A program made the position numbers and the translations under genes. From Antedon bifida (lineage: Eukaryota > Echinodermata > Crinoidea > Comatulida > Antedonidae), in NCBI GenBank assembly GCA_963402885.1, contig OY727095.1, positions 15,629,001 to 15,693,000 on the forward strand: DNA of 64,000 nucleotides, read 5' to 3'. The notes under the pieces were generated by a model. It ran no database searches and had not been told where the DNA came from. It saw only the letters and a program-made list of their open reading frames with translations. Numbering within the stretch: the first letter of the stretch is position 1; every line of letters starts with the position of its first letter. Positions 1-64,000 of this stretch are shown one piece after another.

Positions 1-151
1 TCTCACTGTTGCCTATAACAAATCAGTTAATATATTCTCAGCTTTAAATTAAATTATTATTTTATTGAAATTAAATTACCATTACATACATTTGTTGTTA
101 AATTGGACATAACATCAACAATTAACTTTAGGATATAGTTCTATAACATAC

Positions 152-689
152 CTTTACCAAGTAGTGTGTTACTTGCTATTCCTCCAAGACGATCTGCAAA
201 CCTCTGTATTTTGTCTGGATCATCTGCTAATTCTCCCTCAATCTCCAGATAGAGAACTGCATCCCAGATATTGAAGAAGCTATAACTTCTTAACTCGTAG
301 AAAGATATAACATTAAGTAAAGCACGTGGGTCAACTTGATTCAGGGCCTTGAACAGTCGCTTTCTGTAAGGTGACAACTTGGTTCTATCAGTATGTCTAT
401 TCAGAATGTTGTTGTCTGTCATATACTTTGATACAAGATCTTTAGCTCTCTTGATTTCAGATAGATTTGTAATCTCTAACAACAAGTCAACATCCATTAG
501 TGAGATTAAACCTTTTTCTTCAAGATTATTGAATAAGTCATGTCCATTGAAATCTGGATTTCTAAGGTCCCCTACATCCAATTTATCAAATATTAGGAAT
601 CTCAGCCAATGGTATCTTTCACCATCAAAGCACCTACTGAGACTAGCTTTTAGGTCTTGGAAACTGTTCAAAGATTCAGAACCAGCCAT
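152..689 (-). CDS. Tandem death-effector-like domain gene, first coding exon (partial, runs off left edge)
   Basis: The exon encodes about 179 residues starting MAGSESLNSF. The ATG lies 8 bases inside an exon whose acceptor (TTTTCAG) ends at 698, so a non-coding 5' exon must lie at higher coordinates. Two alpha-helical death-fold units are visible: residues about 9-90 (FQDLKASL ... LLLEITNL ... DLVSKYM) and about 105-175 (SPYRKRLFKAL ... NIWDAVLYLE). Two donors six bases apart (GTATGT after 152 and GTAAAG after 158) keep the same phase, so a two-residue alternative is possible. The closest relative in the window is the first exon of the large gene at 55191-55745, matching over its whole length with shared DGERY.WLR and YRKRLF.ALN blocks. 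The rest of the gene is off the left edge; a Roc-COR body would be expected by analogy, which is inference. Death-effector domains act as adaptors in cell-death and immune signalling. Confidence 0.8.
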
Positions 690-697
690 TGTGTTTC

Positions 698-1675
698 CTG
701 AAAATAAAATTATAGGACAGTAGTTTATATATCATATATCATACCATTTATTTCAATAGAAACAGTAGAAACAGCAAAAGAAAACAGAATTGTGAAACGA
801 ATCTGTCAAAGGCAACAAAAATATTACGGACACATATTTAAAAACATTTACGTCATATAACTTATGGTAACAAATTTGACAGAGATAATTAATGCAATTG
901 CCGATAGAAATATGATTAAGTCGCTCTAAATGTCCAGAGATCTGCTTTGTACAATCTGTTCTTTTTCATTATTAGACCTAGAAATTCTTTGGTTTATCCA
1001 CATCTGTTTAGGTTGCCATTTGGTCAGATGACAATAAATATGAGGGACGTAGTAGGCATAGTCTAGTTTCGCAACTTCTTATTATTCAGAAATACAAATA
1101 ACTATGACGTGACTGATTGTTTGTATAAGGATAGTGTCATAGTATAAAGAAAAGATACATTTGGGACGTTATTATGCAACAAGTTCCTCTAAAACCAGGC
1201 CTAGGCCTGTGGTAGGCTACTGCTCTAGGCCTAATGACAGTCAGTCATAACATGTCTAGTCTAGGCCATCGGTGTCTGCAACATGCACTAGCCTCGAGGC
1301 CTACAAGCACCTATTTTCCATAAACACCGCTCATAAATTCCGCTTACCTCTACCGCTAACTGTTACCGCTCATCTGTGTAAATTGGCCTTTAAGGGCACA
1401 ACATCATTTAAAAGAATGTATATCATATCGCTGGAGTTAGCTTTTAACGCGAAATACAAAACATTCATTATTTGTTTTATAACAGTACTTTTATTCAATT
1501 TAATCATTGACAATTGCTAGGCCGGGAAGCAGCCCATTAACAAATTGCGAGAATACAATCAGGTATGTTATAATATTCACTAAAGATTGTTTTCCACTTT
1601 CATTGTGGGCACATTTGCAGACTGTTTTATAACAAATTCTTACTAAAAATAAGTAACATTATGATTCCCTAAATG
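698..1675. other. Upstream region of the DED-like gene, no coding feature
   Basis: This stretch should contain the promoter and non-coding 5' exon of the DED-like gene, but I could not fix either. Short GGCCTA/TAGGCC motifs cluster at about 1195-1305 and recur elsewhere in the window. An 82-codon frame on the plus strand has no domain or splice context and looks like chance. Confidence 0.4.
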
Positions 1676-3463
1676 TTCATATTCATATTCATTTATTATC
1701 CAGAAAAATAATAACAATAATACAAAAAGCATAAATTACATTAACAAAAACAAGCATAGAAAAACGCAGAAACTATCCTGGCGGATTGTCAAAAAGCAAA
1801 AAATATCGCTATAAAAGACTCTCCTGACTCTCCTGGTGGCAAAATAACAGAAACAAGGTTAAACATTTAACAATCCGGTAACATAGAATTTATATAAAAC
1901 AGAATAAAAATTGCAATCATTATAAATAAACATGTCTGTAATAAATACCGGAATCTCATCCCACATCCGTGGAAATGAAATAAAAACAGAATTAAAAAAA
2001 GCATTTGTACGAGACTTCTCATGTCTAAAAACAAGTTTCTCACTTCTACGTTCAACAGGTTTAGGTAGCAAAACACCATCAATTAGGAAATCTGTACAGA
2101 GGCACTTCACAACAAATTTAACACGGATGAATTTAAGTCTATTATAAATCGTGGGTAATTTTAGAGTCTGTAACCTTTGTTCGTATGACGGCCGCATGTC
2201 ATATTCCATGTGAAAAAAACGTAGGAAGCATGATCATGTAAAGCGTCTCTGAACAGATTCAATCTGATTGATGGTGCTTTGCAGAAATGGAAACCAGACA
2301 GGTGAAGCGTATTCAAATATAGGCCTAATGATAGACTTAAATAATTTAGGAAAAACGGTCTGATCATTGGTTCTAACACACCTCTTAATAAATCCAACAA
2401 GTTTATTGCATTTACCAGTAGTCAGAGAGATGCGTTTATTCCACTTCAAATCTGAAGACAAGGTAACACCAAGATACTTATATTCTGTTACACTTTCTAG
2501 TATTTTATTATCAATTCTATAATGAAAATACTGTTTTACTTTCGATCTAGAGATCGACATAACCTTACATTTACTGTTATTTAGAGACATATAATTATCA
2601 GTGCCCCATAGGGCTATGGCAGTTAGATCGTCTTGAAGATTCAAACAATCATCTTGATTATTTATTACTCTGAACAAGACAGTATCATCTGCATATAATG
2701 CAATATTTGAATTAACTACTGATGGGAGCTCACATGTATACAAATTAAAAAGAATAGGTCCCAACACGGAACCTTGGGGTACCCCCGATAATACATCTTT
2801 CCAATCTGAAAGTGAACCTTTGAATAACACTGCTTGGCTACGGTTAATCAGAAAAGATTGCAAACAGCTCATGAGCTTACCGGCAAAGCCATATTTTTGT
2901 AGCTTATTAATGAGAACTGAATGACAAACCTTGTCAAAAGCCTTTGACCAATCTAAAAACACAGCATCAACTCTTGGTGGTTTGTTTACATCCAAAAATT
3001 TAGCCCATTGGTGGTAAATTGTGGCAAGCTGTGTTACACACGATCTTTTGTTACAAAAACCATGTTGTGTGGAAGGCAAAAGGCCAAGTTTATCAGCATG
3101 AGAAACCATGTGCTTTCCAATAAAGCGCTCAAGCATTTTCCCAACCACTGACGTCAGGGAGATGGGGCGATAGTTTACAACATTGTCACTAGGGCCTGAT
3201 TTATGTATAGGTACTACATGGGCTACTTTCCAGTCAGCTGGGACTTTACCGGTTTTAATTGAGATATTAAATATCTCAGTCAAAACACCAATGATTGTGT
3301 AAGATGACAGTTTAAGCATTTTAGGGGAGATACCGTCAGGCCCTGGGGATTTATTCCCATCTAAAGAAGTAATCAGACTTTTAACATCTGCTTCATTAAT
3401 CAGCAGATCAGAAAGAGGAGGATCAACCAGTGAAGCTATCATCTGGTTATCATTGGGTACAGG
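1676..3463 (-). mobile_element. 5'-truncated non-LTR retrotransposon (RT and C-terminal region)
   Basis: The minus strand encodes an APE-type LINE reverse transcriptase: [26 protein letters not shown], then the catalytic ALYADDT, and a C-terminal part ending about 1859. The reading frame is continuous from about 3442 to 2234 and shifts once between about 2234 and 2209. The 3' end is a short (ATGAAT)-type repeat near 1678-1692. The endonuclease is missing, so this copy is 5'-truncated, its edge touching the 3' tail of the full-length LINE next door. The C-terminal FFNSVFISFPRMWDEIP resembles FYNSVFVSFPRLWEQIP of the LINE at 51.5-54.0 kb, so those two are probably of one clade (CR1/jockey group, clade not certain). 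Confidence 0.85.
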
Positions 3464-3722
3464 TTTGATTGATTGATTGATTTTATTTGATATTCATACA
3501 TAAAAGTTAAAATATACAATGTATAAAAAGAATATCTGGATAACCCATTAAGTCGACAAAAAAGTAAACTTATTTCCAATGGGGTCCAATCCGTAATGAC
3601 TGAAAAGTGAGTGGTTGGGCCTAGTACAATTATCGTTAAGTATGACTCAGTAAAAATGAAAAAACAAGAAAATACATACAAGACAAGAAAACATCAAAAA
3701 AACAATATTAAAAATAGCTTAA

Positions 3723-6700
3723 TTAAACTGAAATACCAAGCTGTTCATTATTAAAATATTCTTTAAGTTTTATTTTGAAGGTTGCATTATTTTGTATTGA
3801 TTTGAGTGAATTGGGGAGCCTGTTCCAGTCACGGATACCTAAGAAATAAAAAGTCGTATCATTAACGCCAGTAGCCTTAGGAGTGACAAAATTAAATGTT
3901 GTACCCCTGGTAAAATGGTTGTGATGATCAGAAATTAACAAAAAGTTATCCTTAAGGAAAGAAGGCGTATTAAAGTTATAACGAATTTTGTGAACATAAT
4001 TTAATCTTAAAAACTTATTTCTGAGGCTGACATTAAGAAACCCAAGATCGGAAAGCTCTTTGGCACCTATGTGAGACCTCGGACCAACATTTAAAATGAA
4101 ACGTGCCATCTTGTTTTGGGCAGTTTGTAATTTATGTTTAAGATTCTTATTGACACCGCCGTACCATGCCGAGGCAGAATAGTCAAATGTACATTGTATT
4201 AAAGCAGTGCTTAATAGTTTACGACATTTTTTATTCAAGCACGAACTTTGCCTATGTAAAAACTTCAACCTTGACTTAACTTTACTGATAACACTAGTTG
4301 CAATGATATCGCATGATACATATTGGTCTAAATCAATACCCAAATATTTAACTTGCTTAGTACTTTTGATTCTACGGCCCATTAATTCTACAGAAAACTC
4401 TTTTACTTTGTTAAGCTTCGCTCTGCTACCAAAGATAATACTTTCGGTTTTGCCAACATGTAAAGATAATTTGTTTTCAGTTAACCAGTCCTGGCACTTA
4501 GCTAGGGCAGTACTTAATTTATGAGCGATTTTGGTGGCATCGTGATGAGAATACAGAATCGTAGAATCATCAGCATAAAGCAATAATTGAACATCAGAAT
4601 CAATACAAGAAGCAATATCATTTAAATAACATAGAAAAAGAATAGGGCCCAAGATGCTACCTTGCGGTACACCATGAGTAACTATAAGAGGTTCAGAGCA
4701 GGTACCATTCACACTGACAACTTGTGTGCGGTTAGCGAGATAAGATTGAAACCAGTCAGTACACTTAAAACCCATGCATTTTAGCTTGTTAATTAAAATC
4801 ACATGATCGACGGTATCGAAAGCTTTTTGTAAGTCAATTAGAACCATTCCAGTAAGAAGGCCTTTGGACTTATTGTTTTTTAAACCGTCGATGAGATTTA
4901 TGAGGTTGCTTTCAGTTGAATGGGCCTGCCGAAAACCGGATTGATAGGCATAAAGTATATTATTTTTGGAAAGATACCTTTCAACTTGTATAGCTACAGA
5001 TTTTTCAAGAATCTTAGATACCGTAGGCAGAATACTAATCGGCCGATAATTCTCAACATTTGTTCTAGTATTTTTCTTAAATAGAGGGGTAACTTTAGCA
5101 GTTTTAAGATCATGAGGAAAACAATTAGTTTTAAACGAAAGGTTAATGATATGAGCTATCGGTTCAGCCAAGATTATCGCACCGTCACGTAAGAATCTTG
5201 AGGGAATATTATCTAGACCGACGCTTTTGTTTACATTTAGGCTTTCGAGTTGAGTTTTAACAAATTCTATGGTAACAGGCTCTAGCTTAAACATTTTTCC
5301 TTTTAATTTAACGTAGTATTTAAGAAGATCGTTAGTGGACATGGTGAAAAAACCTATGCATTTTGGGAGTTTTTTGACGAGTGTTGGCGCAACATTCGTG
5401 AAAAACTCATTAAAACGAGAGGCAACGCCTTTTGGACAGAAAGTTTGTTTACCATTGTCATCGAGAACGATTTTAGTGTTTGTTTTACATTTCTTCTCGT
5501 ATCCGAGCTGTTTGAGGGTTTTCCATAATTTTTTAGGGTTGTCTTTATTTTCATCAATCTTATTGAGAAAATAATTAGATTTAGCTTTTTTGATCAGCCG
5601 CTGAGCTTTGTTCCTAGAGGCACAATAATATTTGTATATATCTAGATTAGATTTATCTTTCTTGAATTGTTTTAAAAGTGTGTCTCTTACTTTGATTTCA
5701 TCGGCAATTTCGGAGGTAAACCAGGGTGCTATGTTTTGTTTAAGTCTAACTTTTTTTATTGGCGCTATTGAGTCGATCACCTTAATGATGATATCTTTAA
5801 GAGTTAACCACGCGATATTTACATCGACATTATTAGTGACAACAGACCAATCGATATCGTTAAGTGTTTCAAGATAGTTATTTACATTATAGTTTTTTAA
5901 AGATCGTAATTTTGCGGAGTTGTGTTCATTTTTATGAACATGAGACTTAGGTATTTTTCTAGTGCAATAAATAAGAAAATGGTCACTAAGGCCAATGTTA
6001 ATTACTCCAGATTGCTTCACATTATTTTGTACATTAGTAACAATGTGGTCCAAACATGAGCTTTTTTCTTTTCCTATTCTAGTTATATCCTTAATAACAT
6101 TACTAAAACCATTTCTTATAAGGCAATCATTATATCTTTGCGATACTGGATTAATATTTAAAGTACATATGTTAAAGTCACCAAGAATATAAATTTCACT
6201 ACTCTCTTTGATTTTTGATACAGTTTCTTCAAAGTTGTTCTGAAATAAAGTTACATTCTGTTTTGGTGGGCGGTAGCATGTACCAATCACAATTTCCTTT
6301 GAACGAGGCAGATATATATTTATCCAAATTGCTTCAAAATCGTCGATATCCAGATCATTTCTACGTGTGAAGGCGCGTTCATTTTTTACGTAGATACAAA
6401 CTCCACCACCAGACCGGTTTCTGTCCTTCCTGAGCGCTGTATATCCATCAATTTTGATCTCGTTATCGGTGATGGATTCGTCCAGCCACGACTCGCTGAT
6501 GGATATAACAGTAGCTTTGGTCTTCGATGCGATGTGCCTTAGTTCAGACATTTTATTAACTAATGACCGCGCATTAAGGTGAATAAAATGTAGGCCTTTG
6601 TTAAACACGTTGAATTCCTCGCTTAAATGCTCGTAAATGTCTTCTGTACATGTATGTCCATCTTGTTGGGTTTCATTCACATTATTTGTGTCGGCAATAA

Positions 6701-7217
6701 ATTCGTCATGAATATTAATGTCACTGATGCATTCATCATTCGGAAGCTGATTGAAGAGGCATTCTTGACATAACCAATTATCTTTCGAGTTCCGTTGCTT
6801 ATCATATACAATTTTATTTATTCTTCCGCACTTGATATGGTAGTTACATTTACATTCAGTGCATTTCATTGCCCTGTGCGTTTTCGCAATCGGTTTTTTA
6901 CAAATTGAACATGGGTTTCTGATTGGTCCTGGGTTCGGAGAAACGTCTCCAGCGATAATAATAAGTACCATCAGGAAACTTGGGTTTTTTAAGTTTAAGC
7001 GGCAAACTGGATACGGTTTAGAAGATCCGTACAATGTCCATAAGGGAGACATTATATTCAGGTTATCCGTATGTATCTTCGGTTGAATTGCCCAGCTATC
7101 ATATATGCTGGAGTTTAACGTAGAAAAAATGTCCGAGTTTAACGTTGGGCGGCAGGTAAAGTTAATTCTCACTAGAAGGCATAAAATAATAAGAACATTT
7201 GTAGTAATCGCTGCCAT
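3723..7217 (-). CDS. LINE polyprotein: signal-like N-terminus, 2A-like motif, PHD finger, APE endonuclease, reverse transcriptase
   Basis: The 1,164-residue ORF starts at an ATG. Residues 1-22 form a hydrophobic, signal-peptide-like segment. A second hydrophobic run ends at residue 90 and leads straight into DVSPNPGP (91-98), a 2A-like ribosome-skipping motif. Residues about 104-155 have the Cys/His spacing of a PHD finger (CSIC ... CTEC ... H ... C ... CQEC). The APE-like endonuclease follows from about residue 210 (LNARSL, SESWLDE, GTCYRPP, LGDFN, GLSDHF). The reverse transcriptase has VGLDNIPSRFL, KAFDTVDH, HGVPQGSILGP and catalytic LLYADDS, then a C-terminal domain to residue 1164. All catalytic motifs I can recognise are present. 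Family knowledge: LINEs of sea urchin, lancelet and others are reported to carry N-terminal 2A sequences that release the leader. Here the usual Glu of D(V/I)ExNPGP is Ser, so activity is uncertain. Confidence 0.9.
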   Translation of the reverse strand: MAAITTNVLIILCLLVRINFTCRPTLNSDIFSTLNSSIYDSWAIQPKIHTDNLNIMSPLWTLYGSSKPYPVCRLNLKNPSFLMVLIIIAGDVSPNPGPIRNPCSICKKPIAKTHRAMKCTECKCNYHIKCGRINKIVYDKQRNSKDNWLCQECLFNQLPNDECISDINIHDEFIADTNNVNETQQDGHTCTEDIYEHLSEEFNVFNKGLHFIHLNARSLVNKMSELRHIASKTKATVISISESWLDESITDNEIKIDGYTALRKDRNRSGGGVCIYVKNERAFTRRNDLDIDDFEAIWINIYLPRSKEIVIGTCYRPPKQNVTLFQNNFEETVSKIKESSEIYILGDFNICTLNINPVSQRYNDCLIRNGFSNVIKDITRIGKEKSSCLDHIVTNVQNNVKQSGVINIGLSDHFLIYCTRKIPKSHVHKNEHNSAKLRSLKNYNVNNYLETLNDIDWSVVTNNVDVNIAWLTLKDIIIKVIDSIAPIKKVRLKQNIAPWFTSEIADEIKVRDTLLKQFKKDKSNLDIYKYYCASRNKAQRLIKKAKSNYFLNKIDENKDNPKKLWKTLKQLGYEKKCKTNTKIVLDDNGKQTFCPKGVASRFNEFFTNVAPTLVKKLPKCIGFFTMSTNDLLKYYVKLKGKMFKLEPVTIEFVKTQLESLNVNKSVGLDNIPSRFLRDGAIILAEPIAHIINLSFKTNCFPHDLKTAKVTPLFKKNTRTNVENYRPISILPTVSKILEKSVAIQVERYLSKNNILYAYQSGFRQAHSTESNLINLIDGLKNNKSKGLLTGMVLIDLQKAFDTVDHVILINKLKCMGFKCTDWFQSYLANRTQVVSVNGTCSEPLIVTHGVPQGSILGPILFLCYLNDIASCIDSDVQLLLYADDSTILYSHHDATKIAHKLSTALAKCQDWLTENKLSLHVGKTESIIFGSRAKLNKVKEFSVELMGRRIKSTKQVKYLGIDLDQYVSCDIIATSVISKVKSRLKFLHRQSSCLNKKCRKLLSTALIQCTFDYSASAWYGGVNKNLKHKLQTAQNKMARFILNVGPRSHIGAKELSDLGFLNVSLRNKFLRLNYVHKIRYNFNTPSFLKDNFLLISDHHNHFTRGTTFNFVTPKATGVNDTTFYFLGIRDWNRLPNSLKSIQNNATFKIKLKEYFNNEQLGISV
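6924..6947 (-). other. 2A-like ribosome-skipping motif in the LINE ORF
   Basis: Codons 91-98 of the LINE ORF read DVSPNPGP, preceded by a hydrophobic stretch ending IIIAG, the usual context of 2A. Skipping would fall between the last Gly and Pro and separate the signal-like leader from the PHD-endonuclease-RT protein. The Glu-to-Ser difference from consensus may weaken it. An identical copy lies at 8111-8134 in the duplicated segment. Confidence 0.6.
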
Positions 7218-7612
7218 TATTAAGAGTGATTTAATTACCTTATCAGTGGTTGAATGTCATCCAGGAGCTTAGCAAAGTCAATCAAACAGGTAAACAAGTG
7301 TTGGTCAGCTGATTAAAACTTCCCGCCAAGCGCAACGAAGCAAATCAAAAGTAAACAGGATAAAAACGGAATAAAAAAACACCAAAATACATCAAAAAAC
7401 TGTACATATCCATATAAAACTTCTTTAAAAAGTATTTATGATGTCGTTGATACTAAGATCGAGGTGATCAATATTGCACTTAGGCTTAAAAACAGCAAAA
7501 AGTCGAGCTAGGCTTAGGCTGAAATCACCGCCCAGACCGGGCACCTCTCCTTTGATTTTAGAAAAGTTACTATGAAAAAATGTATTAAATTTATTAGCAA
7601 TTAACCTAGGAT

Positions 7613-8404
7613 CATCTGTTGTGATGTATATCCATCAATTTTGATCTCGTTATCGGTGATGGATTCGTCCAGCCACGACTCGCTGATGGATATAACAGTA
7701 GCTTTGGTCTTCGATGCGATGTGCCTTAGTTCAGACATTTTATTAACTAATGACCGCGCATTAAGGTGAATAAAATGTAGGCCTTTGTTAAACACGTTGA
7801 ATTCCTCGCTTAAATGCTCGTAAATGTCTTCTGTACATGTATGTCCATCTTGTTGGGTTTCATTCACATTATTTGTGTCGGCAATAAATTCGTCATGAAT
7901 ATTAATGTCACTGATGCATTCATCATTCGGAAGCTGATTGAAGAGGCATTCTTGACATAACCAATTATCTTTCGAGTTCCGTTGCTTATCATATACAATT
8001 TTATTTATTCTTCCGCACTTGATATGGTAGTTACATTTACATTCAGTGCATTTCATTGCCCTGTGCGTTTTCGCAATCGGTTTTTTACAAATTGAACATG
8101 GGTTTCTGATTGGTCCTGGGTTCGGAGAAACGTCTCCAGCGATAATAATAAGTACCATCAGGAAACTTGGGTTTTTTAAGTTTAAGCGGCAAACTGGATA
8201 CGGTTTAGAAGATCCGTACAATGTCCATAAGGGAGACATTATATTCAGGTTATCCGTATGTATCTTCGGTTGAATTGCCCAGCTATCATATATGCTGGAG
8301 TTTAACGTAGAAAAAATGTCCGAGTTTAACGTTGGGCGGCAGGTAAAGTTAATTCTCACTAGAAGGCATAAAATAATAAGAACATTTGTAGTAATCGCTG
8401 CCAT
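7613..8404 (-). pseudogene. Duplicated N-terminal fragment of the LINE ORF
   Basis: This is the second copy of the LINE ORF 5' end, made by the 1,187-bp tandem duplication. It encodes the signal-like leader, the 2A-like motif, the PHD finger and the first part of the endonuclease through DGYT, then reads a few unrelated codons (SQQMILG) across the duplication join before a stop. It has the LINE's own 5' leader at 8405-8608, so it might be transcribed, but it lacks the catalytic endonuclease residues and the whole RT. Confidence 0.85.
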
Positions 8405-8607
8405 TATTAAGAGTGATTTAATTACCTTATCAGTGGTTGAATGTCATCCAGGAGCTTAGCAAAGTCAATCAAACAGGTAAACAAGTGTTGGTCAGCTGAT
8501 TAAAACTTCCCGCCAAGCGCAACGAAGCAAATCAAAAGTAAACAGGATAAAAACGGAATAAAAAAACACCAAAATACATCAAAAAACTGTACATATCCAT
8601 ATAAAAC

Positions 8608-10298
8608 TTCTTTAAAAAGTATTTATGATGTCGTTGATACTAAGATCGAGGTGATCAATATTGCACTTAGGCTTAAAAACAGCAAAAAGTCGAGCTAGGC
8701 TTAGGCTGAAATCACCGCCCAGACCGGGCACCTCTCCTTTGATTTTAGAAAAGTTACTATGAAAAAATGTATTAAATTTATTAGCAATTAACCTAGGATC
8801 ATCTGTTGTGATGTTATCAAACTTAAAACTTGTTGGAAAGCATTTATGTCGTTTAGCATTAACAAACGCCCAAAAAGGTTTTTGGTCTTTTGAGTTTGTT
8901 GCTAATTGTTTTACATATTCATAGTAACTCTTTTTACACATATATTTTACATTATTTCTAATTACCTTATACCTGTCCCATAGATTAACATTTTCTGGTT
9001 TTGCTTTAGCCTTTTTATAGGCTCTTTTCTTTTTTCGACTTAACCTGACAACCTCTTGGGATATCCACGGAGGTCTTTTTTTAACACTACCTTTGCCCTT
9101 AGGTACGATCTTATTAAACACTTTCAAAAGCATATCCCTAAAATATTATTTACAACTAGACACGAATTCCAATCTGCAGATTCTAATTCTTCGTGTAATA
9201 GGTTAGGGTTAAGTTTTGAGTACAGAAATTTTGATCTATTTGGTAGTTTTCGAAAACCAGTTAACTTTACATTCATATTAAATTTCACACCCACATGATC
9301 ACTTTTACCCAGACCTTCAGTTTGTTCAATATTGAACAACTCAGGCCTATTGCTAAAAATTAAGTCCAAGGTGTTGCCTTCAACAGTATTGTTAGCTATT
9401 CTTGTATGAAAATTAACCATTTGTACAAAATCAAGCGAGTCCATGGAGTCAAAAATAAGATGTTCAAAGTTATTTACAAGATATTGTCTTTGGTGACGAA
9501 TATTAAAATCCCCTAAAAGAATCATGGCTTTGTAGTGATGACTATTATCTAGTACTTCTTCCATGGCATTTAAAAAGTTTTGTGTGTACAGCATGGGTGC
9601 ATTGGGTGGGCGATAGAAGCATCCGATCAAGATCTTACCAAGCTTACATGTAATCTCAGCCCATACAATTTCCAGGTTGTTGTGAATAAACGCAGTTGTT
9701 GTTGGTTTACACGCATCACTGATGACCAGCATCACTCCACCACCATGCCTATTTCGATCGTTCCTGAATATCTGGTAACCACTCTCTATAATTATTTCTG
9801 CATCATTGATTTCATTGCCAAGCCATGTTTCTGTAATCGCAAGGATGTGAGGTTTTTCTGTATCCACAACAAGCTGCAACTCTGTTAATTTATTGCAGAC
9901 ACTTCTGGCGTTATACAGCAGTCCAGTAAGTTGATGTGTACTAGGAAGAACCACACTGTTAGAAGACTCACTGCTGCAAGAACCAGCTGATCCATCAAAA
10001 AACGAAGCATTATGTGGAAGCATTATATTTCAGACAAATCCATTCTTTTCTTGATGAAATAATATCATTAAAGTCAATATCTGTCACTCCCTGGCAACGC
10101 TGATGATATTCATTGAGACAGATGGAACATAAAATAAGCGGGGTGTTCTCAATATATTTGTAACAATAACTACATCCTACATCCATCGTAGTATTCATGC
10201 ACGTCAACTGGCTAGGCCCAGAGGAGGGCAATGAGAAGTATGGGTATGAGGCTTCTATTCCCTGGTGTATATCATGGATCGACACCGTTGCCACAAAG
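8608..10298 (-). mobile_element. 5' half of a second LINE (PHD finger, endonuclease, linker), cut off before the RT
   Basis: In minus-strand order: a PHD-like frame at 10010-10294 (CSYC ... CSIC ... H ... C ... WIC), an APE endonuclease frame at 9124-10023 (NARSVCNKL, ITETWLG, GCFYRPP, LLGDFNI, GKSDHVGV), and a linker frame at 8612-9133 (NKFNTFFHSNF ... DLSINDIINTF) that stops just where the RT should begin. The endonuclease ATG overlaps the end of the PHD frame by 14 bases, as in a two-ORF layout. One frameshift separates the endonuclease and linker frames near 9130. The PHD frame has no ATG at its start and runs into the inverted-repeat element at 10299, so its true 5' end is lost or unclear. 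Confidence 0.8.
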
Positions 10299-10942
10299 GC
10301 TATGCCTAGAGTAGGTTCAGGGACGATTCGGCCCTGAGACGATTCGGCCCGGGACTATTCGGCCCACTTTTGGTGAGACGATTCGGCCCACTTTTGGGCC
10401 GAATCGTCTCACTTTGTGGGCCGAAACGTCTCACTTTAGACCAAATTCATATTCATTTTTTTTGGTATTTATCAAGTTTTTAAAGGTGTTTAACAATCCG
10501 TATTTATTGATATTGACAATCTTGATATAATATATATAATAAATTACTAAAAAAACGTAATTTTATATTCAATTTATTACTTCGAAAACCTTGTTTATTT
10601 CGTGCATTCGCCAAGCGACCAACAGAGGGCGTAACTTGTTTACATCGTTCGCGTGACTAAAAAATGATCATTTTCGACAATGTTTTCAAAATGTTTGCTT
10701 TATTGCATCTTTATCCCTAGTAGTACTACCCCATAGTCTGTGTGAAAATAAAGTTTGGGGAAAAAAGCTTATTTTATGCTTATAAATGCTTATCAAAGCC
10801 GATAAATTTAAGTGTGCCGAATCGTCCCGGGCCGAATCGTCCCGGGCCGAATAGTCCCGGGCCGAATCGTCCCAGGGCCGAATCGTCCCGGGCCGAATCG
10901 TCTCAGGGCCGAATCGTCCCGTTACCAGCCTAGGCATAGTCC
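10299..10942. mobile_element. Inverted-repeat element with ends built from a 15-bp motif array
   Basis: The two ends are inverted copies of one design: an outer block (GGCTATGCCTAG on the left, GGACTATGCCTAGG read inward from the right) followed by an array of GGGACGATTCGGCCC units. About five units sit on the left (10320-10430, some already inverted) and seven on the right (10818-10920). The centre is AT-rich and has no coding frame. This fits a non-autonomous DNA element or foldback element. No target-site duplication is clear. A second, larger element of the same design but another motif is at 27250-30352. Confidence 0.65.
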
Positions 10943-12040
10943 AGAAAAATAATATAAAAAGCTGGAAATATCCACAGATATCCATCAAACTGTCCTCTTC
11001 TCTTAATTCTCTCTTATCAATAGTATTGTAAACTTAATCATTTAGTTCAGGATTTGTGAGATTTTTTGAGATTTTAAGAATTGTAATCAAGACGATTTTT
11101 AATAACCTACCGGACTCACGAACACCGCCCTCATCATGTACACCAAAACATTTTATAGTTCAAAATGTAGAAAGTTAAAAAAACAACATTTAATTTCACA
11201 CCAACCTTACATTAGTACAACCCACAATTCATAATAATGATTTTGCCTCTAAGATTATCAGACAATATTAGTACCATTATTAATTTTGGAGGCCAGCCCT
11301 TGGTGTGGGGGTTTGTGATCTCTGATTGCTCTTGTTTACACTGATATTATATTTATAAAGCTTCTAATGTTGTGAAACCTCTAAGCGCTGTACATATTAT
11401 TACCCCAGTTAATTTTGGAAACATACTCTTATAATGCAGCTAGTCATCAGACTTGACCTTAGAAGGTACACCTGGGTGGGGAGTGGCAAACTTTGCCTAA
11501 GGATACAAGCAATGCGACGAGCATTGGATTCGTTAGTCCAACGTTCAACACACTACATCACATGCCCTTACAAGCTCGGTTTTTAAATTTCTATTGTTTA
11601 AAAACGGCTCAAAAATGGGTATTTGGAAACTTGGACTGGGCATGCTCAAACCTCAAAGCACATCTGGGAGAAAAGAGTCTATGACTGGTAGTCTAGTCTG
11701 TAAGAAATATTTCTTGTTTTATTGCTGGACCCAAATACCCACAGCGGAACGTTTTATCTTGCACATGGTTCTCTCCTAGACTGATCCTGGGCCAGATCCA
11801 AAGGGCAGATAGGGATGGAGATTGGCATAGCCGCACAACTTTAATAACTATCTACTTAACCGCGTACAGCATTTAATTGTAGTAAATGTTTTAAATTACC
11901 AATTGGTTGAGTGAATCTATATATAGGCTATACGGTATGCAAACCACTGATGATCAACAATCAAATCGGCGGTTCCAATAGAACCATTATACATCAGCAA
12001 GTTTTTAACATGTAAATCTGAACTTTAACGGATGATGCCA
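10943..12040. other. Intergenic sequence, no feature recognised
   Basis: No coding region with domain or splice support was seen on either strand. Two overlapping plus-strand frames at about 11493-11779 are short and unlike any family I know. Confidence 0.4.
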
Positions 12041-12099
12041 TCATCCAGGGGCGGTCGCAGGACTATTTTAAGGGGGTTGCCCAAAGAGTCCAGGGCTGG

Positions 12100-12470
12100 A
12101 TCAATATGGATCAATGACCTTTGACCTAATCTACAATTTGCCACCCTAGTTCCGCGAACTTTTTTGCATCTACGCCCTCTACGGCGAATAAGTAACTGCC
12201 TTTACGAACGTTATAACACTTGAACTACTTATTTTTTTCAAAATATTTTGGTATGTATCAATCACCCTTGACCTACTTTACCATTTGCCACCCTAGTTCC
12301 ACGAACTTATTTGCATCTACGCAGTAAAGTGGTGCTCATCACAGTTAAATGGTGCCTCAGTTAACTTTTATTTAATAAACACAGTAAAGTGGTACTCATC
12401 ACAGTTAAATGGTGCCTCAGGTTCCTTTTATTTAAATAAAATTTAACTGAGGCACCATTTTAGAGAGGAT
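12100..12470. repeat. Two short tandem duplications and an inverted copy
   Basis: A block of about 150 bases containing TTTGCCACCCTAGTTCC and TTTGCATCTACG occurs twice (from about 12108 and about 12260). It is followed by a 59-bp unit (CAGTAAAGTGGT ... ATGGTGCCTCAG) twice at 12320-12420, and an inverted piece (ACTGAGGCACCATTT) at about 12446-12461. This is probably the decayed remains of a non-autonomous element; CAGGGGCGGTCG at 12046 could be an old element end. Confidence 0.45.
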
Positions 12471-12892
12471 ATTTAGATGATATATTGTAGCACACAATGG
12501 TACGTTGTATAATAGTACAGTAATACAGTGGAATCTCAATGTTTGTGCAGACATTCTCATAATACGGACACTTCCCATAACCACACAGTTCCTGGGGTCA
12601 TCCTATTTTTAAATACATTTACTGTGGCGTATACTACTACACGCAATTATATTATTATTTATTTTATTTATTTTGCCCTTTTAAGACTCTTGTATATTGT
12701 ACACATACGGGAGATTCAAGTAGATGCACTCTGGGGCCTTGTCATTATTTGTGATTTCCAGTGCAACACTATTATATATTATATTATATAGAGACTTCTT
12801 GTAAATAGAATACAGAATTACTGGTGTTGAAAACAAAGTTCATCGCCCTACAGGTAGTACTGCTGCTAATCTAAAGCAAATACAAAGCTTTA

Positions 12893-13335
12893 GTAGTCAT
12901 AGTCATAGTCATAGCCATATATACTTTATTGTCCATTTAAAAAACAGAAATGTGATTTGAAAACTGGCAAAATACAAAAATATAAAATACAATTTACAAA
13001 AACACACACAAAAAGTTAAGAGGCTAAAAATTGTTAAAATTAGATAAAAATTATTATTATTTAATTATATTATTATTATATGATTTATTATTATATTGCA
13101 CTAACGATGATTTAAAGTTATAAAAGCATTAAAAATACATGCGTGAGCTATAAAAATAAACAAAAGCGGTTACATTTTATCTTTGTACTCTGGAGTTATA
13201 TAAGTGTATAGCATTAGGTACAAACGAGCACCTAAACCGTTTTGTTTTGGTATTAAGTGCACGTAGTCTTATGCCAGAATTCATGAGATCAAATTGTTTG
13301 TGAAGAGGATGTGTTTCATCATCAATGATACTTTT
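12893..13335 (-). mobile_element. 3' end fragment of a LINE
   Basis: The minus strand from about 13330 to 13177 encodes a LINE C-terminus (DDETHPLHKQFDLM ... RFRCSFVPNAIHLYNS) followed by a stop. The 3' UTR leads to a (GACTAT)n tail at 12893-12920. Only the last 50 codons or so remain. It lies about 80 bases beyond the last exon seen of the TIR gene, so it sits in an intron or just past that gene. Confidence 0.75.
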
Positions 13336-13411
13336 TTTAACACATTTTCTTTATTTTCTTTTAGTATAACCTATTGTTCCACCTGATCTTTCAAAATGAT
13401 TTATTACTGAC

Positions 13412-14728
13412 CTGGATTTCCGAGAGATGAAAGCGATTCAGGGGGCGGTAGGTGAGCTGGTATTGGTTTGTTTTTCTGTGGATCCTGTCAAATGAAAAAT
13501 GGTTTATCCGGTTATTCAGGCCTATAATGAATTATATCTAGATATATTAGAGTTATGGGATTTATAAATTAAACAATTATGAGTATAAATTTAAATCAAC
13601 ATTCATTTTAAATCATTTACATTTTTACTTTTTTTTTAATAAAAATATATTTAGGGTATTTTATTACTGTTAGATTATTAAAAGACTTAAGTTTATTTTA
13701 AATTTTATCTTTAAATTTTAACGAATGGACTATAGGGCCTATACAATATACAACACTAATGAAATGTCAACTTACTAAATCTGGGTATAAGTTTTGTAGT
13801 CTTACAAGCAATTCTTGAAACTTGGCTTCAAAACATTCTATATTTGAAAAATTAATGTACAACTGTCCTCCAAATATTCCCTGAACCCAATCGTTTCGTG
13901 TATAACCCTTCTCCACTATTAGTGGAATACACTCTTTCTTATAATCTCCGATGCAATTTCCCTCTAAATAAAATAAAAATGATAGACTTAGGCCTAATAG
14001 TATTATTTTTTAAAAGATGAATAAATTATATCATAGTAATAATATGGTAAAAAAAGATTGGAATGACTCTCCATCTCCATTTCTAGTACGTATGATATCT
14101 CGACTATTTGTTTTTTTTCTATTTTAAATTCTATAGCTTACCACGTTTACAATTGTCACTTTTCTCGTATGCTTTAGATAAACATCCTATCACGACTCTG
14201 GCGTCTTTTACAGCATTAGCCATGTCACTGTATATAAAGCTCATTCCATCCTTCCCATCAATGTTCATCCACACCCTGTAACCTTCTTGCCATAAACGAT
14301 ACCTTATATTTCTAACGATTCTAATGAAGAGACAATCATTCTGAATGCTTTGAATATATTATGGTAATTATTTTAAAAACATTAAAATCGTCAAAATTAC
14401 AAACGTTTTCATCATAGCCCTATAATGTATTATTATTATTATTGTTTCAAATTGATTATTGAACTTGAAGTAATATCACCACTTATGAGTACTAATGTGT
14501 AACGAAAGCAATCATAAGATTAAGCCTAAATCGATGAAAATTCAATTTAAAATTACTGGGTGTTAAAGTAGTGTGTTATTTTTGTAAAAGCAATTTACTC
14601 AGTAACATACACAACATAAAATATAAATCCCTTAGATCAGAAAGGCTTGGTATAGATAGATATTATCGTAAAAATGGAACTTACACTTGGTGATCCCATT
14701 GATAACTAAGCATAACATATTTTCTTTC
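13412..14728 (-). CDS. TIR-domain protein, four exons (both gene ends not found)
   Basis: The exons are too short to stand out as single frames but join with correct borders and phases: 14687-14728, 14142-14340, 13776-13963 and 13412-13484. They give a whole TIR domain: KYVMLSYQWDHQ (box 1), then IRYRLWQEGYRVWMNIDG, MANAVKDARVVIGCLSKAY, then SDNCKRE and CIPLIVEKGY, followed by a Pro-rich exon (NKPIPAHLPPPE). The NCKRE glutamate, whose codon is split across an exon junction, matches the conserved Glu of NAD-cleaving TIR domains; whether this one is enzymatic is inference. TIR domains serve Toll-like receptor and SARM1-type signalling. No start codon, transmembrane segment or LRR was found, since upstream sequence is replaced by mobile DNA at 14851 and downstream by a LINE fragment. 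It may be a cytosolic TIR protein or part of a larger gene. Confidence 0.75.
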
Positions 14729-14850
14729 CTGAAAGGAAATTATTAATCCATCATCAATAATTTAAATGAATTGAGTTGATAATGACCATTTACTGTTTAT
14801 TAGACTATCGTGTGTTACTTTTTGATAAGATGATTATGCTGTGATCTTAA

Positions 14851-16223
14851 CGCCCGTATTCTTAAACCGGACTTTAGTCGTAGTTTGAGCTAAAACTTTA
14901 AAAATGATGTCATTTTAATTCATAAATTGAACTTCAACTAAATCGGCGAATAAATCAGGCACACCTCGACTAAATCGAGACGGATTTTGATCGATTTTTT
15001 TAGTCCTCGAGGGGGCAGGCTATTTTTATATTAGCTTAATTAAATATACATTGGTATATGTTATAATAATGCAAATCATGTTTATTTACAACCGTATACA
15101 AATTACATTATTTTCTTCACGCAAGCCTGACTTGAACTATGTCACGCCATAGCGATAATGGGAGATGCGGAAATGCACCACGCAATGGAATGTTTACGTT
15201 TAGTTTAGTTACCATACCGCCATGTTTCCTAAACATATTTTGAAGATTTTGTTTGTTGTTAATCAAAAGTACTTCACTGTTAAATTAATACTGATCTTGT
15301 TCTAATAATTAACGATTAAAATTATTTTTCATGTATAGTCCTGTGCGTAAAAAGTTTTGTAAGAAAATAGAAAATAATATCAATGCGCAAAATTTCATCT
15401 GCTCCTCAATGGCCAATGTATAGCCTTTGTTACCCAGACGTGTGAAACTCGACTAAACGCTTGACTTCATTAAGTCGAACTGCAAACTTCAACTACTTCT
15501 TTTATGAATCAAATTTTAAGTAATAGCATGAACTAGGACTATTTCATGTCGAACTTCAAACTACGACTAAAGTTTGGTTTAAAGACCCCTTCCCTGCAAT
15601 TTTGGACGTTTTTTGGAAAATAATACATATATATCACTTTAAAAACATTAAACCATGTCATTCCTTGTCTTAAATGTACGTTTTATGGTAAATTATGATA
15701 AAAAGTGAGAAACAATGCACTACCTAAGTAGCTCGCGGCGATCGACCGCTCGTGGACGGTCTTAGGCCTAGCCTAGCTAGGCTTAGTTTTGTAGGCCTAG
15801 CTGGTAAACATCGGTAACGTACGAACATCGTACGCTAGCTATATACCTAGCCTGACGTTGTATAGTTGCTGCCTTAATTGTCTTTCTATTTTTGCCAGAC
15901 TCCGTTGATACAAATTGGGGAAAACCCGGTATTTTCGCTGAAAAGTTAGGAGTCTTCCATTTGTTTTGGCCTCACGATCGATCGAAAAGTGGGCGAATTA
16001 CAGGTGAAAAACAAAAATATCAATCCGCGCGCAATGCATTTTGGGATTTATAGCGGGCCGCTATAATTATTAGAATCGACTTATTTTTCACATTTTTAAC
16101 CGTTTAAAGACGAAAAAAGTTATCGCAATAGGACCATATAGTATTATTTTTACATTAAATATAGTTTGTGATCTTAAATTAGGTCTAAAAAACGTAGGGA
16201 AGGGGGCTTTAAGAATACGGGCG
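14851..16223. mobile_element. Inverted-repeat DNA element, split by a later insertion
   Basis: The left end starts CGCCCGTATTCTTAAA and continues CCGGACTTTAGTCG. The right end is the inverse but is cut in two: TTTAGTCG-type sequence ends at 15582 and the terminal AAGAATACGGGCG lies at 16211-16223. The 626 bases between are a second element. No transposase frame is visible, so it is non-autonomous. The flanks do not show a clean target duplication. Confidence 0.65.
15583..16208. mobile_element. Nested element with TTAA target duplication
   Basis: The element begins AGACCCCTTCCCT and ends AGGGAAGGGGGCT, imperfect 13-bp terminal inverted repeats, with TTAA directly outside on both sides (15579-15582 and 16209-16212). 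TTAA duplication is typical of piggyBac and Kolobok groups; which one is undecided. It is 626 bp with no transposase. The 120-codon minus-strand frame at 16088-16450 crosses its end and is not a gene. Confidence 0.65.
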
Positions 16224-16283
16224 CAAGTGTTAAAAAAACACTGCAAAAAAGTACTGCATCTGATCCGCGTGTGAATAAAAGTA

Positions 16284-17096
16284 CAGGGGCGGATTGCAAT
16301 ATAAAGACTTTGTCTTAGGCTTAGATCTAAGCCCTTCGCGAAAGTCTTAGTTAAGCCTCTCAACAAAGTCGATTGCAATATAGCGGTCTTAACCGAGACT
16401 TTATTAGTAAAGAATTTCAAACAATCAAACCAGCCTATAGTTACCGACAAATGAGGGCGCTATACCAACAAGTGCAAAATAGAGTAATTTAACAATAAGG
16501 AGTAGCGACAAGCTCCTCAGTAGGACATATTGAGGCCATTTTAATGCATGAATGGACACACTTCCTATTCAATAGCGTTAGGATTACGTAAATACTAGGA
16601 GATTTTAGCAAATAATTAAAAATATTGGCATGTAATTTGATGGTAAAAAATATTGGTTAATTAATACATGCTTGAAGTTTACAAACAAATATTTAAAAAA
16701 AATAAATTTTAAATATGCTACTATATGTAGTCTATTCTTGGTCAAAATAGTGTAGCGCTAGGCCACGTATGGAGAATATGCGTACAGCTTGTTGGTGCTG
16801 TTGTGGACCGCTAATAGTAATTGATCGTCAGGTAGGTGTGGGCCTACAGGTATATAGATGTTATCTATTGAAACAATTGGTAGATAAAAATAATAATACA
16901 CATGTCTTATAGTTCAATACACCTTTTCTACACTAGTATCATAAAATCAATTCACAGCAGTATTTAAAGAAGTTAATTTCGCCATAAAATTACTAGCTAG
17001 CCTAGGAGCGCTCACGTCGCGCGGTTAGGGTTAAGGGTTTCATCTTGGGCTTAAGTCTAAGACCGCGGTTAAGACCTTTATTGCAATCGGCCCCAG
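16284..17096. mobile_element. MITE-like element with long imperfect inverted repeats
   Basis: The left end (CAGGGGCGGATTGCAATA, then AAGACTTTGTCTTAGG) is inverted at the right (CCGCGGTTAAGACC, then TTGCAATCGGCCCCAGG). GTA flanks both ends (16281-16283 and 17098-17100), a possible 3-bp target duplication. Internal short inverted pieces (TTAGTTAAGCC, GGTCTTAACC) repeat near both ends. No coding frame. Confidence 0.55.
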
Positions 17097-17629
17097 GGTA
17101 GGCTTCCAATGGCGGAATTAACTTAGTCAACTATCTAAGTATTTATAGCCTATATAGGCCTATACATTGTTTTAAAAGTATGTATGAGTATAGATTATAA
17201 GAAATTTAATTAATTACGGTATATTAACTTACCGACATGTTTTTGATTGAGAAGTTAGAATTATTTCAAATCTATAATTGAAAATATAAAATTTGTTTGT
17301 ATTACAATATTATTTGAATATAAATTACCGTACATTAAATTGAACAATTCAGAAAAGGAAGATATAAAATATTTAATTAGGTATAATATTATTAATCAAT
17401 GTATTATATCAAAATCCGATATCCAGCTAAACACGAAAACCTAAATTCCTAGGCTTCATCTCAAAGTGTGGTGACCGCAAAATCAGCTACGGCTACAACC
17501 ACGAATTTGAGGTTTTGTAAACAGTAAAGCATGATAACTTCACCAAACATCAACACAATATTTAAAAAACTTGGTCTACAATTAGAAATGTACTTCATAC
17601 TTCTCCCAGCAAAAGTAACAATGTAAAAC
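17097..17629. other. AT-rich spacer, no feature recognised
   Basis: AT-rich sequence between a MITE-like element and a truncated LINE. No frame or repeat that I can support. Confidence 0.4.
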
Positions 17630-18416
17630 GTATTAAAAAATATAGGAATTATCTATAGGCTTTCTCACTATATCCCTTTAACAATTTTGCGTTTATTATA
17701 TTGCTCTCTTATTTTGCCTCACTTAAATTATTGCAATATTGTTTGGGCTAATAATTACAAGACATCTATAGATAGACTTATTATTATACAAAAAAAGGCC
17801 ATTAGGCTTGTTACCCATTCGAATCGTCTTTCTCATACTTCCCCTATTATTTCCGTACATAAATTTCTTAAATTAGCTGATATCAATCTTTTTCAACAAA
17901 TGTCTTTTATTTATGACTCTTTGACAGCTGATTCTCCTTCATCTCATCTTTTCAAATTTAATCATGAAGTTCATAATTATAATACTCGTATTGCCCATGA
18001 ACTACATTTACCCAAACCAAGACTCACTGCCTTCAAACATTCAATCAGATATACTGTTCCCATGAATTGGAATAAAATTCCTTTACAAATTAAACATTTG
18101 GCTACTAAATTTTTATTTAACAAATCATTCAAATCTTTCCTCATCTCTAAATATTAATGTTTTCCCCTGGTGATGTGTTCGTGTGTGTTTGTGCATGTTC
18201 TGTTTGTTGATGTCTGTTTGTGTTGTGATTCGTGTCCTGTAAGTTTGTTCTGTACCTGTGTGTTTGTTGTTCTGTCTAACTTATTTATTACTTCATTGTG
18301 TGGGCTTCCACATCTCAGGCTTGCCTTTCGTCGATTGCCATCTTTCTTTCTACATGTTGCTGTTCTTTTTATAAAAGGATTATCTGATGTTTTTAATATA
18401 TTAAAAAAAAAAAAAA
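17630..18416 (+). mobile_element. 5'-truncated LINE, C-terminal RT region with poly(A)
   Basis: The plus strand encodes the last 170 or so codons of a non-LTR retrotransposon (RLLYCSLILPHLNYCNIVWA ... IIIQKKAIRLVT ... MNWNKIPLQIK), uninterrupted to a stop at 18155-18157. A 240-base 3' UTR follows and a run of A at 18402-18416. The thumb-domain phrase LPHLNYCNIVW is typical of many LINE clades. Catalytic motifs are upstream of the truncation and missing. Confidence 0.8.
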
Positions 18417-18477
18417 ATTATTTATTTATTTATAATTATATATAATTTTCACAGTGCTACGCAACACAATTGATTTG

Positions 18478-18500
18478 TATATATATATATATATATATAT
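18478..18500. repeat. (TA)n microsatellite
   Basis: Eleven or so TA repeats, continuing into TG-rich sequence. It borders the 364-bp tandem array on its left side. Confidence 0.85.
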
Positions 18501-18635
18501 GTGTATATGTGTGTATGTTTGTTTAAACACAAGAGGCAAAGAACATTAATTCTAAACCGCCCGGTGATATACTGAAATTTAATTAATTAATTTGAAACGA
18601 TAAAGATGAGGAAATCTGTGAGAATGAGAAAAAGT

Positions 18636-18707
18636 CGCCCCAACCGAGACTCGAACTCGGACCGCCTGCTTGATATGCAGATGTCCTAACCATTAGACCA
18701 CTGGGGC
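18636..18707 (-). tRNA. tRNA-like gene, copy 1, apparent anticodon AUC
   Basis: A full cloverleaf can be drawn: acceptor GCCCCAG with TTGGGGC, D-arm region GGTCTAATGGTTAGGA, anticodon stem TCTGC/GCAGG around loop ATATCAA, and T-arm CGAGT TCGAGTC TCG. Internal A box (TGGTCTAATGG) and B box (GTTCGAGTC) fit, and a TTTTT terminator follows at once. The loop places AUC as anticodon, which would read the Asp codon GAU, yet the D-arm resembles tRNA-Glu and normal animal tRNA-Asp has GUC. It may be a tRNA-derived pseudogene or SINE head rather than a working tRNA. Confidence 0.6.
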
Positions 18708-18999
18708 TTTCATGGTATTGTTCAAACTCGATTGGATAGCGACTCTTTAACATTCTCGGCGTGGTACGGCGGAACAGCACTAGTCCTCAGTTGTACGCAC
18801 GCGCAACAGAGATCAAATTGATACGCCCTCATCTTTCAGTATTTTTATTCACGAGGCGGGATCTCCGAAGAGATACTTTTATATATATAAACACAAGAGG
18901 CAAAGAACATTAATTCTAAACCGCCCGGTGATATACTGAAATTTAATTAATTAATTTGAAACGATAAAGATGAGGAAATCTGTGAGAATGAGAAAAAGT

Positions 19000-19071
19000 C
19001 GCCCCAACCGAGACTCGAACTCGGACCGCCTGCTTGATATGCAGATGTCCTAACCATTAGACCACTGGGGC
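19000..19071 (-). tRNA. tRNA-like gene, copy 2, apparent anticodon AUC
   Basis: Identical to copy 1 in all stems, boxes and the trailing T-run, 364 bases further on. The same reservation about the unusual anticodon applies. Confidence 0.6.
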
Positions 19072-19363
19072 TTTCATGGTATTGTTCAAACTCGATTGGA
19101 TAGCGACTCTTTAACATTCTCGGCGTGGTACGGCGGAACAGCACTAGTCCTCAGTTGTACGCACGCGCAACAGAGATCAAATTGATACGCCCTCATCTTT
19201 CAGTATTTTTATTCACGAGGCGGGATCTCCGAAGAGATACTTTTATATATATAAACACAAGAGGCAAAGAACATTAATTCTAAACCGCCCGGTGATATAC
19301 TGAAATTTAATTAATTAATTTGAAACGATAAAGATGAGGAAATCTGTGAGAATGAGAAAAAGT

Positions 19364-19435
19364 CGCCCCAACCGAGACTCGAACTCGGACCGCCTGCTTG
19401 ATATGCAGATGTCCTAACCATTAGACCACTGGGGC
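19364..19435 (-). tRNA. tRNA-like gene, copy 3, apparent anticodon AUC
   Basis: Identical to the other two. This copy is whole, although the unit around it is cut off 27 bases beyond the tRNA 5' end at 19462. Confidence 0.6.
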
Positions 19436-19495
19436 TTTCATGGTATTGTTCAAACTCGATTGTATGTTTGTTTATATATATGTATATATACATAT

Positions 19496-19616
19496 AAAGC
19501 TCTGCTAACTTTTCTGGCTGTTTTACTTATCGTTTTGATTTAGCTTTTCGCTATTTTTGTTTGTATCTCCATTGAGATCCAGTAAGTAAAACAGCCAGAA
19601 AAGTTAGCAGAGCTTT
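19496..19616. repeat. Perfect 34-bp inverted repeat with 53-base spacer
   Basis: The arm at 19496-19529 (AAAGCTCTGCTAAC ...) is exactly complementary to 19583-19616. The spacer is 53 bases. The right arm runs directly into a hammerhead-like motif on the minus strand. This may be the junction of two inverted ends of one element, or a structured end of a Penelope-like element; no Penelope protein is seen here. Confidence 0.85.
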
Positions 19617-19650
19617 CGGGCAACACTAGCCCTTCATCAGTGCAAGTGAA
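19602..19650 (-). ncRNA. Hammerhead-ribozyme-like motif
   Basis: Read on the minus strand: CTGATGA (19640-19634), a stem GGGC ... GCCC with loop TAGTGTT, then GAAA (19617-19614) and GCTCTGCTA, which can form a 3-bp stem III (AGC/GCT) before TA. The order and spacing match a hammerhead core. One extra A between CTGATGA and the stem departs from consensus, and I could not find a matching stem I, so self-cleavage is doubtful. Hammerheads are known in Penelope-like elements and some other retroelements. Confidence 0.4.
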
Positions 19651-19654
19651 GGAA

Positions 19655-22600
19655 TTTGGATAACATCATAGTATAAAAGAGCTGGCAAGTGCAAAATGAA
19701 AAGAAGAATATCCGTGAGAATAACTAAAAGAACTAAAGTACATTTTAACGAACACTATCCGACGTATATGGATGAACGTAACCGTGTCATTGTGAAATGT
19801 CCAGTAAATAAGAACATTCCAATTAAACAACAGCTTAACGTATGTTGTTCCAACGCACGGTCAGTCAAGAATAAAACTCTATCAATGATTTTATATCAAC
19901 TAATGATCTCGACATTTTATCTATAACTGAAACTTGGCTGGGAACGTCTATTGATAAAGCCTCTATAGGAGAATTAGTTCCACCAGGTTACGATTTTAAG
20001 CATATACCACGTCCCTGTCGACATGCCGGTGGAGTAGCTTTATTGACCAAAACATCAATAAAAACCAAAATTGTACGTTCCAGCAAAGATAGAGGATTTA
20101 CTCAATTTGAATACATGGACTGTGATGTTGATATAGATGGTGTGATATTGCGCGTTGCCACTGTTTATCGTCCGCCACCATCTACTGTAAACGGCCAAAA
20201 GATCAGTGATTTTTTCGATGAATGGTCTACGTTTCTCTCCTCGTATGTAACAATTCCAAAAGACATTCTAATTCTAGGAGATCTTAATTTTCATTTAGAT
20301 GTCGCGGAAGATCGTAACTCTCAGCGTTTTGTTGATATTCTTGATTGGCATGGTCTAAAACAACTTGTGAAGGACCCGACACAAAACCATGGTCACACAT
20401 TGGATGTAGTTATTGTTAGAGATACAAGCTGTGTGGTATCTAATATCTCAGTAACCGATCCAGGCCTTTCTGATGAAAGTGGGAAAATGACTTGTGATCA
20501 CCTTGCCGTTCATTTTAGAACAGCTATAGCGAAACCTAGTCCGATCTATAAGAAGGTTACCTTCCGCAAGTTACGAGCCATCGATGTTGATGCGTTTCGG
20601 AAAGATATCCAGTCATTCGTCTCTTCGACATCGTTATTAAATCCTGTCGATGAACTGTTGTCCACATATGATATTTCATTGCGATCATTAATTGACAAAC
20701 ATGCACCTTTACGTACTAAGGTTATCGTGCAGAGACCTAATTGTCCTTGGTACACTGATCAGCTCCACGAAGCCAAGCATCTTCGACGGAAATTAGAGCG
20801 CAAATGGCGCAAGACCAAACTCGCAGTCGATCATCAACGCTATCGTGGTCAGTGCTCAATCGTAAATCGACTACTACATAAATCTAGAATCGATTACTAT
20901 TCTGAAAAGATAGCTGCCTGTGATCGAAATCAAAAATGTTTATTTTATATATGCGCCAAAGAACTCTCCGAGGACTTTATTTCCTTCTTTAATTCTAAAA
21001 TTGCAGATATTCGTCATGATATATCGGCGAATTTTGACAAAGTTAATGCTCAAGAGAGAGATCCTGGAGAGACCACGTTTGATGCAACACCATTAGTGGA
21101 ATATACGACGGTTTCTCTAGACGAAGTGCGAACAATCATCCTAAAATCAAAGAGTAAGTCATGTGAATTAGATCCTCTACCGACATGGCTCCTGAAGGAG
21201 TGCCTTGAGGAACTTCTGCCTTTGATAACATGCTATCGTCAATGCATCACTACAGACGGGTTACGTTCCACGCGATTTTAAACATGCGCTTCTTAAACCT
21301 CTCATAAAGAAACGTAACCTAGATCCGGAGACTCTCAAGAACTATAGACCTGTATCTAACTTACCATTCATGTCCAAAATCCTTGAAAAAGTTGTTGACG
21401 CAAGCCTAGAAGAACATATTGTAATTAATGGCGTTCATGAGTGCAATCAGTCGGCATACAGAAAATTTCACTCAACGGAGACTGCCCTTCTGAAGGTCCA
21501 AAGTGACATTATCACGTCTCTAGACAAGGGTTACGCTTCTGCGCTTATACTACTTGACCTTTCGGCCGCCTTTGATACGATCGACCATCAGACACTACTT
21601 CAACGGCTTTATCATCATTTTGGAGTACGTGGAAATGCCCTAGCATGGATTGCATCTTATCTGAAGGATAGTTATCAATCAGTGTTCATTAATAATGCGC
21701 GTTCGAATCCACTTCCCCTTAAATATGGAGTACCGCAAGGATCGGTCCTTGGACCAAAGTTTTATTTGATGTACACAAAGTCCATTGGAGACATCGTTCG
21801 GCGACATGGACTCGGCTACCAGTTGTGTATGCGGATGATACGCAAATGTACGTTTCTTTTCGCCCAAATGACAAGTCAGAAATACAATCTGCTCTAATTT
21901 CGATGGAAAAATGTGTTTCAGATGTCAAGGTATGGATGACCCAAAACATACTGAAATTAAATGAAGGAAAAACGGAAGTGATACTCTTTTCGTCGCGGTA
22001 CAATAAGACCAGTATAAATTTGGACGTGAATGTCGGAAACATAGTTCTAAAACCAACGTCGACTGTGAGAGACCTCGGAGTAATATTCGACAAACATCTT
22101 ACTATGGATTCACATGTACAATCGATCTCGAGGCAGTGTTATATGCACTTACGTAACATCTCTCATATCCGACGTCATCTAACATATGATGCCACGAAAT
22201 CATTGATACAGTCGCTGGTGATCTCTCGTATGGACTATTGTAACGCCTTACTTTATGGTCTGCCGACTACAACTATTGATAAATTACAAAAAGTCCAGAA
22301 TACGGCAGCGCGAATAATTACGAAAACCTGTAAATATGAGCACATTACACCTATTTTAAAGGAGCTCCATTGGCTACCGGTGCAGGCACGCATAAAGTAT
22401 AAGTTACTTGTACACACCTTCAAGGCATTGCATGATCAGGAGCCGACTTACATCAATGATATGCTGAAGGTTTATCAACCAAATAGGCCATTACGATCAC
22501 AGGATTCTTTTACTTTATGTGTTCCTAGAGTTAAAACCAAATCGTATGGTGAAAGGTGTTTCATGAAGGCCGCGCCGACTCTATGGAATGCTCTTCCATA

Positions 22601-23150
22601 CCAGCTCCGCAGTGCTTCTTCCTTGAACATTTTTAAGGGGGAACTTAAAACACACTTATTTGTGTCATACTACAACAATGATTGATTTCAATTTGAATAT
22701 AGTATATTGATGCCTATTTTTTGTAATCTTGTATTTTTCTACTGCAATTTGTTTGGTCAATTATTGTGCAATAATATTTTAAATTTTTAATCAATTTAAT
22801 TAAATTTAAATTTAAAAAAAAAATAAATTAAAAAAAAAATAAATAAATAAATAAATAAATAAATTAAATAATAATTAAAATGTAAATAAATTGTATTTTT
22901 GTAATCGTAGTTTTAAATTCCGACCTATTTTGTATATCGTTCATTTTATTTTTCTATTTTATGAGATTTTAATTAATGTACAGTAAGAATATTTATAACT
23001 TAGTTTAAGAAATCTTATTTCGTATAATTTGAGGTTATACTTTTGTAATTATTGCTTATGATGTTTGTCTTTATGATGTGAAGCGCCTTTGAGCATGAGT
23101 TTTCATGAAAAGGGCGCTATAGAAATCTGGTAAATAAATAAATAAATAAA
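19655..23150 (+). mobile_element. Nearly full-length LINE (L2/CR1-like), decayed
   Basis: The plus strand has a LINE from an uncertain 5' edge (about 19655) through endonuclease and RT to a 3' tail. The 3' UTR ends with a hairpin-prone block (GAAGCGCCTTTGAGC ... AAAAGGGCGCTATAGAAATC) and (AAAT)n at 23135-23150, a tail style found in L2/CR1-type LINEs. AT-rich repeats such as (AAAT)n fill 22810-22870. Confidence 0.8.
19696..22685 (+). pseudogene. LINE endonuclease-reverse transcriptase ORF with frameshifts
   Basis: In order: N-terminus to NVCCSNARSVKNKTLS (19696 to about 19880), a frame change, endonuclease (LSITETWLG, VYRPPPST, ILGDLNFH, TCDHLAVHF), and a probable deletion near 20940 where the linker shortens. 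A second frame change lies near 21240 in the RT N-terminus, then [36 protein letters not shown] third change occurs near 21815, just before the catalytic MYADDTQ, then the C-terminal domain to a stop at 22683-22685. The endonuclease start lacks a PHD finger. At least three frame changes make this copy inactive. Confidence 0.85.
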
Positions 23151-24540
23151 GTGTTACTCTCCTTTGATTTCCACTAATACACTACAGCGTTGTACGCTAA
23201 AATCCTAACTGTTCAGACACAAAATTTGTCATTGTCATATGTAAGTGTGAAAAGGGCCTAACATACTTAGAATCTTTAAGTTTGAGATGCTAAAAATGTT
23301 AGGCTTAAAGAAAAAAATGAAGGTCAAAATATTCTAAATCTAAATTGGACATATCAAAGCGAAAGTAAACAAAGATTTCAAACCATGAGTATGCATTATG
23401 CATGATGCTAATTAGGATTGTTTACAACTCGTCACGGTTGAGAAGGTGTTTTCAGACAGATCGTGAGAAAGTTTTATGATTATGCATACAGAGTAGCCAA
23501 ACAAGCACGTTGCATTACGAGATATGTTTTGATCGAAAACTTTGACTGGAAGTCACAGTTATTTTTGAACAAAAAAACGTCTGTATTTCAGTTAAATGAT
23601 TTTTTCCACCAATTTTTGGTAAAAGTTAATACTATTATGATACTTCAAAATGACCCAATTTTTCAAAATATTTTGTTTTACATTTTTTCTGAATTAGTCA
23701 AAGGGACAATACAAACCACATGACATAACTTATGCTTGATACTGTAGATGAACCAAAATACCATGTTTTTGCTACTGTTTATTCAATATACTAAACCAAT
23801 GTATATTGTTATTGTATTATTGTTTATTCATATCACTAGCTTTTTATTAACTTTCATATTATTACAAAAAGTAAAACTAGCCTAAAATGTAAATTTGCTG
23901 TAATGAAATAAAAACAAATGATATAACTCACATTAATGAATTAAAATTACAGAATTATGGTTATGCATGTCTGGAACGAATCATCCATCCTCTGGTAAGC
24001 AATGGGATTGTACAGCTCTACATCAATGGACGCCAACAGCCTACAAGGTGTTTATTGTCATGCAAAGTGCCAACACCCTCTTTGCCGCGTTCTCTGTGTC
24101 ACATGACTTCCTAATCAGTCTTGCATGTCAGCCTATTCAAAGGAAAATAAAAGATTTTATATAACAGAGAGCACACATGGAGTTTCTCACATGGATTTTT
24201 TTATGATATGGTCTATTGGAAATTAATAATCACTTGCGTGTCTAAACCTGAAAGACAACAATGACTGAAAATTGCCCTGGGGTTTTACAGCCAAGGTGAA
24301 AGTGCACCTTAAACAAAGGCTGGGCAAACACACATCATCACATTACTTTTTCTGTGTAATTTACTCTATATTATATAATAAATTATTTAATTTATTAAAA
24401 CCACAAAATGTTTGTCAACTGTCAATGCATGTTACCATTTGTTAATCGGATGAAACTTATACATCCAAATCTCAATTAGTATAAAGAGTGCTCTAAAAGT
24501 CTAAGTCTAAGCCATGAAAAAATGTTTTACCGACTAATTA
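23151..24540. other. Intergenic sequence, no feature recognised
   Basis: Small plus-strand frames (23463-23723, 23967-24164) have no recognisable domain, repeats or convincing splice borders. I see nothing further that I can support. Confidence 0.4.
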
Positions 24541-25367
24541 CAGGGGCGGATCTAGGATTTTGATAAAGAGGGGGCCGATATGGGAAAATAATTGTCTAGG
24601 GGGGTCGGGGGCCATGCTCCCCCGGAAACAATTTTTTTCTAGATGCCCCGAGATAGCATCTGAGGCGTTTTGGCCAGTCGATTCTTGTCATTTAATTATC
24701 TGAATATAGTGGGTTTTATAGACCATATTTAATATACGGAACTGTTTTTTTTGTTGCGGCAATAGCCTAAAGTCTGTTTTCCCGTCGCAAATTTTACACA
24801 TTTTTTTCGCGATCGTTAATATTTCTTGATTCTTTCGACGTTGCTGGGACACATGGACGTGAAGTTTTGCAAAGCCAAGGCTGGTCACGCGCAGCCGGGC
24901 CCGTTTGATAATAGAAAAAGTTACGGGTTTTGATGCTTCAACCCAGCCGGCCTAGGACATGTTTTCGCTGATATCTTAATCTAGGCTTTACACTAAAGAC
25001 AAACATTAAATTAAATTGTTTTTATATTAAAATTTAGTTTTACTTACACTTGTTATTTTGAAATATCAGACTTTAAAAGAGTACAACAAACATCGTCGCA
25101 TTGTAAAAAATCAAGAATTGTCAACGCGTACGTATTTTTTCACACACTATGATGACGTAATTTATGAACTATTTAATTGGTCAGTCAGTTTTACCGATCG
25201 TAACGTTGAAGTTGAACTCGGTTCAACTTATAAAAAAATTGAAGATTTTAACAATTTTTAATGTTGATTTGTACAATCTTTTCCTGTAAAATCGTATGTA
25301 AATGGGTGCATAATATATATATATTACAAAAGGGGGGGGGGGGGCGACCCCCATAAATCTGCCCCTG
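24541..25367. mobile_element. DNA element with CAGGGGC terminal inverted repeats
   Basis: The left end is CAGGGGCGGATCTAGG and the right end, inverted, is CAGGGGCAGATTTATGG; both run on into G-rich sequence. AATTA flanks both sides (24536-24540 and 25368-25372), a 5-bp target duplication. At 827 bp it is non-autonomous; a 67-codon plus-strand frame at 25058-25261 matches nothing I know. CAGGGGCGG ends also occur at 16284 and 12046, suggesting a common end type in this genome. Confidence 0.65.
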
Positions 25368-25932
25368 AATTAAGATAAAATAATTGCATAATGAAATTAA
25401 ATTTCTTATCAGTTTTATTTTTGTGAGGTAACAATGCACATGCCTTATGTGCACAATCTAACACACAAAACAACAACACAATCCTTTGTAGTATACTGTA
25501 GATTAGAAATACTAATATTCTTTTAAACAAATTAAACTTTTCAGGCACAATAAATTAATGTCAATGAAAAAAAAAAGAAAAAATATTTTTGACGGTGTAA
25601 CTGGAAACTGAAATAAGATTTACAGTAGCCATAGTACAGCACCTACAATTATCCTACGTGACAAATAAAATGTGTATTTATGTTGTTCACCACTTTATGT
25701 TCCTTCCAAAGGATGAGGTAATCATAAGACAACATCTAGTTGACAATTTTACCAGACAATTGATATCTGATAATAGATGACAGATACTTGTCAGTACACA
25801 TACTATCACAAATCACAAATCTGATAATGTAATAACAGTAATGCACACAATTGTGACAAATACTGTATCATAAATGTATAGTGGCATTCATCCTCTGAGT
25901 TGAGGAAATTCAGATATGGCATGTACTGTACT
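25368..25932. other. Spacer, no feature recognised
   Basis: AT-rich sequence between a DNA element and a minisatellite. Nothing supported. Confidence 0.4.
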
Positions 25933-26468
25933 CACGGCAGCCACATTGCATGGTTTACAGTACCAAGTCAATCAACACACTGTGAGATTGTACACAGCAG
26001 CCACAGTGCATGGTGTACAGTACCAAGTCAATCAACACACTGTGAGATTGTACACAGCAGCCACAGTGCATGGTGTACAGTACCAAGTCAATCATCACAC
26101 TGTGAGATTGTACACAGCAGCCACAGTGCATGGTGTACAGTACCAAGTCAATCAACACACTGTGAGATTGTACACAGCAGCCACAGTGCATGGTGTACAG
26201 TACCAAGTCAATCAACACACTGTGAGATTGTACACAGCAGCCACATTGCATGGTGTACAGTACCAAGTCAATCAACACACTGTGAGATTGTACACAGCAG
26301 CCACAGTGCATGGTGTACAGTACCAAGTCAATCAACACACTGTGAGATTGTACACAGCAGTCACGGTGCATGGTGTACAGTATCAAGGCAATCAACACAC
26401 TGTGAGATTGTACACAGCAGCCACAGTGCATGGTGTACAGTACCAAGTCAATCAACACACTGTGAGAT
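25933..26468. repeat. 60-bp minisatellite, about nine units
   Basis: The unit TGTGAGATTGTACACAGCAG ... CAATCAACACAC repeats every 60 bases from about 25933 to 26468. Most copies differ by zero to two bases; the eighth (from 26341) differs at five or so positions. Since 60 is a multiple of 3, three frames stay open across the array on the two strands. That is a by-product, not evidence of a protein. Confidence 0.95.
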
Positions 26469-26514
26469 GATCCCTTATTACACTTTTTAAATAGTGTACC
26501 AATTTCTTTATCAT

Positions 26515-26547
26515 ATCATGGACCTATAAATTAGATAGGTCCATGAT
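26515..26547. repeat. Perfect 13-bp inverted repeat, 7-base loop
   Basis: ATCATGGACCTAT at 26515-26527 is exactly inverted at 26535-26547. It lies 47 bases past the minisatellite. It could be a small hairpin or the fused ends of an element. Confidence 0.8.
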
Positions 26548-26670
26548 CATACTCTATGTGCATTCCAAGTTCTCAAATTGTTAAAATAAATTTCAGTATT
26601 AAATAGAAAAGTTCAGTAGTTTTTTACGCATTACGTCAAACTATGCATTGTAGTTATTTGATGTATCATG

Positions 26671-26765
26671 AAAACAAAAGACCACCACGCTGTGTTTTCT
26701 GAAAATGAAAGACCACAACGCTGTGTTTTCTGAAAATGAAAGACCACAACGCTGTGTTTGAATGC
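26671..26765. repeat. 31-bp tandem repeat, three units
   Basis: GAAAGACCACAACGCTGTGT with TTTCTGAAAAT between units occurs three times, the first copy with slight differences. Confidence 0.8.
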
Positions 26766-27237
26766 TTGTTGTGAGATCAGGGAAACCCCATGGAAGTACT
26801 GTTTGTTATGTGGTGACACAAGTATAGAAACGACGTCAACTCAGTTCTGATTGGTTGGTTAAAAAGCTTGCATATAATATATGTTTTCTCCATTCATATA
26901 CAAAGTAAAACCCCATTCGACCAACGAGATGGATGGCTTGGTGTATTGATGTGGGTATAGCTCCAGAGGCAGAGGTTGCAGGGTCGACTCTCTGCTTGTC
27001 AATTTTTTGTTCTACTTTTTTTGTTAACCCTCCTCAATGAGTCGAGCATGAACGTTTAAACATCCTCGTTCGTCTGAGGACCAATCCAATCCAATGTAGT
27101 TGACGTCTGTTGTGGAGACTCCCTCCCTGCCTAGCTAGACTACTACTCCACTAGGCCTACTAGCTAGCTAGTAGGGTTAAAAGCCTAGGCTAGTAGTAGG
27201 CATTTGTTAGCTAGAGCATGGCTAGAGGTAGGGCCTG
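26766..27237. other. Spacer with a weak tRNA-like or SINE-like block
   Basis: At about 26930-27000 a block ending GCAGGGTCGACTCTCTGC looks slightly like a Pol III B box followed by T-runs, but I could not fold a tRNA from it. GGCCTA-type motifs cluster at 27150-27200. Confidence 0.3.
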
Positions 27238-27601
27238 CCCCAGCTAGTCGAATACAGGTCAACCCGTACCCATGCCAACTCGTACCCACCAACTCGTACC
27301 CAAATTTGGCTTACTCGTACCCAAAATTTTGGCTCACCCATACCCATCATTGGTTGACCCGTACCCATCATTGGCTGGCCTGTACCCAAGTTTAATGCTA
27401 TTTAAAGTATATTTATATTACATTTAAACCCAGTTTTATTACATTTTTAGATACCAATCATATGTTCGATATTATAATGGCAAAAACTATTGACCTAAAA
27501 AGTATAATAATATGTACAGACTCGTACGAAAAAAGCACAGCTTTCATCGTATTTGGTACGTCGTATTAGGTCAAGTTAATACTTGAGGGCGCTGTTTTAC
27601 A

Positions 27602-27637
27602 TTGAAGATCAGAGCCATATATGGCTCTGTTGAAGAT
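27602..27637. mobile_element. hAT-like element reduced to its two ends (20-bp palindrome with 8-bp target duplication)
   Basis: CAGAGCCATATATGGCTCTG (27610-27629) is a perfect palindrome flanked on both sides by TTGAAGAT (27602-27609, 27630-27637). The ends CAGAGCCATATAT are those of the 817-bp element at 30602, and the duplication obeys the hAT pattern nTnnnnAn. It looks like an insertion that lost its whole interior. Confidence 0.7.
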
Positions 27638-27894
27638 GTCAGTGGTCGGCTGTGCTGCATTCTATTTTTTTTCATTTATGAATAGTTATTAATCTATTAT
27701 TTACTACGAATAGTAGTACACGGAAATTGAAATACCCACTAGTCTGTGATGATGAAAACTTGAATTATTAAAAGTAAACATGAATATCTTTTATACATAA
27801 TTTGTATTTTCATTTTATTTTACAGATAATGAAGTACCTAATGTGCTTTTTGAAAATCGTTTTAAAAATGGTTTTTGTTGTTTTGTTTTGCAAG

Positions 27895-28670
27895 TTTTAT
27901 TTTTTATTTATTTTATTTCAACAATATTTTATGAGGGTGGTCCATCCAGCATCAGCTGATCATTAGGGACCCTCAAACAAACAGTAAATACAAAATAAAC
28001 AATAAAAACACAAAATTAACAAAGATATAAAAAATAAATATATATATATAAATATATAAATATACAGTATGCCAACAATGAAAGAAGGAAAAAAAGAAAT
28101 AAAATCAGAGAGAGAGAAACCGGTGTTTTTTCAAAAGAGATTTAAAGGAGGAGAAATTGTAAGAGTTACGAATGCTTAAAGGTAGTGAATTAAAGAAAGA
28201 AGGAGCATTGAAACTAAAAGAAAGTTTAAAGATTTCAAGGTAAGGACGAGGGATAAGAAGATATCCTTTAGTAATTTGCCTAGTGTTCATACGGCCGTTG
28301 GAAGTTACTTTAGTTAAAAGCTGACAGATAGTAAGAGGAGCAGAGTGATGTAGAGCTTTGAAAGATAGACAAGCAAGCTGAAAGAGGTATCGTTCATGGA
28401 AGGGGAGAGTCTTAGCACAGGAAAAGTAGTAGACGGATAGCTTTATTCTGAATTTTTTGAAGTTTAGTGGTAGAAGAAGGTTTAGAACCCCAGACAGAGC
28501 AGCAGTAGTCAAGTCTAGAAAGGAAAAGTGAATTGTACAGAAGATGAAGAGAAGATTTGTTTGTAAATTTAGAGGTACGTTTGAGTAAGTAGATAATAGA
28601 ATTGAGTTTTTTACAGAGGGAAGATATGTGAGATTTCCAGGTTAGAATATTAAACTGTTTTAACATTTCG
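27895..28670 (-). mobile_element. 5'-truncated LINE fragment, RT C-terminus
   Basis: Minus-strand frames at 28412-28666 and 28105-28512 join across one frameshift to give a LINE C-terminal domain (LTWKSHISSLCKKLNSIIYL, SRLDYCCSVWGS, KLQKIQNKAIRLL ... FNAPSFFNSLPLSIRNS). The 3' UTR and AT-rich tail end near 27895. It lies inside the 27250-30352 element and so inserted after that element arrived, or was carried by it. Confidence 0.75.
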
Positions 28671-29094
28671 AAAATATTTAATACATTTTCAAGTTGTCAC
28701 TCGTATTTTAAAATCACGAAACTATTTAAGTGGATACCAGCCTCATTTTTGCTGCTAAGTGAGCATTAGAATAATGAATCTATTCTAAGTAGATTAGGCC
28801 TATTGCCGTTTATAAAACAAATCCCCTAGTATACAATGACGGATGTGAGAATAATAATAAAAGGTAACCTCCAATAATTTAACATTTAATTACAAACGAC
28901 GACATTTGCTGTTATTCCGTTTTCATTTTATAATGATTATTACTGTATTATTATGACTAAAAAACGAAATAAATACTACTAAAACTAAAAAAAAAATCAT
29001 CTTATCGCTGACAGATACGTAGGCCTAAGTATACTCAGACATGTGTAGGTAGGCCTTCAGAACGTTTATATTATTTTAGTAAATAATACGACAT

Positions 29095-29590
29095 CCATTG
29101 CCATGGAAAAACGATTGTAGGTCATTAATTTGTCTTATTTGACACATTATAGAATGCGTATTTTTTTTTAAAAAGGGAATCCCTCGTCCGCAAAAACACG
29201 TAGCTGTTATTGAGGAAACATCTACCAAAAATGTTTAATTGCCGTAAACAAACAGATCATTTTACTGAATTATTTAAGAAAAAAAATAAATAGAAAACTA
29301 TCATACGCCACATTGCGTTGTCTATTTTTTTACACACTACAAATGCGTTTTTTAATATAAAAGAGGAATCCTCAGTCAGCAAAAACACGCAGCTGTTATA
29401 GAAGAAAATCTGCCAAAATGTTTAATTGCCTTACAGTACGTGTATATGATCATTTCACTGAATTATTAATAAATAAAATAGATGGAAAACGATCATACGT
29501 CATTGCTGAGTCGTCTCTCTTTGACGCCCTATAAATGCGTGTTTTTTTATAATAAAAGGTTAATCCCGGTCAGCAAAAACATGTAACACG
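29095..29590. repeat. Diverged tandem repeat of about 190 bp, about 2.6 units
   Basis: Landmarks AATGCGT, GCAAAAACACG and AAATGTTTAATTGCC recur at spacings of about 190 bases (AATGCG at 29153, 29343 and 29535). Units differ at many positions, so the duplication is old. It is internal to the 27250-30352 element. Confidence 0.7.
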
Positions 29591-30601
29591 AAATCTACGA
29601 GTAATTCGACCCCATAGCCCTGTGGGCTTTTTGCTTAAAACAGGGCGTTGTTAATTCAACCAATTTTAAATTACCAATACAATAGAAATAATAATTACTT
29701 GATCGAATCTAATCAGGGAAGATAATTAGGTGATAAAAATTGATAAGTATAAAAATTATACGTTGTTGGTAGGCCTACTTTACCTGGGCTTAATTGAGAA
29801 TTGTAATACTATACAATCAGTTAAAATATTTTTTTATTAATTAATGTTCTCTTACGTAAATAAAAAAGACACAAAACATACGTTTACAAAACTATAATAC
29901 TATTAAATAAATGTTAACAAATATATGCCTAATTAAACGAAGTTTACAATCAAATCAATGGTCATTTTTATTAGCACACATTTCACCGAGACCTGTAAAA
30001 TAAAAAAACAATTTAAATATAAAAATGATTCATACGGCAAAAGCATACCACTAGTTTTGCGCCGATCAAATCATTACAAGTAATTATTCAAATTGGGTAC
30101 GAGTAGGCCAAATAATGGGTACGAGTAGGCCAAATAATGGGTACGAGTAAGCCAAATAACGGGTACGAGTAAGCCAAATACTTGGGTACGAGTAAGCCAA
30201 ATATTTAGGTACGAGTTGGCATGGGTACGGGTTGGTTTTGGTATGGGTTAGCCAAAGTGGGTACGAGTTGACCAATTATTTGGGTACGGGTTAGCCAAGT
30301 TGGGTACGAGTTGGCATGGGTACGGGTTGGTTTGGGTACGGGTTGACCAGAACCCCAGCTAGTCTAGTAGGCTAGGCCTGGCCTAGCAATATAGGCCTAT
30401 AGGCCTAGCCTAGCTAAGGCCTAGACTAGGATACGAATAGGCCTATAAGATCCGAAAAATTAAAAGAAGAAAGACCTGCCATGAAACAAAAACTTACTTC
30501 TTGTGTGTTGATGACATTCTTAGGATAACATGTTGCGAGAGTGGTTTGTTGGGGTGATTAAACTTTATTTTTTATAGAGGGCGCAATCACCAATTGTGTA
30601 C

Positions 30602-31418
30602 CAGAGCCATATATATAAAGAGTTACGACATTGGATTATAGTCACGTGATATGCAGATCAATTTGTGTCAAACTTGTCTCCGTTAATGCATGTAAAGTAT
30701 AGGAGCAAGAAAATACTTTAAACTTTTTCTTATATTTAAAAAAATGTAATTGCACATCTAACGGTGAAATATCGATGTGCACAGCGTACAGAAGTACTTG
30801 CGGCAAAGAATATTGCACGCGCGTGCGCTAGTACATTATAAAGTTCGATTGATTGATTTTGGAACGAAACATCCCATAACTACGTCCTATTAATAACAAT
30901 TATGTAATATTTTCAATTCATAATGCATGCTTTGATGACTAAATAAAATAATAAAGTGTCGTGGATATATTTGTTAATATATTGAATAGGGTATGAACAA
31001 TATTAAAATAACAAAGGCAAATTATTACAAATGAAATGATGAACGAGTCTCTGAAAGTTTGTGTCAAAAACACACAGAGAGCCATATACTGTATAAAAAG
31101 AGGGGTGAATTTGTGTGTTTTTTGTATTGGTTCATGCTTTGATGTATCCTGACTTGCATGTAGGCCCTAGCATTTATTCTTTTGTTATTATAGACACAAT
31201 ATATATATGTTACCAAATTAATACCATTAATAAAATTAATTACTAAAATAAAAACGGAATACAAGCGTTATTTCATAGACAAAAAAATCTAAAAATAATG
31301 CATGAACTATAGGAAAACGCTAAACAAAAGAGACGCGCGCGCCCTCAGCGTGCGAATTCTTTGACACAAAAATGGCTTCTAATTTTCAATGTCGTAACTC
31401 TTTATATATATGGCTCTG
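30602..31418. mobile_element. hAT-like non-autonomous element, 817 bp
   Basis: The terminal inverted repeat of about 31 bp starts CAGAGCCATATATATAAAG on the left and is inverted at 31388-31418. TTGTGTAC flanks both sides (30594-30601, 31419-31426), an 8-bp duplication matching the hAT pattern nTnnnnAn. The interior has no transposase. It shares ends with the 20-bp palindrome at 27610. Confidence 0.85.
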
Positions 31419-31426
31419 TTGTGTAC

Positions 31427-32849
31427 GTAACACATTATCGCTGTGTAAAATCGAAGAACTTTTATTATTCTCTGGATTGGTGAAATGGATACTCTTCCTA
31501 TAATATACAATGAATTTTTAACAATAGCTAAGCACGTACATTTTGATATAAAGATCTCCTCGATGTTAAAATCTACCCCTTCAAAAAAACACTATCCTTA
31601 CAAATAAACAAATAAGTTTTTCATTGATCATTAGTATTTATTTAAAAAAATATATGAATAAACATTAAAATATAGCAGCATACTGAATTGAGCTTTAATT
31701 TACAAAATTGAATTAAAAGTGAAAACAAATCAAAATATAAAACATTTTATTTAATAAAATTCATTCATGTTCAAAAATGAAAAATTTAATTTAGTACTGT
31801 ACACAAAAATGTAACACTATAAACAATTCATTAGATTTAAGCATTGTTTGTTTAAGAACCGGATCAAATATGGAACAGGGCTAGAGATGTGGTGTTTAGT
31901 AGCACAGTAGGATTCAACAAAGTTGTGTCTATGTCGATGGTAAGGGGAAGGATTAGAAGGCGCAAGGATTTAATTCTGTTCTTCCGTTTACCTGGTCTCA
32001 TTTGCATGTGTTTAGTTTTTGTAATTCTGCACATAAAAAACATAATCAATTTACAAACTATATAATTAACTGGTTCTCTCAAGTAAAATAAAATTGGAAG
32101 ACATTCCAACTACTTCCAGTTCCTAGGTATTTTGCCTCTTTATTTTTACTATTTAAACTCTGTCCATTTACTGTATTTAGAAAAGAAAGACAAATATGTT
32201 ATGGTGAATTAAATTATTATATTTATTATATTAATTACAGTAGGTCAAACTTTAACCAAAATGCAGCATTAAGAATGAAAACATTGACATTGCAAAATAT
32301 GAATTAAAAAGACACACAGACTGATAAATGTGCACATTATTAATAGTTATCAACAGCTTTTAGATATTATTCACAATAAATTGTGTTGTTGAGTGGAAAA
32401 TATTATTGTCTTGGTCACAATATATTTAGATTGTCAAGGGTCTAATTATTACATGATTTCTTGATTTAAAATACAATTTAGCATCATAATCATAACTACC
32501 GTAGTTATTAATACAAACAAATAGCAACATTATTATCATCAGTATCATTATATCACCATCAAACACATATTTGCTGCCCTCATACCCCATCCCCTTATCA
32601 ATTTGAATTTTATTCATTTATCAAATTATCATTTTACTTTAACATGTGTATAGATGCAATATACACTTTGAAAAAACAATACAATCAATATTTGAAAAAA
32701 ACCCACTTTTTGTTTCTATATCCTACCAATCAAAATGTGTATGCTAATTATGTAACTTCAGATATCTAAACTGTAAATAAACATCTATTTTCAAATAGAA
32801 AGAGTAATTGGTTTTCAATATGAAATGACAAATAAATGAGTAGATAATT
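31427..32849. other. Intergenic sequence, no feature recognised
   Basis: AT-rich. A minus-strand frame at about 31864-32109 has an acceptor-like border (TATGTGCAG near 32028) but no known domain; I do not call it a gene. Confidence 0.4.
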
Positions 32850-33727
32850 GACAACTGAGTTACAGCTTCAATATGTTGACAACTGTCTACTACAGCATTG
32901 AGTACACAAATGACAACTGAGTTACAGCTTCAATATGTTGACAACTGTCTACTACAGCATTGAGTACACAATTGACAACTGAGTTACAGCTTCAATATGT
33001 TTACAACTGTCTACTACAGCATTGAGTACACAAATGACAACTGAGTTACAGCTTCAATATGTTGACAACTGTCTACTACAGCATTGAGTACACAATTGAC
33101 AACTGAGTTACAGCTTCAATATGTTGACAACTGTCTACTACAGCATTGAGTACACAATTGACAACGGAGTTACAGCTTCAATATGTTGACAACTGTCTAC
33201 TACAGCATTGAGTACACAATTGACAATTGAGTTACAGCTTCAATATGTTGACAACTGTCTACTACAGCATTGAGTACACAATTGACAACTGAGTTACAGC
33301 TTCAATATGTTGACAACTGTCTACTACAGCATTGTGTACACAATTGACAACTGAGTTACAGCTTCAATATGTTGACAACTGTCTACTACAGCATTGAGTA
33401 CACAATTGACAACTGAGTTACAGCTTCAATATGTTGACAACTGTCTACTACAGCATTGAGTACACAATTGACAACTGAGTTACAGCTTCAATATGTTGAC
33501 AACTGTCTACTACAGCATTGAGTAGACAATTGACAACTGAGTTACAGCTTCAATATGTTTACAACTGTCTACTACAGCATTGAGTACACAATTGACAACT
33601 GAGTTACAGCTTCAATATGTTGACAATTGTCTACTACAGCATTGTGTACACAATTGACAACTGAGTTACAGCTTCAATATGTTGACAACTGTCTACTACA
33701 GCATTGAGTACACAATTGACAACTAAG

Positions 33728-34072
33728 GGCCCGTTTACGGACAGCAAGTATCCGGATAACTTGTCATCTTTTGGGGTCATTAATCATGCCTTAACGACCC
33801 TTAATGGCTTTTTTGAGTACTACCACCTGGGTTATCCGGACCAACCTCAGCCCGGCAAATTTGGAGGGTTGGCTTGTCCTCAGGGGAGTTGAAGGCGACC
33901 TTGCTGGATTAAACAATGTATTTTATGAGATAATCATGCAAATCAGGCTGAAAATAAGGCCATGAGTAGCCGGATAACTAGAAGTCTGTAAACGGTAGGG
34001 AGAATTTTGATTTAGCCTTGTCAGGAGAGACCTCTGGCATATCCAGATACTTTAAATGTTCATAAACACAAC
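33728..34072. mobile_element. 345-bp non-autonomous element in the satellite, copy 1
   Basis: The element starts GGCCCGTTTACGGACAG and ends AACATTTAAA-type sequence closing ATAAACACAAC; the ends are imperfect inverted repeats sharing the AGTATCCGGATA / AGTATCTGGATA core. CTAAG occurs on both sides (33723-33727, 34073-34077), fitting a 5-bp duplication inside a satellite unit. A second internal inverted piece (GTTATCCGG / CCGGATAAC) is also present. The 62-codon frame it holds is not a gene. Confidence 0.65.
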
Positions 34073-34153
34073 CTAAGTTACAGCTTCAATATGTTGACAA
34101 CTGTCTACTACGGCATTGAGTACACAATTGACAACTGAGTTACAGCTTCAATG

Positions 34154-34498
34154 GGCCCGTTTACGAACAGCAAGTATCCGGATAACTTGTCATCTTTTGG
34201 GGTCATTAATCATGCCATAATGACCCTTAATGGCTTTTTTGAGTACTACCACCTGGGTTATCCGGACCAACATCAGCCCGGCAAATTTGGAGGGTTGGCT
34301 TGTCCTCAGGGGAGTTGAAGGCGACCTTGCTGGATTAAACAATGTATTTTATGAGATAATCATGCAAATCAGGCTGAAAATAAGGCCATGAGTAGCCGGA
34401 TAACTAGAAGTCTGTAAACGGTAGGGAGAATGTTGATTTAGCCTTGTCAGGAAAGACCTCTGGCATATCCAGATACTTTAAATGTTCATAAACACAAC
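34154..34498. mobile_element. 345-bp non-autonomous element in the satellite, copy 2
   Basis: The copy differs from copy 1 at only a handful of positions. It interrupts the satellite unit at another point (after GCTTCAATG, resuming at AAAATGTTGAC), so it looks like a separate insertion rather than a duplicate of copy 1. The flanking duplication is imperfect. Confidence 0.6.
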
Positions 34499-35142
34499 CA
34501 AAATGTTGACAACTGTCTACTACAGCATTGAGTACACAATTGACAACTGAGTTACAGCTTCAATATGTTGACAACTGTCTACTACAGCATTGAGTACACA
34601 ATTGACAACTGAGTTACAGCTTCAATATGTTTACAACTGTCTACTACAGCATTGAGTACACAATTGACAACTGAGTTACAGCTTCAATATGTTGACAACT
34701 GTCTACTACAGCATTGAGTACACAATTGACAATTGAGTTACAGCTTCAATATGACAACTGTCTACTACAGCATTGAGTACACAATTGACAATTGAGTTAC
34801 AGCTTCAATATGACAACTGTCTACTACAGCATTGAGTACACAATTTACAACTGAGTTACAGCTTCAATATGTTGACAACTGTCTACTACAGCATTGAGTA
34901 CACAATTGACAACTGAGTTACAGCTTCAATATGTTGACAACTGTCTACTACAGCATTGAGTACACAATTGACAACTGAGTTACAGCTTCAATATGTTGAC
35001 AACTGTCTACTACAGCCTTGAGTACCCAATTGACAACTGAGTTACAGCTTCAATATGTTAACAACTGTCTACTACAGCATTGAGTAGACAATTGACAACT
35101 GAGTTACAGCTTCAATATGTTTACAACTGTCTACTACAGCAT

Positions 35143-35568
35143 GTAAGCTTAATAAAACTAAATATGAAACATGAGATATTATTTACATACATAATACTGG
35201 CATTGCATTACCCACTTTATTAAACTAAAAAGTCTAATTTTAATTTTAATCTTTTCATAAATTAATAATAGAATTTGCAACGTTAAAAAAACTTTAAACT
35301 GAAATTTGAGAGTTCTGATTTTAAAAAGTTGATTGTATTTTACAAAAACAAATGTTGCAGTTTCATTTGACAAGCAAGGCTGAATTCCTTGAGCGGAAAA
35401 TAATTTTGATATTGACCCTTGGATGGCCATCTTTAATTTAGCACCCTCTAAACCTCTAGTCATTCATCATTGTGACAAAACTCCCATTTTGTTTCACATA
35501 TTTTCCATTTTACATCTATCTTTGATATTCTTTATACAAGGTCTGTTTACAGTATCTTTCCTTGTGAT
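35143..35568. other. 3' flank of the large gene, no feature recognised
   Basis: Probably 3' UTR and downstream sequence of the DED-Roc-COR gene. A minus-strand 94-codon frame at 35179-35463 lies entirely past the stop codon and matches nothing. Confidence 0.35.
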
Positions 35569-35809
35569 CTATTGTTCTTCTTGGGAAATTTCTGAATAGC
35601 GTGCTCTCTGTTCGTCTGCTGTTGTGTATGTTGACTGAGTACGAGACTTGGTGACTTTCTTATGCACATACCAGATACAGCCACCACCAACAGTTACCAA
35701 CAATCCAATACCATTGCCAATTCTTGCTGTAAGCCATCATATATAATAATTAAGATGACAAAAGTTGCCAATAGAATAAACCAAATTGCAGTACCTATCC
35801 ACCAGTGAG
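35569..35809 (-). CDS. Tail form B: transmembrane tail exons
   Basis: A 15-nt exon 35795-35809 and the terminal exon 35569-35726 fit the phase of exon 37011-37049 only if the CaaX exons are skipped. They read AHWWIARIGNGIGLLVTVGG and on to GGCIWYVHKKVTKSRTQSTY, ending SEISQEEQ before a TAG at 35569-35571. The hydrophobic Gly-rich stretch of about 22 residues followed by HKKVTKSR looks like a membrane span and stop-transfer sequence. The 68-base intron between the two (GTACTG ... TTACAG) is itself open: if retained, it gives a more hydrophobic span (WFILLATFVILIIIY) and a short end DGLQQELAMVLDCW. Confidence 0.6.
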
Positions 35810-38800
35810 CTGTAATCAAAGTGAAAATGTTTCATAAATCCTCATCTTTTTAGAAATATTCTTGAGAGCTTTCTATATTTTTTTTTTATTAAAGTTCTGT
35901 AATTTACATAATTTAATCTACAAAAAAAAGCATTTTATAGGAAAACAAAGGATTTCTTACATATTGAAACTACAGTAGTCTTTTAATATAAAGACAGTGC
36001 ATGACTTTAGAAACAAATTCAATTTTTTAAACTGTTATATACACAAGTTAAATACTATACCTTATAACAACTTGCAACCACGTTTGCTACGTTTCTTTTG
36101 CTTTTGCCTAGAATTAAAAATGTACAATTAAATAATTAAAATTCTAATCAAGTATTAACATTAAAATTGTTGTTTCTTTCAACCTGATTGCTTTCAAATG
36201 ATCGTAGTTGAACTTTTAACGATGATGCAGTTCAAGGTGATGATATTGGAAACTTAACAGATTATCTCTGAAAATGTTATTTATAATATTGTATCATAGT
36301 AGGGATGAATTATTTCTACAATTGTTCGTACGTGTCGGCGATGACCGGAGTAATTTCTTTTATCTTTTTTATTTTGTTTTTTGTAATTGTATTTTTATAA
36401 ATTTTATGTGGCAAAATAAATGAAATGAAAAAGTGCCCATTTATTAACAAAATATATTTTAATTTTATCAAATAACAATACATAGGTGGAAAATACTTAC
36501 CCGCCATGATGCGTACCTGAAATAACAACAAAACAAGCTCATTAAGTAAAAGATATAGTGAGAAATACTTAAACACCCTAACCCCAAAGTGTAAACACAG
36601 TTAAACCTAAAACATTTAATAGTATGTTAAAATGTGGATCAAAGCCTTGATTAAATAAAAAATATATAGTTTGAATGACATGTACAGTATACAGTATTAT
36701 TTAGTTGTTTTAATCAGAAGGCACAGCTATTTCATTTAATTTAATTCATTAAAAATGTTATTATTTGGCAGGGAAACTCTGCTGGCCTTATAAACTGTAC
36801 ATACAAATAATACTATATAATGATATCAAATTTACAAGGAATGATACAACATTTATCTATTTAAAAAACAACTACTATACTAATTTCAAATTGCTGATTA
36901 ATACACTAATACACATAAGTTTTCATCAAGTCATTTAAAAAAAGATAAATAAAACAAGTATCTATACACATGTTTGTGTTCTTAAAAAAAAAGTTACAGA
37001 TGGATCATACCTGTTTGGTTGATGAGCGATTCATCTTCATCTTCACCATCTGTAGAAAAAAAAAGTTTTTGGAATGTTGTAAAATCATTACATTACATTT
37101 CTAATTAGTACAACTAGCTACAAGATGTTATTTTAAGTATGCTAAACGATAACTACTGACTATTAAAAATCAATATAAACTGTTAAACAACAGTGAAATA
37201 TTTTTCGAAAGTTCAAATATCTAAGCTGATATTGTATGAACCACACAGTGGAACGAATGTTTAAGCAACAAACAGGATAAATGTATAATGTGTTGTTTCA
37301 CAGGTCTACGTGAAAAAGAAATGAATGCAATAGCTTTGAAGAAAGTCGAAGAAAAAATTAAACTCAAGTTATTTTAAGGTTGCCTGATAAATACAGATTT
37401 TAACTGCATAAATAACTACATTCACTTAACATTGAAAGGTAATAAAGCATTGTTCTAATGCCTTGATGGTTACCTTGATATTCACCTGCACTTGACGGCA
37501 CAACTGCATCAGAAGACACACCTGAAGATGCGCCTGCACCAGAAGATGCGCCTGCATCAGAAGACACACCTGCACCAGAAGATGCGCCTGCATCAGAAGA
37601 CACACCTGCACTAGAAGACACACCTGTACTGGAAGGGACACCTGCACCAGAAGACACACCTGCACCAGAAGACACACCTGCATCAGAAGACACACCTGCA
37701 CCAGAAGACACACCTGCACCAGAAGACCCAGATGTGCCAGTACCAAAATACATGCCTGTACCAGAAGACATATACTTATTTAGAATACATATAATTATGT
37801 AGAATATGACTACTGGATGACTTCTGGATTTTTTAATGGATGATGATTAAAAGAAGTGTTTCAGTAAGCTAATTGTCATTGAAACAAACTATTAATTAGG
37901 AAATGTAAATAACCTGGGATAGGCAGAAGTCTCTATATTTTTACAACATTTATGCTGCCATATAATCTAAACTTAAGTTTATAATGGTTTAAATTGGCAC
38001 GGAGGTGGTGATGGGTACGCTGTCAACCTGTGGCTTTCTTATACAACTTAATGATCCTCTCGCAATAGTAAAGGTTTGAACCAGCGTCAGAGTAGATACT
38101 AATTTGACCCTCAAATGGTATGCTGAGCCTTATAGGAATTAAGAGGAATTCAAAATTCAAAATGCAGATTATTATTATGTTTCAAATGTTTGGGTCAATA
38201 TGATTTATAGGGATAATATCATGGAAAACAAACATACTTTTCATTTCAGCTCATTTTCCATTGGACTCATTGAGCATATTATTGTTATTTTACTAACTTG
38301 TCATTCAATTCAGCCTAATTGACATTTAACGGAATGTTGGTTGATATCCTTAATCAACTATAATAGCAGACAGGCAGGGACATCATAATAATTTGAATCT
38401 GCCTAAAATGTTTAATGTTTAAAGTACTCTTACTTGATTGTAGTGTACTACAGTATGTACTGAATATGTTTTAACAATAAACCATGATGATGAACTAAAA
38501 CAAATAAACCAACCAACCATCAATGAAAATCTTCCTAGCTTTTGTCATTCCATTTTGTTCTAAAACTTTAAGAAACTCAACCAACTTTGTGAAATCCTTA
38601 TCAATGATCCCTCTATGTTCAAAGTCCATAATCATACTCCAGCTGTCTTGATATGTCTTTACCAATATATTGTTAAATAACCTGGCAAGTGTTGATACTT
38701 CATCCTGTTTAAGTTCTACTCCCAGTTGATAAACCTTCTGTCTGAAAGGTGTCAACATTGATACTACGTGTTTCTTAATATCTTCTGGAGGTTGATTCTC

Positions 38801-41800
38801 AACGTTTGACTGGAAGCCAAATTGCTTGGTTACTGTTATTGTGTCATATAGAATAGTAAGGTTTGATGGACTCAAACTTCCTGAGGCTCTTAAATCCTGT
38901 AGCAGATACCAAACACTTCTAGCTCTTTCCACCTCTACATTCGATTTTGAAAGATGGTCTTTGTATAAAACTTTCAATATTTTGAGATATCCAAGTTCAT
39001 CAAACCATGCTGCTGTATCAGTTAACAGTTGCCGGAAATCATCCTCTGAGATTTCTGCAAAGGAAAATGAGTATGATATCATCAATATAATTACACACAT
39101 TCTCTTTTTATCCAAATATTATTTATAGTAAATTTAACATACCTTGATTTGAACCGGATGTCCCAACATCATCCGCTGTAACAAATGAAATGATAAAACA
39201 ATAATTCATTCAATACTATATGCTAGGATGCAAGCTATGACAGAGCATGTTATCACAAGTGTAACTGTTGTTATATAGGCAACAATTTACTTTTGTGAAC
39301 ACCACATTTAGCTGATATTGTCACTGCCGAGTGACATTATTGCTACAGAACATAACAAAAGGAAATGATTTGGGGATTGTCTCAATCATATTAAAGAGTG
39401 TGAGTACGGACTTAGAAGTTCTGGTTTTCGAAGTAATGAAATTTTAGACTTCAACTGAATATTATCCAATAGTAACATTGATCATTTGTACTTCATTTAG
39501 TGGGGTGTGATTACATCATGTGATTCTACTAGTACTACTACTGGTAAGAGGAATTAAGATATCACAGCTAATAGCAGCATGTTGTAACAATGTATAGATT
39601 ATCAATAATGATTCTGATAGTACTACTACTGGTAAGAGGAATGAAGATATCACAGCTAATAGCAGCATGTTGTAACAATGTATAGATTATCAATAATGAT
39701 TCTGATAGTACTACTACTGGTAAGAGGAATGAAGATATCACAGCTAATAGCAGCATGTTGTAACAATGTATAGATTATCAATAATGATTCTGATAGTAAC
39801 TACTGGTACAAGGAATAAAGATATAGATTTCTTCAAATTTATAAAATGTTTTTTTCTAATTTTAAGATTTATATAATTTTAATATAATTATTTTGTTCAA
39901 TCTTACAAAAATTAACATAACAAAAATATAACATTTAATTATATTGTCTACACAATTACCGTATATTATTTTGTTATCATCAAATAACTGACTGCGTTCC
40001 TGACAAAATCTTCACTTTTTTTTCTTTTTTTTGTAAAATAAATAAGTGAAATTATATTTAATTCGTCACTATGACGAATTATAGGTTATATGCATTGATT
40101 TAAATAAAGATAATTGATTTTTAAAAGATATATTGATTGATTGATCTTTCATTATTTATAAAATATGAAAATAGGATCTTGCTAATGCAAATACAATAGC
40201 TGGTATCACAATCCGATCAAATATCCCTCTGCGTATAATGTCATAGACCACATTTGTTACATAATAATAAATATATAAGTTACTTTTTATCTAGATTTCA
40301 TTATAAATCATGTGTATAATCTATACACTAAGAATTAAAATTGAACAAACAATACAGATAATTAAAAAAAAATCTTATTTCGTTTCATTCCCAAGGTGAA
40401 ACTCGATCTCGGTACCTTGAATGCCATAGACACGAGCATAGGCCATATACAACTGACTAAAAGTTGTAGAAAGATTCCTCCCTCCGTGTATTTGCTATGC
40501 AGGTGCAGATAGATTATTACATACCGCAATGAATTATAATTTTTTATCTTTAAAAATGTAAAACAATTATGCACTGTCAAAGTATATACTTTTAACTTTA
40601 ATATATGAACATTTTAAGGAAGAAAGTTAATGTTTAGTTTGTTATTTCGGCCCAAGAAAATGTCAGTTTGTTTGATTGTCAAAATTAATTTTTTTTAATT
40701 AAATATGCAATTAATGATGACTTAATTTCATAATAAATCATAAATACACTATAAGAAAATGAAATGCAAAATAGGTATTCCCGAGCATTGGGACGACATA
40801 TATTAATTATAAAACTTGGCATATTTTCACCATTTTGGTAACTTACACGTGCGTAGCCTGTCCTTTTTTACGTGCTTGTATTACACAATTTCGAGTTGAA
40901 TAAAATATGATGAAATTATTAAATAAAGGCTTGTGAAACGTGCACAAATCTGCACACTCATAGCAATTTTTTAAACACTTAAAATTGCCTGAAACATACT
41001 CTAATTTCATCCAAAATCAATTTTGACAATTTTGAAAATTTTAAGCGCTATATGCGCTACGCACGTAATTGTATTGCCATATGATGAAATATGAGTTAGG
41101 TGAAATGCTGCTGTTAGCTGTGATATCTTCATTCCTCTTACTAGTAGTAGTACTATCTCATATTTAGGTTTTTCCCCACATTTTACCTGTTAATTGCTTA
41201 CATAAATTTTATTCACCTCCGCCAAGGAGGTATATGTAGTCGATCGTGTGTGTCTGTTTGTTTTTTAGTAGGATTACTCAAAAAGTAATTACAAGATCTT
41301 TCCCAAAATGAAAATATAGATAGATATGTGGTCAAGGACCACTCCATTAAATATTGGAGGCAATCTGGACCACGGTCCCAATTCTGGACAACTTTTTAGA
41401 ATTATTTTCAGACCTGCTAGTGTTAAAAGATAGGACAGAATTTTCAAAAAGCCGGCTAGCAGTCTTAAAGTAATGAGTAAACTGAAATTGCATTTTCTCG
41501 AGAACTACTTGTCCAAAAAACTTCATTTTTGTACAAGAGGCAACAGTTATAATATGTGATTTGTAATTTTAAAACATAATTAGATTTATGTACAAGTTTG
41601 TTGATGCGAGTAGTTTTTAAAAACGTATTTCTTTTCAAATTCACCCGTTTGTTTTTGGCGTTGCTGTTCTATTGTTAGTCAACTATTGTTAGTTGAAAGG
41701 CTGATTACATAACCATTACACCAAATTCACATACACATGGCTGTAGTAGTAAATATATCAGTGAAATAAAATCGAACTTGTCGGTCTCTGTTATTACTCT

Positions 41801-44800
41801 TACCTCCAAATAGCCGCTTGTAACGTTTAACATCCATACTCTTATAAGTGCCAGTTTTGGAGCATGGCAACTTCTCGTCCTGAAAATCACCAAGACTTTG
41901 AATGTGTTTCTTTTCTGATGTATCACTACATACATCACAAAGTATGCATCTCTCATATTGAATCCCTCTTCTACCACCATCTTTAGAAGGTTCAAATGAC
42001 TTCTGGATCGTTAACAAAACCTAACGATATAAATTGAATTGGTTAATTTCCAAAAACATGCAATTTAACACATAAACAATGTAGCACACATTTTTAAAAT
42101 GTTCACTAAACATTTACAATACAAAATAGTTATAAAGGAAAAAGTAAAACAATAATAATTGAAATAATTCCTAAAGTTAAGGTGAATTATCACTACTATC
42201 CACATTTCACATAGTTGGTCACAAATGTAACAAAATCTTTACCATAAGATCTGTCACCATTACAATAAACCTCATTATTTTTATAAAGTTTAATTGCAGG
42301 CATTGAGGCCAAGATTCATGACCATATACAAATTAAAAATAATAAAAATTCAAAGTGTGTTATTGATTGGCAACTACATTTCAGTGAAAATCACTTATAA
42401 ACTAGTTTTTAATAACTGTACTTTAAGTTGTTTGTATTTTAAAATTTATATAATATTAAGATTATATCATTAATTTGTTAAAGATGTATTGTTTTTATAA
42501 ATCAGTTATCAATAATCAATTTAATATTCAATTAATAATGTATATCAATAAAAATTAAAAATTATATTACACATCAAGTAAACTGCACAAACATGATTTT
42601 AAATATTTAAGTTATTTTAAACTATGTCATAATTACAAAAAACCAAATCAACAAAAATATCTATAAAAAATAATATAGTTTTTAAAACTGATATTACTCT
42701 AGTAGCTAGATCAACTTTCGTATGCACTTTGAGGTCCAGAAAATATGACTTCAGAAATTGGTTAAGGATGGTCAAACAATCATTATTAGCTTGGTTACAC
42801 ATTTTGAAAATGTGGCAAAAGGTCAGGGTGAAAGGTTATAAAACTAAACACCAATAGGTCCTTAAATCTTGACAACCACTGGTCACAGCGAGGTAATTTT
42901 GGTCTTAAATTGATCAGAAGGTATACATTTATATTCAGTCTAATGGGACATTTTAGTCAAAAATGACCGGAAATGCCATTTCTGACCTTTGACCCACACT
43001 CCAGGGCATGTATGTATCTCCGTAACTACTGGTCGTAGACACTTGAATTTGGTCTTAAATTGTTCGAAATAAACATTTTGTTATTTTTTGCACATTTTTT
43101 AAAATGTTGCAAAAGGTCAAAGGGTCAAGGGTTATATGAACAAATACAAATAGATACTTGTATCTCGGCAACCACTCGTCGTAGCAAGTCAATTTTAGTC
43201 TCAAAATGTTCAGAAGGCATGCATTCATATTCAATCTAATGGGACATTTTAGCCAAAAATGATCAGAAATGCCATTTCTGACCTTTGACCCACATATCAT
43301 GGCATCTTCATATCTCTGTAAGTACTGGTAGTAGAAACTTAAATTTAGTATCAAATTGTTAGAAATACACATATTTACATTCATTCTAACAGAAAATTTG
43401 GATAAAAGATGATCAGAAATACTATTAATTACTAATGTTTTAAATGAAAAACATATCTCTACCCAACTTATCATTAGACAGTAATGTTATGCAATAATTG
43501 ATGCTTAATGATTTCATTATAGGAATTAAAACAAATCCTTTACTGTTTGTAATGATTGTACTTTTGCTTATAATAATGCTAGAAAGTATTGTTGACCCCC
43601 GAGAACGTTAACACATTTTGATAGAAACGTCGAGCTCAACAGTTAAGAATGCTAGAAGTAACTTACTGTAGTTACCCAAATAAAAGCCCCGGGCATTTAT
43701 TTATTCAGGGAAGGCGTTTATTTTGTTTGGGTGTAATAATGGTAACATGTATAATCAAATAAATACACCCCAGATATAACAAAAAAAAAAAAAATTAATA
43801 TAATAAGAATAATAACTGGATTAAACCTCATTCTATCCTGGTGGAGGTAAAATCATGTAATAAAAGGTATCAGAGACAACTATAATAGACCAATTCATTG
43901 TCATTATTCCGTAACACTGTTGCATAATATTTTTGAGTGTCACCGCCAAAACTTATACATATACACGTCTGTTTCCAGTGTAGATAATAAAACAATATAT
44001 ATTTCTGGAGATTTATTATCAATACCACTAGAAACTTTGACATGTTTTAGGTACTGAATGCATTGACAATAAAAGCATCAGAAGTTATCATGATAAAATC
44101 ATACTACAACACTGTACTAGTGTCGTGCACAAGGGTGTTTTCAGGAAAGCTGGACATATTGTACAATAGTAATGAAACTATGTATTGGCATTTAAAAATA
44201 TGCAAAAGATTGTTGTCAAATTGTAGTTACAAACAAACAGATGATAGAATGAAGATCCATTATGAGTGCAATCATGTCAGGATAATGATGTGTCATTGTT
44301 TTATATACTGGCACCTGGAGGAGAAGATCCATTTAATGGAATCTATCACTTTTATTCTAAAAGACAGAAACATTTCGATAAAAAGCATAAAGAGGAAAAC
44401 GAATCATGTAAAGTACCTTTTATCAGTTGAGAAACGAAATATAATTATTAAAATTAGAGTATTTATTTGAATAAACACCCGCTTTGAATAAAAGCCTCCC
44501 TCAAATAAACGCCATCATTCCCTCCAATAGAACATCATGTGGAATAAACGCCCCGCCACATGCATTTACACAATAATTGTATCACGTCAACACATTTCAT
44601 TAACAACCATAATCTACAATGTACCAAGCATTTGACATAATTTTATCACTTTTTGATATTAATTGTGCTGTATTTTTTTACATCTAGGTGGTATTTATTT
44701 GATTATACATGTTACCATATTATACCCCAAATAAAGATGCCTCCTTTCCCCCTAAAAACCCTTTTGAACAATAAATGCCTGGGGCGTTTAATCGGATACA

Positions 44801-47800
44801 TATGGCAAGTTACTTCTAGCATTTTGAAAAGAACTGTTGAGCTTAACGTTTCTATCAAAATGTCCTCGGGGACAGCAATAACTAGTACTTGAAATTAAAA
44901 CAATTTAAAGTATCAGTTATTGCATAAAATTACTGTCTAAGGATAAGTTGTGTAGATATGTTTTTTGTTTGAAACATTAATAATAGTATTTCTGTTCATC
45001 TTTTAACCACATTTTCTATTACAATGAATGTAAATATGTATATTTCGAACAATTTGATACCAAATTTAAGTTTCAACGACCAGTACTTACAGAAACATGA
45101 AGATGCCCTGGTATGTGGGTCAAAGGTCAGAAATGGCATTTATGATCATTTTTGACTAAAATGCCCCATTAGATGGAATATAAATGCATGCCTTCTGAAC
45201 ATGTTGAGACCAAAATTGATTGCTGCGACCAGTGGTTGCCGAGATACAAGTACCTTTTTTTATTTGTTCATATAACCCTTGACCTTGACCCTTTGAGCTT
45301 TTGTAACCTTTTTCAAAATGTGTAACAAATAACAAAATATACATTTCGAACGATTTAAAACCAAATTCAAGTGTCTACGACCAGTAGTTACGGAGACACA
45401 TACATGCCCTGGGTTGTGGGTCAATGGTCAGAAATGGCATTTTCGGTCATTTTTTACTAAAATGTCCCATTAGACTGAATATAAATGTATACCTTCAGAT
45501 TAATTTAAGACCAAAATTACCTCGCTGTGACCAGTGGTTGTTAAGATTTAAGGACATATTGATGTTTGGTCATATGACTTTTACCCTGACCTTTTGACCT
45601 TTCGCCACATTTTCAAAATGTGTAACCAAGCCAAAAATGATTGTTTGACCACCCTAAACCAATTTCTGAAGTCAAATTCTCTGGACCTCAAAGTGCATAC
45701 GAAAGTTGATCTAGCTACTAGAGTATATATGAAATAACATACTTCTTTACATGCTTTAGAAGAGGGTTCTTCATTACTTGCTTCATTAGGAACATTTGTT
45801 CTTTTAATAGTCACCTGAAAAAAGAAGAAAAGTAATGTTTTGATATCTGAATTTGAGTTTATGTTTAGATTAAATGACTTTTCAGGTAATATATACATTT
45901 ACTATATGTATAACTTTATTCACAATCTCAGATAATACAAAGTACATGCAAAATTAATTGAAGTTGTGAATGGGGTTAAGCTGTAAGCTAATGCTTTAGA
46001 CGCAAAGCCCCTTATATATATTATATATATTATTCACAACAAATTATATGATACAGTACCTTTAACAAGAAATTTCTTTCATCCTCTATAGTCACAAGTT
46101 TGACAAGAGATAAGGTCAGATGATGATCTTGGTCGAAGTAAAGTTCAGCATGATTATATGACAGTATTGGGTCATCACCTTTCTTTTGAAATTTGTTGAG
46201 GAAATCAATAATCATATATGGAAACAATACATCTGGCAGATATCCCTTAAAGTCGTAATAGATACTGATAGCTGGAAATTCATCAGGCACTGCTTTCACT
46301 TCAGTTGATGTCTTAAAAGCAAGGCGTAATGGCACAAAATATGATTGTTTTACAACAGATCTCTGAAATTGTAAAATACCATTTAGATATCTTTTAATAA
46401 GAAAATTAAGATCATTTCCTGTACATGTTAAAAACATCTTTCAGCACCAAAATATTTGAAATTTTTTTGTATCATACCAAAAATCATTTTTTATACATAA
46501 TTTGACTACTTGCAAAACATGTAGAAAAGATTTAACAAAACCTACTGTAGATGTACTTTGCCTATCTCGGCTACATGTTGTCTTCCTCTTACAAATGAAA
46601 CCCAATTGGATCATCAGTGCTACAAGAAACTCAAAATTCTTTCCTTCGTCAACTTTACGCTCTTTCCATAATTCTCGCAACAAGTCTTCCTCCAGTATGC
46701 CATTTTCAAGCTTACTAAAGGCATCAATATACATGGCCGGCTAAAAAAACACACACACATTTATTATAATTTTCTTATCGAACAGCAGATACAATTACAT
46801 ATGTATATACAATATACCACTCAAATTTAAACTACTGTATAAGGTGGCTGTCAGATATTGCTTTTGATACTACAACATGTGCCTATTATTTCCCCAAGGA
46901 ACACTGAATTAAAATTTTTATATGAACCTACTTACTGGATTTTCTGGTGGAATGACTGTTACAAAAGAAGTGACAATTTCAACCAGCTTCATTGGATCTA
47001 ACACTGCTTTATCTTTCAATAATTTGTTGTCAGGCATGTAAACAATTTCACCAAGATCATACAGGAAGTTAAGAAGGGTTGATTGTTGGTTTTCATCTGC
47101 AATACCATTGTCACTTGCCAGCTCTTTGAGCTAAAGAAAAAAAATGAAATCATAGGTACTGTAGGTATATGTCATTTATAACATTATTTCTGTCATTTAC
47201 AGAAGTGTTCCGCAAACTTTTTATTTAGTGGCCTAAATCCTGTTCCCAATACCAAGCTGCGGCCTAACTACCCAGCTTGAATGTTAGAAACGTAATATAA
47301 AAGAATTTGCCACCTTTAGCCTCACCGTGGTTGGGGATGAGGTAAGAACATTTTTGGAATATGGACCTCTAGGTCCCTTGAATTGTTTTTTAATTTTGTT
47401 TTTGGAGGATAAAAATTGCACCGATGATGATCCACAAAAAAATTATAAATTCAGCGCAGCCCGGTTGGATTTCTCCTTTATAGCAGACACTAGACATGTC
47501 AATGTGTTGCGTTACATTACATCGTGGTCGAAACTTCAACCACACATATAAATAAAAGAGCCCGCCACCTCAGTCCCACATGGTTGGGGGTGAGATAAGA
47601 AAATTAGGAATATGGACCATAGCTCCTTGGAAATTGCGCTGACATTTTTTTTAGGGTAAAATTGTGCTGACGACACCGAAAAAAATCAGAGCAGCATCAG
47701 GGTTTTCCCTTTATAATGCACACAGCACATATCACTGTGTCATGTCACAGTTCACACAAGATTCCCGATTGAAACTTTAGTCGCACATATCAATTGCATT

Positions 47801-50800
47801 TGTTGGTATGTTACACATTTTTGGAATATCAAACCACACCCTCATAACCTGCGTAACATCAAATTTACACTGTTTGTTGTAAACTGCGCATTGTTAAAAT
47901 AAAGGCTCTTACAACACAGCCCATAGTTTGTGAAACATTGCTTTATAACATGAAATGTTTTGAGGTACAATTGCCAATATAAAAAAGTTGTGCGCAAAAT
48001 ACTGTCACTTTTTGTCATTTACTTGATACAATTTACTGCATAATGTTGAATCTGAAGGAAAACGTCACTCTCACAGTGTCATGGGGGATATATACAGAAA
48101 TTGTTCTCACTGAATGGCAACATAGCAATGAATATTTCATGTAATATTACTAGGTCGTTGAATGGTCTGGCTCACATTTACTAATATTAATTGTTTTTTA
48201 ATAGTGGGAAAAATATTTTGTTTATGCTTTTTTAGATACTATTAATTACTACTGAAAAGTATATGTTTGTCTTGTGAACAGGATTGCCACCTTTAAGAAT
48301 AAATAGTGAATGAATTCGCTTATGGTTATCTTTGGCAATTTTCCTAAATATATAAAAAAAATATTTAAAAAATAAAAAAACAAAACATTAAATTAAATTT
48401 ACCTCTTCAACAGGACACAAAGAAAAGTGTTTTTCTCCCCTTAGATTATGTATGCCACATCGAAAACGCATCCACTTCAAAGGAACAGGCCTTTCTAAAT
48501 CTGTCATAAACTCATCAATAACCTCTTTGAGATCACTAAAGCTCTTATCTGTTGTTTCTTTACTGTTCTCGATGGCAAAATAATGGTTATTATACACATG
48601 TACTTTCAGTTTTTCTCCAAGTGCACCTCGAAGCTCTTTAAATACCTTTTTTGCCTAATAATAAAAAATTTATATTCATATCATAACATGGGTCAATTAC
48701 TGTAATTTATTCTAATTAATATTCAAAAACTTTTTATAATAGACTCGCGACTACTACTTACTTTTATAGTAATCGCAGGTTAGACTTAAGTAATCAAATT
48801 ACTTGATACACTACTTTAGGACTAAGTTTCTTTACATTTGCTTATAGATTGTTCTCAGTAGTTGAGTATTTACCTCATCATTTTGTTCTTCTTCAGTCCT
48901 GCCAAGCTTCCCCTTGTGTGTACCCACAATAAGGATAGTTGGTTTGTGAACTCCCTTTGCTTTGTTTTTTCCCACAATACGACTATGAGAATAAACTGAC
49001 AGGATGTAAGATAATATGAACTGGAGGTTGGTCCAATGATGTTGATGCTTTTTCTGAAAAAAAAAAACAAACACAAAAACAAAACAAAATTACTTTTTTG
49101 ATTTAAAATAAAGTAAATGCTTTTTTTTTTTATCAAGAAGACTTGTTCCAGCACAACAACTACAATACCTTACAATACTTACGCCATTCGAATCAATGAC
49201 GATAGCACGATCTTTAAGGTTCACACTGAGATCAAACACTACGATGTATAGTGCCTCTGATGTTACGAAGATCTGGAAAAAATAATGTGCTTGTTATTCA
49301 AATATTTTATTAATATTCTTAAAGGCCTATGAACAAGTACCATTATTCTGTAGTGGTCCCTAATATAAATAAAGACTATTATATACAAATTCTTTGATAA
49401 ACTATTTTAATACATTGACTATTGATACTCTTTTTATCAAAGCATTTCTCTAGTACAAATTCATATAACACTGTGGCTAAAATCAGGTATGATTGAAAAC
49501 AGAAGGAAAGTGTTAATAAAAATACTCATAGAAAATTTGTAATATCAACATTTCATAATAAGCACTAACCATTGGATTACAATTACTGAATGGGGAAAAA
49601 GGCAAACTATACCTTGGCCATACAATTGTTATTATTACATTACATTACAAATTTGATATAGCGCTCTTAGAATGAAACCAATTATGTTATCTTTTTAACT
49701 GGCTGACATGGAGTTTATTAAGAAATGTGTAGAAAGTATTTAAACAATAAAATATCAACTTACAAGGCAATAACATATTTTGTAACTTACGCGATGTATA
49801 CCATGGTATATCATTTGTCCCCCATGATCCCAGATGTTGAATGTTTCTTCCAAAGTCGTCTCCTTATTTTCCTCAACTTTCTTGATTACATCTTTATCTA
49901 ACTGCTGTTCTGTATCAATTGGAATAGCTTTAGTAGCTGTATCAGTACCTGTAGTGGAAACAAGCTTTTTTGGTTATCAAAACATATGTAACAAGAACGT
50001 AATATAAAAATATGTAAATGATTTCATTTTTAATGACAAATTTAAGTCCCAGTATATTAATATATATATTATGAGTATTGTTTTAGTTGTCCTCTTTGTT
50101 GTAATTTTCATTATCATCATCATCATTGCTAAAGTCACCACCCACTACCACATAGATGCAGGCTTCACCATTATTAATATCTAGCACATCATCATTATCA
50201 TTATTATTTTCATCCTTGTTTTTCATTTTTAATGTCATCATTATAACTTTAGTTTTCACTGTCTAGAAATGTATGACTGTCAATCATAATTGTTACACAG
50301 ATAATATTTCGTCTCCAAGTTATAGTTAATTATAGTTGTCATTATCATAGTAGAAAATTATGTCACCATAATTGTTACACAGATAGGTTGCCTCCAAATC
50401 TGAGCACATAATTTTAATAATGTTATAGTTATTTAGTTACTTTAAATTAGAAAATCTTATAATATTATCTTAATTATTTCAAATAACTATGAAAAATTGC
50501 CAACTCATAATATAAGACTTATTTATTAGTGTTTTTACTACAAAATGTAATAGATAAGAATTTACGGGAAAGTTACATACCATCATTTTTGTAATCATCA
50601 TTGTTGGCATCAATATTGTAGTTAACAATACCATCATCATCTTCTGTAGATGGTTTCATGTTAACCTGACACATACAAAAAAAAAATAACCCAAAAAACA
50701 ATAAATGTTATTCATCAAAAATTGAATACTGTCTACCTTTAATAGAAATAAAAAGTAATATTTATTCTCAAAACAATAATTAGAAATTTAAAACATTAAA

Positions 50801-53800
50801 ATAGCTGCTCATAATGTCTCATTGCATTCTGTAAGTGACTGGTTTGCAATAGTAGGAATGTGCTGTAGGTACTTATATTTTATTTATTTTTTGTTTTTAT
50901 TACACTATTACTGACATACGCTTACAGTTTTCCTTGCTCTCAGTTTGTCAGTGACCATTTTTGTATACTGATTTGAAGGATTACCTGTAGAGAAAAAAAA
51001 GACAGTGTGTACATATTATTTTAGCAGATACGTTAATACGTAAATATACTTTAGACTGTCAAACTTATTGATTAATTAATGTAAAATTAATATACATCAT
51101 CAAACACTGTAACATAGCTTGCGTGCTAAGAGATCATAACAATTGTATTAGTATAATGTATGTTAAAATAAGACCGTTCACACCATACTACGGTTGTATA
51201 CATTTTTAAATTCCATTCTACATCTCCAATTCATTGTGGGCCTGTTTGTGTCAATGATAATGAGATTAATGATAAATAATAAATAATGTTACATAGCCAG
51301 TTATGATAGGAAGAGTAATATGCTAATTTGTATTCATGTTTACCACTATCAGCATCATCCTCTGTCCATGTTGTGCTTGCTGTTCTTATCACCGCTATGC
51401 CATCTGTAACTACATGCTTTTCCTCAAATCTGGCAAAAATATTTGAAACCAACTATGAACTTCAGTCATTTTAAGTACAGGTACTGTAAAACATGCACTT
51501 TTCTCCTTTTACTTCAAAATCATTTTAATATATTCATTAATTATAATAATAATAATAATATTTATTTGGTCACCAATGTAAAAATAACCAGGAATGAGAA
51601 TAGGCTAAAGCCCAAACAGATTCTGTACTCACTCCATACAATACAAACAGTTAAGATAAAACCAAATACAAGAAAAATACAAATAAACTATACATAACAT
51701 GAAATATAGTGTTTTGTTAGAGCAGCCTTAAATATTGAAATTGTTTGTGAATCTTTTATGTCATTTGGTATTTGCTCCCATAGTCTAGGAAAAGAAACAA
51801 ATACAGAATTATAAAAAATATTGCCTTTCGAATTCCAACGTAAAAGCCTACCCGGACATCTTTCACTAGTTTTAATATACTCATTGAAAGAATGGGGACA
51901 GTAACCTTTCAACACCTTAAATCCTAATGAAAGTCTATGTAATTTAAACAATCAATAGATAATAATTCAAGCACTTTCAACCTATGAAAATAAGATGTGT
52001 CCCAGGAACCTTCCTTTCTAAACATTATTATCCTTGTTGCTTTCCTTTGTATACTTTCTATTCTATTAATATATGATTTCTCAAATGGTGCCCACATTGA
52101 ACAACAGTAGGTAACCACTGGAAGTAATAGAGCTTTGTATAAGTTCAACATAGCTAACCAGGACATATTTTTACTACATTTTGAAATGAAATCAAGCAAT
52201 CTGCTTGCTTTACAACATATAACTTGTGTATGACAAGACAACGAACTATTTACATACACACCTAGAAATTTGAATTCTGTAACTTTAGGAATATTGTCTG
52301 ATTCTATGGTATTTATCCCGGTTAACTATCTCTTTACATCTTGTAACATGCATTACGGCGCATTTGACAGGATTTAAGGGAAGTTTGTTTACATTTGCCC
52401 ATTTAGCAATTAAATCTAAATCCTTTTGAAGCAATTTACAATCATTATTGTTATAAATAAGATGTGATAATGTGTGATCATCAGCAAATTGAAAAAGTGA
52501 AGAAGAAATATTATTTACAATATCACTTACGTAAATCAAAAATAAAAGAGGGCCCAAAACTGACCCTTGTGGTACCCCTGAAGTAACATTTACCCACTCT
52601 GACCTTCTCCTCTGTAAATAACCATAACCTTTTGGCGTCTATTTGAAAGAAAATCTGTAATCCATGCAGGCCCGTAGTCAGGGGGGGTTTTTTTGGTTCG
52701 GGCGAACCCGCCTTTACAGTGAATTGTATAATTTGGAATATTAATTCATTTAAAAATGCTAAATAAAGTCAGATGTTAAAACCACAATTTCCAAAAATTC
52801 ATTTCTATTTATCCACTATAAATTTACAAAAGTGTTGTTTTAAACCACACTCCAAATAAAACAAAGAAAATAATGATAGGACATTTGCAGAAAGAAGCAA
52901 ACCGGTGTTACCGGTATAACACGGTTCAAATTTCGGAACGTCTATAAATTACTACGGAAATTCGGCCTAATATTTACGAACGTAGGGAAATGAAGATAAA
53001 TAGGGTACTACACGCATCGGAAATACAGAACTACAGTACAGGACAGAATTATTGCAAAAATCACAACGCATTCAACACGTTGTCGTTGCGTTTTGTTTGC
53101 GTTGCGTTGAACAGCTTTCAACATATAGTTGTTTATTCAACGAAAGTCATTATCAGCATGTCAAGTAAACAATGAGTTATTTCAACGCTAGCTGCTGCTA
53201 CACTAGACTGGCCGATTGCACGCCTGAACGATCAGTAACAACAACAGGCAAAATACCGGCAGTCACTACCAGATATTTTAATATAAATAAAATATATATG
53301 AAGCTTAAATATATTTTTAAGTATTGAACGGACAGTTACCAAATAAAACACACAGTGATATTTTCCAGTGTTTAGTAAAGGAAAACATCGAATAATAAGG
53401 TCGATGCTAAGCCGAACAGTTAACACTGTACTGTAGGCCTTCCGGGGGAAAACACGATCTCACGTCGTAAAATCAAACAACGTGGTAATTACTGACATCA
53501 ACACACGGGGCCGCCACCCCGGTTTCCTCAAGAAAAAAACCATGTGTGTTATGACGTATTACGCACAATTATGATTTCCACCAATGCCACAGTTATTAAG
53601 TTTCTTAATTAATCTTTTATGAGACACCTTATCAAATGCAGACAAAAATTCAAGAAAAATAATATCAATATTTTTACAGCCTTTAAGTTCTGAGCTCTGT
53701 GCCCATGAATGAAAAACCTTTGAAAGTAAAAGTTCAGTACTATACATTTGTCTAAACCCAAACTGATTTTCTGAAAGGATATTATTATATTCTAGATATT

Positions 53801-55745
53801 CCCTTAAATGATAGCAAAGCAATTTCTCAATAATCTTACAAATTATGGGAGTTAAAGACACTGGACGATAGCTTTTCATTTCGTCTTTGGGTTTTCCATT
53901 TCTTTTGAAAATAGGTACAACATTTGCATCCTTCAATTGTTTTGGTAAAATACCTTTTTGTACAGTTAAATTAAAGAATGTACATAAAACATTAGCCAAT
54001 TGTGCCTTACATGACTTTAAGAATATTGGAAGCAAATTATACATTTAGGAAGTCAAGTTATCCAACAATTCGTATGATTTTTTTTCCTAGAATATAAGAT
54101 TAAAATTAAATTCTATAATCTATAGAAAATTTGATGGTGTTATGATTAGGTAGTAACTGATTTATATATTTCTAAAAGTTTTTATTTAACTATTGTTAGA
54201 TCTATTACTGCAATATTTAGAAAGTAGTAGTTTATCAAAAACCAATCAATAAAAGTTGGCTGGTTTGCAATTCTTAGTTTGCTCACAATTATTTTGTAAT
54301 GTCAATTTCACTGTCCTATTACTACTTACTCTTTTCCAAGTAAGGCATTAATGAGGCATGTTTTACCCACTCCTTCCTGTCCAATTACTTTAAGCATTCC
54401 AAGATTGACTAGAACTGATCCATCTTTCAAGGCTTCATTGTATGCGTCTTGAAAATCACGAGCAGCAATATTGGGATATTGGAATGTTGGAAAATTATCT
54501 AAAAATATAATAAGATTTTAAAATAGCTTTGAGTAAATTAAGTTCAACAATCAAGCAAAAATGAACAATAGCATGCAAAATAAATCTACAAACTATATAA
54601 ATACTACATTATTATATAATAAATAAAATTACATTATGAGATTAAAAAAAAAGAATTTAAAATGTTAACTATAGACTCCAATCAACAAGAAAAAAGTATT
54701 AATTAAAATGCTATTGTAATGAATACAGTAATAGTAACATTGTATACAAATAATAACACAAAAACTGGACAAATAAGTATAGAGGAACACAAAGCATTTC
54801 AGACCCAAAAAATTGGTAAGTATACCATGGACAAGAGATGAGAATACTGTAAAAGTGTGTCATAGTAATAAATATTGAGTGCTGAAAAAAGCTGTTTTCT
54901 CCTCTTATTTTAATTATAATATCGAGTTTAATTTAAAAAAGTAGAAATTAAACCATTTCATGATCTATACATATACTACACAGACAAACTTATATCAGTT
55001 ATTTAGTACATAATACTGAGAATTAACTTAACCTTCTAACTTGTTAGCAGCAGCAACAGTCATCTTATTTTCCTTTAAATGTTCGATAAATGATTGCAAT
55101 TTATCTTCCCTTAGGATGCCTCTCTGTTCAAGATCTAGTATCACAGTCCACTGGTTGGCGCATTGTTTTATTATTAAATTAAATACTTACCTAAAATATT
55201 TCTTGCTCTCATTCCAATACATGCTGCAAACGTATTTAATTTTGATGGTTCATCGTCAAGCTGTAATCCACTTTCCAAGTAAAACACTACGTCCCACATG
55301 TTTTGAAAACCAAATCTTTGCAGTCTATAATAAGTAATGACATCTTGTAACTCCTCTTGTCCTACTTCGTTCAATGCCGTAAACAATCGCTTCCGGTAAG
55401 AGGATAACTTATCACCAGTACCTTTGACGTTGTTATCTTTCATATACTGCTTTACCAGATCTACAGCAAGCTGCAAACCTGATAATTCAGCAACCTCAAA
55501 AAGGATGGTGACGTCATTAGGTTTGATTTTACCGTTGTCATGGAGTATATTGAACAGATCAGTTGCTATGAAATCAGTATGTGTGAGGTCTCCTCTAGGA
55601 ATAACATCAAATAAGCAACATCTTAGCCAAAGGTATCTTTCCCCATCATAGTGTTTGCCAAGATCATATTTGAGGTCGTTGAACTTTGTTTGTAAGTCTG
55701 GCATTTCCCTAGATGTTGGTTTTGTCCGAGAATCTTCAGATGATT
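35569..55745 (-). CDS. DED-like / Roc-like GTPase / COR / DED-like protein, about 21 exons, alternative tails
   Basis: I assembled this gene from splice borders and phases. Exons in order: 55191-55745, (55033-55134 optional), 54330-54498, 51344-51429, 50926-50984, 50581-50665, 49791-49948, 49183-49272, 48874-49053, 48403-48654, 46936-47130, 46546-46740, 46060-46362, 45743-45814, 41804-42020, 39143-39175, 38518-39054, 37474-37755, 37011-37049, then either 36501-36516 plus 36062-36107, or 35795-35809 plus 35569-35726. Every junction stays in frame; most have GTAAGT- or GTATGT-like donors, the weakest being GTTGGT after 38518. The protein has about 1,190 residues. First-exon phase implies an upstream exon I could not find; otherwise the ATG at 55702-55704 would serve. 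Roc-COR proteins (ROCO family) are GTP-binding scaffolds; DED links suggest cell-death or immune signalling. Mobile elements fill three introns. No transcript was available, so all exons are predictions. Confidence 0.75.
36062..37049 (-). CDS. Tail form A: acidic exon, 16-nt micro-exon, polybasic CaaX end
   Basis: Exon 37011-37049 (GEDEDESLINQT), micro-exon 36501-36516 and exon 36062-36107 join in phase to read GTHHGGQKQKKRSKRGCKLL and a TAA stop. The last four residues CKLL form a CaaX box; a final Leu favours geranylgeranylation, and the KQKKRSKR stretch just before is the basic patch seen in Rho and Rap GTPases (RhoB ends CKVL). This would tether the protein to the inner face of membranes. 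All borders are canonical (TTTCAG/GTAAGT, TTCTAG). Confidence 0.65.
37474..37755 (-). CDS. Ser/Gly/Ala-rich repeat linker exon
   Basis: The exon encodes 94 residues, mostly SSGAGV / SSDAGV / SSGAGA repeats of six residues, from an 18-bp tandem repeat in the DNA (TCTTCTGGTGCAGGTGTG and variants). Both borders are phase 1, so copies can be gained or lost without breaking the frame. It probably works as a flexible, possibly O-glycosylated or phosphorylated spacer between the DED pair and the membrane-anchoring tail. Confidence 0.75.
38518..39175 (-). CDS. Second tandem DED-like exon (C-terminal pair)
   Basis: The 11-residue exon 39143-39175 (DDVGTSGSNQ) leads to exon 38518-39054, 179 residues holding two death-fold units: FRQLLTDTAAWFDELGYLKI ... 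LLQDLRASGSLSPSNLTILY and FRQKVYQLGVEL ... SWSMIMDFEHRGIIDKD ... LEQNGMTKARK. The layout copies that of the N-terminal exon, so the protein carries two DED-like pairs flanking the GTPase-COR core. The exon could start with an ATG-led hydrophobic frame (MCVIILMISYSFSF) if transcription began in the intron, but the acceptor at 39055-39056 is good and that frame is probably intron. The donor GTTGGT is weak. Confidence 0.75.
39530..41157. mobile_element. Inverted-repeat element in an intron, left end triplicated
   Basis: An end sequence GTACTACTACTGGTAAGAGG, then AATGAAGATATCACAGC and TAATAGCAGCATG, occurs at 39531 and is inverted at 41104-41157. The left copy is part of an 88-bp tandem repeat (starts 39543, 39631, 39719). 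The interior is AT-rich without coding frames. A non-autonomous DNA element is the simplest reading. Confidence 0.65.
41214..41690. repeat. Dispersed-repeat-like block with CCTCCGCCAAGGAGG palindrome
   Basis: The block begins CACCTCCGCCAAGGAGGT, a 5-bp-armed palindrome, followed by GTGTGTCTGTTTG. I recall similar starts in dispersed repeats of other animals but cannot name the family. It is intronic, with no coding frame. Confidence 0.35.
41804..45814 (-). CDS. Linker and cysteine-rich exons after COR
   Basis: Exon 45743-45814 encodes a 24-residue polar linker (IKRTNVPNEASNEEPSSKAC). Exon 41804-42020 encodes 72 residues with CILCDVCSDTS and a later LPCSKTGTY, a CxxCxxC cluster that could bind metal. 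The intron between them is 3.7 kb and almost filled by a foldback element whose edge is only about 11 bases from the donor at 45742-45737. I do not recognise the Cys-rich part as a named domain. Confidence 0.65.
42695..45725. mobile_element. Foldback element with about 1-kb inverted arms, intronic
   Basis: The left arm (42695 to about 43770) and right arm (about 44690 to 45725) are inverted copies, diverged but alignable along their length; shared landmarks are CTAGTAGCTAGATCAAC, TGACCTTTGACCCAC, AATGCCATTTCTGACC and GTTCTCGGGG-type pieces. TAT lies next to both outer ends and may be the target duplication. The ~0.9-kb centre has a 135-codon plus-strand frame (44063-44470) with no known domain and short ATAAACGCC repeats. 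Arms this long could form a very stable hairpin in the pre-mRNA. Confidence 0.8.
46060..47130 (-). CDS. COR domain exons
   Basis: Three phase-0 exons (46936-47130, 46546-46740, 46060-46362; 65, 65 and 101 codons) follow the GTPase directly. Recognisable COR features are LLNFLYDLGEIVYMPDN, AVLDPMKLVEIVTSFV, then a winged-helix-like part (LEEDLLRELWKER ... FEFLVALMIQLGFI), and YFVPLRLAF ... YYDFKGYLPDVLFPYMI, the hallmark of the COR C-terminal half. In ROCO proteins COR dimerises and relays the nucleotide state. All exons being phase 0 and similar in size is notable. The donor of the middle exon is GTAGGT. Confidence 0.8.
47131..48402. other. Intron of the large gene, possible old element
   Basis: A plus-strand block from about 47201 (AGTGTTCCGCAAACTTTTTA) resembles the start of some hAT elements, and GTGGTTGGGG-type text occurs twice (47329, 47582). 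No right end was found. No exon is called here. Confidence 0.35.
48403..54498 (-). CDS. Roc-like GTPase domain, eight exons
   Basis: The P-loop (G1) is GQEGVGKT in exon 54330-54498. Switch I lies in 51344-51429 (VVTDGIAVIRTAST). G3 is WDHGGQ in 49791-49948, a proper DxxGQ. G4 in 48874-49053 is VGTHKGKLG: the Roc family usually has THxD, and the Asp that reads guanine is Gly here. G5-like FAIEN is in 48403-48654. Between switch I and G3 an acidic low-complexity insert of about 75 residues (TEDDADSG ... EDDDGIVNYN ... NNDDYKND) is encoded by three small exons, unusual for a compact GTPase. The missing Asp leaves nucleotide specificity open. The other exons are 50926-50984, 50581-50665 and 49183-49272. 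Confidence 0.8.
49273..50580. other. Introns of the large gene apart from exon 49791-49948
   Basis: AT-rich, with (ATC)n-type runs at about 50110-50230. Only the G3-motif exon is coding. Confidence 0.5.
51541..54050 (-). mobile_element. 5'-truncated LINE in an intron, interrupted by a second insertion
   Basis: The minus strand encodes RT from IFKRNGKPKDEMKSYRPVSL and EFLSAFDKVSH (53559-54044), then, past an insertion, [37 protein letters not shown] (the usual YADD is FADD here) and a C-terminal region ending FISCYV-like at 51688. At least two frame changes lie around 52300 and 52600. The 3' tail is (ATT)n at 51541-51560. The endonuclease is missing. It sits between the P-loop and switch I exons of the large gene, so it must be spliced out. 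Confidence 0.8.
52676..53560. mobile_element. Insertion of about 885 bp splitting the intronic LINE
   Basis: The LINE sequence is continuous in sense across the two edges (GGN before, AWITDFL after), so the piece between is inserted. It starts GGCCCGTAGTCAGGGGGGG, similar to CAGGGCCGTACGCAGAGGGGG at 55973, and has no coding frame. No matching inverted end or target duplication was found, so its class is open. Confidence 0.5.
55033..55745 (-). CDS. N-terminal tandem DED-like exon plus an adjacent half-DED cassette
   Basis: The exon 55191-55745 encodes two death-fold units: residues about 19-105 (FNDLKYDL, DGERYLWLR, DLFNILHDNG, ILFEVAELSG, DLVKQYM) and about 112-185 (LSSYRKRLFTALNEV ... FQNMWDVVFYLESG ... 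ARNIL). It matches the exon at 152-689 throughout. After its donor (GTAAGT), bases 55160-55033 encode QWTVILDLEQRGILRED ... ENKMTVAANKLE, which aligns to the second half of the same domain and better still to the downstream DED exon (SMIMDFEHRGIIDKD). The part 55033-55134 has an acceptor (ACTAG) and a donor (GTTAAG) and keeps phase if included, adding 34 residues. It may be an optional cassette or the remnant of a replaced exon. Confidence 0.7.
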
Positions 55746-56280
55746 CTGTATATAGACAAAATATCAAAGCTAAATAAATAATTACAAAAGTAATAATAGG
55801 TAGTAGTAAATTATGAATATTATGATAGAAAAAATAAAAAAACAAAATTACGAGGCAATAATGCAAATAATGTGAAATGGTAAAGATGAGAAACTATTTG
55901 AAAAAAAATCTACATAGGCCTACAGTATATCACTACACTGGTGCAAACTTTTAAGATGAAGTTATCTTTGCAGGGCCGTACGCAGAGGGGGAGGGGGTGC
56001 GACGGGTGCTTATTCAGTATTTTTTTACCAACCAGGTAGCACAATAAAAATAGTGACAAATATTGTACCGCGTGCCCATACACACTGCATTTGAATGTAT
56101 GATGGCACGGCACGCACAAACAAGTGAACAACATAAACTTCATCCATCAGCAACCTAACAACAATAGCCAGTCTGTCTAGGCATTGTTTCGTAGGTTAGT
56201 CAATACTCAATTATTATCATTTAGAATAAAATGATCACCTATTATTATTGTATGAAATCTTTATTATTTTTTTTTTTATT
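55746..56280. other. 5' flank of the large gene with an element fragment
   Basis: An upstream exon or promoter of the DED-Roc-COR gene is expected here or beyond. At 55973 CAGGGCCGTACGC followed by a G-run resembles the left end of the insertion at 52676. I found no clear promoter, start exon or CpG-rich stretch. Confidence 0.35.
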
Positions 56281-57370
56281 TGGTTATCCGCAACGAAGTT
56301 GCAGGATAACCTCTTGTGATTGTACGAAATCATCATCATTATCATCATCATCTTTTTTAGTTATCCGCATTGAGTGGATAACTCCTTGTAACTGTCCTGG
56401 ATTAATTTCTATGTTTTTAGTTATCCGCATTCAGCGGATAACTCCTTGTAACTGTCCTGTTTCATCATCTTTTTTTTAGTTATCCGCTTAGTAGCGGATA
56501 ACTTCTTGTGATTGTAGTGGATCAATATTTTTTTTTGGTTATCCGCAACTTAGTTGCAGGATAACCCATGTGATTGTAAATATCTTTTTTTTTCATCTTC
56601 TTTGTTAGTTATCCGCTTAGTAGCGGATAACTCCTTGTTATTGTAGTGGATCATTATTTTTTTTCTATATTATTCATTTAAACATTTTGCCAATCAGATG
56701 TAGTGACGTCATCATATGGCCAGTTGAATAAAAAAAGTCGTATTTTCATATTTTGCGTCATAGTTCATCACATTTAAAAGAGCGCGCATCTATATTTTAC
56801 GTATCCAAATTTCTTCTACACGCTAATATGTTGTTGCTGAGATAATATCCTTCCGAAATTATTATTTTAGTGTTTCATTGTGATACCGTCGCCATGTTAA
56901 AAAATGGAATAAATGGCGGGTCCCGTAATTTCACCTATTCTACACTGTATGTAATATGTATACAGATTATACTGTTTATACTGTATATACTATATGACAC
57001 AAAATTGACAGAATTCAGCACTAACAACATATCATATTCTTCAGATCAGGTCATAATGTCATAATCTTTTTCTGTGTGCAAAATTCCAACGTATGGCGTG
57101 CATGTGGCGTTTGTCGTGCGGATAACTAACTCGTCAAAGTGACGAGTTTCATGTCTAGTTAGTTATCCGCTTAGTAGCGGATAACTCCTTGTTATTGTAG
57201 TGGATCAATATTTTTTAGTTATCCGCTTAGTAGCGGATAACTCCTTGTGATTGTAGTGGATCAATATTTTTTTTTTTCTGTATTATTAGTTATCCGCTTA
57301 GTAGCGGATAACTCCTTGTAATCGTCCTGTTACTTTTTTTGGTTATCCGCAACTTAGTTGCGGATAACCC
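56281..57370. repeat. Cluster of short TTATCCGC hairpins
   Basis: Palindromic or near-palindromic blocks of 25-30 bases, such as AGTTATCCGC ... GCGGATAACT and GGTTATCCGC ... GCGGATAACC, occur at about 56282, 56359, 56419, 56478, 56537, 56607, 57161, 57217, 57288 and 57341, with two more at 60539 and 60595. They are separated by T-runs and TTGTGATTGTAGTGGATC-like text. The stem is constant and the loop varies (AACTTAGTT, TTAGTA, ATTGAGT). A second palindrome AACTCGTCAAAGTGACGAGT lies at 57127. No gene is seen. Confidence 0.8.
56676..57150. repeat. Direct repeat of 60055-60535
   Basis: About 475 bases (ATTTTGCCAATCAGATGTAG to the AACTCGTC palindrome) recur nearly unchanged at 60055-60535, with a more diverged third copy at about 61700-61960. 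A 64-codon frame present in both close copies (MFHCDTVAML / MFHFDTVAML) is AT-rich with no domain, and I take it as part of the repeat. Confidence 0.85.
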
Positions 57371-60300
57371 ATGTGATTGTAAATATCTTTTTTTTCATCT
57401 TCATCTTCTTTGTTATTCTTCTTTCTTTCCCGGATTTTTGTGCGTCGCATATCCCCTATTGCTTGTGAATATATCTTTTGTATAACTTTGTCATTATATG
57501 GACATTTACCTGAAGTTGTGCACCTCCATATTTTTAATGACGTTAGAGTCGCGCAGCGTAAGTTACGCGCGATTTTATGAATTTCAATGATAGATCATAG
57601 ATTATAAACCAAAAGTCATTTTGTTTTGACACTTAGTGAAAATTTAAGTCATATCAAGGGCAAACTTTCTATGGATTAAAAATGACATGTTTCACAAGAA
57701 GTTACGCGCGCACGCGCATTTAAAATTTAAAAATGCGCAAAATTCTAATCAACTTTCTACGCTGATCATGACAATTTAAACATGTCAAAAATTCCCACGC
57801 GCGCGAAAAAAATTACGCGTAAGATGAGCACGGAGCATGAAAATCATGTGTTTTTTTCTTGAATTATGATTTTACAGCCTTTCTTAGTCATTTTAAAAAA
57901 GATTTACATCATTTCAAATTAAAATGACGTCATACGAACACGTTGATTTAGACAATTTGCGCGCGTTTTAGTTGCAAAAGTGACAACATATTGTCAAAAT
58001 TAAGCCTATTTTTAATCTATTATAGCTCCTCAGGATCATCCACGACCCCCAATTTTTTTAATTTAATATGTAAGCAGATATGTTGTAGATATGAATTCAT
58101 GCAGAACCTTTACCGCTCGGATGTTATGACGTCATCGTGTGGCCACACGAATGTAAAATATAGGATGTTTTACTCTTTCGTTATTGCTCATCATATTAAA
58201 TAGAGCGCATCTCACTTTTACGTGCCCAAAATTCTTCAAATTTGATTTAATGTAATTATTTAGATAATTATCTTCTAAAATTGTTATCTTTATATGTCAA
58301 TTTGATGACGTCATCGTGTTAATAATTGGATTTAAAAGATGGGTCTCATAATTTTGTCTATGCTACACTGTATATAACATATACAGTTTATTCTGTAAAA
58401 TACTGTAATATGATGTATGCTACATAATAGGTACAATTCAGCACTGTAAACATATTTATTTCATGTCATAGGATGGCATAATAATTGTCGAGGTTCATAT
58501 GGTTAAGTATGTGCATGTTGCGTTTGCGCGGATAACCCGAACTCGTCAAAGTGACGAGTTCAAATCTAGTGTATAACTTTGTCATTATATGGACATTTAC
58601 CTGAAGTTGTGCACCTCCATATTTTGAATGACGTCAGAGTTGCGCAACGTGACTTACGCGCGATTTTATGAATTTCCATGATTGATCATAGGATAAAAAA
58701 TAAAAGTCATTTTGTATTGACATTTGGTGAATATTTAAGTCATATCAAGGGCAAACTTTCTATGGATTAAAAATGGCATGTTTTACAAGAAGTTACGCGT
58801 GCACGCGCATTTAAAGTTTCAAAATACGCAAAATTAATTTCTAATCAATTTTCTGCGCTGATCATGACATTTTGAGCATGTCAAAAATTCCCGCGCGCGC
58901 AAAAATGTTTACGCGTAACATGCGCGTGGAGCATGAAAATCATGTTTTTTCTCTTGAATTGTGATTTTCCAGCCTTTCCTAGTCATTTTCAAAAAGATTG
59001 ACATAATTTCAAATTAAAATGACGTCATACAAACACGTTGATTTAGACCATTTGCGCGCGTTTTAGTTTAAAAAGTTATAAAACTTTGACAACATGTGGG
59101 CATTTACGTGAAGTTGTGCACCTCCTATTTTGAATGACGTCAGAGTTGCGCAACGTGACTTACGCGCGATTTTATGATTTTTAATGATTGATCATAGCTT
59201 AAAAACCAAGCGTAATTTTTTTTTTACCCTTTATGAAAATTTAAGTCATATCAAGGGCAAACTTTTAGTTAACTAAAAATGGCGTGTTTTACAAGAAGTT
59301 ACGCGCGCACGCGCATTTAAAATTTTAAAATGCGCAAAATTAATTTCTAATCAACTTTTTACGCCATTCATGACATTTTGCGCATGTCAAAATTTCCCGC
59401 GCGCGCGAACAATTTTACGCGTGCAGTGCGCACGCAGCATGAAAATCATGTTTTTTCTATTAAATTGTGATTTTCCAGCCTTTCCTAGTCATTTTTAAAA
59501 AGATTGACATCATTTCAAATTAAAATGACGTCATACGTACACGTTGATTTAGACCATTTGCATGCGTTTTAGTTGCAAAAGTTACAAAATATTGTCAAAA
59601 TTATGCCTATTTTGAATCTATTATAGCTCCTCAGGATCAACCGTTACCCCCGAGTTTTTTAACTTAATATGTAAGCAGATATGTTGTAGATATGAATTCA
59701 TGCAGAATTTTTTCCTTACGGATGTTGTGACGTCATCGTATGGCCACACAAATGTAAAAAATAGGATTTTTGTCTCTTTCGTTATTGCTCATCACATTCA
59801 ATAAAGCGCATCACGCTTATCCGTCTTCCATTTTCTCCGAGATTTTAATATTATCTAGGTCAATCAACTATCTTTCGCATGAGTTAAAAATATTTTAATT
59901 TTTATAACGTCATCATGCCTAAAAATTTAAATTACGTGGGTCATTAATTTTATCTTTACAGTAAATTTTAATCTGTTATAGCTCGTAAGAATAAAATGTG
60001 ATAATCACGATTAAAACGTTTTCTGGAAGCTATTGGATTGTAGATGCGAACTTATGTGAACATTTTGTCAATCAGATGTAGTGACGTCATCATATGGCCA
60101 GTTGAATAAAAAAAGTCGTATTTTCATATTTTGCGTCATAGTTCATCACATTTAAAAGAGCGCGCATCTATATTTTACGTATCCAAATTTCTTCTACACG
60201 GTAATATGTTGTTGCTGAGATAATATCCTTCCGAAATTATTATTTTAGTGTTTCATTTTGATACCGTCGCCATGTTAAAAAATGGAATAAATGGCGGGTC

Positions 60301-63300
60301 CCGTAATTTCACCTATTCTACACTGTATGTAATATGTATACAGATTATACTGTTTATACTGTATATACTATATGACACAAAATTGACAGAATTCAGCACT
60401 AACAACATATCATATTCTTCAGATCAGGTCATAATGCCATAATCTTTTTCTGTGTGCAAAATTCTAACGTATGACGTGCACGTGGCGTTTGTCGTGCGGA
60501 TAACTAACTCGTCAAAGTGACGAGTTTCATGTCTAGTTGGTTATCCGCACTTGGCGGATAACCCCTTGTTATTGTCAGGATCTTTTTTTTTTTTGGTTAT
60601 CCGCAACTTAGTTGCGGATAACCCTTGTGATTGTAAATATCTTTTTTTTCATCTTCATCATCTTCTTTGTTATTCTTCTTTCTTTCCCGGAATTTTGTTC
60701 GCAGCGTATCTCTAATTATGGTCAACATAAGATTGCATAACTTTGTCATAAGATTGACCTGTAGCTGTAGATGTGCAAGAAATTTCGTTATATGACGTTA
60801 GAGTCGCGCAGCGTAAGTTACGTGCGATTTTATGAATTTTAATGATTGATCATAGATTATAAACCAAAAGTCATTTTGTATTGACACTTGGTGAAAATTT
60901 AATTCATATCAAGGGCGAACTTTCTATGGATTAAAAATGGCATGTTTCACAAGAAGTTACGCGCGCAAGCGCATTTAAAATTTCAAAATGGGCAAAATTA
61001 ATTTCTAATCAACTTTCTACGCTGATCATGACATTTTGAGCATGTCAAAAATTCCCACGCGCGCAAAAAAAATTACGCGTAAGGTGCGCACGGAGCATGA
61101 AAATCATGTGTTTTTCTCTTGAATTATGATTTTACAGTTTTTCCTAATCATTTTAAAAAAGATTGACATCATTTCAAATTAAAATGACGTCATACGAACA
61201 CGTTGATTTAGACAATTTGCGCGCGTTTTAGTTACAAAAATGACAAAATATTGTCAAAATTATGCCTATTTTGAATCCATTATAGCTCCTCAGGATCATC
61301 CATGACACCCAATTTTTTTAATTTAATATGTAAGCAGATATGTTGTAGATATGAATTCATGCAGAATCTTTACCCCTCGGGTGTTATGACGTCATCGTAT
61401 GGCCACACGAATCTAAAATATAGGATTTTTTACTCTTTTGTTATTGCTCATCACATTAAATAGAGCGCATCTCGCTAATACGTATTCCATTTCCACAGAT
61501 ATTTTAAAACTCTCTAGGTCAATCAACTGTCTTTCGCATGAGTTAAAAATATTTTAATTTTTATGACGTCATCATGTTTAAAAATGTAAATAACGTGGGT
61601 CCCCTATTTTCATCTTTACAGTAAATTTCAATCTGTTATAGCTCGTCAGAATAAAAAGTGGTAATCATGATTAAAACGTTTTCTGGAAGCTATTGGATTG
61701 TAGATACGAATTCATGTGAATATTTTGCCAATCAGATGTTGTGACGTCATCATATGGCCAGTTGAATTCAAAAAGTCATATTTTCATCCCTTGCGTAAAA
61801 GTTCATTGCGTTTAAACGAGAGCGCATCTTTCTTTTACGTTTTCAAAATTCTTCAAATTTGTATTAATGTAATTATTTAGATAATTATCTTCTAAAATTG
61901 TTTTCCTTATATGTCAATTTGATGACATCATCGTGTTAATAATTGGATTTAAAAGACGTAGACAATATTAAAATCTCGGGGGAAATGGAATACGTATAAG
62001 CGAGATGCGCTCTGTTGAATATGATGAGCAATAACGAAAGAGACAAAAATCATATATTTTACATTCGTGTGGCCATACGATGACGTCATAACATCCGAGA
62101 GGTAAAAATTCTGCATGAATTCATTTCTACAATTTATCTTCTTGCATAATAAGTTAAAAAAATTAGGGGTCACCTTCGATCCTAAAGAGCTATAATAGAT
62201 TCAAAATAGGCATTATTTTGACAATATTGTATAACTTTTTAAACTAAAACGCGCGCAAATGGTCTAAATCAACGTGTTTGTATGACGTCATTTTAATTTG
62301 AAATTATGTCAATCTTTTTGAAAATGACTAGGAAAGGCTGGACAATGACAATTCAAGAGAAAAAACATGATTTTCATGCTCCGTGCGCATCTTACGCGTA
62401 AATTTTTTCGCACGCGCTGGAATTTTTGACATGCTCAAAATGTCATGATCAGCGCAGAAATATGATTAGAAATTAATTTTGCGCATTTTGAAACTTTAAA
62501 TGCGCGTGTGCGCGTAACTTCTTGTAAAACATGCCATTTTTAATCCATAGAAAGTTTGCCTTTGATATGACTTAAATATTCATCAAATTTCAATACAAAA
62601 TGACTTTTATTTTTTATCCTATAAACAATCATTGAAATTCATGAAATCGCGCGTAAGTCACGTTGCGCAACTCTGACGTCATTCAAAATATGGAGGTGCA
62701 CAACTTCAGGTAAATGTCCATATAATGACAAAGTTATACAAAAGATATATTCACAAGCAATAGGGGATATGCTGCTCACAAAAATCCGGGAAAGAAAGAA
62801 GAACAAAGATGATGAAAAACTAGATTTGAACTCGTCACTTTGACGAGTTCGGGTTATCCGCGCAAACGCAACATGCACATACTTAACCATATGAACCTCG
62901 ACAATTATTATGCCATCCTATGACATGAAATAAATATGTTTACAGTGCTGAATTGTACCTATTATGTAGCATACATCATATTACAGTATTTTACAGAATA
63001 AACTGTATATGTTATATACAGTGTAGCATAGACAAAATTATGAGACCCATCTTTTAAATCCAATTATTAACACGATGACGTCATCAAATTGACATATAAA
63101 GATAACAATTTTAGAAGATAATTATCTAAATAATTACATTAAATCAAATTTGAAGAATTTTGGGCACGTAAAAGTGAGATGCGCTCTATTTAATATGATG
63201 AGCAATAACGAAAGAGTAAAACATCCTATATTTTACATTCGTGTGGCCATACGATGACGTCATAACATCCGAGAGGTAAAGGTTCTGCATGAATTCATAT

Positions 63301-64000
63301 CTACAACATATCTGCTTACAATTACATATTAAATTAAAAAAATTGGGGGTCGTGGATGATCCTGAGGAGCTATAATAGATTAAAAATAGGCTTAATTTTG
63401 ACAAAATTTTGTCACTTTTGCAACTAAAACGCGCGCAAATGGTCTAAATCAACGTGTTCGTATGACGTCATTTCAATTTGAAATGATGTAAATCTTTTTT
63501 AAAATGACCAAGAAAGGCTGTAAAATCATAATTCAAGAAAAAAACACATGATTTTCATGCTCCGTGCGCACCTTACGCGTAATTTTTTTCGCGCGCGTGG
63601 GAATTTTTGACATGTTTAAATTGTCATGATCAGCGTAGAAAGTTGATTAGAAATTAATTTTGCGCATTTTTAAATTTTAAATGCGCGTGCCCGCGTAACT
63701 TCTTGTGAAACATGTCATTTTTAATCCATAGAAAGTTTGCCCTTGATATGACTTAAATTTTCACAAAGTGTCAAAACAAAATGACTTTTGGTTTATAATC
63801 TATGATCAATCATTGAAATTCATAAAATCGCGCGTAACTTACGCTGCGCGACTCTAACGTCATTAAAAATATGGAGGTGCACAACTTCAGGTAAATGTCC
63901 ATATAATGACAAAGTTATACAAAAGATATATTCACAAGCAATAGGGGATATGCGACGCACAAAAATCCGGGAAAGAAAGAAGAATAACAAAGAAGAAGAC
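57371..64000. repeat. Direct and inverted copies of a ~1.2-kb non-coding unit
   Basis: The landmarks TATAACTTTGTCATTATATG, TTGTGCACCTCCAT, GTTACGCGCG, AAAATGACGTCATACG and AAGCAGATATGTTGTAG recur in order on the plus strand from about 57480, 58566, 59080 and 60735. They recur on the minus strand in 61960-62760 and 63180-64000. The stretch 57371-58570 is the mirror image of 62820-64000, including the CTAGATTTGAACTCGTC border. The units hold about 20 TGACGTCA sites and no coding frame. The repeat runs off the right edge. Confidence 0.85.

What the first reader, a model, noticed from the sequence alone, without database searches (positions are those of the whole stretch)
35569..37049. Two mutually exclusive membrane tails on a DED-Roc-COR protein: CaaX box or transmembrane span
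From one 39-nt acidic exon, two 3' routes are both in phase. One uses a 16-nt micro-exon and ends in a polybasic CaaX motif (KRSKRGCKLL). The other skips it and ends in a hydrophobic span plus a basic cytosol-type tail. Two independent frame-compatible anchors make chance less likely. Switching between a prenyl anchor and a membrane span by splicing, on a death-domain GTPase, would be an unusual control of where a signalling complex forms. Prenylation of Rho and Rap by such tails is established; the rest is inference from the sequence.
Basis: partly seen in the sequence, partly recalled or inferred. Interest (0 to 1): 0.82.

Follow-up and report, generated by a model that had tools for sequence, protein, structure and literature searches.

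The report
Prenyl tail inserted before membrane tail
In one branch of a large animal family of death-effector GTPase genes, a small exon in front of the usual membrane-spanning tail has a stop codon that makes its end look like a lipid-attachment signal, so the protein may be tied to membranes in a new way; whether cells switch between the two tails is not shown.

Summary
The minus-strand gene has a phase-consistent 18-exon model (DED-like, Roc, COR-A, DED; 1169 codons, no stop). Acidic exon, 16-nt micro-exon and basic exon give ...QKQKKRSKRGCKLL*. Four other copies in this genome also end in CKLL* behind the same micro-exon. Such a polybasic CaaX end is rare: 1 of 8625 window stops, 0 of 176466 in randomised copies. 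The transmembrane tail is more widespread (21 places). Five other copies of the basic exon have no stop; in L054 it joins the transmembrane exon in frame. W to C, F to L and K to stop separate WKFLK from CKLL*. The transmembrane exon is broken in 3 of 5 CaaX copies and 0 of 9 others read, a biased sample. Best reading: a prenyl anchor evolved from a membrane-proximal exon and is displacing the older span. Skipping 63 nt would still give a hydrophobic tail; no RNA was available, and codon tests do not support the tail frames.

The parts
55191..55745 (-). DED-like exon (first exon of the model; start exon not found)
   Evidence: open, phase 1 to 1; DED only E 0.21, far below cut-off
48874..54498 (-). 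Roc exons (54498-54330, 51429-51344, 50984-50926, 50665-50581, 49948-49791, 49272-49183, 49053-48874)
   Evidence: phases consistent; Roc 3e-15, over cut-off
46060..48654 (-). COR exons (48654-48403, 47130-46936, 46740-46546, 46362-46060)
   Evidence: phases consistent; COR-A 9.8e-13, over cut-off
41804..45814 (-). linker exon 45814-45743 and cysteine-containing exon 42020-41804
   Evidence: the second gives 97 matches in the genome at E 0.01 or better; no Pfam match for the two together
38518..39175 (-). small exon 39175-39143 and DED exon 39054-38518
   Evidence: DED 2.3e-8, 34.6 bits against a cut-off of 35.9
37474..37755 (-). Ser/Gly-rich exon, 282 nt, made of an 18-nt tandem repeat
37011..37049 (-). 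acidic exon, 39 nt, phase 1 to 1, shared by both routes
   Evidence: 3 places in the genome including the window; counterpart joined to the transmembrane exon in L033
36501..36516 (-). micro-exon, 16 nt, phase 1 to 2
   Evidence: same exon and splice sites in 5 of 5 CaaX copies; donor percentile 99.9
36061..36107 (-). basic exon ending QKQKKRSKRGCKLL-stop (TAA 36064-36062), followed at once by a kept donor G|GTATAG
   Evidence: 5 places with CKLL*; no stop in L052-L055 and L059
35569..35809 (-). transmembrane exon; one exon with two hydrophobic spans in relatives, one base short here, so the direct reading stops at 35694 after one span
   Evidence: codes for the first hydrophobic span in relatives; lowest donor score of 21

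Best explanation
The window holds the 3' end of a member of an expanded DED/Roc/COR family. Shown from sequence: the more widespread tail of the family is one exon with two hydrophobic spans and a basic end. Inferred: it is a membrane hairpin with both ends in the cytosol. In one five-copy branch, this gene included, the basic exon directly upstream reads CKLL-stop after a polybasic stretch, and a conserved 16-nt micro-exon puts it in that frame. Inferred: the transcript that includes these exons stops there, the protein is geranylgeranylated on the Cys (X = Leu) and held at membranes by lipid plus basic charge, so a prenyl anchor has been gained and the older anchor is being lost. The two cassette exons sum to 63 nt, so skipping both would still give a hydrophobic-tailed isoform, in this copy with one span; that residual switch is possible but unproven.
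For: CKLL* in 5 of 5 copies found by DNA search, with the micro-exon in all five; indels between copies keep the frame (exon lengths 47, 35, 32, 38 are all 2 mod 3). Rarity of polybasic CaaX ends: 1 of 8625 against 0 of 176466. Five other copies lack the stop; W to C, F to L and K to stop against L052 and L055. In L054 a 25-nt exon, the basic exon and the transmembrane exon join in frame, entry phase assumed; in L033 acid joins the transmembrane exon in frame. The five CaaX copies group on the cassette/intron segment, support 0.978, unrooted. Transmembrane exon broken in 3 of 5 CaaX copies and 0 of 9 others.
Against: No RNA, no protein. dN/dS in the transmembrane frame is 0.75-2.63 over 21 pairs, and in the distal part another frame looks more constrained (pN/pS 0.54 against 1.41). 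The L052-L055 similarity score in that frame (121) lies inside the neutral range (median 105, 95% 136). In four non-CaaX copies codon positions favour another frame for the basic exon (pN/pS 0.34 in phase 0, 2.84 in phase 2). CKLL*GG identity is weak evidence, since flanks of L049-L051 are 81-96% identical. The transmembrane-exon tree does not recover the CaaX branch. The non-CaaX copies were found by searching with an intact tail protein, which favours intact ones.
Confidence: 0.5

Rival explanations
1. A maintained isoform switch: the same gene makes a prenylated form (cassette included) and a transmembrane form (cassette skipped), regulated by splicing, as the reader proposed but with the corrected exon.
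For: 16 + 47 = 63 nt keeps the frame; L033 uses acid to transmembrane directly; L031 and L049 keep two open spans together with CKLL*.
Against: Transmembrane exon broken or frame-shifted in 3 of 5 CaaX copies; no RNA.
Confidence: 0.25
2. The tails are not functional: the 3' end of this and neighbouring copies is decaying or noise, and the CaaX-like end is incidental.
For: dN/dS about 1 or more in the tail exon; lesions in several copies; a large duplicated family.
Against: Polybasic CaaX ends are rare by chance; indels in the basic exon keep the frame and the motif in three distinct sequences; 1169 upstream codons are open; under a neutral simulation of 79 substitutions the tail stays open with both spans in 0.03% of runs.
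Confidence: 0.2
3. One reading: acid exon, 15-nt exon 35809-35795, then 35726-35569, giving a single short span with a basic tail.
For: The junctions are GT-AG and the frame is open to 35569.
Against: The removed 68 nt code for the first hydrophobic span in relatives; lowest donor score of 21; hydropathy 1.44.
Confidence: 0.04

Closest known systems
Guanylate-binding proteins (GBP1/2/5)
   Different: Dynamin-like GTPases, not Roc/COR; no exon of a transmembrane tail is described as its source in the passages seen
OAS1 p46 / p42 and OAS1 paralogs
   Same: An innate immune protein whose prenylation depends on its 3' end; paralogs and bat lineages differ in having a CaaX box (PMC7612834, passages; splice isoforms from search listing)
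   Different: Not a GTPase; the alternative to the prenyl tail is not a membrane span, as far as the passages show
DED expansions and Roc/COR (AP-GTPase) proteins of invertebrates
   Same: DED-containing families expanded in oyster and amphioxus; Roc/COR as an apoptotic GTPase module (PMC8195603, passages); death domain with Roc/COR in sea anemones (PMC5094078, passages)
   Different: No CaaX tail is mentioned in the passages read
Lipid versus transmembrane anchors by splicing (NCAM; recalled, the paper PMC9456277 seen only as a listing)
   Same: One gene, two ways of membrane attachment chosen at the 3' end
   Different: GPI on the outer face, not a prenyl group on the inner face

Membership tests
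ROCO (Roc-COR) proteins | Roc GTPase domain | tested here: met
   Pfam Roc 3e-15, 56.9 bits against a cut-off of 27
ROCO (Roc-COR) proteins | COR domain behind Roc | tested here: met
   COR-A 9.8e-13, 48.7 bits against 35.3
DED proteins | death effector domain over the curated score | tested here: inconclusive
   39054-38518: 2.3e-8 but 34.6 bits against 35.9; the N-terminal exon only E 0.21
CaaX proteins | C-terminal Cys-x-aliphatic-x | tested here: met
   CKLL* in the window and four other places
CaaX proteins | Cys is prenylated | not testable with these tools
   needs labelling
Membrane-spanning tail proteins | hydrophobic span of about 19 residues or more near the end | tested here: met
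   Kyte-Doolittle maximum 2.82 in the window read-through, 2.63-3.22 in six relatives
Membrane-spanning tail proteins | second span, both ends in the cytosol | tested here: inconclusive
   second maximum 1.51-2.58 in six relatives; absent from the window read-through; topology not tested
Splice switch between prenyl and transmembrane tails | both junction sets seen in RNA | not testable with these tools
   no RNA held

The most novel reading that the evidence does not exclude
A DED/Roc/COR signalling GTPase that uses a two-exon, frame-neutral 63-nt cassette to choose between a prenyl/polybasic anchor and a membrane span, the prenyl option having been made from the membrane-proximal exon by a few point changes including a stop codon.
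Probability: 0.25. Interest if true: 0.75.

Novelty: new variant of a known kind. Interest (0 to 1): 0.5.

Why it matters
It would be a readable case of one membrane anchor replacing another in an expanding gene family of immune or cell-death type: copies with the older tail, with both, and with a broken older tail sit in one genome. If expressed as inferred, it shows how such proteins can be moved between membranes without touching their signalling domains. The tests are simple (RT-PCR, Cys-to-Ser tail, lipid label).

Tried and rejected

Considered and not settled: that the transmembrane frame is an illusion of another reading frame. Against the frame: dN/dS of about 1 or more, pN/pS 1.41 against 0.54 in the distal part, and a similarity score inside the neutral range. 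For it: best of three frames in 9 of 9 deep pairs, open in 9 of 9 non-CaaX copies read, and the simulation (substitutions only).

Not decided: frame of the basic exon in non-CaaX copies. Codon positions favour phase 0 (my hand count of 15 differences in two pairs is 8 third positions in phase 0 and 2 in phase 2). Exon length is 2 mod 3 in all ten copies, which fits phase 2 to 1 into the transmembrane exon, and L054 has a matching upstream 25-nt exon. L063 shows the donor end of a similar exon for L052. The short stretches fetched for L053 (L062) and L055 (L060) did not show one.

Led nowhere: a scan of the gene strand of 20 loci for CaaX ends with at least 4 of 12 basic residues found L031 and one weak case in L033. 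PDB sequence search with the DED exon: no match at E 1. Paper searches listed no prenyl-or-transmembrane tail choice on a DED or Roc/COR protein; the listings were cut (12 of 82 papers) and most papers were seen as listing only. One search also printed a faulty dN/dS table (offset error); one search replaces it. The species was not identified.

Rows dropped: L056 was fetched but left out of the trees and of the p-value (read later, open). L058 was left out of the dN/dS table. L001-L028 were used only as positions, apart from being present in the Python folder.

My confidence in the best explanation is 0.5, lowered from about 0.55 for these.

Full report
What the window holds. On the minus strand, 18 exons from 55745 to 37011 join with AG/GT borders and consistent phases into 1169 codons without a stop. 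I chose the exons by eye and by homology; the start exon was not found, so the 5' end is incomplete. Pfam finds Roc (3e-15) and COR-A (9.8e-13) over their cut-offs. The exon at 39054-38518 is a DED just below its cut-off (34.6 against 35.9 bits), and the first exon of the model is only DED-like (E 0.21). The family is large: the DED exon gives 150 matches, all that were scored of 477 candidates, the COR query 178 matches and the cysteine exon 97. By the tool's own statement such counts are lower bounds.

The CaaX route is in the sequence. DED_C, Ser and acid exons are multiples of three, so phase 1 is fixed up to the acidic exon. The 16-nt micro-exon moves it to phase 2 and the next exon reads QKQKKRSKRGCKLL-stop. 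Such an ending occurs at 1 of 8625 stops of the window and at 0 of 176466 in 20 first-order Markov copies. A genome search with 81 bases around the exon gave 5 places including the window. All five end in CKLL*, and all five keep the micro-exon and its splice sites. Before the Cys they read GTHHGGQKQKKRSKRG (window), GMHHGGRKKKKCGKCF (L049) and GMHHGGRKKKRR (L050), each with six K/R. At four of the five places, COR and cysteine exons lie about 10-16 kb upstream on the same strand (window, 16.73, 14.53 and 15.56 Mb); near the fifth, L049 at 17.04 Mb, none is listed, but the COR list is cut.

The transmembrane route is in the sequence but was drawn wrongly. The relatives read as one exon, 80 codons in L049 and L052-L054, with two hydrophobic spans. 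The five relatives aligned without a gap at the site have one G more than the window. Read directly from the acidic exon, the window's tail is AHWWIGTAIWFILLATFVILIIIYDGLQQELAMVLDCW*.

How the two tails are related. Ten copies of the basic exon were read. Five end in CKLL* (window, L031, L049, L050, L051). Five have no stop in that frame: L052, L053, L054, L055 and L059. L052 and L055 read TGG AAG TTT TTA AAA G|GT where the CaaX copies read TGC AAG TTG TTA TAA G|GT, so W to C, F to L and K to stop separate WKFLK from CKLL*. L053, L054 and L059 differ in more places. In L054 a 25-nt exon, the basic exon and the transmembrane exon join in frame (entry in phase 1 assumed) into DPEQPENQRLSRRGHSLEILKARWLIVTITWFLLLATF.... 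In L033 an acidic exon joins the transmembrane exon directly and in frame, and blastn found nothing better than E 0.44 to the basic or micro-exon between them. The window thus combines two arrangements seen in relatives, plus a stop. The donor kept right after the stop means that splicing on would leave the next exon as 3' UTR; the stop lies so close to that junction that decay of the message is not expected (rule recalled).

Direction of change. The transmembrane exon is spread over 21 places and includes distant copies; CKLL* was found at five, which group together on the cassette/intron segment (support 0.978, unrooted). The transmembrane-exon tree does not show that group. The window and L031 differ more in that exon (213 of 238 identical) than in the adjoining segments (97-100%), which suggests exchange between copies. 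The transmembrane exon is broken in 3 of 5 CaaX copies (window frameshift; L050 and L051 deletions and stop) and in 0 of 9 non-CaaX copies read (L033, L052-L059). L031 is open but ends a few codons early. One-sided p is 0.035 for 3/5 against 0/8, or 0.09 with L050 and L051 counted once (computed before L056 was read). The nine were found by searching with an intact tail protein, so the contrast is biased.

Selection, for and against. In the transmembrane frame dN/dS is 0.75-2.63 over 21 pairs, so this test shows no purifying selection. In the distal part a different frame has the lower pN/pS (0.54 against 1.41, six pairs of four copies). The L052-L055 protein score in the transmembrane frame, 121, lies inside the range of 2000 neutral runs with 79 changes (median 105, 95% 136). 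On the other side, that frame scores best of three in 9 of 9 deep pairs, it is open in all nine non-CaaX copies read, and a neutral simulation of 79 substitutions left it open in 9.4% and open with both spans in 0.03% of runs (at 16-22 changes the open fraction is 39-50%, so close pairs say little). A fair summary is that hydrophobicity may be kept while the letters are not. For the basic exon of four non-CaaX copies, codon positions lean to another frame (pN/pS 0.34 in phase 0, 2.84 in phase 2); this is unresolved and argues against the simplest account. CKLL*GG is identical in all five copies, but the flanks of L049-L051 are 81-96% identical to the window, so this alone is weak.

Most likely mechanism. 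Shown: anatomy, copy comparison, rarity. Inferred: inclusion of the micro-exon as the usual path (its donor score is high), prenylation by geranylgeranyltransferase I because X is Leu (recalled; CaaX principle and polybasic help in PMC10940682, passages), membrane binding by lipid plus basic charge, and loss of the older span. A maintained switch stays open because skipping 63 nt keeps the frame and L031 and L049 keep both spans.

Comparison with what is known. Gain of a CaaX motif after duplication is reported for GBPs (PMC10859415, passages), and presence or absence of CaaX among OAS1 paralogs and bat lineages (PMC7612834, passages). DED and Roc/COR proteins of invertebrates are described (PMC8195603 and PMC5094078, passages). 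Paper searches listed no prenyl-versus-transmembrane tail on such a protein; the library holds only part of the literature. I rate it a new variant of a known kind.

Noticed in passing
window 32837-35142: Two arrays of a 62-nt tandem repeat (14.3 and 10.5 copies, 96-97% matches) lie just downstream of the gene, with a 426-nt unit between them.
   Followed up: partly
window 37483-37727: The Ser/Gly-rich exon is an 18-nt coding minisatellite, 13.9 copies, so its length may vary between copies.
   Followed up: no
window 141-731: A DED-like frame at the left end resembles the first exon of this gene's model; a DED exon and COR exons lie just outside the window on the same strand (C8:15627876 and 15613557): probably a neighbouring gene of the same family.
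   Followed up: no
window 52285-54044: Reverse-transcriptase-like frames (judged by eye) sit in the intron between the first two Roc exons; similar ones at 2234-7256 and 19875-22685.
   Followed up: no
L056, L057 (C8:16401870-16402600, 14317160-14317860): In these copies the transmembrane exon runs on into YKSMDVKRYKRLFGG, the end of the cysteine exon, as if the two exons had been fused.
   Followed up: partly
L051 (C8:14517900-14519499): Where the acidic exon should lie there is an unrelated insert beginning ACGTATTGTCCCCC and ending GGGGGACAATACATCT, like a small inverted-repeat element; no acidic exon is seen in the alignment.
   Followed up: no
G000 contig C8, about 3.37-3.75 Mb and 14.0-17.2 Mb: COR exons of this family cluster densely in two stretches of one contig (list cut).
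   Followed up: no
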